From NCBI GenBank assembly GCA_024036415.1, contig JAMWET010000166.1, forward strand, positions 1-64,000: DNA of 64,000 nucleotides. The letters are read 5' to 3'. The notes under the pieces were generated by a model that saw only the letters and a list, made by a program, of their open reading frames with translations, was not told the DNA's origin and ran no database searches. This document shows positions 1 to 64,000 of this stretch, piece by piece (the first letter of the stretch is position 1; each line of letters starts with the position of its first letter). Made by a program: the position numbers and the translations under genes. The stretch comes from Prochilodus magdalenae (Eukaryota > Chordata > Actinopteri > Characiformes > Prochilodontidae).

Positions 1-979
1 GAGAATAATTATTTCACTGTAAAACATCTACTATTATCATATTATACATTCTTAATACAGCGTCATATATTTTATATCCACAGCATTTTTCAGTCATATT
101 TCACTATACTAGATAGTTATATTCACTTATTATTTAGTCAGTAAGGGACATTTCTTCTGATCACTACAGACTCATCAGTGGAAGATGTGCTGTGACTCCT
201 TCATTGTTTAATACAATATTTGAACATGAACTATTTAAAACTCTACACACAATATACATACCCAAAAACCAGTAAAATAGAGAGAAACACTAAAGGTACA
301 GGATTCTCTTTATACAGCTCCAGAAAGTCTGTTTCTTTTTGAGGGCTGATATATTTGATGTCTTGTTGTTGGGGATCTATTATGTGGTATGAACAGTCTC
401 CAGTGCAGTCAGTGGTAGGATGGTAATGATAGAGGTGAAGGTGAACAACTCAGACCAACGCAGTTTACATCTTACTTTCTATCTTTGGATCTAAGATATT
501 TTTACTTATTCTCTCCATTATTAATATTTTTATTTAGTTTAATCTGATGACATTCTCTTATTTCTGAGAGATAATTATGAGGTTAAAATATGTGTAATTG
601 GGTTGAGTATTAGGGACTCTATCCTAAAGCTGGACTTCTGAACTGTTACACTGATTAATCTGTTAGTCTTTACATTCAGTTCACTCATTACTCTTCATTT
701 CAGCTCATGTTCTTTATTCAATTCATTAAAGTGTCATAATTCAAATTTTATCAGTTTATTAAATATGTATTTAATGTATCGTGTTCTCTGTTGCTGCTAT
801 ATATATGCTAATAATAGTTTATATTTTTGGTTAATCTTTTAGATACTATATCAGTTAATCTGTCTGTTTTATCTGTAAAGTATCTGATGTTAACTGCTGC
901 AGAAAAACAATCTTCTCTCATTTATTATTAATAAGCATAATAAATAATTTATTACTGATGATAAAGAAGCTTAATGTAA
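1..979. other. AT-rich non-coding, outer left arm
   Basis: I see no gene or recognisable element here beyond the palindrome pairing with roughly 19.95-20.85 kb. Confidence 0.6.
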
Positions 980-1760
980 AGTGTTTACTAGTCAATTTCT
1001 ATATCAGTGTTGTGAGTTTCTGCTGTAGGTTTAACCGTGTAGCTGAACATCTTTCATGGAGTTGTACTGAGAGCGTTGAGTGAACAGTGCAGTAGTGAGG
1101 GATGATAAACTACAGTACAGATGAGAAAAAGGAGATTTCTGATTAAGGAGATAAAGAGCTGAAAAGATTGTTTTTTTAGTTTCTAACTGTAGAAAAGTAT
1201 CTCATGGATATTTCTCTACAACTCTGTGTTTCCTTCTGTTTCTATTCTACAGACATTTGAGGTAAGTAAAATAAGTTATTTTATTCTTTCACTGCTGGTT
1301 AAACGACTGATTTAACACACCCATCACATACATTACACTCTGATACAGACGTTCTGAACACACACATCATATTGTACTTCAGTTCATATTCACACCATCA
1401 ACAAGTCTCTGATATCAGAATCATCACTTCCTGATCACCTCCATCTCCCTCCTTCCTTCCCACAATGCTCCTGTGCATACAAACCCACTGCACTGCAGAA
1501 ATGTAGAGACAGTGAAGTTTACTGAGGAGAAAAAAGACACTACAAATAAAAGCAGTCTGGACTCTGTTGGGAGTGATGTCACTGTTCCTATGGGATGATG
1601 GGATATTTGAGGTGTTCCATTATCAGTACATCATTATCATTAGAGTGTCCTCTCATTACTGTAGCTCTCCTCTCCTCCGTTACTGAACACAGCCCTGAAC
1701 ACTCATACAGCAGGAGCTTTCTGACACACTCACACACACACTATCTGCCTGTTTGGATGA
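980..1760 (+). repeat. Signal-exon cassette, left-arm copy
   Basis: The segment pairs with 19150-19920 in the right arm and resembles 23178-23950 and 26705-27310. Shared parts are the putative 5' UTR, the short hydrophobic exon, its GTAAGTAAA donor and about 500 bp of the following intron. It is one of four copies in the window. Confidence 0.85.
1204..1261 (+). pseudogene. Hydrophobic leader exon, left-arm copy (frameshifted)
   Basis: The exon begins with ATG-GAT-ATT-TCT-CTA like the three other copies and ends at a GTAAGT donor. A CA insertion after codon 5 shifts the frame away from the hydrophobic leader, and the exon end ACATTTGAG differs from the CACGGCCG form at 23.7 kb. It lies upstream of the left GIMAP copy on the same strand. 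As it stands it cannot encode the signal peptide. Confidence 0.5.
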
Positions 1761-2872
1761 GTCTCTATATCAGTGACTCACAACAAGCAGCACATAAATG
1801 AAGAGTCAGGCAGCACTGAAGACCTGGATTACTGAGATCCTCTCATCTCCTGCACTTCCCTTCAGTTCCAGTGTTCTAGATCATATGTGTACATTGGTAC
1901 AATCATTTCTGAACATTTTCATGTAGAGTAGATTAGATGTTCTAAATGAAACTGATCTGAGTTTTCTGAAAGTGATCAGTCTTAGTGAATACGAGCCAAC
2001 TAATGCAGGAACTTCAGAAAAGAAGGAGTCAGTTTCAGCGAGTGTTTTCCCAAAGAGCTATACAAATCCAATACTTAACAATTAAACTTCAAAGAACGAC
2101 TTTGCTGACTCCGCCCCCCGAAACAGCTCTCAGCTCAAACCTGAAACATTGATCGGCTCAGTCCAGATATACAGTATATATTCACTAGACACTTGAAAAA
2201 CAGAACTGTGTTCATATCAGTGTAATTATACAGAATCTGAAAAATGACGGTCAGAGGGATCATAGGCTCAGAGGGAATCCTTCATGTAGTGAATAACAAG
2301 CAGGCCGGGTCACTCTCCTTTATTAACCACCAGTCTTAAGTTATAGAGGTAGGCAGGACAGTTTAACACCTGGACCCTTTAACACTGCACTTGTAAGAAA
2401 TAGTGATGAGCAGATAATGGTGGTTGTGTAGTGTTTCCTGAACGCATGCAGTTTCACTATTTCACTATTTCACTATTATTTTTAATATATTAACATAATA
2501 AGATTTTCTTCTTTAGAAGTCACATGATCATTTGTGTTTCATTACACATGAGCTCAAGCTTCACTTCTACAGTCTGTAATAAGAGAGGAGAGAGTGCAGA
2601 GAGAGGAGTGTAAGACAGACTGAAATAGAGAGGAGTGTTTTTTTTTTCATGAATGATGGTTTTTCATTAACACAGTAAAATATTGTGGTGTTGAGTCTCT
2701 CTGTGTTCAGTTGGGAATTATAACACATACACAGTAAGATATGAGCTGATTATGTTTTTCACTGCTCCCCAGTTTATAATCAGCCACAGAGACACACAGA
2801 TCATCCAATCAATGTTCCAGAAATAGATGATGTTCATCATGTTTGTTCACTACTCTGTTTTTTCTCTCCCAG
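1761..2872. other. Intron-like or intergenic sequence, left arm
   Basis: No reading frame of note. It separates the leader exon from the first small GIMAP exon, and its partner in the right arm is about 18.07-19.15 kb. An intron is the simplest reading. Confidence 0.5.
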
Positions 2873-5800
2873 GTGTTCTATGTCCAGCAGGTGAGTTCAC
2901 TGATATTAATGTATATTAATTATTAATGAAGTATTGTTTCTGCTCAGTACCAGTATAATGTTTCTAAACACTGTTATAATCAGCTCTCAGTGATCAATAC
3001 TGACACACCAACCATCATGAAATCATCACACTGTCTTATTCACTTCTACAGAGAAACAGAAAATGGGGCAGAAGAGGAGAGAATAAAGATGAAGGACTCT
3101 GTTCTGCTGACTGGTGAGGTTTAAAGGAGATACAAAATCAGTGACAGTCAAACCTGTTAAATAAAAACTGTTAAATTGTAATGTCCTGCGCATTTCTGTA
3201 AACCATCTTTGTTTTTAATATAGTGAATTAATCAGTTATTAATAATGTAATAATGTTACAGTGCAAGTTAAAAAAACTATCATATTTCATATTTACAGTC
3301 TTATTTTCAGGTCACTGCTACAGTGTTAGAGACTTCTTGCTATCATGCTGTTCTGGTAAAGACAGATTGGTGGTTTGGACTATTGTAGATATGTTATGGC
3401 AGATGCTGCAGAGGAGCTACAAATACTCTAAGGTCTTTAGGATCTGCTGTTGGGTACTAGACTGAAAGGTTCAGCTTCTTCTGCTGTTTCTGTACTGCAG
3501 TTCCTGATCCTGATCACCAGCAGTCCCTGAGTTTTATGGGACATATGATCAGTTATATATGAATCAGTGTGCTGCTCAGTTGTGTCCTGAATGTTAATGA
3601 ATGTGTTTTCTTACAGACAGTTATCTGGACTGTCTGAACTTCTTAAAGACAAAGAGAGCATTTTACTGGAGACAAATACTCAACTGATGAAGAAAGACAA
3701 ACTAATCCAAGAAAAAAAGAAAAACTTTCTGATTAAAAACACAGAGACTCTTCAGATGAAGGAGAAGATGCTGGAAGAGAGAGAGAAACTTCTTCAGGAG
3801 ACGAAAGACAAACTAGAACAAAATGACCAAAGAATCTGAGATGAATCAGAAACAGCTTAAAGATAAAGACACACAACTGAAGAATCAGATCAAACTGCTG
3901 AGAGAGAAAGAGACTCTACTGGAGGACGCAGTGAAAGAGGTGGACAGCAGTAAAGAGCAGCTGGACACACTGAGAAAGGAACTGCAGGACAAGAGAGCAG
4001 CAAAACTACAGGAGATGATGATCCTACTGGAACAACAGAAAACTGAACTGAGGGGAAAAGACAAACAGCTTGAAGAGAAGGAGAAACTTCTAAGTGAGAG
4101 AAACACACAGCTAATGGAAAGAGAGAAGCAGATGAAGGAGAAAGACAGACTTCTAGAGGAGAGAAACAAGCAGCTGGAGGCAAGAACAGATCCAGACTCA
4201 TCAGTTCCAGCCAGGAGAAGAAACAGTAAAGAGATGAATCCTCCAGAATGTAAGTAAATACTAAAGTTACATGAAGTTACAAACAATAAAATAAAAATAC
4301 TACACATTTTCACATATTTGTTACTATCTCATACTCAAATTAATATATCATAATCTATAGTCTTAACAGTAATTAATAATTAGGTGAGAACAACTATTGC
4401 ACAGCAGAACATTAAACTCATATAGAGATTTCATACTATATACCATCTACAAACTGCTCAATAACAGTCTTAATTATATGTGGTTCTTCTGTTTCATAGT
4501 GAGTGGAGAGACTCCAGAATCTGCAGCACCACTCAGGAGAAGAGGCAGTAAAGACGGACTTCCTCCATTCCGTAAATAATTTCAGCTTCATATAATATCT
4601 TCTACATTTCTCTGAGCAGAATAATCATCAGCATATATTAAGAGATTAAATCCTCATTCTTGTTGATCTGCAGTGAGTGGAGAATCCTGTAGTTCAGCCT
4701 CTCCAGTGTCAGTTCCTGTAGCAGAACTCCGGCTGGTGCTGCTGGGGAGGACTGGATGTGGGAAGAGTGCAGCAGGAAACACCATCCTGGGCAGAGAGGA
4801 CAGGAGCCAGGCTGGAGAGTCTACAGTGAGGCAGCAGAGTGAGAGCAGACAAGGGGAGGCAGCTGGGAGGCAGGTGACTGTGGTGGACACTCCAGACTGG
4901 TTCGGTCCTGGACTCTCTCTCTGGAGGAGCTGAGACAGGACGTGGGACAGTGTGTCCGTCTGTCTGCCCCAGGACCCCACGCCTTCCTCCTAGTCATACC
5001 AGTGAAGCAGTCTACAGGAGAGGAGAGAGGGATGCTGGAGAAAATGGAGGAGATCTTTGGAGAGAGATGTTGGAGGAACACCATGATCCTTTTCACTGTT
5101 ACTGATGAAGTCCAAGAGAAGAACATTGAAGAGTTTATCCAGTCAGGAAACCAGGAGATCCAGAGACTTGTAGAGAAATGTGGGAACAGGTTTCACTGTC
5201 TCAACATTAAGGAGAGTGGAGATGGTTCTCAAACCTCAGAGCTGCTGGAGAAGATAGAGAAGATGGTGGAAGGAAACAGAGAGGAGTTCTATAGCAGTGA
5301 GATCTACCTGGAGACAGAATCTCAGATCAGAGAGATAGAGAGAAGAATTGTGGGAGAAAGAGAGGAGATGAAAGAAAGAGAAACTAGAGAGAAACTAGAG
5401 AGATGTGTAGAGGAGACTTTCATAAAGTTTACAGAATCAACTGCTCACTTTCATACCAAACTAAATCAGCATGAAGAACGAATAACTAAACTAGAGGAAA
5501 TGCTGAAAGAGGAAAGAGATGAGAAGAGAAAGGTAGAACTGGAGGGAGAGGTGGAGAGAGAGATTCAGCAGAAGAATGAGGTTCAGTTGGAGTTAGAGAG
5601 ACTGAAAGAAGAGACTGAAAACGAGAGGAGTGAGATGGAGGAGAGACACAGACAGGAGATGGAGGAGATCAGGGAGGTGTATGAAGGAGAAGCCAGAATG
5701 GAGGCAGAGAGAAAGCTCATGAAGATCCTCCTGCCTGAACTCCAGCAGAGAGTCTGGGAACTTCTTTGACAAAGAAACAGACAAAGATTTTGATTGTAGG

Positions 5801-5986
5801 ATAGATGAAAAGGAGAGAGAGATAGAGACACTGAGACGGAGACTCAGAGAGGGGTTCAGAGAGGAGATCACAGCAGGAGGAGATGATCATCAGGAGGACA
5901 CTAGAGGAAGGTTTAGCAGGTTAACACAGCTGCTGTTCTGGGGAACACTCAGTGATCCAGTTATAATCACTCGGTCAGATCAGTGA
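2873..5986 (+). pseudogene. GIMAP-like AIG1 GTPase gene, left-arm copy, frameshifted
   Basis: The exons match the right-arm gene in order: 2873-2890, 3052-3113, about 3617-4249 (coiled coil), 4500-4571, and 4674-5986 (AIG1 domain plus C-terminal coil). Splice sites are kept. The reading frame is broken many times: an extra G in the second exon (3060s), extra bases in the coil exon near 3716, 3822 and 4000, an extra CT in a CT run near 4918 just after the DTPD motif, and a change near 5766 that creates an early stop in place of the ELLTKK stretch. Nearly all breaks are short insertions relative to the right arm. Either this copy is a decayed duplicate or it is the noisy half of a chimeric assembly. 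The P-loop (GxxGxGKS type) remains. Confidence 0.85.
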
Positions 5987-6166
5987 GAGCTTCCTAACTG
6001 ACTTTCAGCCACAGCAGATCTACTGAAACAGTAGCAGCTGATAGAGGCAATACTACACCGTCACTGTATTTCATATTACAGTTATTATACGGTATATGAC
6101 CGTATTACTGCAGCGTTACTGTATTTCTGTATTTATGGTTTATGTATAATTCAGAAACAATTGTAT

Positions 6167-6172
6167 AATAAA
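6167..6172 (+). promoter_or_regulatory. Poly(A) signal of left GIMAP copy
   Basis: AATAAA lies about 180 bp after the stop at 5984-5986, a normal 3' UTR distance. Its mirror copy is at 14787-14792. Confidence 0.6.
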
Positions 6173-6189
6173 AGCTGTATATGAGTGAG

Positions 6190-6480
6190 ATTGCTGCAGT
6201 CACATTTCTCTTTATCGTCACTGTAAAACATGAATAGATTATCTTTCATCTACCCACTCATTCCATTTTTCATTCCATAAATTAGATCTACATCATCTAC
6301 AAAACATATTCTGTAATAATTCAGTTATGAACAGTTTCTGTTATAGGACTTTTACATGTTCTGTGTATCATAGTTTTATGCGACCAGCGGCGGTATGTAC
6401 ACGTTGGCATAGAGACAGTATTAATGATGAAATGGATTATAATAAGAGGAGAGCTTTATCAGTGTTGGTTGTTTATTTAA
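6190..6480. other. Non-coding sequence after the left GIMAP copy
   Basis: I see no gene or repeat family here. It pairs with about 14.48-14.77 kb. Confidence 0.4.
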
Positions 6481-6840
6481 GGTGAAAACCTTAACAGATG
6501 TTCCAGAAAGATGTTCTGTACTATGTTATGTCTTTATTTTATTACAGTGGAGTTTGATAATGAAATGTTTGGTGTTCGTGGCTCCCAAACAATCAACATC
6601 TGGTTTATATCAGCATGTGGTCCACAGCAAACCTCCTGATGGAACGTTCCTCTTATCACTGCTGCTGGAGGTGGTAGAATTAAAACCTATGGAAAAAAGG
6701 GGAGGAGCCCAAAATACTACTGATTCTTACTGAGTCCAGATTTAAACCCTATAGAGAATATTTACTCTCACATTAAACACAAACTAGTTTGAGTGCTTTT
6801 CAGCTGTTGCTGAGTGGTTCTCCTTCCTGTATTAGACCGT
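6481..6840 (+). mobile_element. Tc1-like transposase C-terminal relic (left arm)
   Basis: One frame carries the Tc1/mariner signature SPDLNPIEN (from about 6733), preceded by WSLIM and followed by a short C-terminal stretch. Stops and frame breaks interrupt it, and no terminal inverted repeat is visible. It is a decayed fragment and not an active element. The right-arm copy is at 14120-14480, so the insertion predates the palindrome. Confidence 0.7.
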
Positions 6841-6944
6841 CTGCATGTCTGTAAGTTCACCCACAAAACTTCATACTAACTTTCTGTTTCTGTAATGATT
6901 TGCTGTTAAGATCTTTACAAGCTATTTCAGGTTTTGCCCTTTCA

Positions 6945-7445
6945 TATACAAGTGTGACGATGGACAAACAGATTGTGACGCGCTGAACTAAAAGCAAGGC
7001 ACAGTTTATTAAACAGGTTTGTACTAAAACACAACAACACCAAGAACAAGGAGATACAATCAGAGGGCTAAACTGAGTCAGAGTCAGTAAACAGGCAGGA
7101 GTCAAACCAAGCAGACAATCAGACCAGGCAGAGGTACCAGAGGGAATAAACTAGAGGAGTAAACCAGAGTCAAAATAGAGTCAAAGCCAGAGTAACACAA
7201 GATCAAACAGAGAGAGAACGCTCGGTAAGCTACAGAGTGGCAATACTTTACAATGAGCCAGTATTTAAACTAACAGACTAAACAATGTCAGGTGACTAAT
7301 CAATATTCAGGAGATCGAAAATGAGGCAATGAGGTGTGATTGGGCAAGGACGGACATGTGACATCAGGTGGTGGGTTATGGGAAATGGAGTCCAGGAGAT
7401 CGGAGGTGAGAGGAGAACCAGCAGGCAACAATGATCACTCGTTTA
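6945..7445 (-). mobile_element. LTR-like fragment (left arm)
   Basis: Read on the minus strand, the segment is T-rich with repeated CTGACTC/TTTGACTC phrases and a poly(A) signal (TTTAATAAACTG) close to its end, the build of fish Gypsy-type LTRs. I could not define TG...CA ends with a target duplication, so the family and boundaries are unsure. The mirror copy is at 13520-14015 on the plus strand. Confidence 0.45.
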
Positions 7446-8099
7446 TCAGTTAATGCTTAGACTGTTGGTGCACTTTTTTTGTCCCTTCTAGATTAAACAC
7501 AGACATTTAAAGCTTGTAAAAGACGTTTATATGTTTTATTAAATGTATAACAAACATTATCATATATTTTATCCTGTACGCTTCAGTTTTACAGGCCTGA
7601 CATGGAGCTGCCACCACTGTTTCACATCTCTAACAACTGACTGAAACATGCACTACTGCTCATGTTCACACTCAGTGATGTATCTAGAACCTCCAGAAAG
7701 CTGAGAGTGACATTTCCTCCTCTCCAAACGGATCCCACCCTTAATCATTCCATTGTCAGTTCCTTATTATGTTGGTGGTTAGTCTGAAGCAGTAGGCCTT
7801 CAGTCCAGCTCCTGAACGTCTACCCAGTGGAGGAGCTCGACTCGCTGTTCATACCTAGAACCAATGGAGAAAACTAAAACCCAGTCTGGACAGATTTCTG
7901 TTGGTGGTTTCAAGATAAGAATAATAAATAAGACAGTATTATTAAAATACTCACAGATTAAGAGTTTAATACAAGGAGCCTGATGATTTTATTACATACA
8001 AATGAATATAAAATATGAGCATATAAATTATAGTATATAATCACCATATAGTGTATCAGTGATGTGGCTGTCATGACTACCAGAGTGAAGAGTAGAGTG
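7446..8099. other. Non-coding, left arm
   Basis: No gene is visible. It pairs with 12.87-13.52 kb. Confidence 0.4.
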
Positions 8100-8490
8100 C
8101 GATCATCTTCAGCTCTTCTTCCCTCCCTGATCAGATCACTGTGTGGAGGGAAGAACAGAGAGAGCAGAGATCAGAACTGCTTCACCTCCTGCCTGTAATC
8201 ACTGATTCAGGATCAGCTCTCAGGACTGCAGTGAAGGTGGAGCAGCATGTTAGAGATGGAGGTTATGTGAGCAGCTCCAGTCGCTGCTGCACTACATGGA
8301 GCATGTACAGCTTCATGCAGCCTCTGGCTGGAAACAGCAGCTGATGCCTGAGCTTGTTCAGTTTGATCAGAGTGCAGTGTGGAAAGATAATCAGATCCCT
8401 CCTGTTCAGAGAGAATCACACAGAGAGGAGGAGAGAGAGGCTGGAGTGCTAGAGAGGAGAGCAGGAGCGCTGAATGTTTATTAATGATGT
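8100..8490 (+). repeat. Conserved GIMAP-associated block, left-arm copy
   Basis: This block recurs at 12460-12870 (mirror) and at 62420-62800 beside the third GIMAP gene, always on the 3' side of the GIMAP gene in the same orientation. In the sense strand one frame of about 65 codons (8141-8344) stays open in all three copies. I do not recognise the peptide. It could be a 3' UTR or a terminal exon of an alternative transcript. Confidence 0.6.
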
Positions 8491-9129
8491 TTATGATGTT
8501 TATGATCTTCAGTGGTAAGTTGTTTAAGACTGTGATTATATAGGCATATAGATTCTAGATTCACAGATTAAAACTGAGCCTGAATAAACACATACTGATG
8601 AGAGAATGCTGACCTCTGTTCTCTTCATCGCCGCTGGAGGACAGTGGGCTCTTATCTCTGATAGACGTACAGCTGTATGTGCTCTGTGGAGTTACGTTTG
8701 CTGTGATGGTGCTTGGTGGCTGGCCGCTGCCTAACTCTGTCCACTTGCCTTGTCACCTCACAGCATCCATTTCATTTCAACAGACCACTGAGGTCGGGTC
8801 ATAATTTGTGGTTGTTATATGTTTTTTCACATGGTAAATAATGAATGGGGGTTCTCAAAAAATCGCCTCCATTACATTCTGTGGTAAATAAATATGTTCA
8901 GAACTCCATACGTTGTTCTGTGCATGTTTTCCTCTTGTACATCACTGGTCCTCCGAAATACAAACTCGTTAAATAGTCAAATATGAAAATTGCTACATGT
9001 AACCTAATGCTGCAGTGCACGGTATTAACATCAGCCTCCTTAAAACCATGCAAGCAGCTCGTTTTCCCAGTGTGTGTCTGAGGTCCACTGACGTATACAC
9101 ATTTAGTCTGCTTTAAAGGAGAGACTTGG
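8491..9129. other. Non-coding between the GIMAP-linked block and the retroelement, left arm
   Basis: No gene recognised; it may contain the untranslated leader or LTR of the adjoining retroelement. It pairs with about 11.82-12.46 kb. Confidence 0.35.
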
Positions 9130-10380
9130 CAACCGACTGAGCAGCAAATGTACATCCTTATAATATTCTTATTGAGCTACTGGGAGAGGAAGAAAACCCG
9201 AGGGCCTGTGTGTCAAGAGCCCACCAAGTGTAGAAGAATATCACAGGAAAGGACCCAGATCTGAATTTAGATGGAGCAGTCAATTTTAAGACACAAAATA
9301 CAGACGGGGCTGCCCCTACCAGTGAGGAGCAAACTGGCAGAGGTGGTTGGTGTATTTGGATCATATAGCCCACCAGGTGGAGCTATACAGGAAGAAGGAA
9401 CATGATCAGAAAGAACAAGACCAAGAGACTCTCAGGAAACTTAATCAGATACAGCTGGTGGATAGCAAGAAGAAGGAGACGAAGCAGGCACTGGTCATAC
9501 AGTGTCAGTCTCCACCAAATCAACCATTGTCACAACCGCAGCCAAGTTAAGTTCAGCTTCAGCCATCCCAGCCATCACTGGTGGTACCAGTTGTTTCTTA
9601 CCCACAGTCAGTTTTTTTTGGTCAAGTGCAGACCTGGAGGAGGAAGAGGTCGAGGAAGTATAGGACGAGGAAGAGGAGGAAAATTCCAACAGTCCTTAGA
9701 AGCGTGCTATACTTGTGGACAGTTTGGTCACTTTGCTCGTGAGTGCAACATGCCAGGAGGAAACTTCAGAGGAAACTTCAGAGAAGGATTTAGGGGTCAA
9801 CCAAGGTCATCTGGTGGACCGGTGAACTCTTTCAGGGGCCCGGAGCCAGAATTTTAGGGGTGCCCAGAGAATCTGAGAGGGGGTGTCAGCTGGTAGCATC
9901 AGGGGCTAGAGAGAGATCCAACCAATCGAGGTGAAAACACAAATAATCAGTCATTGGAAAGTGATGATGGATAGCGGAGCTATGCTTTCACCTGTATTCG
10001 CCTGAAGATGCTATACATCTTCCCCTGCAGGCCAATGGATTCGGACAATCAGGTTTGAGGAAGTGCACCAGCTGATTCCTCTAACGAAACCAGCTGAGCT
10101 CTGCTATAAAAATCAGAAAACCACACAATACCCATACTGGTATCAGACCATACACCTATTGCACTCTTGGGAAGAAGATGATTTTGGCAGACTGAACTGT
10201 ACAATAAAAGTGCACAACGGGACGGCTGTCAATTCTTGATGACAACGGAGAACTGAAGCTTCTGAAGTATTTGGATTTGGAAATCTTAAGTGCAAAATTT
10301 CTGGAACCAGCCAAGTTGTAGGAGAAGTTTATTGTGGTAACCATGCCTGATGCAAAAGCACCCAGAGTATCCCTTCCACT
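9130..10380 (+). mobile_element. Retroelement gag-protease fragment (left arm), broken
   Basis: The plus strand carries a charged and glutamine/proline-rich gag-like segment (about 9347-9550), then a Gly/Arg-rich nucleocapsid region with one CCHC zinc knuckle (C-X2-C-X4-H-X4-C, about 9709-9750). An aspartic protease region follows, with the DSG active-site triplet (about 9970) and a later LLGR-type motif. Frames change repeatedly through small indels and stops. Reverse transcriptase, RNase H and integrase are absent because the palindrome tip interrupts the element. The family is a retrovirus-like or Gypsy-like LTR element; I cannot decide which. Confidence 0.75.
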
Positions 10381-10488
10381 GTACGCTTAAGTATTTCAAA
10401 GAAATGCTGTTTCCCAATCGAACTAGAAATGGTTGAGTCGTCAACCAAAGCAAGTTTTCAAACTTCGTTCATTGCTGCATAGCTTTCT

Positions 10489-10500
10489 GGGACCACAAGG
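10489..10500. other. Palindrome spacer (loop of the inverted repeat)
   Basis: Twelve unpaired bases (GGGACCACAAGG) separate the arms. The inner arm ends are AGCTTTCT on the left and AGAAGCT on the right. Such a short loop in a 10 kb-armed palindrome is typical of fold-back duplication or of a long-read hairpin chimera. It does not resemble the common SMRTbell adapter sequence as I remember it. Confidence 0.9.
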
Positions 10501-10599
10501 AGAAGCTATGCAGCATGAACGAAGTTGAACTTGCTTTGGTTGACGACTCAACCATTCCTAGTTCGATAGGGCAGCATTCTTGAAATACTTAAGCGTACA

Positions 10600-11830
10600 G
10601 TGGAAGGGATACTCTGGGTGCTTTGCATCAGGCATGTTACCACAATAAACTTCTCCTACAACTTGGCTGGTTCCAGAAATTTTGCACTAAGATTTCCAAT
10701 CCAAAATACTTCAGAAGCTTCAGTCTCCGTTGTCATCAAGAATTGACAGCCGTCCGGTGTGCACTTTATTGTACAGTTCAGTCTGCCCAAATCATCTCTT
10801 CCCAAGAGTGCAATAGGTGTATGGTCTGATACCAGTATGGGTATTGTGGTTTTCTGATTTTTATAGCAGAGCTCAGCTGGTTTCGTTAGAGGAATCAGCT
10901 GGTGCACTTCCTCAAACCTGATTGTCCGAATCCATTGGCCTGCATGGGGAGATGTATAGCATCTTCAGGCCGAATACAGGTGAAAGCAGCTCCGCTATCC
11001 ATCATCACTTCCAATGACTGATTATTTGTTTTCACCTCGATTGTTGGATCTCTCTCTAGCCCTGATGCTACCAGCTGACAACACCCTCAGGTTTTCTGGG
11101 CACCACTAAAATCCTGGCTCCGGGCCCCTGAAAGGGTTTACCGGTCCGCCTTGGTTGGCCCCTGAATGCTCCTCTGAAGTTTCCTCTGAAGTTTCCTCCT
11201 GGCATGTTGTACTCACAAACAAAGTGACCAAACTGTCCACAAGTATAGCACGCTTCTAAGGACTGTTGGAATTTTCCTCCTCTTCCTCGTCCTATACTTC
11301 CTCAACCTCTTCCTCTCCAGGTCTGCACTTGACCAAAAACTGACTGTGGGTAAGAAACAACTGGTACCACCGGTGATGGCTGGGATGGCTGAGGCTGAAC
11401 TTAACTTGGCTGCGGTTGTGACAATGGTTGGTTTGGTGGAGACTGACTCTTTATGACTAGTGCCTGCTTTTTCTCCTTCCTCTTGTTATCCACCAGCTGT
11501 ATCTGATCAAGTTTCCTGAGAGTCTCTTCGTCTTGTTCTTTCTGATCATGTTCCTTCTTCCTGTATAGCTCCACCTGGTGGGCTATATGATCCAAATACA
11601 CCAACCACCTCTGCCAGTTTGCTCCTCACTGGTAGGGGCAGCCCTGTCTGTATTTTGTGTCTTAAAATTGACTGCTTCATCTAAATTTAGATCCAGGTCC
11701 TTTCCTGTGATATTCTTCTACACTTTCTGGGCTCTTGACACACAGGCCCTCGGGTTTTCTTCCTCTCCCAGTAGCTCAATAAGAATATTATCAGGATGTA
11801 CATTTGCTGCTCAGTTGGTTGCCAAGTCTC
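10600..11830 (-). mobile_element. Retroelement gag-protease fragment (right arm), broken
   Basis: This is the mirror copy of 9130-10380 on the minus strand. The gag-like segment (11401-11604) is followed by the nucleocapsid stretch, where the zinc knuckle is altered, and by an open protease tail (10656-10907). It still has frame breaks between gag and protease and has lost all pol enzymes downstream. It is inactive. Confidence 0.75.
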
Positions 11831-12459
11831 TCCTTTAAAGCAGACTAAATGTGTATACGTCAGTGGACCTCAGACACACACTGGGAAAACGAGCTGCTTG
11901 CATGGTTTTAAGGAGGCTGATGTCAATACCGTGCACAGTAGCATTAGGTTACATGTAGCAATGTTCATATTTCGACTATTAACGAGTTTGTATTTCGGAG
12001 GATCCAGTGATGTACAAGAGGAAAACATGCACAGAATAACGTATGGAGTTCTGAACATATTTATTTACCACAGAGCGTAATGGAGGCTATTTTTTGAGAA
12101 CCCCATTCATTTTTACCATTGAAAAACATACAACCACAAATTATGACCCGACCTCAGTGGTCTGTTGAAATGAAATGGATGCTGTAAGGTGACAAGGCAA
12201 GTGGACAGAGTTAGGCAGCGGCCAGCCACCAAGCACCATCACAGCAAACGTAACTCCACAGAGCACATACAGCTGTACGTCTATCAGAGATAAGAGCCCA
12301 CTGTCCTCCAGCGGCGATGAAGAGAACAGAGCTCAGCATTCTCTCATCAGTATGTGTTTATTCAGGCTCAGTTTTAATCTGTGAATCTAGAATCTATATG
12401 CCTATATAATCACAGTCTTAAACAACTTACCACTGAAGATCATAAACATCATAAACATC

Positions 12460-12870
12460 ATTAATAAACATTCAGCGCTCCTGCTCTCCTCTCTAGCACT
12501 CCAGCCTCTCTCTCCTCCTCTCTGTGTGATTCTCTCTGAACAGGAGGGATCTGATTATCTTTCCACACTGCACTCTGATCAACCTGAACAAGCTCAGGCA
12601 TCAGCTGCTGTTTCCAGCCAGAGGCTGCATGAAGCTGTACATGCTCCATGTGGTGCAGCAGCGACTGGAGCTGCTCACATAACCTCCATCTCTAACATGC
12701 TGCTCCACCTTCACTGCAGTCCTGAGAGCTGATCCTGAATCAGTGATTACAGGCAGGAGGTGAAGCAGTTCTGATCTCTGCTCTCTCTGTTCTTCCTTCC
12801 ACACAGTGATCTGATCAGGGAGGGAAGAAGAGCTGAAGATGATCGCACTCTACTCTTCACTCTGGTAGTC
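12460..12870 (-). repeat. Conserved GIMAP-associated block, right-arm copy
   Basis: Mirror of 8100-8490, with the sense frame at 12601-12804 on the minus strand. It lies 2.1 kb beyond the stop of the right GIMAP gene. In the third locus the same block begins only about 150 bp beyond the stop, so the extra distance here is explained by inserted elements at 13.5-14.5 kb. Confidence 0.6.
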
Positions 12871-13519
12871 ATGACAGCCACATCACTGATACACTATATG
12901 GTGATTATATACTATAATTTATATGCTCATATTTTATATTCATTTGTATGTAATAAAATCATCAGGCTCCTTGTATTAAACTCCTAATCTGGGAGTATTT
13001 TAATAATACTGTCTTATTTATTATTCTTATCTTGAAACCACCAACAGAAATTTGTCCAGACTGGCTTTTAGTTTTCTCCATTGGTTCTAGGTATGAACAG
13101 CGAGTCGAGCTCCTCCACTGGGTAGACGTCCAGGAGCTGGACTGAAGGCCTAATGCCTCAGACTAACCACCAACATAATAAAGAACTGACAATGGAATGA
13201 TTAAGGGTGGGATCCGTTTGGAGAGGAGGAAATGTCACTCTCAGCTTTCTGGAGGTTCTAGATACATCACTGAGTGTGAACATGAGCAGTAGTGTATGTT
13301 TCAGTCAGTTGTTAGAGATGTGAAACAGTGGAGGCAGCTCCATGTCAGGCCTCTTAACTGAAAGAGTGTAAAACTGAAGCGAACAGGATAAAATATATGA
13401 TAATGTTTGTTATACATTTAATAAAACATATAAACGTCTTTTACAAGCTTTAAATGTCTGGGTTTAATCTAGAAGCGACAAAACAAAGTGCACCAACAGT
13501 CTAAGCATTAACTGATAAA
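12871..13519. other. Non-coding, right arm
   Basis: Pairs with 7446-8099; no gene seen. Confidence 0.4.
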
Positions 13520-14015
13520 CGAGTGATCATTGTTGCCTGCTGGTTCTCCTCTCACCTCCGATCTCCTGGACTCCATTTCCCATAACCCACCACCTGATGT
13601 CATGTGTCCATCCTTGCCCAACCACACCTCATTGCCTCATTTTTGATCTCCTGAATATTGATTAGTCACCTGACATCGTTTAGTCTGTTAGTTTAAATAC
13701 TGGCTCATTGTAGAGTACAGCCACTCTGTAGCTTACCGAGCGTTCTCTCTCTGTTTGATCTTGTGTTACTGTGGCTTTGACTCTATTTTGACTCTGGTTT
13801 ACTCCTCTTGTTTATTCCCTCTGGTACCTCTGCCTGGTCTGATTGTCTGCTTGGTTTGACTCCTGCCTGTTTACTGACTCTGACTCAGTGTAGCCCTCTG
13901 ATTGTATCTCCTTGTTCTTGGTGTTGCTGTGTTTTAGTACAAACCTGTTTAATAAACTGTGCCTTGCTTTTAGTTCAGCGCGTCACAATCTGTTTGTCCA
14001 TCGTCACACTTGTAT
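13520..14015 (+). mobile_element. LTR-like fragment (right arm)
   Basis: Mirror of 6945-7445. TTTAATAAACTG (about 13948) supplies a poly(A) signal near the end, as in an LTR R-U5 border. Termini and target duplication are not clear to me. Confidence 0.45.
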
Positions 14016-14119
14016 ATGAAAGGGCAAAACCTGAAATAGCTTGTAAAGATCTTAACAGCAAATCATTACAGAAACAGAAAGTTAGTATGAAGTTTTGTGG
14101 GTGAACTTACAGACATGCA

Positions 14120-14480
14120 GACGGTCTACTACAGGAAGGAGAACCACTCAGCAACAGCGGAAAAGCACTCAAACTAGTTTGTGTTTAATGTGAGAGTAAA
14201 TATTCTCTATAGGGTTTAAATCTGGACTCAGTAAGAATCAGTAGTATTTTGGGCTCCCTCCCTTTTTTCCATAGGTTTTAATTCTACCACCTCCAGCAGC
14301 AGTGATAAGAGGAACGTTCCATCAGGAGGTTTGCTGTGGACCACATGCTGATATAAACCAGATGTTGATTGTTTGGGAGCCACGAACACCAAACATTTCA
14401 TTATCAAACTCCACTGTAATAAAATAAAGACATAACATAGTACAGAACATCTTTCTGGAACATCTGTTAAGGTTTTCACC
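14120..14480 (-). mobile_element. Tc1-like transposase C-terminal relic (right arm)
   Basis: Mirror of 6481-6840, with the SPDLNPIEN signature near 14230-14205 on the minus strand. It is truncated and without visible terminal repeats. It lies in the 3' flank of the right GIMAP gene. Confidence 0.7.
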
Positions 14481-14786
14481 TTAAATAAACAACCAACACT
14501 GATAAAGCTCTCCTCTTATTATAATCCATTTCATCATTAATACTGTCTCTATGCCAACGTGTACATATCGCCGCTGGTCGCGTAAAACTATGATACACAG
14601 AACATGTAAAAGTCCTATAACAGAAACTGTTCCTAACTGAATTATTACAGAATATGTTTTGTAGATGATGTAGATCTAATTTATGGAATGAAAAATGGAA
14701 TGAGTGGGAATGAAAGATAATCTATTCATGTTTTACAGTGACGATAAAGAGAAATGTGACTGCAGCAATCTCACTCATATACAGCT

Positions 14787-14792
14787 TTTATT
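14787..14792 (-). promoter_or_regulatory. Poly(A) signal of right GIMAP gene
   Basis: AATAAA on the minus strand about 180 bp beyond the stop codon of the AIG1 exon. Confidence 0.6.
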
Positions 14793-14972
14793 ATACAATT
14801 GTTTCTGAATTATACATAAACCATAAATACAGAAATACATTAACGCTGCAGTGATACGGTCATATACCGTATAATAACTGTAATATGAAATACAGTGACG
14901 GTGTAGTATTGCCTCTATCAGCTGCTACTGATTCAGTAGATCTGCTGTGGCTGAAAGTCAGTTAGGAAGCTC

Positions 14973-17888
14973 TCACTGATCTGACCGAGTGATTATAACC
15001 GGATCACTGAGTGTTCCCCAAAACAGCAGCTGTGTTAACCTGCTAAACCATCCTCTAGTGTCCTCCTGATGATCATCTCCTCCTGCTGTGATCTCCTCTC
15101 TGAACCCCTCTCTGAGTCTCCGTCTCAGTGTCTCTATCTCTCTCTCCTTTTCATCCATCCTACAATCAAAATCTTTCTGTTTCTTTGTCAGAAGTTCCCA
15201 GATTCTCTGCTGGAGTTCAGGCAGGAGGATCTTCATGAGCTTTCTCTCTGCCTCCATTCTGGCTTCTCCTTCATACACCTCCCTGATCTCCTCCATCTCC
15301 TGTCTGTGTCTCTCCTCCATCTCACTCCTCTCGTTTTCAGTCTCTTCTTTCAGTCTCTCTAACTCCAACTGAACCTCATTCTTCTGCTGAATCTCTCTCT
15401 CCACCTCTCCCTCCAGTTCTACCTTTCTCTTCTCATCTCTTTCCTCTTTCAGCATTTCCTCTAGTTTAGTTATTCGTTCTTCATGCTGATTTAGTTTGGT
15501 ATGAAAGTGAGCAGTTGATTCTGTAAACTTTATGAAAGTCTCCTCTACACATCTCTCTAGTTTCTCTCTAGTTTCTCTTTCTTTCATCTCCTCTCTTTCT
15601 CCCACAATTCTTCTCTCTATCTCTCTGATCTGAGATTCTGTCTCCAGGTAGATCTCACTGCTATAGAACTCCTCTCTGTTTCCTTCCACCATCTTCTCTA
15701 TCTTCTCCAGCAGCTCTGAGGTTTGAGAACCATCTCCACTCTCCTTAATGTTGAGACAGTGAAACCTGTTCCCACATTTCTCTACAAGTCTCTGGATCTC
15801 CTGGTTTCCTGACTGGATAAACTCTTCAATGTTCTTCTCTTGGACTTCATCAGTAACAGTGAAAAGGATCATGGTGTTCCTCCAACATCTCTCTCCAAAG
15901 ATCTCCTCCATTTTCTCCAGCATCCCTCTCTCCTCTCCTGTAGACTGCTTCACTGGTATGACTAGGAGGAAGGCGTGGGGTCCTGGGGCAGACAGACGGA
16001 CACACTGTCCCACGTCCTGTCTCAGCTCCTCCAGAGAGAGTCCAGGACCGAACCAGTCTGGAGTGTCCACCACAGTCACCTGCCTCCCAGCTGCCTCCCC
16101 TTGTCTGCTCTCACTCTGCTGCCTCACTGTAGACTCTCCAGCCTGGCTCCTGTCCTCTCTGCCCAGGATGGTGTTTCCTGCTGCACTCTTCCCACATCCA
16201 GTCCTCCCCAGCAGCACCAGCCGGAGTTCTGCTACAGGAACTGACACTGGAGAGGCTGAACTACAGGATTCTCCACTCACTGCAGATCAACAAGAATGAG
16301 GATTTAATCTCTTATTATATGCTGATGATTATTCTGCTCAGAGAAATGTAGAAGATATTATATGAAGCTGAAATTATTTACGGAATGGAGGAAGTCCGTC
16401 TTTACTGCCTCTTCTCCTGAGTGGTGCTGCAGATTCTGGAGTCTCTCCACTCACTATGAAACAGAAGAACCACATATAATTAAGACTGTTATTGAGCAGT
16501 TTGTAGATGGTATATAGTATGAAATCTCTATATGAGTTTAATGTTCTGCTGTGCAATAGTTGTTCTCACCTAATTATTAATTACTGTTAAGACTATAGAT
16601 TATGATATATTAATTTGAGTATGAGATAGTAACAAATATGTAAAATGTGTAGTATTTTTATTTTATTGTTTGTAACTTCATGTAACTTTAGTATTTACTT
16701 ACATTCTGGAGGATTCATCTCTTTACTGTTTCTTCTCCTGGCTGGAACTGATGAGTCTGGATCTGTTCTTGCCTCCAGCTGCTTGTTTCTCTCCTCTAGA
16801 AGTCTGTCTTTCTCCTTCATCTGCTTCTCTCTTTCCATTAGCTGTGTGTTTCTCTCACTTAGAAGTTTCTCCTTCTCTTCAAGCTGTTTGTCTTTTCCCC
16901 TCAGTTCAGTTTTCTGTTGTTCCAGTAGGATCATCATCTCCTGTAGTTTGCTGCTCTTGTCCTGCAGTTCCTTTCTCAGTGTGTCCAGCTGCTCTTTACT
17001 GCTGTCCACCTCTTTCACTGCGTCCTCCAGTAGAGTCTCTTTCTCTCTCAGCAGTTTGATCTGATTCTTCAGTTGTGTGTCTTTATCTTTAAGCTGTTTC
17101 TGATTCATCTCAGATTCTTTGGTCATTTGTTCTAGTTTGTCTTTCGTCTCCTGAAGAAGTTTCTCTCTCTCTTCCAGCATCTTCTCCTTCATCTGAAGAG
17201 TCTCTGTGTTTTTAATCAGAAGTTTTTCTTTTTCTTGGATTAGTTTGTCTTTCTTCATCAGTTGAGTATTTGTCTCCAGTAAAATGCTCTCTTTGTCTTT
17301 AAGAAGTTCAGACAGTCCAGATAACTCTGTAAGAAACACATTCATTAACATTCAGGACACAACTGAGCAGCACACTGATTCATATATAACTGATCATATG
17401 TCCCATAAAACTCAGGGACTGCTGGTGATCAGGATCAGGAACTGCAGTACAGAACAGCAGAAGAAGCTGAACCTTTCAGTCTAGTACCCAACAGCAGATC
17501 CTAAAGACCTTAGAGTATTTGTAGCTCCTCTGCAGCATCTGCCATAACATATCTACAATAGTCCAAACCACCAATCTGTCTTTACCAGAACAGCATGATA
17601 GCAAGAAGTCTCTAACACTGTAGCAGTGACCTGAAAATAAGACTGTAAATATGAAATATGATAGTTTTTTTAACTTGCACTGTAACATTATTACATTATT
17701 AATAACTGATTAATTCACTATATTAAAAACAAAGATGGTTTACAGAAATGCGCAGGACATTACAATTTAACAGTTTTTATTTAACAGGTTTGACTGTCAC
17801 TGATTTTGTATCTCCTTTAAACCTCACCAGTCAGCAGAACAGAGTCCTTCATCTTTATTCTCTCCTCTTCTGCCCATTTTCTGTTTCT
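14973..17888 (-). CDS. GIMAP-like AIG1 GTPase with N- and C-terminal coiled coils (spliced)
   Basis: GIMAP proteins are lymphocyte GTPases that assemble on membranes; this is a fish member. I read four joined coding exons on the minus strand: 17888-17828, 17326-16703, 16453-16382 and 16279-14973. All junctions are AG/GT and the phases agree (G|AG, T|TG, C|TG). Exon 2 (about 208 codons) is nearly pure heptad coiled coil with EKEKLL/LLEERNKQL repeats. Exon 3 is a short Ser/Arg linker. Exon 4 (435 codons) holds the AIG1 domain: P-loop GRTGCGKS at residues 25-32, DTPDWF at 72-77 and the AIG1 box around 91-140, followed by a second long coiled coil (about 205-400). The expected guanine-specificity motif reads TVTD (141-144), which is unusual. 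The start is unsure: an ATG lies in the first exon, and an 18-nt exon at 18066-18049 is also in phase. Total about 690 residues. Confidence 0.85.
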
Positions 17889-18048
17889 CTGTAGAAGTGA
17901 ATAAGACAGTGTGATGATTTCATGATGGTTGGTGTGTCAGTATTGATCACTGAGAGCTGATATAACAGTGTTTAGAAACATTATACTGGTACTGAGCAGA
18001 ACAATACTTCATTAATAATTTAATATACATTAATATCAGTGAACTCAC

Positions 18049-18066
18049 CTGCTGGACATAGAACAC
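18049..18066 (-). other. 18-nt candidate exon upstream of right GIMAP
   Basis: A pyrimidine tract and CCCCAG acceptor precede GTGTTCTATGTCCAGCAG, followed by a GTGAGT donor. Read in phase 0 it gives VFYVQQ and continues openly into the 17888-17828 exon; the other two phases run into stops downstream. The left arm keeps both splice sites (2873-2890). Confidence 0.5.
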
Positions 18067-19149
18067 CTGGGGAGGAAAAACAGAGTAGTGAACAAACATG
18101 ATGAACATCATCTATTTCTGGAACATTGATTGGATGATCTGTGTGTCTCTGTGGCTGATTATAAACTGGGGAGCAGTGAAAAACATTAATCAGCTCATAT
18201 CTTACTGTGTATGTGTTATAATTCCCAACTGAACACAGAGAGACTCAACACCACAATATTTTACTGTGTTAATGAAACCATCATTCATGAAAAAACACTC
18301 CTCTCTATTTCAGTCTGTCTTACACTCCTCTCTCTGCACTCTCTCCTCTCTTATTACAGACTGTAGAAGTGAAGCTTGAGCTCATGTGTAATGAAACACA
18401 AATGATCATGTGACTTTCTAAAGAAGAAAATCTTATATGTTAATATATTAAAAATAATAGTGAAATAGTGAAATAGTGAAACTGCATGCGTTCAGGAACA
18501 CTACACAACACCATTATCTGCTCATCACTATTTCTACAAGTGCAGTGTTAAAGGGTCCAGGTGTTAAACTGTCCTGCCTACCTCTATAACTTAAGACTGG
18601 TGGTTAATAAAGGAGAGTGACCCGGCCTGCTTGTTATTCACTACATGAAGGATCCCTCTGAGCCTATGATCCCTCTGACCGTCATTTTCAGATTCTGTAT
18701 AATTACACTGATATGAACACAGTTCTGTTTTTCAAGTGTCTAGTGAATATATACTGTATATCTGACTGAGCCGATCAATGTTTCAGGTTTGACTGAGAGC
18801 TGTTCGGGGGGCGGAGTCAGCAAAGTCGTTCTTTAAGTTAATTTGTTAAGTTTGGATTTGTATAGCTCTTTGGGAAACACTCGCTGAACTGACTCCTTCT
18901 TTTCTGAAGTCCTGCATTAGTTGGCTCGTTATTCACTAAGACTGATCACTTTCAGAAAACTCAGATCAGTTCATTTAGAACATCTAATCTACTCTACATG
19001 AAATGTTCAGAAATGATTGTACATGTACACATATGATCTAGAACACTGGAACTGAAGGGAAGTGCAGGAGATGAGAGGATCTCAGTAATCAGGTCTTCAG
19101 TGCTGCTGACTCTTCATTATGTGCTGCTTGTTGTGAGTCACTGATATAG
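18067..19149. other. Intron-like sequence, right arm
   Basis: Pairs with about 1761-2872; no coding signal. Confidence 0.4.
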
Positions 19150-19920
19150 AGACTCATCCAAACAGGCAGATAGTGTGTGTGAGTGTGTCAGAAGCTCCTG
19201 CTGTATGAGTGTTCAGGGCTGTGTTCAGTAACGGAGGAGAGGAGAGCTACAGTAATGAGAGACACTCTAATGATAATGATGTACTGATAATGGAACACCT
19301 CAAATATCCCATCATCCCATAGGAACAGTGACATCACTCCCAACAGAGTCCAGACTGCTTTTATTTGTAGTGTCTTTTTCTCCTCAGTAAACTTCACTGT
19401 CTCTACATTTCTGCAGTGCAGTGGGTTTATGCACAGGAGCATTGTGGGAAGGAAGGAGGGAGATGGAGGTGATCAGGAAGTGATGATTCTGATATCAGAG
19501 ACTTTGTTGATGGTGTGAATATGAACTGAAGTACAATATGATGTGTGTGTTAGACGTCTGTATCAGAGTGTAATGTATGTGATGGGTGTGTAAATCAGTC
19601 GTTTACCAGCAGTGAAAGAATAAATACACTTATTTACTTACCTCAATGTCTGTAGAATAGAAACAGAAGGAAACACAGAGTTAGAGAAATATCCATGAGA
19701 TACTTTTCTACAGTTAGAAACTAAATAAACAATCTTTTCAGCTCTTTATCTCCTTATCAGAAATCTCCTTTTCTCATCTGTACTGTAGTTTATCATCCCT
19801 CACTACTGCACTGTCACTCAACGCTCTCAGTACAACTCCATGAAGATGTTCAGCTACACGGTTAAACCTACAGCAGAAACTCAACACTGATAGAAATGAC
19901 TAGTAACACTTTACATTAAG
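19150..19920 (-). repeat. Signal-exon cassette, copy A
   Basis: Closely resembles 23178-23950 and 26705-27310 on the same strand, and mirrors 980-1760. It carries the leader exon (19696-19642) and the conserved intron segment with a recurring 80-100 codon frame. Confidence 0.85.
19642..19696 (-). pseudogene. Hydrophobic leader exon, copy A (ends in stop)
   Basis: From the ATG the exon reads a hydrophobic leader like copies B and C, but the exon end is ACATTGAG instead of CACGGCCG or TATGGCTG. This gives an in-frame TGA one codon before the GTAAG donor. It therefore cannot supply a signal peptide to the GIMAP exons below it unless splicing differs. It may serve only as 5' UTR. Confidence 0.45.
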
Positions 19921-21049
19921 CTTCTTTATCATCAGTAATAAATTATTTATTATGCTTTATTAATAATAAATGAGAGAAGATGTTTTTCTGCAGTAGTTAA
20001 CATCAGATACATTTACAGATTAAACAGACAGATTAACTGATATAGTATCTAAAAGATTAACCAAAATTATAAACTATTATTAACATATATATAGCAGCAA
20101 CAGAGAACAGATACATTAAATACATATTTAATAAACTGATAAAATTTGAATTATGACACTTAATGAATGAATAAAGAACATGAGCTGAATGAAGAGTAAT
20201 GAGTGAACTGAATGTAAAGACTAACAGATTAATCAGTGTAACAGTCAGAAGTCCAGCTTTAGGATAGAGTCCTAATACTCAACCCAATTAACATATTAAC
20301 TCATAATATCTCTCAGAAATAAGAGAATGTCATCAGATTAAACTAAATAAAATATTAATAATGGAGAGAATAAGTAAAATATCTTAGATCAAAGATAGAA
20401 AGTAAGATGTAACTGCGTTGGTCTGAGTTGTTCACCTTCCTCTATCATTACCATCCTACACTGACTGCACTGGAGACTGTTCATACCACATAATAGATCC
20501 CCAACAACAAGACATCAAATATATCAGCCCTCAAAAAGAACACAGACTTTCTGGAGCTGTATAAAGATGAATCTGTACCTTTAGTGTTTCTCTATTTACT
20601 GGTTTTCTGGGTGTATATTGTGTGTAGAGTTAAATAGTTCATGTTCAAATATGATTAAACAATGAAGGAGTCACAGCACATCTGTCACTGTTCTGTAGTG
20701 ATCAGACAGAACTGTCCTTACTGACTAAAATAATAATGAAATATTACTACAGTAATAGTGAAATATGACTGAAATGCTGTGATATAAATATATGAAGCTG
20801 TATTAAGAATGTATAAATATGATACTAGTAGATTTACAGTGAAATATTATTCTCAGTGTTTGTTTATACACTGTAATAATAGTTTATCAGTTCAACATTA
20901 AAACATAAACATTTCATGAGGTAACAAACAATGCACCTGCTTTATTCAGCTGTAATAAATCCTCTTTTGACTTTTTGAATGGCATTTCTGAACAACAAAA
21001 TAGCTTTATATTAGTAATTTAGTATTTGTATATGTAATTAGTAATTATA
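19921..21049. other. AT-rich non-coding, palindrome outer end and beyond
   Basis: No gene. The palindrome pairing ends at 20854 because of the window edge, so whether 20855-21049 is also mirrored cannot be seen. Confidence 0.5.
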
Positions 21050-21750
21050 AATATATGTCAGATTGTTGTAAAACTCAGCATGCAGGTATGTCTCAGGTAG
21101 ATATGTATATCATTACAGGTGTGGTCTGGTTACGAGAGGGTACGGGGGTAAGGGGCAATAGGCTCCGGATGGCCCAGACAGACCATTTCCAGGTGCTTAG
21201 CAGAAGGAAATTTGGTGTCATGGTGCCCATTATGTGTCCTGCCACTGACAGTCAGCCGCCATTGCCTTCGTCTGCAGTGGTGGAAACCTGGACTGGAACC
21301 GTATCGTCTTAAGCGACAAACACAGATACTGTTTGGGATCTGGCAGTGGGTTCGTGTACAGAGGCTCCGTGTTGAGCACTGCTCGTGTTGTTGAGTGACA
21401 CACTGCCCAAGCTGCTGGAGTGATGATCTGGGGAGCCGCATACGACAGTCAGTCAACTGTAGTGATACGAGGGACACTAACAGCTCAGCGATACGTGACA
21501 TGTGTTACGTTTCATGGCAGGGCTTCCGAGTGGTACTTTCAGCAGGATAATGCTTCACTACAGACGGAAAGGGTATCCCAGGAATGTCTCTGCCAGATTG
21601 CAACACTTCCTTGGCCCATCCAGTTGCCAGATTTAGCATCAATCCAGCATTTATGACTCTATCTGGGACAGCAGCTTTGGCAACCTATGAGTGTGCATGA
21701 TCTACAGAACCAGCTGCAACACCTGGGGGCAACAGACGTGAGCGCCACAC
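21050..21750 (+). mobile_element. Tc1/mariner transposase relic
   Basis: Reading across frames, the plus strand gives a decayed Tc1-family catalytic core: a VMIWG block (about 21420), a QQDNA block (about 21540), and LPWPIQLPDLASIQHL (about 21607-21655), corresponding to the family's LPWPARSPDLSPIEHLW. Multiple stops and shifts show it is dead. Terminal repeats are not evident. Confidence 0.75.
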
Positions 21751-21754
21751 TATA

Positions 21755-22210
21755 GTGATACATACAGTGCTGAAGTGTGTTAGTAAACTCTCTCTGCTGA
21801 TGATGTTCAGCTGAACACTCTGAACACACAGTACAGATAAATACATTCAGTCTTTACACCAACAACATTCTTCATCAACAATCAACACACTAACATAAAA
21901 ACATTACACACTGATTTATACTCACCTAAATGTTTTTTCAGCAATTCCTGAGAAGAGAACAATACGGTGTGAACACGTCATGTATGAAACTATAACTGAA
22001 TTATTGTATTTGAATATCAGAAGGTCTGGAGATTTAACTATACAGTGAATCTATGATGACAGCCTGAAGCTTTAATGCTCAAATTCACGAGTTACATATG
22101 AAAAACCAGGAAGAGCAGATTCTCTGATTAAATCATAAACATCATCTTCTTTCCACAGAGAGAACAGTAAGACAGGATAGAACGGTCTGTATGTATCTAA
22201 CAAGTACATT
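21755..22210 (-). repeat. Duplicated block, copy 1
   Basis: Matches 24766-25113 plus 25661-25800. The second copy is split by a solo LTR that is absent here, so this copy shows the pre-insertion state. Confidence 0.85.
21926..21947 (-). other. Candidate 22-nt micro-exon
   Basis: On the minus strand CTCTTCTCAG precedes GAATTGCTGAAAAAACATTTAG, followed by GTGAGTATAA. The codons can read ELLKKHL, a heptad like the short coil exons of butyrophilin-type genes. The equivalent site in the other copy (near 24.95 kb) keeps the donor but has a different, shorter exon body. Weak evidence. Confidence 0.25.
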
Positions 22211-23177
22211 TACTTAATGCTGCAAGGCCGCACTCATGAAATGAAATTTGGGGGGACCAAGTCTAAGTGTGGAGGGGGTGACGGGATCATATTTATGGGA
22301 CTCCATGTGGGATTTCTAATGAATAAAGACATTAATGTTTGTTGAATAAACCTGTTATTGTTGTCACCTCCTTACAAATGACACACATGACCAGCAGAGC
22401 GTTTTAGCTGAGGTTATACAAGTTTAAACTTGATGGAGTAGAAACCTTGCTGAGTCTGATTGGTGGAATTACTGGTGTATTTAAGAACACCATTATTTAC
22501 ACCAACCACTGAACACACCTATGTATACAGTATTGAATGCAGAGTGTGAGAATGGTCTATTATAGAAAATCTAATTTAGCTTCATTATTCTTTATTGCTG
22601 CTACTTTGCTGAACATCCTTGGTTTTACATTTTGACAGGTAAAATATAACAGATATAAAACATAAAAGATACATTATTACAAATATTTATTTATCTTTTG
22701 TATTAGCAGAAAAGTTCATTAAAACAGTTAATTTATACATATTCATCTTTATTGTCTAAATTTAAGAGCTGATAGCTACATAAGATTATTTGATATTAAT
22801 CCAAATGCATAATCCAAATGATCAATTATTTGTTCCAATAAAAATTCAGATTAAAATCAAAATCTAATCAAAATAGTCATCATCATTTGCTGCATCTTAC
22901 ATTTGTCGCCTAATATTTATTTACTTTTTATTGAGTAACAACAAACAGTGAAAATCAATACTTCATATTTACTTACTCAGTAGTAATGATAGACAGTAAT
23001 GTGCTGATGGATGATATATTATTCAGTGTTTGTAATAAAATCAGAGTATCAGTAATAAACACCTCTTTAAAAGCCCCTCCAGACACTGTAACACTAGCTG
23101 AACACTTTCCAGTGGATGGAGCAGCTATATTATGAGAAATCTGCAGACTGAATAAGAGAAGCTGATTATTCAGCTCA
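22211..23177. other. AT-rich non-coding
   Basis: No gene, repeat family or splice pair that I can support. Confidence 0.5.
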
Positions 23178-23950
23178 GAGACTCATACCAACAGGCAGAT
23201 AGTGTGTGTGAGTGTGCAGAAGCTCCTGCTGTGTGAGCAGGGCTGTGTTCAGTAACGGAGGAGAGGAGAACTACAGTAATGAGAGACACTCTAATGATAA
23301 TGATGTACTGATGATGGAACACCTCAAATATCCCATCATCCCATAGGAACAGTGACATCACTCCCAACAGAGTCCAGACTGCTTTTATTTGTAGTGTCTT
23401 TTTCTCCTCAGTCAACTTCACTGTCTCTACATTTCTGCAGTGCAGTGGGATTATGCGCAGGAGCATTGTGGGAAGGAAGGAGGGAGATGGAGATGATCAG
23501 CAAGTGATGATTCTGAGATCAGAGACTTTGTTGATGGTGTGAATATGAACTGAAGTACAATATGATGTGTGTGTTAGACGTCTGTATCAGAGTGTAATGT
23601 ACGGGATGAGTGTGTAAATCAGTCGTTTACCAGCAGTGAAAGAATAAATACATTTATTTACTTACCGGCCGTGCTGTAGAATAGAAACAGAAGGAAACAC
23701 AAAGTTAGAGAAATATCCATGAGATACTTTTCTACAGTTAGAAACTAAATAAACAATCTTTTCAGCTCTTTATCTCCTTATCAGAAATCTCCTTTTCTCA
23801 TCTGTACTGTAGTTTATCATCCCATCACTGCACTGTCACTCAACGCTCTCAGTACAACTCCATGAAGATGTTCAGCTACACGGTTAAACCTACAGCAGAA
23901 ACTCAACACTGATAGAAATGACTAGTAACACTTTACATTAAGCTGATACT
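23178..23950 (-). repeat. Signal-exon cassette, copy B
   Basis: Same layout as copies A and C. Further weak similarity to the sequence beyond copy A continues to about 24.35 kb, so the duplicated unit may have been longer. Confidence 0.85.
23666..23720 (-). CDS. Signal-peptide-like first exon, copy B
   Basis: ATG opens an 18-codon leader, MDISLTLCFLLFLFYSTA, ending one base into a Gly codon at a GTAAG donor (phase 1). A short polar start, hydrophobic core and small residues at the end fit a secretory signal peptide. Phase-1 exit is the rule for exons preceding Ig domains. No Ig exon is visible between here and the next cassette, so what it splices to is unknown. It could alternatively be read as a membrane segment, but an upstream acceptor in that frame creates a stop. 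Confidence 0.5.
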
Positions 23951-24359
23951 TTACAAAACAAATCCTTAGTAAGCCTGTAATTATGCAGCAACAATCTTAT
24001 GAATGAATATTTTATCAGTAATAATAATTTATTACATCCTTCAACTAATGATTGAACAGGAGTACGACCTGTGTTTCCTGCAGTGATTAACACCAGCTAA
24101 AGATCATTTACCGGATGAACAGACAGGTTAACTGGTGTAGTAACGGTCATTAAGTAATATAGTGGGAAATGAGAACAGATCATCCTAAAATTAAATTGAA
24201 TAGAAAGACAAACAGATTAACCACTGCCACAGTTCAGAGCCAGGAGCTTCAGGACAGAGTCCTAATATTCAAATGCACGCCCCTATACCTCAGAAATGAA
24301 GGGAATCTCATAAGATCAAAACTACATCTGGACATCTACAAAACTAAATAAAATTAAAC

Positions 24360-24594
24360 ATATTAATAGCAAACTAAAATAATAAAATAATAAAAATAAT
24401 AATAGAGAGAATTAATTAAATAAGATATTTTCATCCAATTTTAGTCATGTAGCCTAAAATGCTGCATGTAGAAAATAATAATTTATAGATGCAGGTTCAG
24501 TGTTAAGTCCTCACTCCACACGACTCAACTCTGAACACACCCCTTACTGTGAACTTCACTTTATAATCTGTCAGCATTAGTGTGAAGATCAGGT
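24360..24594. other. AT-rich non-coding
   Basis: Nothing recognised. Confidence 0.4.
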
Positions 24595-24621
24595 GTGTGT
24601 GTGTGTGTGTGTGGGTCTGTG

Positions 24622-24698
<77 letters not shown>

Positions 24699-24706
24699 GT
24701 ATGTAA
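24595..24706 (+). repeat. (GT)n microsatellite
   Basis: Long TG dinucleotide run with two short interruptions (GGGTCTGTGCA and TCTG). Confidence 0.98.
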
Positions 24707-24765
24707 ATGAGGTAACAGTGTTAGTAAGGGTGTGTCAGTATCTCAGGCTGCTGTGAGCTCTACAC

Positions 24766-25113
24766 TATAGTGATACATACAGTGCTAAGGTGTGTTTTAG
24801 TAAACTCTCTCTGCTGATGATGTTCAGCTGAACACTCTGAACACACAGTACAGATAAATACATTCAGTCTTTACACCAACTACATTCTTCATCAACAATC
24901 AACACACCAACATAAAAACATTACACACTGATTTATACTCACATCTCGTCATGGAATCCTGTGAAGTGAACAGTACAGTGTGAGCATGTCATGTATGGAA
25001 CTATAACTGAATTACTGTATTTGAATATCAGGAGGTCTGGAGATTTAACTATACAATGGGTCTATGATGAACACAGCCTGAAGTTTTCATGCTCAAACTC
25101 ACAAGTAACATAT
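24766..25113 (-). repeat. Duplicated block, copy 2, first part
   Basis: Matches 21755-22080 nearly base for base. It resumes at 25661 after a 547-bp insertion. Confidence 0.85.
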
Positions 25114-25660
25114 TGTCACGCTTCTGGGCTTTCCCATTCCTCTCGCCCTCTCAAACTCCCCTTCCCAGAGGGCAACGCTCGATGACGTCACCTCCACATG
25201 CTTGTGTGCGGATGTGCTCACTCATTTGTGGTCACCTGAGTTCTAGTTCAGCTGATTTCAATTACTGTTTGTATTTTAAGCTTGTGTTCACACATGCTCT
25301 TCGCAAAGCTTTGCCTACTAGTTAGCAGGTCTGAGCGTTCTCTTTGGTTTATGGTCCCTTTCGGTTATCGAATACCGCTTTTGCTGTTTCCCCTTATCGT
25401 TCTATTCTGCGTCTCTGGTTACTGATCTCTGCTCTGACCCTTCTCTCTCTCTCTCTCTCTCTCTCTTTCGCCTTGCCCTTCTAACTTGGTTGCCTCCGCT
25501 GACTGCTTCTTCCCGGTTCCAACCTGTGTCTGTCCCTGACTATGTTTCATGCCCTACCCTTGTGCTGATTCAGCATTGTTGCTCAACTCGTTCTACACTT
25601 GGTGTAATAAATCTGCTTTGGCTTTTAACTCTGCGAGTGTCGATCCGGAGTCTTTTTGCA
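25114..25660 (+). mobile_element. Solo LTR (Gypsy-like), 547 bp
   Basis: The element starts TGTCACG, ends TTTTTGCA, and is flanked by the 5-bp direct repeat CATAT (25109-25113 and 25661-25665). The uninterrupted empty site exists in the other copy of the block near 22.09 kb (GTTACATATGAAAA). A poly(A) signal GTAATAAATC lies near the end (about 25606). TG...CA ends with a 5-bp duplication fit an LTR retrotransposon; no internal region remains, so it is a solo LTR from recombination. Confidence 0.88.
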
Positions 25661-25860
25661 CATATGAAAAACCAGGAAGAACACAGTCTCTGATCAAATC
25701 ATAAACATCCTCTTCCTCCCACAGAGAGAACAGTAAGAAAGGATATATGGTCTGTATGTACCAAACAAATACTTTCACTTAGTGCCGAGTTACAAGGCCG
25801 TAACCATTAACTGAGACTCCATGTGGGGTTTCTAACAGATATAACATAAAGACATTAATG
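25661..25860 (-). repeat. Duplicated block, copy 2, second part
   Basis: Continues the match to about 22085-22350 after the solo LTR. Confidence 0.7.
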
Positions 25861-26704
25861 TTAGTGGAATAAACCTGTGATTATTGTTGGTCACTGTGTG
25901 AATGTGTGGCTGTCTATCTCTCCAGAAAACTGATCACTAACGTTAGTGATGGTTGATTGATTAGCGCTCACAAATCAGCCCATTTTCACTAAAAGTGTTT
26001 CTGCATCGTTTAAGAAATGATCATTTTAGTAAAATATAATTTATTAGCACAGTTACACTTCCAGCGTGAAATCACTTATCACCACTAACGTTACGTGTAC
26101 ATGCTTTATTATACAGCACTGTATATGTGTGATTATTGACTTGCTGGGTTGTGGTTTAAGCAGTTGTTCAGACTGTACAGATATTTAATCAATCTACTTA
26201 GTTCACTAAAATCAACAACCGACAGGCTGGCAACAAATTTAATATTCGATTAGCTGGTGATGTCGTCATGCGTGTCTGTGATTGTACAATTTAGTTTCAA
26301 CAGACAGCAGAACGTACAAAGCACAGAATTAAGTGTTTAAATATAAAATTAATATTTAGTTTTATTTACTTTTCTCAGTCTCTGCATCGTTACATTCAGC
26401 TGTTTGTGCGGTTTAACAGAGCATGTGCCGGGTTTCAGCCTCACTATAAAATTTTCATTGGCCTTCAGCACAACCAACAAGAGGGCATATCTGGCAGTCC
26501 CTGCATGGACGAAAGACCAGTTTAACCTGGACTTTGAACTTTGTATGACCCTTCACCTCTGCCGCAGTTCACCGTTTACACCAGCACAGTTTAGATATGA
26601 CCAGTTTTGCAATGCAGAGAAGAAGCTATAAGCTGAACACCATGTCACATCTCTAAATGGACCAGCTAAATAAACTAGCACTAACCGAGTTTCACTGTGG
26701 AGTT
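25861..26704. other. Non-coding
   Basis: A 75-codon frame at 26404-26631 shows no family resemblance and no splice context. I do not support a gene here. Confidence 0.4.
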
Positions 26705-27310
26705 TCACATATCCCATCATCCCATAGGAACAGTGACATCACTCCCAACAGAGTCCCGACTGCTTTTATTTGTAGTGTCTTTTTCTCCTCAGTAAACTTC
26801 ACTGTCTCTACATTTCTGCAGTGCAGTGGGATTATGCACAGGAGCATTGTGGGAAGGAAGGAGGGAGATGGAGGTGATCAGGAAGTGATGATTCTGAGAT
26901 CAGAGACTTTGTTGATGGTGTGAATATGAACTGAAGTACAATATGATGTGTGTGTTAGACGTCTGTATCAGAGTGTAATGTATGTGATGAGTGTGTAAAT
27001 CAGTCGTTTACCAGCAGTGAAAGAATAAATACACTTATTTACTTACCAGCCATACTGTAGAATAGAAACAGAAGGAAACACAAAGTTAGAGAAATATCCA
27101 TGAGATACTTTTCTACAGTTAGAAACTAAATAAACAATCTTTTCAGCTCTTTATCTCCTTATCAGAAATCCCTTTCTCATCTGTACTGTAGTTTATCATC
27201 CCTCACTACTGCACTGTCACTCAGTGCTCTCAGTACAACTCCATGAAGATGTTCAGCTACACGGTTAAACCTACAGCAGAAACTCAACACTGATAGAAAT
27301 GACTGGTAAC
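26705..27310 (-). repeat. Signal-exon cassette, copy C
   Basis: Third copy on this strand. It is shorter at its downstream end than A and B: similarity begins at the CATATCCCATCATCCC stretch. Confidence 0.85.
27047..27101 (-). CDS. Signal-peptide-like first exon, copy C
   Basis: Reads MDISLTLCFLLFLFYSMA then G at a GTAAG donor, phase 1, identical to copy B except for T-to-M at residue 17. It lies downstream of the Ig V exon on the same strand, so it cannot be that exon's leader in a simple gene. It would be the first exon of a separate transcript whose next exon is not visible. Confidence 0.5.
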
Positions 27311-27663
27311 AGATTATAATACATTTCTTAAATAAACTTGTACGAATGTTTAAAAATGTAATGGAATATTTTGAATATCAGTGACAGAATATGTATTACG
27401 CTTCTTTATTAGTGAATGATCATAAGAAGGAATTGATCTTTCCTGCAGTAGTTAACATCAGATAAACACCAGTACAGATACACAGACAGATTACTACTAG
27501 TTAACTGATATTAACTAAAAGGTTAACTGATATAATAACTGTTACATAAATGATTGAGAAACTGGATGTTTTGTATTATCCTGCTCCATTAACGAATAAT
27601 TAATATCAGCTAAATTAAATCTGTTATCTATTGTTTATGTAGAGTAAACTTCTGGATACTTAC
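27311..27663. other. Non-coding between cassette C and the Ig exon
   Basis: AT-rich; no exon seen. Confidence 0.4.
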
Positions 27664-27987
27664 ACACTCCTACTGTACACTCCTCTGTTGTGTCTCCATT
27701 GGTGACCTGACACAGATAATCTCCTCTATCTGACTCTGTGCAGTCTCTGATCTGTAAGAAGATGTTTCCTCTCTGCAGCTCCTCAGTGAGCAGACTCACT
27801 CTGCCCTCGTAGCCCCTCCCCTCTGTCACCTGCCTGTTCTTATAGAGACAAACACAGTCCGTCCCCTTAAACCACCTGATCTCCATGGTAACAGTACTGA
27901 GTTCAGGAGACAGGTGACAGGAGAGAGTGACCACAGGGCCATATTGACACTCTTCATTTCCACGTGGTCCAGTGAGTGTAAAGAGCT
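27664..27987 (-). CDS. Ig V-set domain exon, butyrophilin/MOG-like
   Basis: A single 324-nt exon, phase 1 at both ends, with a TTTCTACACAG acceptor and a GTAAGTATCC donor. It encodes one V-set domain: first cysteine in VTLSCHL, tryptophan in IRWFK, and DRGDYLCQV for the second cysteine. The CVCLY and GRGYEGRVSL stretches are familiar from fish butyrophilin/MOG/B7-like receptors, which are cell-surface proteins that modulate lymphocytes. The leader exon is not adjacent: upstream lie a (GA)n tract and a LINE. No transmembrane exon follows that I can identify, since the nearby leader-like exon would give TAA at the junction. It is probably part of a larger or broken gene. Confidence 0.75.
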
Positions 27988-28176
27988 CTGTGTAGAAACA
28001 CACACACATTAATAGCTGTAGGTCGTGTGTCTCCACAGTAAAAATAAACTCTCTGATAGAATATTATTTAATGATGTTCACAGTAAAACCTTTTGTAGCT
28101 TCTGGAAGTTTCACTTACTGTTACTTGCAGTCGCCATCTTTATCTCTCTACCTCCTCCTACAGACTCACACTAATA

Positions 28177-28182
28177 CAGTCC

Positions 28183-28244
<62 letters not shown>

Positions 28245-28415
28245 GAGAGAGACAGAGAGAGAGAGAAGGAAAGAGAAGGAAAGAGAGAGAAAGAGAGAGA
28301 GAGAGAGAGAGTGAGAGTCAGAGAGAGACAAAGAATTAGAGAGAGAGACACAGAGAGAGAAAGAGCAAGTAACAGACAAATAAATAGAGAGAATGAGCAA
28401 AAGAGAGAGAGAGTT

Positions 28416-28463
<48 letters not shown>

Positions 28464-28520
28464 GGAGACAGAGACCGTTAAAGAGAGAGAGGGACAGAGA
28501 GGGTGAGAGTTAGAGAGAGA
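28177..28520 (+). repeat. (GA)n microsatellite, imperfect
   Basis: About 340 bp of GAGA with AAAG, ACAG and TTAG interruptions. The charged frames across it are artefacts of the repeat. Confidence 0.97.
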
Positions 28521-28529
28521 GAGTTTGAC

Positions 28530-30600
28530 TTTTGCGTTGCTTTTATTAACAGAACTATGTACAACACAAACACAGATTAATAAACCCTGTACAGAGCATG
28601 CATGTGTTTGGTCTCACCACACTTTTTTTCAAGATCAAAAAAGAAAGAGCTTGGAGCATCCATTTCTCTCACAAGTGCACCTTTTGCCCTGTCAGAGAAG
28701 AAAGCACCCAGGTCGCGGCGTACCTCCTCCAACTCCGCCTGCAGACCCTCACAGCAGTGTTGACCTGCAATTTGCTGTTGCAGCTGGGCTATGCTGCGTT
28801 CAAGAGTAGCTAGAGCCCGTTTACCTTCTGAGGTAGTATACGCGGTATACAGCTGACAAAATAACTTAATCTGGGCTTTCCCAACATCCCACCACTGTCT
28901 CAGAGAACTGACACCAGCCTTCCGTTCAGACCATCTGGCCCAAAAGGCCTGAAAGCTGGATACAACCTGGCACAACCTGAGCACCCACCAGCCGGTTACA
29001 GTGGGGAGCTGGGATATAAAAGCCATCGAGGCGAGCCACACTCTTCCTACCGTCCACTGCTTTCAGCCAAGTGAACTGCTTCAGAGCAGGATGTTTGATC
29101 CTCCAGCAGTCCACCAAGTTATTATCCGTCACCACCCCTTTTAAAACATTCACTGATAGCATGTGTGACCCCTGTCCTGTCCATGGTAAAATCTAAGGTG
29201 CAGTTCCAATCACCTCCCAGTACAAGGATGGCGTCCTGGTTATACTGGGATAGTTCATTCCTAAGAGTGGTGGACATGGCTGCTCTGTCTCTGCCTGTGT
29301 TAGGAGCATAGACATTCACAAATATGAACTGCTGCTCATATATGCTGGCATGTAGTATAAACAAGCGGCCTCTGCACACGTCCTTCTGTGAAATCAGACT
29401 AAAAGACAGTCCAGGTGAGACTAATATGGCCAGGCCTGCACTTACGTTTGTGCCATTACTTAAAAATACAGGCCCTTTCCACCACATCCTCCACTGGACC
29501 TCGTCCTCCTCATCACTATGGGTCTCCTGTACAAACACCACATTCAGCTTTTTGAGCCGTATGTGCTGTGCAAGTAGTTCACGCTTGTAAACGTCTCTGG
29601 CACCACTGATGTTTAAAGAGCCTATGTGCAAGGTGTGCATGAGGGAAGTGGAAAAAACCAAAAGCAGGAAGAACCAATAGCATGTCACCAAAGGAAAGAA
29701 ACTGACCATTAGAGCCGGTTAGTTTAGGCTTTTCCGTACTGCCGTCGTCCACTTCCTGAGTCTGAACCTCTTTTTAGGTGAGAGGACCTTGAGGGTCTCG
29801 TTCTTAGTAGCATGCTGCACTGATCTGATAAACTTCTGTGAGTCCGGAAAGAAGCTGTTCAGAGACACGTTCCGTTTCCCCTTCGTGGCTCTTAGAAAGC
29901 TGTTCATCTCTGAGAGTGGGTAGACATCACCGGCCTGCCCGAGCATTCCAGCAGAAGTCCCAGGCTGACTGGTGCAGTCAGACAGTGCCAGCTGACCAGG
30001 CAAACTGGCCGGTATTTCTGAGAGCCCCGAACAGTCTGACAACACACTCTCCACCTCAGAATCAGACTCAGCCTCCTCCACATCACCCATGCGCTCATGT
30101 ACACCACCCTCTGCACCCTCAGGCTGCTCCAAAGCAGGACCAGCGTCCTCACTCACAGGTCTATCAGTTTTACACACAGCTTTCCGGTGAATCCCGGCAC
30201 TAGGTTCGACAGCGTTAGTGGAAGAGGAGTTATTCTGTTCATTAATGACACTGTCGCTAGCTACACCCTCATCTCTATTAGAATTATCAGTAGCGAGTTC
30301 AGCACGAGAGCCGGTTACCCCGTCACCAGCAGCGGCGCATGCAGGTACAGACCGGCGGTCAGGCCCAGAGGCTGCAGCGGCCTCACCAACACTCCCGCCC
30401 CCTTCACCCCTGCCTGCTGATCGGTCTCTAGGCTGCGCTGCTCTGTGCGGACAGAGCCCAACTGTTTGTGGCCGAGGTGTCACCACCACTCGGAGAAAGC
30501 GTCTCCACGCGGAGCCATGGCGGCCAGCTAAACCCTCTCCGTGCCGGGCGTACTGAACCGTGCACTGTACAATGATACGAAAGAAGCCATCACCATGTTT
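28530..30600 (-). mobile_element. Tx1/L1-like LINE fragment (ORF1 end and endonuclease)
   Basis: On the minus strand an ORF1 C-terminal part (30684-29719) ends with a SEMNSFLRATKGKRNVSLN-like block and a basic tail typical of fish Tx1-type ORF1. ORF2 begins near 29709 with an AP-endonuclease domain: GSLNISG start, VFVQETHS, VNVYAPN and GGDWNC motifs. A shift near 29150 leads into FTW...RLDGFYI and the post-endonuclease linker to about 28577. Reverse transcriptase is missing; the copy stops at the (GA)n tract. GC content is higher than in the surroundings. It lies between the Ig exon and the candidate upstream exon, that is, possibly within an intron. Confidence 0.8.
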
Positions 30601-30702
30601 ATTATGTTCATTCAGAGAGATAGATAGATAGAGAGAAGGTAGATCAGGTAGGGTGTTTACAGTGGTGCTGATGGTGATTAGCATGATGCTAACTGCTCTT
30701 AC

Positions 30703-30733
30703 CTCGGCTGGTCTTCATATAGTCATATCGCTG
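30703..30733 (-). other. Candidate 31-nt exon near the ISRE
   Basis: TTTCACCTACAG precedes the segment and GTAAGAGC follows. It contains ATG-AAG-ACC-AGC-CGA-G, leaving phase 1 and so compatible in phase with the Ig exon at 27987, but it supplies no hydrophobic leader. Tentative. Confidence 0.3.
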
Positions 30734-30886
30734 CTGTAGGTGAAATATGTCCACATATTAAATCAGTTCATATCAGGTTTATATCTTATAACAGCAGATC
30801 CATAATAATAAGACCGAGTTTAAACTCTACACTAGTCTTACACACCGCTCTCCATTTCAGCGTCCAGAGCGGAAGAAGCAGCAGCT

Positions 30887-30900
30887 ACTTTCACTTTCAC
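30887..30900 (-). promoter_or_regulatory. Interferon-stimulated response element (ISRE)
   Basis: The minus strand reads GTGAAAGTGAAAGT, a GAAANNGAAA match to the IRF/ISRE consensus. It stands about 155 bp upstream of the candidate exon at 30733 and on the 5' side of the Ig V exon. Such motifs are common in fish immune promoters. One match by chance is possible, but the context fits. Confidence 0.6.
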
Positions 30901-30949
30901 CTTCATTCCAGTCGCTGCGTGTGAGCGTCGGGCTGGGTTGCCAGATTGG

Positions 30950-31683
30950 TACGAGGATTTCCTGTGCTGTTTAGTCTCCTGTTCTGCCCCACAAACACAC
31001 CTGAATGTGTTTTCAGTGTTTATGTAGACAATTCTTTTTTTGAAAACAGAAAAAAACCTGACAACTGACCAAAAAGGGACAGTAAAAGATGTAAGTGTAT
31101 TTTATTCCTTTATTAAAGATTAATTTCAGTAACTTAAAACAATATATTAAAAAGAGAAATTGTGTTGCTGACTACTTTGTGTTGTATACCATCACCAGGG
31201 TGTCCAGGGAATGTTTAAGGTGGTCTGCCACAGCAGGGGAAACTTGTTCTGGGATGTTGCTGTCCCAGTTTGATAGCAGCTGCAACGGCACAGCAAAGCA
31301 TTTTAATTTTTAGCTCTAATTTATAATACTGCATTTCCTACAACTCAGACAATACAAATATACTACAATTTGTTTTAAATTAAATAGTAATAATTATTGT
31401 TGTTACTACTAGTATTATTACTTTTATTATTATTATTATTATTATAGCAGTAATTAATAAGTGTTCTCTATTGTGTAAATGCTACACACACTATCTGCCT
31501 GTGTGTATGCTATTAAGCATGGGAGCAGTTTTAGTGTCTCTCTCCTGCAGCCTCTAAACTGGTTTGGTCTGACCTCTGTACTCGTTCTCAGCTCCATTCT
31601 GTACCGTGTAGTTGTTGAAATAATATTTCACTGTGTGCTTTACACTGACATAGCAACAGCCATGGGAGAGCAGTATGTACATG
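30950..31683. other. Non-coding
   Basis: Contains a short (TAT)n run near 31.42 kb; no gene supported. Confidence 0.4.
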
Positions 31684-32179
31684 TATCAATCAATCAATCA
31701 ATCTTTATTTGTATAGCGCTTTTACAACCAACGTTGTCTCAAAGCAGCTTCACAGAAAATCAGTTTGTTATAAAGGAAAAGAAATGTACAGACATAGGAT
31801 GGGGGAGGGGTGGGGGGCCGGGTCCAAGCCCCCTTTGATCAAGCCAGAGGCAACAGTGGCGAGGAAAAACTCCCTTGAGTAAGGAAGAAACCTCGAGAGG
31901 AACCAGGCTCAAGGGCGGAACCCAACCTCCTCAGGTCGAACCCGCATGAAGAGAGAAAGACAGAACTAACAGGAGAAGCAGCTTAGAACATCTATTAGAT
32001 CCAGTCTGATTAGTCCAGGACAGAGTAACTGCAAGATGGAGCCGACCCGTAGATAGAGTTCATGATCAGAGCCAGACGCTGGTCATTGTAAAGGTTGTGG
32101 TCATGCCGGGTGATGAACTGCAGAAACAGGGCATCCAGTGCTTAACAAAGAGGAAGGAAAGAGAGAAAGAAGGTAAGAG

Positions 32180-32211
<32 letters not shown>

Positions 32212-32800
32212 TAATTAGGAGGACTAAGAGGTAGATATTTTAACTTGTTGTATGAATTTGATTGTGTGTAGTCCTGAGAGTCCTGGAGAGAATTCCTCTG
32301 CGCTGGTAGCCTCTCAGTATTATCCATCCAAGTTGATCCGCTCATAGAGAAAACAGATGAGAGGGTGAGAAGTTTAGCTATTGGTCCATTTATGGAGAAA
32401 TGTAGCTGCTTATCAGTAATTATTTCATTCACAATAGCTGCTTTGGGTGCCAGAGATCGTATATTTAGTAGACCGAGCTTAATGTGAGAGCTGCTAGTGC
32501 TACCATTACAAGAAGTTAAATTAAGTTTAACGAGATTGTTAGGACAGATTGTTCTACATCGACGTTTGCGAGCGGGACGGGTAACAGACACAGTCTCAAT
32601 GCTGTAGGACATGGCACTAGTTGGGCTATTGAGAATGCTTGTATTAGCATGACTAGCAGTAGCATTAAGAGTATTTGTAGCTCTGTTAACCACATTATTA
32701 GTACTCGCTTTGTTTGCAGCATTAGCAGTATAACATGGGCTGAGATCTCTAGAGTTAGCTAGGGGCTGTTTATCAGCGCTACTTACATGGCCTCCAGTTC
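31684..32800 (-). mobile_element. L2/CR1-like LINE, internally deleted
   Basis: On the minus strand the start of an endonuclease domain is visible (LGLLNIRSLAPKA at about 32480-32440), then the frame decays. The 3' tail ends with GCGCTATACAAATAAAG followed by (ATTG)n at 31684-31705, a typical L2-type LINE end. Reverse transcriptase is absent, so the middle is deleted. A (GAAA/GA)n tract at about 32155-32210 marks the join. Confidence 0.65.
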
Positions 32801-33510
32801 GCAGTCAGTGGACTCGATGTCCCTCCGGTAGAGAGCCGGCTGCTCCCAGAATGACGACCAGTTGTCCACGAAACCAAGGCCGTTGACATTGATTGAGAGC
32901 GTGAGCATCGCTTCTGAATCCTTCATCTTCCACGATTGAACATGGCTGAAAATCTTTTGCAATCATTTTAGCCAGTTCCTCATCAGTTGTGTTTTGTGCT
33001 GGAGTCATAGCCTTTTGCAAAAAATGGCTCATAGAGCTCTGGGTTGTAGGCCTAGGTGGTCGTGGTGGTGTACTGGATGATGCTGCAGACGTTGTAGTAA
33101 CAGCAACAGTTGCAGTAGACAGACCTTCAATAATACCAGGTTCCCTTGCTTGTCTTTTCTCTTCTAATTGCATTGATGGATGAACAGTGTGCAGGTTGTT
33201 TGTGGAACCTGCTCGATATGAAATTTTAACTTTGCTCAGTCTACACTCTGCCTTTGAACTGCCTATCACATTAAAATGTGTCCAAACTTTACTACGCTTC
33301 CTGTCTCTCATTTTCCTCACCTTTCCAGTGTGTAGTCTGTCTGACTATGTAAAGTGCGAAGCCCTCTCGCTCTCTCTGGCCTCCCAAGAGACCTTTACGG
33401 GAGACTGTTCATGTGCTCACTGTGCTGTGTGTGTTTGTAACCCCTCCCCAAAGAGCCGGTTCTTAGAGCCGGATCGTTCGCGACTGACCCATCACTACAG
33501 CACAACACAT
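32800..33510 (-). mobile_element. hAT transposon 5' end with BED zinc finger
   Basis: The minus strand encodes a BED-type N-terminus (KRSKVWTHFNVIG, then ECRLSKVKISY and TVHPSMQ), the start of hAT transposases. The second cysteine of the finger reads Ser and the H-X-H end is shortened, so it is damaged. Upstream (about 33505-33455) the sequence AGTGATGGGTCAGTCGCG resembles an Ac-like hAT terminal repeat. The catalytic part is missing; a LINE abuts at about 32.8 kb. Confidence 0.7.
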
Positions 33511-33599
33511 GCTCCGTTCTTCCCGCGCACTACATCCACACCTGCGCACACAGCTCATGGGGCTCGTAAAGAGACAGTATACTCCTGCACCTACTGGGC

Positions 33600-34375
33600 A
33601 CCATCATGGGTCAGAATGTTAAGCTGGTAGATGCCTACCTGGGAGTCCTGCTCGACAACAAACTAGCTATCTATCTAGCTATCACCGCTATCTTGGACAA
33701 TATATCACACCCACTTTATGACCTTGTCAGACAGCAGACCACTTTCAGCAACAGACTTATACAGCACCACTACAGGAGATTGTTCCAAAAAGATCATACT
33801 GTACAACTCCTCTTCATTGTGCCGGTACAGTATTGGACACTGAACACTTCAGGCTAACTGAGCACCAGCTGGACATTACACATTACACTTTACCATACTC
33901 ATATCACTGTGCACTGCCGCTTTGTCTATGCCTATAAGACTGCAGATTTGTTTATAATACCTTCTGTATTGCTGTTTACAGTGTATAGCTACTGTACCAT
34001 TACCACCCATGGCTTTCTGATTGGACAGTTTTACATGACTTGTAAATGTAAAATACACAGCTGCACTATTCTCCTGCATTATATTTATACTTTATGTTTT
34101 ATTATTGTAAATACAACCTCCATGGCACTGATCAAGACACATTCAAGGCATTATACTTTACACAGTCACAATTTTAATGGCATACCATTAGACCTTCATT
34201 ACAGTTTTACTTCCATCCCACTCAGAGTGGTACTTCTTTTTCTTCTTCTCTTTATTTATATACATATTCTTTTATTGTATTATTGTTCTTTACTGTACTT
34301 GGGCTGCTGCAATATGTGACCATCCCTCTGAGATTAATAAAGTGATTAATCGATCTATCTATCTGTGTATTTGTA
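33600..34375 (+). mobile_element. LINE 3' end (Rex1/L2-like)
   Basis: The plus strand shows the RT C-terminal signature in decayed form: QNVKLVDAYLGVLLDNK, HPLYDLVRQQTTFSNRL, RRLFQKD. A 3' UTR follows, ending TGAGATTAATAAAGTGATT and (ATCT)n. It is heavily 5'-truncated. Confidence 0.7.
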
Positions 34376-35344
34376 CGCTCAACATGCGTCTGTTGATGTT
34401 TGATGTCGTGTTAATCTTTGTTTTTAGTTTATTTTATATTTACCCCTTCTGTGTCATTATTGCTGTTTATTTTATTCCTCTGTCTCTTTTAATCAATTTG
34501 TTTTGCTGCTTGCCAGACTGCCATTGTAAATAAGAATTTGTTCTTAATGACTGGCCTGGTTGAACTAAAGTTTATATACTAAAATTAAAAACACTATATG
34601 ACTTTTTACTGACATTAACTTACTGTATATATGACATACACTGGTGTCACAGTTTTTTTTTAAACGCTGAACAGAAACATAAAAATGTAGAATATAAAGA
34701 GCTCTGTTCTTCATTCACTCTGTTACTATGAAGTTAAAATAGCTGTCTTGTCAGCTAGCTAGCTAATGTTAGCGTTAGCCTATCTTCTTTTTTTTACCTC
34801 AAGTAACCAAATTTAGCCAGCTAACAAACAACCCAGTAAAAACCCAGCAGCAGTGATACTGACCATAATCTACCACACACCCACACAGTAGGAGGATATA
34901 TTCACTCTGTAACTGCTCACTGTTTCATGCTGTAGATTATAGAGTTTAAATTATTTTTATTTTACTGAAAATTTAGTCTAAATCCTCTTCAACTTCAGCA
35001 GCACAAGAGAGCAAGTAAACCCGGAGACCCTCCCCCAGATCTGATATGATTGGCTTACAATTTACAGTAGCTCTGATATAACTGGACGAATGTGGGTTTC
35101 TATTTTTCACCGTGATTCAGAATCAGCCCTGAAACAGTGCAGCAGCAGCGCACCTCAGGCTGCACCTTGCTACTACACTGTATTGTGAAGCAGAATAAAC
35201 TGAGGATGACTGGAACTAGTGCATGTATTTGGGAAAGTGAGGCTAAATAGCTTTTAAATCCCCTCTAAAACTGACGTAGCGACTCCTATGGTGAGCTCAT
35301 GAAAAATTAGAAGAGCTCTGCTCTGATTGGCTGGTAACATCGTG
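34376..35344. other. Non-coding
   Basis: No gene or clear element seen. Confidence 0.4.
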
Positions 35345-35575
35345 ACACTGTTACAGGGGGTGACCAGTTAGAGGAGCTGGGGCCTGTTAGAGGAGCTGGG
35401 ACCAGTTAGAGGAGCTGGGACCAGTTAGAGGAGCTGGGACCAGTTAGAGGAGGTGGGACCAGTTAGAGGAGCTGGGACCAGTTAGAGGAGGTGGGACCAG
35501 TTGGAGGAGTTGAGAGCAGTTATAAGAGGTGACACCAGTTAGAGGAGGTGGGACCAAGTTGGAGGAGGTGGTGGA
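35345..35575 (+). repeat. 19-bp minisatellite
   Basis: About ten head-to-tail copies of GTTAGAGGAGCTGGGACCA, with GCTGGG/GGTGGG variants, degrading toward 35575. Confidence 0.93.
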
Positions 35576-36732
35576 GGGAGAAAAGGTAAGTAAAGTGATA
35601 TAAGTGAAGTGAACTTGCTGGACTGTAGAAATCCACCTGGTCACAGTTAGATCAGTTATCAGGCCTGTCCTGCTTGAGCTGTTGTAACTCAACATGAAGA
35701 CTTGGTGAAACACAAAAGCCACCTGATCTGACACAGTGTAACGTGATCACAGTAGTACATTAGGAACTTGCTAAATCAGCTTCTGCAGGACTGATACTGA
35801 ACACTTACATTTACAGCCAACAGCAATGTGGCTCGGCTATTAACCTAAGTGTTTAAGAATGACACACACAATGGAAGAAAGGTCAGAGTGGAAGACAACA
35901 CCAATAAAACAATATGTAAATAGATGAAACCAGGAGCCGAAAGGAGAGATGAGTTCTACTTTCCCATGGTTTCTTAAAGGCAAAGATAATTACTTTGTTT
36001 CTTTGGTCTATCTGTGTGTTTATTTTTAAGGTGTAGCCGAGGTCAGGTGGGCGTTATGTGGGCTAAATGGTGGTGTCTCACTACATGCACTGGAACGGAT
36101 ATGCAACTGAGTGTTCAGCGGCTGGTTGGGGTCAGCACCTCCAGATCTGAGTCCATGGTACTGTCCTGGTAAAGGATGGCATATACATCAACCAAAGGCA
36201 GAGTGTCATCAACACTGGATAAATAAATCATATACAGTGTTAAGTGCAGACATCTACATTTTCCAGTACTGGGATAATTACCTGATGAAAATAGATGTCT
36301 CAGTGGCAGTGGTGTCAGCTCAATGACAGGTAAGATCTCCTGGCCAGGGACAACCTAAGGCGGAGTGAAATCAGCATTGGCAAAATCAAAATAGGTCAAT
36401 GAATCCCACAACAAAACCCCAACATGAACTTCTAACATACTGCGTTTCAATTAACATTCTGTGGTACAGTCAGCCTCACTAGAGGGCCTATCAAAGGCCC
36501 TGCAGTTGTATGGTGCCGGCTCAATAACGGGTAAGATCTCCTGGCCCGAGACGACCTTAGGCCGAGCACTGATTTCTCAGGGAGCCCTCATGTCTGCGTT
36601 ACCTTTTGGGATTTTCCTTTCAGTTACGCTATAATAACCAGGCCTGCCAGAGTCATTACTGCACTTTGTTTACACTGTATAGTTTTCTGTTAGAGCTAAG
36701 CATCTGTGTATTTTCTTTTTGCCTGTGCTGAA
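35576..36732. other. Non-coding with a duplicated GGTAAGATCTCCTGGCC segment
   Basis: The phrase GGTAAGATCTCCTGGCC recurs near 36330 and 36530 with similar flanks, suggesting an old repeat. No coding signal. Confidence 0.4.
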
Positions 36733-36840
36733 CTACTGCCCAAACTGTGAGGTCTAATGCAGAGCTACTTCCCGAACTGTGAGGTCTATTGTGGAGCTAC
36801 TTCCCAAACTGTGAGGTCTAATGTGGAGCTACTGTCCATT
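36733..36840 (+). repeat. 32-bp tandem repeat, about three copies
   Basis: CTACTTCCCAAACTGTGAGG and the rest of the unit recur at 36733, 36765 and 36797. Confidence 0.85.
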
Positions 36841-37309
36841 CTGTACGCTGCTGCTTCATCTGCCTCAGTTGGGTCATGCCAGTCTACATTGCTGGCCAGT
36901 TTGCCTACCATTGAGCTTCTTCATGTCCTGTGCTGTGAGGAAGCTTCTCCTACATCCTGCGCACCCATCCAACAATCCTGCTGTTTAATCACAGACTAAT
37001 CAGACAGTTCTTCCTCTGCCTCACTAAACACTAAACACTTCTCTTACTCTTACTAACAGATCATCACTCTGGTCTTCTAGCAGCAGTTGATGTTCCAGGT
37101 TAACTGTGGTAAACTGCTTAAAATGAACACTGGTTTCACTGGTAACAGTGACTGACTTTCATTTAGACTTTCAGCTCTGTTTCTCACTGACACTCTTTCA
37201 CTCACAGTTATCAGTTATTTTATTCCTTTATTTTTGTGCTTGTTTTGCTATCCGGTGTCTACCTAGGGAGAATAGGTTCCCCTTTTGAGTCTTAGTTCTT
37301 CTCAATGTC

Positions 37310-37440
37310 TCCTTCTCTGGCTCCGAGGGAGTTTTTCCTTGCCACTGTCGCTCTCGACTTGCTCACTGGAGCTTGGACCTGGAGTGTCTGCTTTGTGAAA
37401 ATCTGTTTTTAACAGACTGATTTAATAATAAATAATTTCA
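37310..37440 (+). repeat. Fish interspersed repeat tail
   Basis: GGGAGTTTTTCCTTGCCACT and the nearby CTTGCTCACTGGAGC are the same module as the minus strand of 31843-31880, inside the L2-like LINE tail. This is probably the 3' tail of a related LINE or SINE. Confidence 0.55.
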
Positions 37441-38224
37441 AATAGTGTACTGCCTGTTTCCTCCATGATTCATATCATTTTAAAGATCGTATTGTTTTAT
37501 TTAAATTCAGAACAAACAGAAACAATAAACATTATGACTTATTAACTCAGCTTCAGTTCATCACCACTGGCCTTAACTGCATTTAGCCAGGTCATCAAAC
37601 AGAAACAGTTGTTGTCCTGTAGCAGCTTTTCATTCAAGGTCCTGTCTTAGGACACAAGGAGCTTGAAAGCGAAGCGGGTTGTCTTCCTCCTCCTCTATTG
37701 TGGAACACTTTTACACTCACTGTGTGTTTATTAGGAACATCTACTCTGTACATTCACTCACTGCCCACTGCACACAATCCACACAGTTCATTATGTCCAT
37801 TGCTGCAGTACCTCACACATATTACTGTCACGGATGTGCATGAGAGAACGCCTACTCTCTAACTCTTCACCATATAAGGTAGGTGTACCCAACACACTGG
37901 TAGGTCTGATGTGCTGTTTCAATGCAGTTTCATAGAGAATCTTTATATAATGAAGCTTAGTGATGAGACCTTTCAAATCCACCATGCAGTGAAACACATT
38001 TCCAAACTGCACTTCTGCTACTGCCTCTCTAGATCAACTTCTACCATAAAGAAAACACCAGCCTATCTCTTACACAGTGTAGGATGTGGATGCACATTGT
38101 TTAAATCAACTACTTTTACATAAACTAATACTGTCACATCACTGATCATGCTGGTCTTAGGTTTATGGGTGCTGCAGCAAACTGTCTCTGAACTTGTGCA
38201 GCAAAAATAAATATTGTTACAAAA
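37441..38224. other. Non-coding
   Basis: Nothing recognised. Confidence 0.4.
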
Positions 38225-38700
38225 TTAAATATGAACAAAATGTAGCTTAATTCCAAAAATGCAATGCTAATTTGATATAAAATTATATCTCCCCCTAAAT
38301 AATTAAAAACAATAAGTGAACTTGATTACAATAGTGTAATCTCAATCACAAAAACTGATATTTGCCCCAATTACTCAAAAACAATCTTACCTGTAGAAAT
38401 GCAATCCCATTTCCAAAGAAAGGATTTTTGACCCAATAATACCAAAAAAGGAATTCAGATTCCAAGTGTAATCCCAGTTCCAAATAAATTAGATTTGCCC
38501 CTATTAATAAAAAAAACAATGTTTGCTCATAATAATTCCAATGAATATTCCTGGTTCCAAAAGTGTAATGATATAGTGACACTATATATATTTGCCTGAT
38601 ATTTGCCCCATATCATTAAAAAAATTAATGAATGTCATTCCAAACATGTTATCTCAATTAAAAGAAAAATTTTAATGAGATACCTAAACATTTTTCAAAT
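38225..38700 (+). repeat. Degenerate tandem array, ~65-72 bp period
   Basis: A TTTGCCCC..ATTA..AAAAACAAT core recurs near 38285, 38357, 38425, 38490 and 38600, each followed by a CCAATTCCAAA.TGTAATC-like half. Units are strongly diverged. Confidence 0.55.
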
Positions 38701-38737
38701 TATGAATATTTAAAACCAAGATGATAATCCCAGTTTT

Positions 38738-39410
38738 CAATAAAGATAAGATAATCCTTTATTGATCCCACAGTAGGGAAATTTACAATGCCACAGCAGC
38801 ACAGAGGGAAGAACAGAAGTGTCAGGAAACATACAAATAATAAATAAGATCTATATATACAAAAAATTACAGAAAATATAAATAGTAGGATTAGAAATAG
38901 ATTCCTGAGTTTTATTGTACATAGTAGAAACAGAAATAGACTACTGAATTTTTTATTGCACATTGTAAAAATAGAAATGGAATACTGAGTTTTTATTGCA
39001 CATAGTCGAAATGTACTATTGTAGAAGTAGACTACTGTAGAAATAGACTACGGAGGACAGCGGATGTTATACAGTCTGACAGCGGTCGGAAGGAAGGTTC
39101 TGCGGTATCTCTCCTTCACACACCGCGGGTGCAGCAGCTGGGCACTGAAGGAGCTGCCCAATGCTTTCACAGAGTGGTACATGGGGTGGGACAGGTTCTT
39201 CAACATGTGTGTGAACTTAGTCCTCATTCTCCTGTCCCCCACCACCTCCACTGGGTCAAGATGACACAGGACAGAGCTGGACTTCTTGATGATTCTGTTC
39301 AATCTCTTCCTGTCAGCAGTCTCTGCTGCCCCAGCAGACCACTCCATAAAAGATGGCTGATGCCACCACAGCATCGTAGAAGGTCCTCAGGAGTGCCCTG
39401 TATATTTGCT
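38738..39410 (-). mobile_element. LINE 3' end (Rex1/L2-like), minus strand
   Basis: A frame at 39374-39048 gives the familiar C-terminus: NLSHPMYHSVKALGSSFSAQ, RCVKERYRRTFLPTAVRLYN. A 3' UTR with GGGATCAATAAAGGATTATC follows, ending at about 38738. It is 5'-truncated. Confidence 0.8.
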
Positions 39411-39779
39411 TCCTAATTCTTTTCCAATTACTAATCCTGAAACTTTATCCTAAGACCTGGAAGGGGGTATTTCACGACCCAGTTCCCTGATTGGGAGGCA
39501 ACAGAAAGTAGCTGTCCATGGCACAGGACAGGCAGGGATGCACTCATCTCAAGCCCTTCAGTGCATTTTTGTAAGATGGTCAGAACCACTTATTTGCAGG
39601 GTAATATTTTATATTTCATGTATGCATTCTCATCTGTTCCATCAAAAAACAGTGACGCAGGTCATTTTCTTGGAAATGCTGTCTACACTAATTTTTTTTA
39701 AATTCTCAACATTCACTCATTTGTCCTAAAGATATCACTTTACAGAGTGTTACTTCTGACAAGTCTACTTTAAGTGTGC
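39411..39779. other. Non-coding; contains a segment repeated at 43.6 kb
   Basis: GGGAGGCAACAGAAAGTAGC at about 39490 matches 43610-43630 in direct orientation with similar flanks for roughly 150 bp. The family is not recognised. Confidence 0.4.
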
Positions 39780-40740
39780 AGAGTGTAGTGAGAAGGCAAG
39801 ATCACATTTGGAGTGTACAACAAAAAACCCTGAATTCCAAAGTATAAACTTACAGATGGTTAGGAACAAAAATCTTCAATTTAAAGCGTACAACAAAACC
39901 CCCCCTGAAATATTTGGAACTCAGTAGCACTAACTTTCAGGATTTAAAATGGCAGCTACTCTGTCCTGGACTAAGGAGTCCACACCTGAAACTAGAAATT
40001 CTCAGGTCAGCAAGAACTTCCAACTCAATTGCCAATTCTGAAAGTCTGTTGTGTTGTTTGTCTGCAGACTGATTTTGTGGAGTCTTAAGAAAAACACATG
40101 TGAAAAACTGGGATCAGTTTAGAAACTCGATAAATCCCCCCAGGAAGAATTGAACCTCAGTAGCAATGACCTGCAGGATTCAGGAGTGGAGTCTGTCTTT
40201 TTTGGATTGATGAGATCACACTCTTAAATTCTTAAGCCAACAAGAACTACAAACTCAACTGACTATACTGCATGATCTCTTGTGTTCTTTGTCTGCAGAC
40301 TGGCTTTGTGTAATATAAGGAAACATTCTTTTAGATTAAAATTACAAATCAAAGTACAAATCAAAATTTCAGATGGTTAGGAACAAGGATCATTGATCAG
40401 AAGTGTACCAAAAGAACATCCTAGTCAAAATCTAGTCAAAAATAATTTTGAATGTCCTAAAAAATGCCTAAATTCTGAAGTCCAAACAAAGAAAGATCAA
40501 GATTTGGAATGCGCCAATAATAAATTCCCAAATTTAAAGGTTCTAGTCAAACTTTTGTTAGGAAAAAAAGATCTTTTAGGAATGTACCATAGAAATAATT
40601 TATTTTTTAAGATCGGAATAGCAAACTAGGGGAATGTGGGGAAAAAAACACAATTATTTGGAATGCCAATAAAATTCCAAGAAATAGCTCTGAAAAGCAC
40701 CACCTAGTGGCCAGAAAAGAATCTATTATTGAATTGATTA
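39780..40740 (+). repeat. NLR-type LRR fragment, left half of an inverted pair
   Basis: Decayed leucine-rich-repeat exons resembling fish NLRC3-like genes: the LSSNDLQDSGVESV phrase is readable near 40150-40190, and exon/intron remnants repeat near 39900-40020. The whole segment pairs as reverse complement with about 44580-45600, out to a CCAAATATTTCAGG-type end. Pseudogenic. Confidence 0.6.
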
Positions 40741-40849
40741 CATTTTTGCTTACTATATAACCACCTAAAAAACTACCAGTGAAAACTTATATCAGTGATA
40801 GATGTTATAGCATTTATTATATATTAATTTTCTGGAATCATCATTTTAC

Positions 40850-41057
40850 TCACAAAAACACAATGAAAAGACTTTTGATGCCCATTGGACTGCAGAGCAG
40901 TGGAGCCATGTTTTCTGGAGTAACACCACACATTCAAGCTCTTATAGCTGCTAAGGGTGGGCCGACATCATATTAAACCTTATGGATTAAGCATGGGATG
41001 TCACGTAAATTCATAAGCGAGTGAAGGCAGAGAGTGAATACTTTTGGCAATATAGTG
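40850..41057 (+). mobile_element. Tc1 transposon 3' end
   Basis: The frame ends PHIQALIAAKGGPTSY, the C-terminus typical of a Tc1 transposase, followed by a terminal repeat ending ACTTTTGGCAATATAGTG and a TA. The 5' part is missing. Confidence 0.75.
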
Positions 41058-41059
41058 TA

Positions 41060-42362
41060 TGAATAACCTAGATTTAAAACTATTAAATCTTTCTGAAGGG
41101 GTAACAAATCCTTATATATGTCTATGATAATGACCAGTTTAATTAAACGCAGGACATATGGGCAATTATAAAGCAACTACAGTCTCACCTTCTCAAAGTC
41201 TCAGTGGAGATTCCTGGGATGAGAAACTCACTGTGAAGTTAAATGATAAGGATTTAAATGCAATAAAACACCAACACTTATCAGAAATCCACCAGCGGTG
41301 CTTTACATAACTCCATCTTGTGTTTGCTATTGCAACTGGTTATATTTGGCTTGCATGCATGTACTTGGCGATGGAACGTGTTTCACTTACTGTAGTGGTA
41401 CAAGACCATAAGGGGGTGATTATAAACTGACTGAATAGATTAGAGGACTACCAATTAAAGATTCAAACAAGTTTAATTTCAGATATCAAGGTGTTTTCTT
41501 CTCACTGTCAGTGATTGGCTCAGTCAGTCAAAATTACACAAACAAACTCAGGAGAGATGGTTTCCATACTTATAACAAAAGTTGCATGACAAGAAAGTAA
41601 TACACTCAAATGATGAAAGTGATTAAGTACTATTAATGAGTATATGGATTGACTAATGGAAACAACACATCTCTACCATCCTTGTGGGGGAATGGCACCT
41701 TTAGGTATCCTGAGTCACTAAGTTATCAAAATGGGAAGGGAATTTGGACTAAGTTGTCAGCATCAAACTCTGAACCCTGAACAAATGTTTAAAGCGTTAC
41801 TCTCTTGCTGACAGCATTAGGGACACCTTGGTCTGGTCACACAAAAGCCTTGAGTTGTGTGAAGAGGAGTCTCTGGTGGTGGTTGGTCCCTGTGAAGCGC
41901 CCCATTCAGCAATCAGGAAAGTTGCAGCTAGGTGGCTTGGAAAGTTCAGAATTCAAGAGTTCTTCTCTAAACTAATTTCTTAACTTAGTCTGAGATCTCA
42001 GTTAAAAGTGAAACTCTGCTGGCCAGACAAATGCTTTCTCTAAACTCTGTACCAGACTCACAGTGTCTTAGCTAACAAACAGAATGTGCAAAAACAAAGA
42101 CAAACAATCATGTTAGCTATCTAATAGTAAGTCTCACACAAGGAACGTCTTTATTGGCATTTAGGATTAAATGGTAGCAGCAAAAAAAAGAAAAAAAGAA
42201 AAAAGGGAATTTTAAACAATTTTTATGGTCAAAAGGACAACAACACAAGATGGCTCATCATTTATCCTGAAGATGGTTCATTGTTCATCCTACACTTACA
42301 CACAGTGTGTTACAGTGCATTTCCAGCACTGCTCTTACTGCACTTGTGTTTCATCATAGCAT
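41060..42362. other. Non-coding, 3' side of the zinc-finger gene
   Basis: No gene. It may contain the zinc-finger mRNA's 3' UTR near 42.1-42.36 kb. Confidence 0.4.
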
Positions 42363-44579
<2,217 letters not shown>

Positions 44580-45600
44580 TCACACGTTCAGTATTTACTA
44601 CCCCAACTTTGTAGGTAATTATCAAGCTTGCTGTGAGCTGGATCAGTATTCAAACTCTTTAACTTGGAAAATGTTGAATTGAGTGTAATACCCACTTTGG
44701 AAGAATTCCTGTGAGTCTCCCAATTCTGGGAAACACCAAAGTTGGTTAAAAAGAATTGGCCTGGATTCAATTATTGTCTGGCCACCAGGTGGCATATCCC
44801 AGAGCTACTTCTTGGAATTTTAATTGGCATTCCAAATTAATGTTTTTCCCATATTTCCCTAGATTGTTTTATCTGATCTTGGAAATTAATTATTTCTATG
44901 GTACATTACAAATACATGATTCTTGTTCATAACCATCTGAATTTCTGACTTTTGAATTTGTGGAATTTTTTGGTACATTCCTAATCAATAACCCTTGTTA
45001 ATAACCATCTGACATTTAGATTTTTTTTTATTTGTACATTCCAAACTATTGATTATTGTTCCTAACATCTGAATTGTTTTTATTTTCACAGGTCTTTTTA
45101 CTAATATTATACAAAGTCAGTCTGCAGAAACAGAACACACGAGATGCACTGCAGTGCAGTATATGTGCAGTATAGTCAGTTGAGTTTTTAGTTCTTGCTG
45201 ACTTGGGAATCTCCAGTTCACAGTGTGATCTCATCAGTCCAGCAAAGACAGGTTCCACTCCTGAATCTTGCAGGTCATTTTTACTGAGATCCAACTCTTT
45301 CTAGGAGGATTTATCTAGTTTCAAAACTGATCCAAATGTTTTACATGTTTTCCCTAAGATTCCACAACATCAGTCTGCAGACAGACAACACAACAGATTC
45401 TGCAAAGTAGTCAATTGAGTTTGAAGTTATTGCTGACCGGAGAATCTCTAGTTTGAGTGTGAACTCCTCACTCCAGGACAGAGTAGCTGCGCTTCTGAAT
45501 CCTGAACGTCATTGCTACTGAGGTCCAAATATTTCAGGGATTTTTTGTACATTCCAAATGTTTCCTTCTGTTTATGTGAAATTGCCTCCTCACTACACTC
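44580..45600 (-). repeat. NLR-type LRR fragment, right half of the inverted pair
   Basis: On the minus strand MDLSKNDLQDSGVEPVFAGL (from 45294) is a clear fish NLR-type LRR start, followed by decay. It mirrors 39780-40740 around the zinc-finger gene. Pseudogenic. Confidence 0.65.
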
Positions 45601-47775
45601 TGCACACTAATAATAGACACATCAGAGCTAAGACTGTGTAGAAGTGATGTCAGTAAGACATATTAGTGAATTCTGAGAATTTTAAAAAGTAGCATAGTCT
45701 GCATTTCCAAGAATATGATCTGAATCCTGTTATTTCATTGAAATAGGTGATAGAGCATCCCAAATCTAAAATATTAACTTCTAAATGACCAGCTGACATC
45801 AACAACACCATAATCACTGAATTTAGTGTCTACTAATCTACCAGTCATTGACCAGCATCCCCTCCCAGACACTCACGGCTCTCGGGAAGCTCTTCGTATT
45901 GTTCTGGAACAAACTGCTGATTTCTCATCACCTCACAGCTCACATTACTCAGCTCTGGTCTGAATGAGCTGCTTCTGTGTATCTAGTCCATTTTACACCC
46001 ATCAGGTCTCATTTCTAGATCTCCAGTGTGTCACCAGCTGTTAGTCTAAGACTGAATGAACAGTGAGTGTTACAGTGTAGGACAGCTTCCCACCTTCACT
46101 AGGTCAGCTCCATTCCTGTTCCTCCAACACACTGTCTGAACGCGGAGGAGATGTGGACCACTGATCACAACACACTCTTCTGCTTCTCCACTTTAGTGCA
46201 GTTGGAGAAAGTTCTAGGTACAGAATCAGCGCCACCACCTGGCCTGGAGCGGTTTCACGCTGGAACCACACAGTCATGGAAACAGGCGGAACAATCTCTA
46301 TTTCAAATATAACCCCTATATAGTCAGTCCCCGCCCAGAGCGATCTGATTGGGACACAGCTAATGCTTCTGTTTAGCTGGAAACTGGTGGGGCTGAACAG
46401 GACCTGTTTAGTAGCTATTAAACAGCTGTTGGAGAGAATATGGGTCATTCTGCAGAAACGTCCACCTTAGAATATCTAGATGTCTAACACAAACTTACAC
46501 TGTGTTATTATATAGCTGGTTGACTGCAATATTAAAGGCTTTTATGGAATATTATTTCTTTTTATCTTTAAAAAATAAAATTTAAAGAAAAAAAAAGAGT
46601 TAAAGAAGACTTATCACTTTGCAACAAATCAGGAGATTATTATTATTTATTTTATTTTAAATAGGTTTGTTTAAAGTGTAACTCAATGATGTTGGGTCAG
46701 TTACACAAACATGTATTCACTATAACAAAGAAAGAATATGAAAAAAACATTTGTAAACAAGTTGGGACGAAATGCCTTAAATCTGAACCTTTGAGTCTAC
46801 CAAAGTCAGTTAATTTCTGATTATTATTATGTCGAATGGGACACGTTAATAATTATTGCAAACGAATCACACACTGAGACTTAATGAAAGCACTTAGTAA
46901 AAGAAAGCTGTATCTCCACTTCTAACATAGAGATGATTAAATCGTACAGTGTAAATCACCTGAGAAGCCATTCTAATAACTCTGAATGGGTATAATTACA
47001 GTCTGCTGAAAGTCTGTTCTGCTCCTTTGACTTCATACTACAACGCTGAGCTTTAACTGTGCTGATCAGGTTTGTGATGCAAATCTTTGCCCCTTAACTC
47101 TCCACAGTTCCAGCCATGACATAAACTTCCATGATTTCACATTAACACTGAGGGAGCTGACTGCCTCAATTACATATGATCATTCACACAGATCAGCATT
47201 TTACTGCCAAACGCTGATCAAGAAAGAAATCTGTTATGAGAAAACCAGACTAACTGTACTGCTCACCAGACCACACTCTCTGTTCATCATTCAGGTTAAA
47301 GTTAATTCAGTTCAGCATTAAAATTTGGACATCAGTCAAATATAATGCCAAAAAACTAAACTAAGCTAAAAGCTAAACTTTCTACTGACTGTATGTGGCT
47401 GTATGGTAAACCTGCCGGTAATCAGTTCTGATTATATAATGTATCTGTGGTCTGATTACTGTCTTTGTTCCTGTAACTCTAACAGAATACAGTCACCTTT
47501 TTTTTAGTGTATTACATCACACTGTCATTTGTATGCTGTTACTACCCAACACTAATCCTAATCATCCTGTTGATGCTTCATTGAAAAGCTGTATAAAACA
47601 TACTTACACAACATTTCTGAGATCCTCAGTATACATTTCTCACACTTATATAATAATCCATAATCAGAAATAAGTCATATATCCAACACGGTTCCCTTCA
47701 TTTCAACCCTGTTACCACATCATTTTCACTCTTTCTCTTTGTACCCTGCCTCTTGATCCAGAACCAGGACCTCTA
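45601..47775. other. Non-coding
   Basis: A 114-codon frame at 46104-46448 on the minus strand has no family resemblance or splice context, so I do not call it. No other gene seen. Confidence 0.4.
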
Positions 47776-47837
47776 CTCTCTCCTTTCTCTGTTGCTCCTC
47801 CTCTCCATGCTCTGCCTCTTGTACCACTAGGACCAGC

Positions 47838-47875
47838 ACTCTCTCCTCCTCCTCCTCCTCCTCCTCCTCCTCCTG
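47838..47875 (+). repeat. (CTC)n microsatellite
   Basis: Run of CTC trinucleotides; the glutamate-rich minus-strand frame across it is a repeat artefact. Confidence 0.9.
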
Positions 47876-47957
47876 CTGTTCGTCCTCTCTACCCTCTGCC
47901 TCTCCCATCTGCAGCTCCTGATCAAGTGATGTTGATGAAATGCTGCTTGTTGGTGCA

Positions 47958-47973
47958 TATATATATATGTGTA

Positions 47974-48005
<32 letters not shown>

Positions 48006-48020
48006 GTGTATATATATATG
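47958..48020 (+). repeat. (TA)n microsatellite
   Basis: Alternating AT with short GTGTATA interruptions. Confidence 0.95.
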
Positions 48021-48368
48021 AATTGTTAAACAGGGCCGTTTTGGGATTTTAATTTTGCTTTTAAGGACTTGTTCATGTTCAGCCCGCCTACCTGTGTGCC
48101 TTTGGTTTTTGACTTCTCCTCATTGATCTAAAGCACTTGCCCCTAATCAGAACCTCTCCTATCTTTGAGTCCTTGTTTGAAACTGAGAACGACAATGACG
48201 TTGGGAAATTTTTAATACGCAGACACATTACGTTAGAAGTATCACTACGTTAGCATTGGTTAGCAAACAAACAGTTTAGCCAAGGGCTAACATTACAAGA
48301 CATTACAAGATCTTACCTTCATAATTGTGGACTTGCTTGAAATGTAGAGTTTGAAGCTATGTAGAGTT

Positions 48369-48420
<52 letters not shown>

Positions 48421-48470
48421 ATACGAGTGACGTCATGGTCCGTCCGTCCGTCCGTCCGTCCGTCCGTCCG

Positions 48471-48541
<71 letters not shown>

Positions 48542-48560
48542 ATCTATCTATCTATCTAAT
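48369..48560 (+). repeat. Compound (TATC)n-(CCGT)n-(TATC)n microsatellite
   Basis: Two TATC runs flank a CCGT run. The unique sequence CTAATACGAGTGACGTCATG follows both TATC runs (48418 and 48556), 138 bp apart, showing tandem duplication of the unit. Confidence 0.95.
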
Positions 48561-48579
48561 ACGAGTGACGTCATGGAGT

Positions 48580-49620
48580 ATTATCCTGGGCAAATCCTGA
48601 AGCGAGCGAGTGGGAAAACGCCATAGCTGCGCTGTTTACTAAGACAAGACAGGAAGTGATGAAGCTGGCTGACTCGGAATGCGGAAGAGAGTGTGCATAT
48701 AGGCTATTGGACTGCAGTCAGCATTCTGGGTTTGTAGGTTGGTCTATGTTGTTCAATGCTAGTAGAGTGGAGGACGTGCACTTATTTGCCAAGGTTTTGG
48801 GATTATTTTGCTGTGGGATTGATGTGTTGTGTGGGTACATTTAAATGTAAGTATGCAGGTTCACTTTGTCTATTTTTGCTTAGCATTATCTATTACTTTT
48901 AAAGTTTTGCAGACAGGGTTTAGCAGTATGTCTGTTTCACTAACAACTTGCATGTGCTTATTATAGTATGGTATGTTATCTTGCTCTTGAATGTGCTGTT
49001 TCTGAATGTATAGTTTGCATACAGTCCTAGAAGTGTACCAAAGTGTAAATTTAAGTGTTTAGCGCCATCTGCAGCAGCAAGTTCGCCAAGCTTGAAAGGT
49101 TTTAGTTGTGACTAAAAAAGACTAAAATTGTGTATATATTAATGCCCATATAGGGCTATTTAAGTTTGTCTGCTAGGCGAATGCTTTAAATGGTCTTAGA
49201 AAACAAAGTAAGCATTATAGTGTCTGCAGTTGTTATTCCTGGTGTCATATATTTTGCACGTTCTTATGTATGTTTATTTGTGTATATATGTTTGTTCTAG
49301 AACCACACACACACTCCCACACCCACTTGTATGCATTAAAGGCAATCAGTTGGATCCAAGCTGGTGGTCACTCTCTGTAGGGTATTAGAGAAGGTTTCTG
49401 ACCCGACGCCCTGTAGTGATTTCAATCATCTCTGAACTGGCCAGCATTTTAAACCCTCAAATTTTTTTCAACTAGGCTAGCTACACATTTTTGTAGCTAG
49501 ATTATTGCTCTATTTACAATTTTCATATCCTCAGTTGCGGTATTCAAAATGAGGTCTTCTTATTTATAAGCTCATTGTATTGTGAGTTGTGTTTTGTTAA
49601 TTCCTTTTTTGTTTTATTTG
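48580..49620. other. Non-coding
   Basis: A 62-codon frame at 48656-48844 is not recognised. Nothing else stands out. Confidence 0.4.
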
Positions 49621-49629
49621 TTGGGTTTT

Positions 49630-50190
49630 TTGTCAGTTCATTAGATAATTTCTTAATTTACTGTTGTAATTTTGCTTCATGTGGTCTGATATTGTATTAT
49701 TATCATTAAAGGATATTTTTTTATTTATTAAAATTAAAACCTCTCGTTGCCTAGCGTTGAGGCAGGCTGAGAATACATGGATGATATATGGGTCGGAAGC
49801 GTGTGATTTTCTGTGTGTGGTTTCTGATAGATGTGTTTCTTGAAATAAACATGAATCTGCCTTTATAGAGGTGAGATAATGTAATACTTTGTTCTGTTTA
49901 GTCTGTTGTTTTGTATGCCTTGAATATTTCAGGTTACAAATGTAAGCGAGGACATGTTGAGAAGAGAAGTATGGTTCAATAGCGTGTCTTGCTGATGTGT
50001 GGTGCATATTGAGATGTTTGAAGCTGTGTAGTGGATTGTAAGGAGCAGGGTACTGTATATGTGATGTAGAGTGGGCTGTCTGTGAGCTGATATACATCTT
50101 TAAAATCAGAGAGACAGAAATATAAATAGAAGAGAGAAGGTTAAAGGTAAGCACAAGACACGTAACCAAACAAAAGAGAAACAAAGAGAA
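49630..50190 (-). mobile_element. L1-like LINE endonuclease relic
   Basis: The minus strand reads YLTSIKADSCLFQETHLSE, then LILINKKISFNDNNTISD, the N-terminal endonuclease of fish L1 elements with missing pieces. The upstream stretch to about 50.9 kb may be its ORF1/5' end, with low-complexity runs (CA, GA, G8). Truncated and inactive. Confidence 0.65.
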
Positions 50191-51049
50191 AGAAAATGAA
50201 AACTGAGGATAGGAGAGTCGTGCTTAGAGGTGGATATATTGTAGTAATGAGACACTTGTGGATTAAATTAGCCGTAACACATTACAGTTTTATTGTATGA
50301 GCATGTTTATGTGGAAGTGTAGGTGTGTGTGTATGTGTGTGTGTGTCAGGGTGTGGGGAGAAGGAGAAGAGGAGGGGATAGAAAAACAGAAAGGAGAAGA
50401 AGAGAAAGAAAATGGGAATAAAAATTCTTGACTGTATACATGCTGGAGGAAGGAGAAAAGGAGGGGAGGTCAAAATGAATAATTACATAAGTAAGGTCAA
50501 TATCTCAAAACGGCAATTTATGGGAGAGGGCTAGAGCGAAGGGGGGGGGGAGGCAAAGGGAAAACATGTACATACACAAATATCCATATACATACACATA
50601 TATGTATATATACATACAAATATACATACATACAAGCACCTACACCTACATGTTGGGTCTTCTGTGGCTCCAGTTGAGCTGGATGGATGTGGTCGTTTGT
50701 CGTTGGTGGTTTGAGGTTGCTTGTCTTTGGTTTTATCTTCGTTTTGGTCCTTATTCATGAGGACATCTTTGTAGTAGTATCGATCGATGTACTCTTCCCG
50801 GGAAGCCAGGACGTCGAGTAGATGTAGTAGTTAGTGGTTTCTTTAAGCAGACATGTAGCGGTGTCTGGCTGGTGATCTAGCAGCGTGTGATCGCCATCTT
50901 GATTCTAGCACAGAGTCTCATAAGACAGGGTTCAAATTTCAGGGTGTCATGTGTCCACTTCCAAAGGACAACATTCTGTTCTCACCTCTATCAGCCGATA
51001 CTACCATTGTATCAGTGCATCTGCTATGACTGAAAGTCAGTAAGGAGCT

Positions 51050-51200
51050 CTAAGTGTTTATGACTGGATCCCTGCCTGTCCACCAGAACAGCAGCTGTGT
51101 TAACCTGCTAAATAGTCCTCTAGTGTCCTGCTGATGATCATCTTCTCCTGCTGTGGTCTCCTCTCTGATTCCCTCTCTGAGTCTCTGTCTCCTTTCTCCT
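51050..51200 (-). pseudogene. GIMAP 3'-end relic
   Basis: The minus strand frame QRLREGIREETTAGEDDHQQ continues into DTRGLFSRLTQLLFWWTGRDPVI and a stop, matching the last ~50 residues of the right-arm GIMAP (RRLREGFREEITAGGDDHQE...). Similarity stops abruptly near 51196. The downstream side (51.0 kb) also resembles the GIMAP 3' UTR (ATCTGCTATGACTGAAAGTC). No AIG1 domain remains here. Confidence 0.85.
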
Positions 51201-51259
51201 CTTGTTTGAGTTGCACTTCCCTGTATCCCCTCATTGGACAAAGCTGAAAGAATCAATCC

Positions 51260-51868
51260 ACAGTTTTAGTTTAAGCATTTAATCTGTGTTTCTGACAGTC
51301 CTTGGAGCATTACAACAAAAGCAAAATTTCTTAAATATTTAAAGAATAAAACCTTTCAAACTACGCCTCATTTCTTCCCTGATCTGTATACGCCTGGAAA
51401 ACGCCTTGTTTAATGTGAACCATGATGTGGAGGATCCTTTAGATGCATATATAAAAAGGTAATCGTATTTAAATGCACAGATACAACAAACTAATACCCA
51501 GTGTTTATCATCTTCTAATTAATATTGACACTTACATTCAAAAAACACTCTGCATACATCAACACAAATATGCCACATTCCGATGTTGTTGATCCCTTGC
51601 TGTCCTGGCACCTGCACGCTGAGGGCTGGCATGTTATCTGGGGGAAATACCCGGGTCTTTCTCCCCATGCTTTTCCATATTTCTGTTAAATAGCTGAAGA
51701 AATACTGTTAATAAAGCATTGCCTTAGTGAATAACTAACTACATTTATAGCACATATCTTAGAAGTGATATCATAATTTCATTTTACAGTTTTGAAAAGA
51801 AAAGAACTTTTAAAGAAAATGTGTATGATTTACAATGTCAAAACCATTTTTGATACATCTAGGAGTAT
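51260..51868. other. Non-coding
   Basis: Nothing recognised. Confidence 0.4.
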
Positions 51869-52000
51869 TTGTCATTGCTTTCATGCAAAAGTCCAATGAT
51901 AAAGCACATTTTGCAAATGTGCTTTATCATTGGATAAAAGCAATGATAAAGCACTTTATATGTCATATCGCTTAACTGGCCCAGCGATATGACATATGAC
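51869..52000. repeat. Cluster of nested perfect hairpins
   Basis: 51893-51911 pairs perfectly with 51915-51933 (19 bp, 3-nt loop TGC), and a bulged outer extension reaches TCATTGCTTT / AAAGCAATGA. The inner arm also pairs with CAATGATAAAGCAC near 51941. A separate stem 51959-51972 pairs with 51983-51996 (14 bp, 10-nt loop). Confidence 0.93.
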
Positions 52001-53494
52001 ACCAATGTTGCTGTAATCACTTTGCTACTGAAATTTTTCAAAATGTTATCATAAAGTGTCCTAATTAAATATAAGGTAAATATTTAATTTTAGTATGTCA
52101 TACTGATACTTGGTTTAAGAAAAAAAATGTTTATTTATTTTTGCCTCTGTTGATTAATTTATTTTATTAATATTTTACTGTATTTGTTATATTGATCTTT
52201 TCACTTTTTTCGTGTGGGGGCAGTTTACAGCAGGACCAACCTTCGAATATTTTGGAAAACCATGTTTTCGTTTACATGCAAGAATTGGGAGTCTAGCATC
52301 AAGATGCAAGGCCTGAAAACACAACAACACAAGAAAACAGTAGCATTACAGAACGAATTTTCCTGATTTCAGCATCCTGTATGCACTTGTTTGAATATTT
52401 TAAAATTTATACATTTGTAATGCCCTAGTAAAATATGTTTCATAAGACCCACATAAAGTATAAATACCAACCTCTTAGTTTGCACCCATTTTCGTCCCTT
52501 TTTGATTGTTTACACTTCATCCTTTCCAGGGAAGCAAACAAAGATAAGCCGCCAGTGAACTCTGAAAATGTAGAGAAAAGGTAAATCCAGAAAACACATG
52601 GATTTTGAGAACTGCATATATCACTGCATTATTATAAAATAATACTCAATTGTAGAATGTCAGTTCAGCAAGTTGCCTTTCCAGGTGTTGTGCAAAATTC
52701 TGCCTCTCTGCCAGAATCTGACTCCCTTCAAGTGAAGGTGCATCAAGCAGCAGAATGAGTAAAATAGATTACCCTTGGATTCCTTTTATTTTAGTTTATA
52801 AATAAGGGTTAATCTACAGTTAAATTAGATACAGGAATCACCAGCATAATGTTACACCCACACTGCTGAGTGACTCGCCTGCATGCCAAGGGGAGTCGAA
52901 TGTTAGCACAACACTTGTCCTTTTTCTGCTTCTATTGTTTAATGGTTGACAATACCCTGTTTCAACTTCCTATAATTGGTCCAAAAATGTCAGAAACTGT
53001 CCAAAAAAGTCTGCAGATGAACAAACTGAATAGTATCAAGGTTCAAACCAAATAAGTTGTGAGGTGTAAAAGCAACCTTAGAGTAAGGTAAAAACTAAAA
53101 TGGGCAAGTGGGTACTTCAGGATCAGGATTAGGAACAACTTATATTATAAACAATTCTGTCACGTGAGGATGCTTTCAATCATTTAAATAACCTAAACTG
53201 GTCATATCTGTAAATAAAACTGTAAATGTCTCACCCAAGGACATTCTCAACAATCAGAAGGTAGTCCTTTTGAAATATGTCCTTATGATTTGTCCAGCTG
53301 ATGACATCTTTACATCCACTAAAGTAAACAAAGATTTAAGAGTTTAATAGGTTTGCACAAACATTACATCAGTTTGAATTACACTGTACACTCACAGTTC
53401 ATTATTGTTTTATTTATTGTATGTTGTAATGATTCAGCAGGTGATGTTTGAGGGCTTTCTTGTATTTTACACTGGAGAACAGCTACAGTATATA
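52001..53494. other. Non-coding
   Basis: No gene or element recognised. Confidence 0.4.
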
Positions 53495-54025
53495 CAGGGG
53501 TTGGACAATGAAACTGAAACACCTGATTTTAGACCACAATCATTTATTAGTATGTGTAGGGCCTCCTTTTGCGGCCAATACAGCGTCAGTTGGTCTTGGG
53601 AATGACATATACAAGTCCTGCACAGTGGTCAGAGGGATTTTAAGCCATTCTTCTTGCAGGATAGTGGCCAGGTCACTACGTGATGCTGGTGAAGGTTCGT
53701 CCTTCTTGGTGGTATGCTCACATTACCCTGGATACCGTGGCTCTTGATACATCACAAAGACTTGCTGTCTTGGTCACAGATGCGCCAGCAAGACGTGCAC
53801 CAACAATTTGTCCTCTTTTGAACTCTGGTATGTCACCCATAATGTTGTGTGCATTGCAGTATTTTGAGCAGAACTGTGCTCTTACCTGCTAATTGAACCT
53901 TCACACTCTGTTCTTACTGGTGCAATGTGCAATTAATGAAGATTGGCTACCAGGCTGGTCCAATTTAGCCATGAGACCTCCCACACTAAAATGACAGGTG
54001 TTTCAGTTTCATTGTCCAACCCCTG
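53495..54025 (-). mobile_element. Tc1/mariner deletion derivative with intact ends
   Basis: The ends are inverted repeats of about 31 bp beginning CAGGGGTTGGACAATGAAAC, flanked by TA. Inside, the minus strand carries decayed remains of a Tc1-type N-terminal helix-turn-helix (about 53770-53840) and C-terminus (about 53560-53640), with the catalytic middle deleted. It is non-autonomous. Confidence 0.9.
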
Positions 54026-54544
54026 TACTTTCATGGTAACCAATCCCCATGTTCAATATATCAACTTATCAACATTAGTTCTTACCAAGTTTTCAGTTTA
54101 GTGTAAAAATAAACACTGGGTAGATCAATGATTTCCGCCTTTTATGTGGTCCTAAATCATTGTAAATAGACCTGGAAAGATAAAAAATTAAAACTGCTTC
54201 TTGCCATCAAGTTATTTATTAAATGAAATAAGAATAAGTGCATATATTTATTAAGTTAGCTCATCTGCATATCAATGACAACATCATCCAGCCACTTACC
54301 ATCATGTAATGTGGCCAATAAGTTCTCATTAAGCGAAGGTGCTTTAGATTGATCATAAAATAGCAACAAGGAATGTTACAACAACTGAACATTATAATTA
54401 TTTAAAAATAACAAATAAGCTTTTCTAAGTTAAGTTTTCTGTGCAAACAAAAAAAAGACAGAAATATGCTTTGTAAATAATATGAAATTAACATCCATAC
54501 AATTTGCCCAACCACAAAGATTTAATCTTATCTACACAAAATTG
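54026..54544. other. Non-coding
   Basis: AT-rich, no gene. Confidence 0.4.
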
Positions 54545-54710
54545 TCGGTCCCACTTTATATTAAGTGTTCCTAATAACTGTGTAGTTACATATGAACAAC
54601 ATATGCAACAACAGTGTAACTGCACATGATTTAGTCATTGTTACAGATTAATTACAGAAATACACGTTGTGTAATTACACATGTGTATCAACTTCATTTT
54701 GCCCCATGTT

Positions 54711-55320
54711 ATTACACAAGTGTATCTTAATAGTTGTAACAGCCTATTCTCTCTTATGTAATTACACAAGTGTATCTTAATAGTTGTAACAGCCTGTTCT
54801 CTCTTATGTAATTACACAAGTGTATCTTAATAGTTGTAACAGCCTATTCTCTCTTATGTAATTACACAAGTGTATCTTAATAGTTGTAACAGCCTATTCT
54901 CTCTTATGTAATTACACAAGTGTATCCTAATAGTTGTAACAGCCTATTCTCTCTTATGTAATTACACAAGTGTATCTTAATAGTTGTAACAGCCTATTCT
55001 CTCTTATGTAAATACACAAGTGTATCTTAATAGTTGTAACAGCCTATTCTCTCTTATGTAATTACACAAGTGTATCCTAATAGCTGTAACAGCCTGTTCT
55101 CTCTTATGTAATTACACAAGTGTATCCTAATAGTTGTAACAGCCTGTTCTCTCTTATGTAATTACACAAGTGTATCCTAATAGCTGTAACAGCCTGTTCT
55201 CTCTTATGTAATTACACAAGTGTATCCTAATAGTTGTAACAGCCTGTTCTCTCTTATGTAATTACACAAGTGTATCCTAATAGCTGTAACAGCCTGTTCT
55301 CTCTTATGTAATTACACAAG
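54711..55320 (+). repeat. 50-bp minisatellite, about 12 copies
   Basis: ATTACACAAGTGTATCTTAA and the rest of the unit recur exactly every 50 bp, from 54711 through 55311. It sits in a larger repeat that starts near 54546 with GGTCCCACTTTATATTAAGT, a start I associate with a fish DNA transposon. Confidence 0.97.
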
Positions 55321-55640
55321 GGTAATAACATAAGTGTCATTACATTTGTAATCACACTGGAACAGCAGCTCTGTTCTGGTCTTTTCCAGCAGTAAAAGAA
55401 AGTATGTAATAACTTACATTAACACATCACTTACAATGGATCAGCCAGCTTTCCTAACATTTAGATAACATCTGTGTTCCTAATGCTGTGACATTGTGAC
55501 CAGTTTTAGCTTTAAACCATTCTTTAACGTGACCATGCAGGAATGTCCCCTTATCCTAAAATGTAACTTTTAAGACGTTAATTAAATGTGTTGTACTACT
55601 CCCAAAGCGATGTCTATATTAGCACTCCATTACACAGTAC

Positions 55641-55860
55641 CTACATAACAACTACACAGGAACTGTCCACTTATTTTAAAGTGTAACTTTTATGTAAGTA
55701 CTGTGGAATAACTGTGTTGTAACATGGTAACTTGATCACATCGCATGGATTAATACCATTCTGTAATTACACTCTACCTACATAACAACTACACAGGAAC
55801 TGTCCACTTATTTTAAAGTGTAACTTTTACGTAAGTACTGTGGAATAATTGTGTTTTACT
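55641..55860 (+). repeat. 137-bp tandem duplication (two copies)
   Basis: CTACATAACAACTACACAGG starts at 55641 and again at 55778, followed each time by the ACTGTCCACTTATTTTAAAG stretch. Confidence 0.9.
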
Positions 55861-56359
55861 ATATTTCTCCAAGTAATTCCACTAGGTTACTTTGCAGTAT
55901 CTAAATTGCACAGAATTTCAAATCTTTTCATGAATGTACACATTATCATAGACAAGACACAAAATCAGATTTGAAATCTTTATTGCAGGTCCTTTTAAAT
56001 CAAACTTCTCAAATCATACACTTCTTAACACTGAAGAAGTCTTCTCACTTTTTACAGTAACATTTAACATCTACTGATGTACAATATCAGACAAGCTGTA
56101 AAAAAGTACCCAGTATCTTTACTGTAGTTATTTTTTTGTTAGCCTTATAAAATAAACAGGACTGCCTTAAAATATAATGTCTATCAAACATCTAAGTGTA
56201 AGTTCACAGAAGAACGTCCTACATTTTTACATTTACATTTTGCAAATTATTCTTTGCCGTTTAATTAACTTTTTTATTGTTTTTTTCAGTTACTTAACTT
56301 TCACTGATCTTAAAAAATAAATAAAGCAAAAAACAAACCCTAAACAAACAACAATACAA
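55861..56359. other. Non-coding
   Basis: AT-rich; no gene. Confidence 0.4.
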
Positions 56360-56726
56360 AGAAAAAACAATCAACCAAACAAAAAAACTGACAATGGCCT
56401 GTTTGATTGATTTATTTCAATTTGGAAGTAATTGGGAGCAACAAACCTGCACTTTTGTGCATTTATGGCAGACCGGACATCTACTGTAAGTGGTTTCTGA
56501 CACCTTCTACTGAACTCAACCAGCTTCTCAATAGGTGAAAATTTAGGAATAGATTTGAAAAAATCTGGATCCACCATCTGTAGTTCTGCTACAACAGAAG
56601 TTAATGTCAAAGTGTTTCTGTGGACACCCAACTTTCGTGAAGGCCCTTTTCATAATCCCCTTCTTCTTAAAGGCTTTAAGAGTTATCTTGGACTGTTTCA
56701 GGACATCCTCGGGTGTTCTTGCTAAA
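56360..56726 (-). pseudogene. Possible last exon of an unrecognised gene, with breaks
   Basis: The minus strand frame at 56631-56371 (about 86 codons, ending in a stop) begins RKLGVHRNTLTLTSVVAELQ. The same frame continues upstream through one stop toward a TTTCGGTTTAG acceptor near 56726. It resembles C-terminal parts of fish predicted proteins of unknown function, from memory. The stop in the upstream portion suggests decay. It could be part of the Harbinger-type element nearby. Confidence 0.35.
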
Positions 56727-57208
56727 CCGAAAGAAATATAAAATTATTAGGAAAATAACTGTGTAAAATACCAAATCCAAAGCTCAAAAGCTCAAGTCAA
56801 AACCATTAACAGTCAGAATTATACTGACACAAATTCATTTCATCTGAGTTACTGTACTCAGTAAAAATAACGTAACAGAAAAACGTTAAGGTCAATTAGC
56901 TAGCTAGTTACTTAGCTGCAGGCAGCTTGATAAGTATATCAGATTAAACAGGACTGTACAACACTCATATTAGTAAAAACAACATTGTGTTTAAAGATAA
57001 ATATTTATGCACTTGTACGCATGCTATTCTTTGTATTATTTCAATAAATAAATTTGCTTTTGTGTACAGAACGACATGTCTTTCTTGGTATCTGACCATG
57101 CTTTTACTAGCTACAATGTTGGCTTCATCATTAGCTCATCTGCAGAGGCAGCTAATGTGTTCATTTTTCCCCACACAGTGTTATTCAGAAAATAAGGTGT
57201 AAACAGGC
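56727..57208. other. Non-coding
   Basis: Nothing recognised. Confidence 0.4.
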
Positions 57209-57410
57209 TCTAAGGCAACATTTACACTGCAGGTAAAAGTGGCCCAAATTTTCTCACCAAATCCGCAAATTTTTTGGCTGGGCTGTTTACATTATCTTTT
57301 AAATGTGACCTGTATGCAATATCAGTCTGAACAGATCAGCTCCTAAACTGACCCATGTGCACAAAAGAAGATTTGGGCCACTTTTACCTGCTGTGTAAAC
57401 GTAGCCTAAG
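57209..57410. mobile_element. ~200-bp MITE (hAT-like)
   Basis: The ends are imperfect inverted repeats of about 40 bp: CTAAGGCAACATTTACACTG at the left and the reverse complement of CTTAGGCTACGTTTACACAG at the right, both continuing into CAGGTAAAAGTGGCCCAAAT. The core is short and non-coding. The target duplication is unclear. Confidence 0.85.
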
Positions 57411-58399
57411 TTTTCATATAAAGGAGCATTTCACATGCATAAGTTGTAATGGTTAAGCAGTGGCCAACCTTACTAAGTTGTAACCATACTTTATTTTCAT
57501 TATAAAAGAATGTCACTGCTGGGGCTCTGTACTTAACACAAGGGACACTTGTACAATCTAAAAGTAAAATCATTCTGTGCTAGATTTATGCTGGTCTGTG
57601 CTTTATTTTATTTTTTTAACCATGGAACTGTATGCTATCATGTAATTTTTGGTTCAACATAAATGGTGAATTGTCATAACTCATATCCACTTTTTAAATA
57701 AAGCAGTAAATACTATACTAAGCCTTTAGTACTAAAGGCTTCCTTTTTGTCTGACTTCAGTTGAGGTGGTCTGAACGATTAGAGGTAGGAAGCTTTGAGT
57801 TGAAAACGTCCCAGTTCCTAGTCGACAATAACGCTGTTCAAGTCAGTGCCTTACTTTGATGCTAGCTAGCTAAGCTAGCTAAATTTAACTTACCCTTGTC
57901 TTTCCACTGGTCCACGGGTTCTTTATTTTATTATTATTAAGCTTTTTGATTCCCAGCCACATTATTTATTGAATTTAACGCTGGAAAACACCAACTGTTG
58001 TTGTGTTGTTTGTGCAACTTTTGCACAAGACTGTAAATAAATATGCAATGTTAGTTTATGAGCTTTAATAAGGCAACTGTCTTTTCCCTCTAGGCTGACA
58101 GCTGGGTGCCATACTGCAACCTGAACATAAGTAGGCCAGTATTTCAGGTGTACTTTGACTAAGGAAAGTGTCAGCAAAGTGTCAACGCACTGATACATGG
58201 TCTTCAGGGGGAGCACTGCCATGGTTGGGGGAAGGCACTAGAAGTAGGTATTTTTCTGTACTGGCTTGCTAGTGCAGTGGTCTAATACCAAGTGGTCTCA
58301 GAGGTCTTATCCAAACCACAGTCCACAATGTAGTCCACCACACTGATGAAAGGGAATCTTCAGAAGGATGATTCATTTTCCATTGCCTGTAGAACTCGA
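57411..58399. other. Non-coding or decayed Harbinger 5' part
   Basis: No convincing frame; it may contain the lost N-terminal part of the Harbinger transposase that follows. Confidence 0.35.
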
Positions 58400-59050
58400 A
58401 GACGTTGGTGTTGGTTTCTGCCGCCTTGCAGGGTCTCCTGCTTTCCATCATGTTGCTGGCAGCTTTGCCGGCTGCCACATTCACATTTAGCTTCCTGGGG
58501 AATTCAAAGAATTCCTGCTTTTTGAATGTGTTTTTAGGCCTGCCTGGTTCAGTGCATGATACTCGGTTACTGAAGTTGAGTTCATTCTATGTGCAGCAGC
58601 CCTACCCCGCACCAGGCTGGTGCATCATAGCTGATGGAGGTTATCCTTGCCTATCTTCCACCATCCGCCTAATGACTCCATTTAGGGAGCCAGTGCAGAC
58701 ACCTATCCAAAGCCAGGTCGATGGTGGAAAGGACATTTGGAGTAATGAGAACCCGGTGGCAATCCATCTTTCTGAAGCCCCTTGAGGTAAAAGGGATGAT
58801 GTGAGTTTACTGTTTATATTGTTTCTTATAAAATGTAAACCTTGTTCTCGGACAAAGGCTACATTTATACCAGTGGTGGTGACCTGCTGTGTGTTCTTGC
58901 ACAACCTGTGCCTCTCCAATGGTGACATTGTCAGTAGAACGAGCCTAAAGATGGGCCTGAGGAAAGGGAATGTGGAGAGACTGATGAACAAACAACAGTA
59001 GCGCAACAAAGAGACAACCTCCGTGACATTCCAGCTTTAAGGGAACACGA
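58400..59050 (+). mobile_element. PIF/Harbinger transposase relic (HARBI1-like)
   Basis: The plus strand encodes FLGLPGSVHDTRLLK, then GWCIIADGGYPCLSS, LMTPFREP and, after a gap, VVTCCVFLHNLCLSNGD, the order of the DDE_4 superfamily nuclease in Harbinger transposases. The second catalytic Asp region (GDGGY, here ADGGY) is recognisable. The segment between LMTPFREP and VVTCC lacks the usual ERSFG region. The upstream N-terminal half is not readable, so it is inactive. Confidence 0.8.
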
Positions 59051-59999
59051 TTATTAAAGTGAAAGAAAAAGTCATGGTCTATTCAAATATAGTTTATTAC
59101 ATACTGTTTAGTTCACTTTACATAGCTGCTCTTACACTCCCACAAAAAATTAATGAAAAAAAGTTGTTTCTACATGCTACATACTTCACAGTCCATACAA
59201 TAAACATATGTAAGTTCTAATTCAATATTTACTGACTGGGTTGTATATGGGAACTACAAAGACATTTCAGGAATATGTTTAGACCTACAACATTTATTTT
59301 ACATAGTTCATTTTATACTCCTATACAAGATAAAGAGTTACAAGAGTCACCCTATACAAGTAATTCATGTTCCATGCAAATTTTCTTTTATGTGCTAAAG
59401 TAACAATTTAGGCAGTTCTTTAATCTACTACTCTATAGACAATGTGGGGTTCTGCTTGTATTAACAGAATTTGCAGTCCAATCAATTTCTTTTTATTACC
59501 TGAGACTCTGAGACACAAATTGCTTTTCAATGGGTTAAATGGCCTATAATATATTTATTTTTATTTAAAGTTAATATGTACTGCTTACCTACCTGACATT
59601 TCTGATTATTCATAAGAGCAAACAAAAGTATAATATGCTGGAATGTTAATCTGATTTTTTTCACTTTCTTTCACCATTTCAACAAATCTAGTGTAGCGCT
59701 GGCATGTGGATGGTGTTAGAATAATAGCTTTTGAAAATGAGCCTTAACCTTGTATACCCAATTACACTATTTTCTTTTAAAATAGCTGAAATGTTACATT
59801 ATGCAGAAGAACAAACATTAAAGCAATGAAAACCAACATGCATTAAAACAAACAATGAACTAGGGGTCATTTTGTTCTAGACAATAAGAAAGAACAATAA
59901 TTTGATAATAATCAATCCGGTATTTTCAAATACAAATAAAATGTAAACCAAGAAATTAAATTCATTTTTTGTACCACAAGTTCTAACACATTAAGAAGC
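59051..59999. other. Non-coding
   Basis: AT-rich, no gene. Confidence 0.4.
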
Positions 60000-60460
60000 T
60001 TTTCTTCCCTTGCTCTATTCTCCCTTTCTCTTCTTTCTTCCCACTCCCACTGCTGTCTCGCTCTGCTTTCCTCTCTCAAGCCATTCTATTTCCTTCCTCT
60101 TCTCTTCCTTTTCTTTCCTTCCTTTCCAGTGACTCTCTTTCTCTTCTCTAAACTTTCTCCATATATGTTCTCCTCCTCCCTGTCCTGCATCACCTTTAGA
60201 AAAGTGAGCCACTCCCTTTTCCTTTATTGAGGAGGTGGTGGAGATTCTCTTCAGCAGACAGAGGGAGAGGAAGCCACAACATCACCCTGACTGGATGATG
60301 AGTCCACCACAAGCGGAGGGTTTAAAGAAGGCTTCTGTTGCAGTGCCTCATCCATCAGGCCATACCACTTCCAGGATGCTGCAGGGGCTTCAACTCCCAC
60401 TGTGCTAACCCCAGTTCTGGGGCTCTTGAATTCCTATGCATACTGCAACATGCCAAAACT
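60000..60460 (-). pseudogene. Harbinger-associated Myb/SANT-like protein, C-terminal part
   Basis: Across frames the minus strand reads SWKWYGLMDEALQQKPSLNP near 60395-60335, then a Ser-rich stretch, and ends with a highly charged Glu/Lys/Arg helix (60212-60015). This is the layout of the Myb-like DNA-binding partner protein encoded by PIF/Harbinger elements next to the transposase. Stops and shifts are present. The two genes converge here. Confidence 0.6.
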
Positions 60461-62419
60461 GAGTATCACCCTAAGCACTAATGTAAACCTAAAACTCTTT
60501 ACTAGTAAAGGATACAGCACAATTTTTCTTTGCTAGGTTCGGGAAAGGAGCAATAAGAGGACAAGAAGAATGAGGAACACAACGATCAATTTCCTTTTAA
60601 ACGTTTGAAACGTTGTGTATTGTCAAATCACCAGATTCAGAAAAAAATTGAATTTCACAGTGTGTACATCAAAAAGGCTCAAACAAAAGGGAAAAAAAGT
60701 TAGGAAGTCTCATTGTTCATTAAAAAAATAATAATAAAGAGAGTCCAGTTCCAGGACAATCTGAAGCTTAGTCGTTCAATTGGTTTGCCGCACAGTCCAA
60801 AAAATATATGTATTCCCCCAAAAATTGCCTTGTTTATGAATATTTGAAGTCTTATCTGTAGCTCCGGTTCTGTCTTTTCCCTATATGACCGGTCCAGACG
60901 GGGTTCTGGCTCGCGGTTCCGCACTAATAGTCTGTACTCACTTGCGTGAGAACCCAGATCAATTCGATTGGCAGAAAAAAAAAAAAAAAAACAATCGGAG
61001 TTGCACACCAAAAAAATTGAGAAATTCTTGATTAGAAAAACCTCAGAGGAAGGAACTTCTCCCAAAGTTGAAAAAAAAAACCACAAATCCTTCTCACTCC
61101 CTACTGAAATCACGTGTCTGAATTCACTTTAACACTTCAATTTGTTCACGGAAAAGAAGTAGCTGCAGCTCCCACTCCAACACACTGCGTGCATCCCTTC
61201 TCCAACCAGCCGTAACCGTTTAGCCTCAACAGCCCTGCGGTGCCCCCTACAGGAAGTTACTATGAACAACAACTCTAACTTAAGAAGCAGTATAGAAAAC
61301 GTTCTTTTAAGGTGCGTTACACTAACCAACAATAATTTAATTTTATTCAACTCCATACTGCTCAAATGCTACTGTTACTCTGCACTGATAGTATATGTAT
61401 GATAACTAATCATTGTCATTAATTTAAAACAGTAAACACGTAAAGTCATGTCGTAAAAAAGTACAAGGGGAGTTGTTAGTTTAAGGTTTACCCATTTCCT
61501 CTTTAATTTGACGGCATCTACCTTACTAGCTAAGCCACACATGAATTCAATACACTCACATTAACACTATAAACAGTTTACCATGTCTCACACATACTTA
61601 TTATCCCTGTCACTCATGACTACACCTGACTAGACTGTTCAGTTCGGTCATCCCACAAATGAGCTCAACACCTCTGAGATGAATAACTAGATCATCCCAC
61701 TGATTTATCAGTCTACTCAGGCTTTAGTAGGAGCAGTGTAACTTTAATACAGCTAATAAATAAACATGTGTAGTTTAACGACTGAATGTTATTATTATAA
61801 TTTACTGGGTAAATAAAAATCATTCACCTAAAATATAAACAGTAACTGTGTTCTGAATACTGACCTCAAAACATGGACTCTATATACTGCATAATTTCAG
61901 CTACAGCCCGACCCGGTTTACAAATAGGCTCCAGTGTAACTAGAGTGATGTACAGTAGAAGAACAGAATATGCAGTACGAGCTGCTGTCACTCTCTACAG
62001 ACACGGTGAGTTTATATGGGTTCTGTGACACACACACACACACACCTCCGCAGAGAAACTGGACACTCCACCAGTTTAGCTCATTGTTATTAATTAGTGA
62101 TGATTTTATTTGTAGTGCTTCATTATTAATCACACAAACATTAATTCACAGAAATCATTTCTGATCTTAAAGCTGGTGTGTATATTGGGTTAGACTGAGT
62201 GGAAATAGAGTCTTTATCAGATTAGTGAATGTGGAGATCTGCTGTGAGATGCTGAAGAGATTCACACTGTAATGATGCTGTAGAATCTACATGCTTATAT
62301 AATCACAGTCTTAAACAACTTACCACTGGACATGTGCGGATTAGGGAAAGTGCTTTGTATGTACACAATAATCTCTTAATATTCACAAAACAATATACAT
62401 CATATATACACTGTAGGTT
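60461..62419. other. Non-coding
   Basis: Contains an A18 run near 60977 and a short (CA)n at 62029-62045. No gene supported. Confidence 0.4.
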
Positions 62420-62800
62420 ATAAACATCATTAGTAAACGTTCAGCACTCTTTCTCTCCTCCCAGCACTCCATCCTCTCTCTCCTCCTCTCTGCCTGATTC
62501 TCTCTGAACAGGTGGGATCTGATTATCTTTCCACACTACACTCTGATCAAACTGAACAAGCTCAGGCATCAGCTGCTGTTTCCAGTCAGAGGCTGCATGA
62601 AGCTGTACATGCTCCATGTAGTGCAGCAGCTACCGGAGCTGCTCACATAACCTCCATCTCTAACATGCTGCTCCACCTTCACTGCAGTCCTGAGAGCTGA
62701 TCCTGAATCAGTGATTACAGGCAGGAGGTGAAGCAGTTCTGATTTCTGCTCTCTCTGTTCTTCCCTCCACACAGTGATCTGATCAGGGTGGAAAGAAGAG
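62420..62800 (-). repeat. Conserved GIMAP-associated block, third copy
   Basis: Matches 12460-12870, with the same sense frame open on the minus strand (62850-62569). Here it starts only about 150 bp beyond the GIMAP stop, which may be the ancestral spacing. Confidence 0.65.
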
Positions 62801-62952
62801 CTGAAGATAGTTCCTGTACAATGCTTTAATATCTTTATAAAGTGTGTCACCTGAGAAAGAAACAGTCAGTCATTCTGATCAAACCTCTCCATCACTACTG
62901 CTACCAGCTGGATCAGTGGATCTGCTGTGGCTGAAAGTCAGTTAGGAAGCTC

Positions 62953-64000
62953 TCACTGATCTGACCGAGTGTTTATACAAAGGAGACGTCTGAACCAGCT
63001 AAACCGTCCTCTAGTGTCCTCCTGCTGATCATCTCCTCCTGCTGTGATCTCCTCTCTGACCCCCTCTCTGAGTCTCTGTCTCAGTGTCTCTATCTCTCTC
63101 TCCTTTTCAACCATCTCTCTCTCCTTTTCATCCATCGTACAATCAAAATCTTTCTGTTTCTTTGTTAGAAGTTCCCAGATTCTCTGCTGGAGTTCAGGCA
63201 GGAGGATCTTCATGAGGTTTCTCTCTGCCTCCATTCTGGCATCTCCTTCATACACCTCCCTAATCTCCTCCATCTCCTGTCTGTGTTTCTCCTCTATCTC
63301 TCTCCTCTCCTTTTCAGCCTCTTCTTTCAGTCTCTCTAACTCCAACTGAATCTCATTGCTCTGCTGAATCTCTCTCTTCACCTCTCTCTCCAGCTCTCTC
63401 TTTCTTTTCTCATCTCTTTCCTCTTTCAGCATTTCCTCTAGTTTAGTTATTCGTTCTTCATGCTGATTTAGTTTAGTATGAAAGTGAGCAGTTGATTCTG
63501 TAAACTTCATGAAAGTCTCCTCTACACATCTCTCCAGTTTTTCTCTAGTTTTTCTTTCTTCTCTCTCTTTCATGTCCTCTCTTTCTCTCACCATTATTCT
63601 CTCTATCTCTCTGATCTGAGATTCTATCTCCAGGTAGATCTCACTGCTGTAGAAATTCCTCATTTTTCCTTTTCTTTTTTTTTCTGTTTCCTCCCACCAT
63701 CTTCCTCATTCTTCTCCAGCAGTTCTGGAGGTGTGAGATAACCAATCTCCACTCTCCTTAATGTTGAGGACAGTGTGAAACCTGTGTTCCCACACATATT
63801 CTCTACAAAGTCTCTGGATCTCCTGGTTTCCTGACTGGAGAGTAACACACTCTTCAATGTTCATTCTCTTGGACTTCATCGAGTAAACAGTGAAAAGAAT
63901 TCATGAGTGTTGCACTTCTCCCCCATAGAGCATCTTCATCAAGATACTCCGTCCATTTTCTACCAGACATCCCTCGTCTCCTGCTCTCCTGTAGACTGCT
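62953..64000 (-). CDS. GIMAP-like gene, 3' part, running off the window; broken beyond 63663
   Basis: A 236-codon open frame (63663-62953) matches the C-terminal coiled coil of the right-arm GIMAP, from the FYSSEIYLE stretch to the same ITRSDQ end, with a seven-residue insertion (MVEKERE) and a shorter tail that lacks the TQLLFWG stretch. From 63664 to the window edge the sequence still matches the AIG1 domain C-terminal half (GNQEIQRL, CGN RFH, NIKESG), but short insertions every 10-30 bases wreck all frames. The upstream exons and P-loop lie outside the window. If the noise is an assembly error, the gene is intact; if not, a pseudogene. Confidence 0.75.

Follow-up and report, generated by a model that had tools for sequence, protein, structure and literature searches.

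A 21-kb palindrome carrying a GIMAP gene in the Prochilodus magdalenae assembly is probably one locus written twice

The 21-kb palindrome that opens contig JAMWET010000166.1 of the Prochilodus magdalenae assembly GCA_024036415.1 is very probably an artefact, in which a fold-back read or an assembly error doubled a single GIMAP locus. Our analysis covered the first 64,000 nucleotides of this contig (hereafter the window), and the features discussed are listed in Table 1. In a self-BLASTN search of the window, positions 1-20854 aligned to their own inverse (20854-1) as a single alignment with 96.947% identity, a value into which every difference between the arms enters twice. When the halves were cut in the middle of the loop, arm A (left) measured 10494 nt and arm B 10360 nt, a length difference of 134 nt. 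Mirror arms reaching up to a very small centre are expected of a fold-back, and were found here with a centre of 12 bp and 96.3% identity over 10521 aligned columns, the half-loops being left unmatched. This alignment contained 115 indel events and 203 substituted columns, part of which adjoin indels, so that isolated substitutions, defined by a distance of >6 bp to every other event, were tallied separately. The arm length, loop size, difference of a few percent and tail-to-tail order given in the original prediction were all recovered by the self-BLASTN and the arm alignment, as was pairing as far as the window edge: the alignment begins at base 1, and the outer boundary of the repeat is out of view. 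After the palindrome, the largest inverted matches in the window spanned about 1.1 kb for GIMAP copies and 0.8 kb for a dispersed repeat, and a chance origin of the palindrome is ruled out by its 10-kb match length. The fold sits inside a decayed retroelement stretch (8800-12200), where stop codons are numerous in every frame of each arm.

Table 1. Features of the palindrome, with positions in the window.
Feature	Position	Strand	Remarks
Arm A	1..10488	+	noisy arm; extra bases dense at about 1-3000 and 9600-10488
Dispersed repeat, arm A copy	985..1610	+	other copies 19300-19908, 23324-23930, 26705-27311
Same GIMAP gene as in arm B, frameshifted	about 3591..5983	+	arm A; pieces in different frames
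Retroelement gag-like fragment, zf-CCHC	9369..9857	+	arm A, near fold
Unpaired centre, GGGACCACAAGG	10489..10500	.	12 bp; SMRTbell adapter not found
Arm B	10501..20854	-	clean arm; runs on into remainder of window
GIMAP (AIG1) GTPase exon, open, 437 aa	14973..16286	-	arm B
Coiled-coil-like exon, same GIMAP gene, open, 218 aa	16695..17351	-	arm B

Differences of the type produced by sequencing error were concentrated in one arm, as a fold-back artefact would have it. Extra bases lay in arm A in 102 of the 115 indel events and in arm B in 13 (p 2.7e-18), amounting to 161 extra bases in arm A versus 27 in arm B, and 56 of the 68 one-base extras in arm A duplicated an adjacent base. The dispersed repeat, with one copy in each arm and two outside the palindrome, allowed these differences to be polarized. 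In the four-copy comparison, the arm A copy was alone in 20 insertions, 3 deletions, and 8 substitutions, and the arm B copy in 0, 0, and 1, while the copies at 23324-23930 and 26705-27311 had 0, 2, and 9 and 0, 2, and 6, respectively. Set against the same two outside copies, arm A gave indel events of 19 v 1 and 14 v 1, and arm B 3 v 0 and 1 v 0. Given that the repeat pairs not involving arm A were balanced (1 v 1, 1 v 2, and 2 v 2, with no one-sided excess), the extra-base noise is a property of arm A and not of the window generally. Similarly, in a comparison of the GIMAP part with the diverged copy at 62913-64000, 4 inserted bases and 2 substitutions were confined to arm A, and none to arm B. 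At 8105-8494, a third copy sided with A against B at all 3 A/B differences. Third copies give the polarity for about 2 of the 10.4 kb, and for the remainder it would follow from the pattern being one-sided there too; close to the tip, deletions in B are in principle an alternative source of the asymmetry.

The same arm also held the broken gene. The open GTPase exon of arm B matched PF04548 with 172.9 bits (E 7.6e-51), and a 308-aa piece from arm A matched it with 105.1 bits, against a Pfam cut-off of 27 in both cases. A Pfam search gave no match for the coiled-coil-like exon, which aligned with residues 6-217 of the fish protein P0001 and 1-215 of P0002, each of which spans both arm B exons within one protein. 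The original prediction had placed a GIMAP gene on each arm; the gene is indeed present in both, with its exons open in arm B alone and frameshifted in arm A. Its frame breaks in arm A lie near 3821, at 4915-4921, and at 5766-5783, and the extra bases of arm A at 3820, 4913, 5765, and 5781 mark these very sites. For the GTPase exon of arm A, two frames were required by 115 of 120 homologous proteins and one frame by 5, while in arm B a single frame sufficed for all 112 proteins that matched inside the set bounds, the other 8 of the 120 having no match there. A true palindrome would be expected to have equally accurate arms, whereas the indel, four-copy, and frame comparisons all found arm A to be the less accurate one.

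GIMAP/AIG1 GTPases of characiform fish, including those of P. magdalenae and Colossoma macropomum, share with the arm B gene both the AIG1 domain and the upstream coiled-coil-like exon. P. magdalenae contributed 9 of the first 20 GIMAP matches, and Colossoma, Metynnis, Acnodon, and Pygocentrus were among the sources of the others. The three best P. magdalenae proteins were 90-91% identical to the arm B protein, and among the matches listed no protein was near-identical to it, the best whole-length identity being 91% and the best partial identity 93%.

Several further features were observed in the window. A third GIMAP copy, diverged and partial, lies at 62953-63900 (-), oriented like arm B, and a fragment at 51047-51191 (-) resembles the C-terminus of GIMAP (residues 631-678 of P0001), with 139 bp matched by DNA too. 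An immunoglobulin V-set exon at 27635-28063 (-) has a translation 85% identical to the start of the GIMAP-like protein P0105, and V-set domains are present in several fish GIMAP proteins among the matches listed. The window also contains a tandem array at 54706-55324 (50-bp unit, 12.4 copies, 97% matches), an ORF at 42363-43304 (-) whose nine C2H2 zinc-finger stretches lie in an array of 84-bp repeats and which gave generic database matches only, and transposon pieces at 29122-29718 (-; endonuclease/exonuclease domain) and 58393-58785 (+; DDE_Tnp_4). Scans of the window returned 0 Rfam and 0 tRNA hits.

The differences between the arms were distributed in zones. Extra-base events were dense in A 0-3000 (67, 22 per kb) and in A 9550-10500 (21, 22 per kb), and sparse in between, with 8 in A 3000-5700 and 6 in A 5700-9550. 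Isolated substitutions in A 0-3000, 3000-5700, 5700-9550, and 9550-10500 reached 2.3, 0.4, 12.5, and 9.5 per kb, respectively. A 5700-9550 held 85 substitutions (48 isolated) and 9 indel events in all, and its transitions and transversions stood at 49:36 versus 27:38 in A 0-3000. The inner half of the arms is thus a region of clean differences, allele-like or paralogue-like, and the clean substitution level of roughly 1% between 5.7 kb and the tip suggests that in this part the arms represent different alleles. A plain fold-back would leave no such divergence, and one molecule simply read twice does not explain the clean differences of A 5700-9550 (about 12 isolated substitutions per kb) unless alleles or paralogues are involved; an artefact therefore requires that alleles, or else paralogues, were mixed in. 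For the P. magdalenae assembly, the available text of its description gives 8.87 million SNVs with a transition:transversion ratio of 1.44 (PMC9893009).

We consider it most plausible that the assembler either built on a long read that folds back on itself, through a strand switch or because a hairpin adapter was missed, or joined two reads of the same locus at the tip in opposite orientation. Arm B and all sequence rightward of it would then be the real locus, and arm A an under-corrected mirror copy, with two alleles (or close paralogues) probably glued together and landing on separate arms in the inner half. Raw CLR reads are much noisier than the residual ~2% of arm A, so that arm A would be an under-corrected consensus rather than a single raw read, and an error profile this rich in insertions suggests PacBio CLR as the platform. 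The published account of the assembly, as far as its text was available, reports PacBio RSII data at 17.6x with a mean read length of 9230 bp, processed with DBG2OLC, Racon, and NextPolish (PMC9893009), and such data would fit this insertion-rich error. Slow-down of nanopore sequencing in inverted repeats is not favoured as a source of error: according to the abridged text of PMC7229812, it predicts missed or wrong calls, but arm A shows insertions where further copies allow a comparison.

Artefacts of this kind, as portrayed in parts of three sources (PMC12870357, PMC6218980, PMC6304105), consist of a sequence followed by its reverse complement with a tiny gap or none, so that a locus is doubled, as in the palindrome described here. 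The kinds compared were missed SMRTbell adapters, strand jumps, and WGA chimeras. Missed SMRTbell adapters are said to yield the same read structure as fold-backs (PMC6218980, in excerpt), and a paper on a reptile assembly counts both missed adapters and strand jumps of the polymerase as faults of PacBio reads (PMC6304105, in the portion available). In the accessible sections of one survey, a spacer of >11 bp between the halves is typically found in less than half of fold-back reads, those with little between the halves are known mostly from nanopore data, and three PacBio sets had no systemic fold-backs, old CLR data apparently not being included (PMC12870357). Unlike these read artefacts, the palindrome occurs in assembled sequence, lacks an adapter, and has clean substitutions in part of one arm.

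The tip was compared with the SMRTbell adapter sequence. No remnant of it was found there, the edit distance at the tip being 20 of 45 versus 15-16 reached by chance in 20855-64000. A missed adapter is accordingly disfavoured, and a strand switch or a misjoin becomes likelier.

It is improbable, by our assessment, that the palindrome instead represents a real germline fold-back duplication of the GIMAP locus, segregating or fixed and tolerated by the germ line, with a 12-bp centre and two convergent genes. Conversion would then have kept the outer 5.7 kb alike while the proximal part diverged by about 1%, and arm A would merely be under-polished, its reads having been placed on arm B. The near-identity of the arms at 3.0-5.7 kb, followed by clean substitutions from 5.7 kb to the tip, does have the look of a conversion boundary, and fish GIMAP genes are often multi-copy, as illustrated by the third copy at 62953-63900 and by the many P. 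magdalenae and Colossoma paralogues. However, this duplication would require one-sided error up to the fold, and the indel asymmetry does extend right up to it: in A 9600-10494, 39 extra bases lay in A versus 1 in B. If reads spanned the tip of a true palindrome, both sides of the fold should have been corrected equally, while strong noise on one flank of the fold with hardly any on the other is consistent with an arm backed by few reads of its own. Base 1 presumably lies at or near a contig end, and in a true palindrome low coverage at such an end could likewise have left the outer 3 kb noisy, although it accounts poorly for the noise at the fold with a cleaner stretch between.

Known in-vivo events also differ from the structure observed here. 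In-vivo fold-back inverted duplications likewise have a small unpaired centre between inverted copies, but at the human junctions described in the consulted part of PMC3907307 the spacer measured 766-70466 bp (21 of 21 sequenced), compared to 12 bp here. In yeast, following the available passages of PMC8053094, inverted repeats with no or short spacers raise gross rearrangements >10000-fold, which speaks against such a palindrome, and an inverted repeat with a 12-bp spacer gives rise to hairpin-capped breaks. A literature search on GIMAP inverted clusters and long palindromes returned background only.

Less probable still is that two real GIMAP copies, lying some distance apart in opposite orientation, lost their true spacer in an assembly collapse: the clean divergence near the tip and the further GIMAP pieces within the window would agree with such a pair, but collapse should leave an asymmetric join, whereas here the two sides pair until only the 12-bp centre is left between them.

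Of the two readings offered by the original prediction, an artefact of the hairpin or fold-back kind is thus favoured by the one-arm indels, the broken gene, and the asymmetry up to the fold, and a real duplication is disfavoured; arm-to-arm gene conversion, which it had also proposed, is not needed to explain the similarity of the arms.

Should the structure be real, a vertebrate germ line would harbour a long palindrome whose centre is unusually small. If it is an artefact, as we consider very probable, the one-sided indel test applied here would offer a cheap filter for similar cases that needs no reads. The GIMAP copy number of P. magdalenae would then be inflated by one broken copy in this assembly, and studies of gene-family growth or of palindromes that build on it would be misled.
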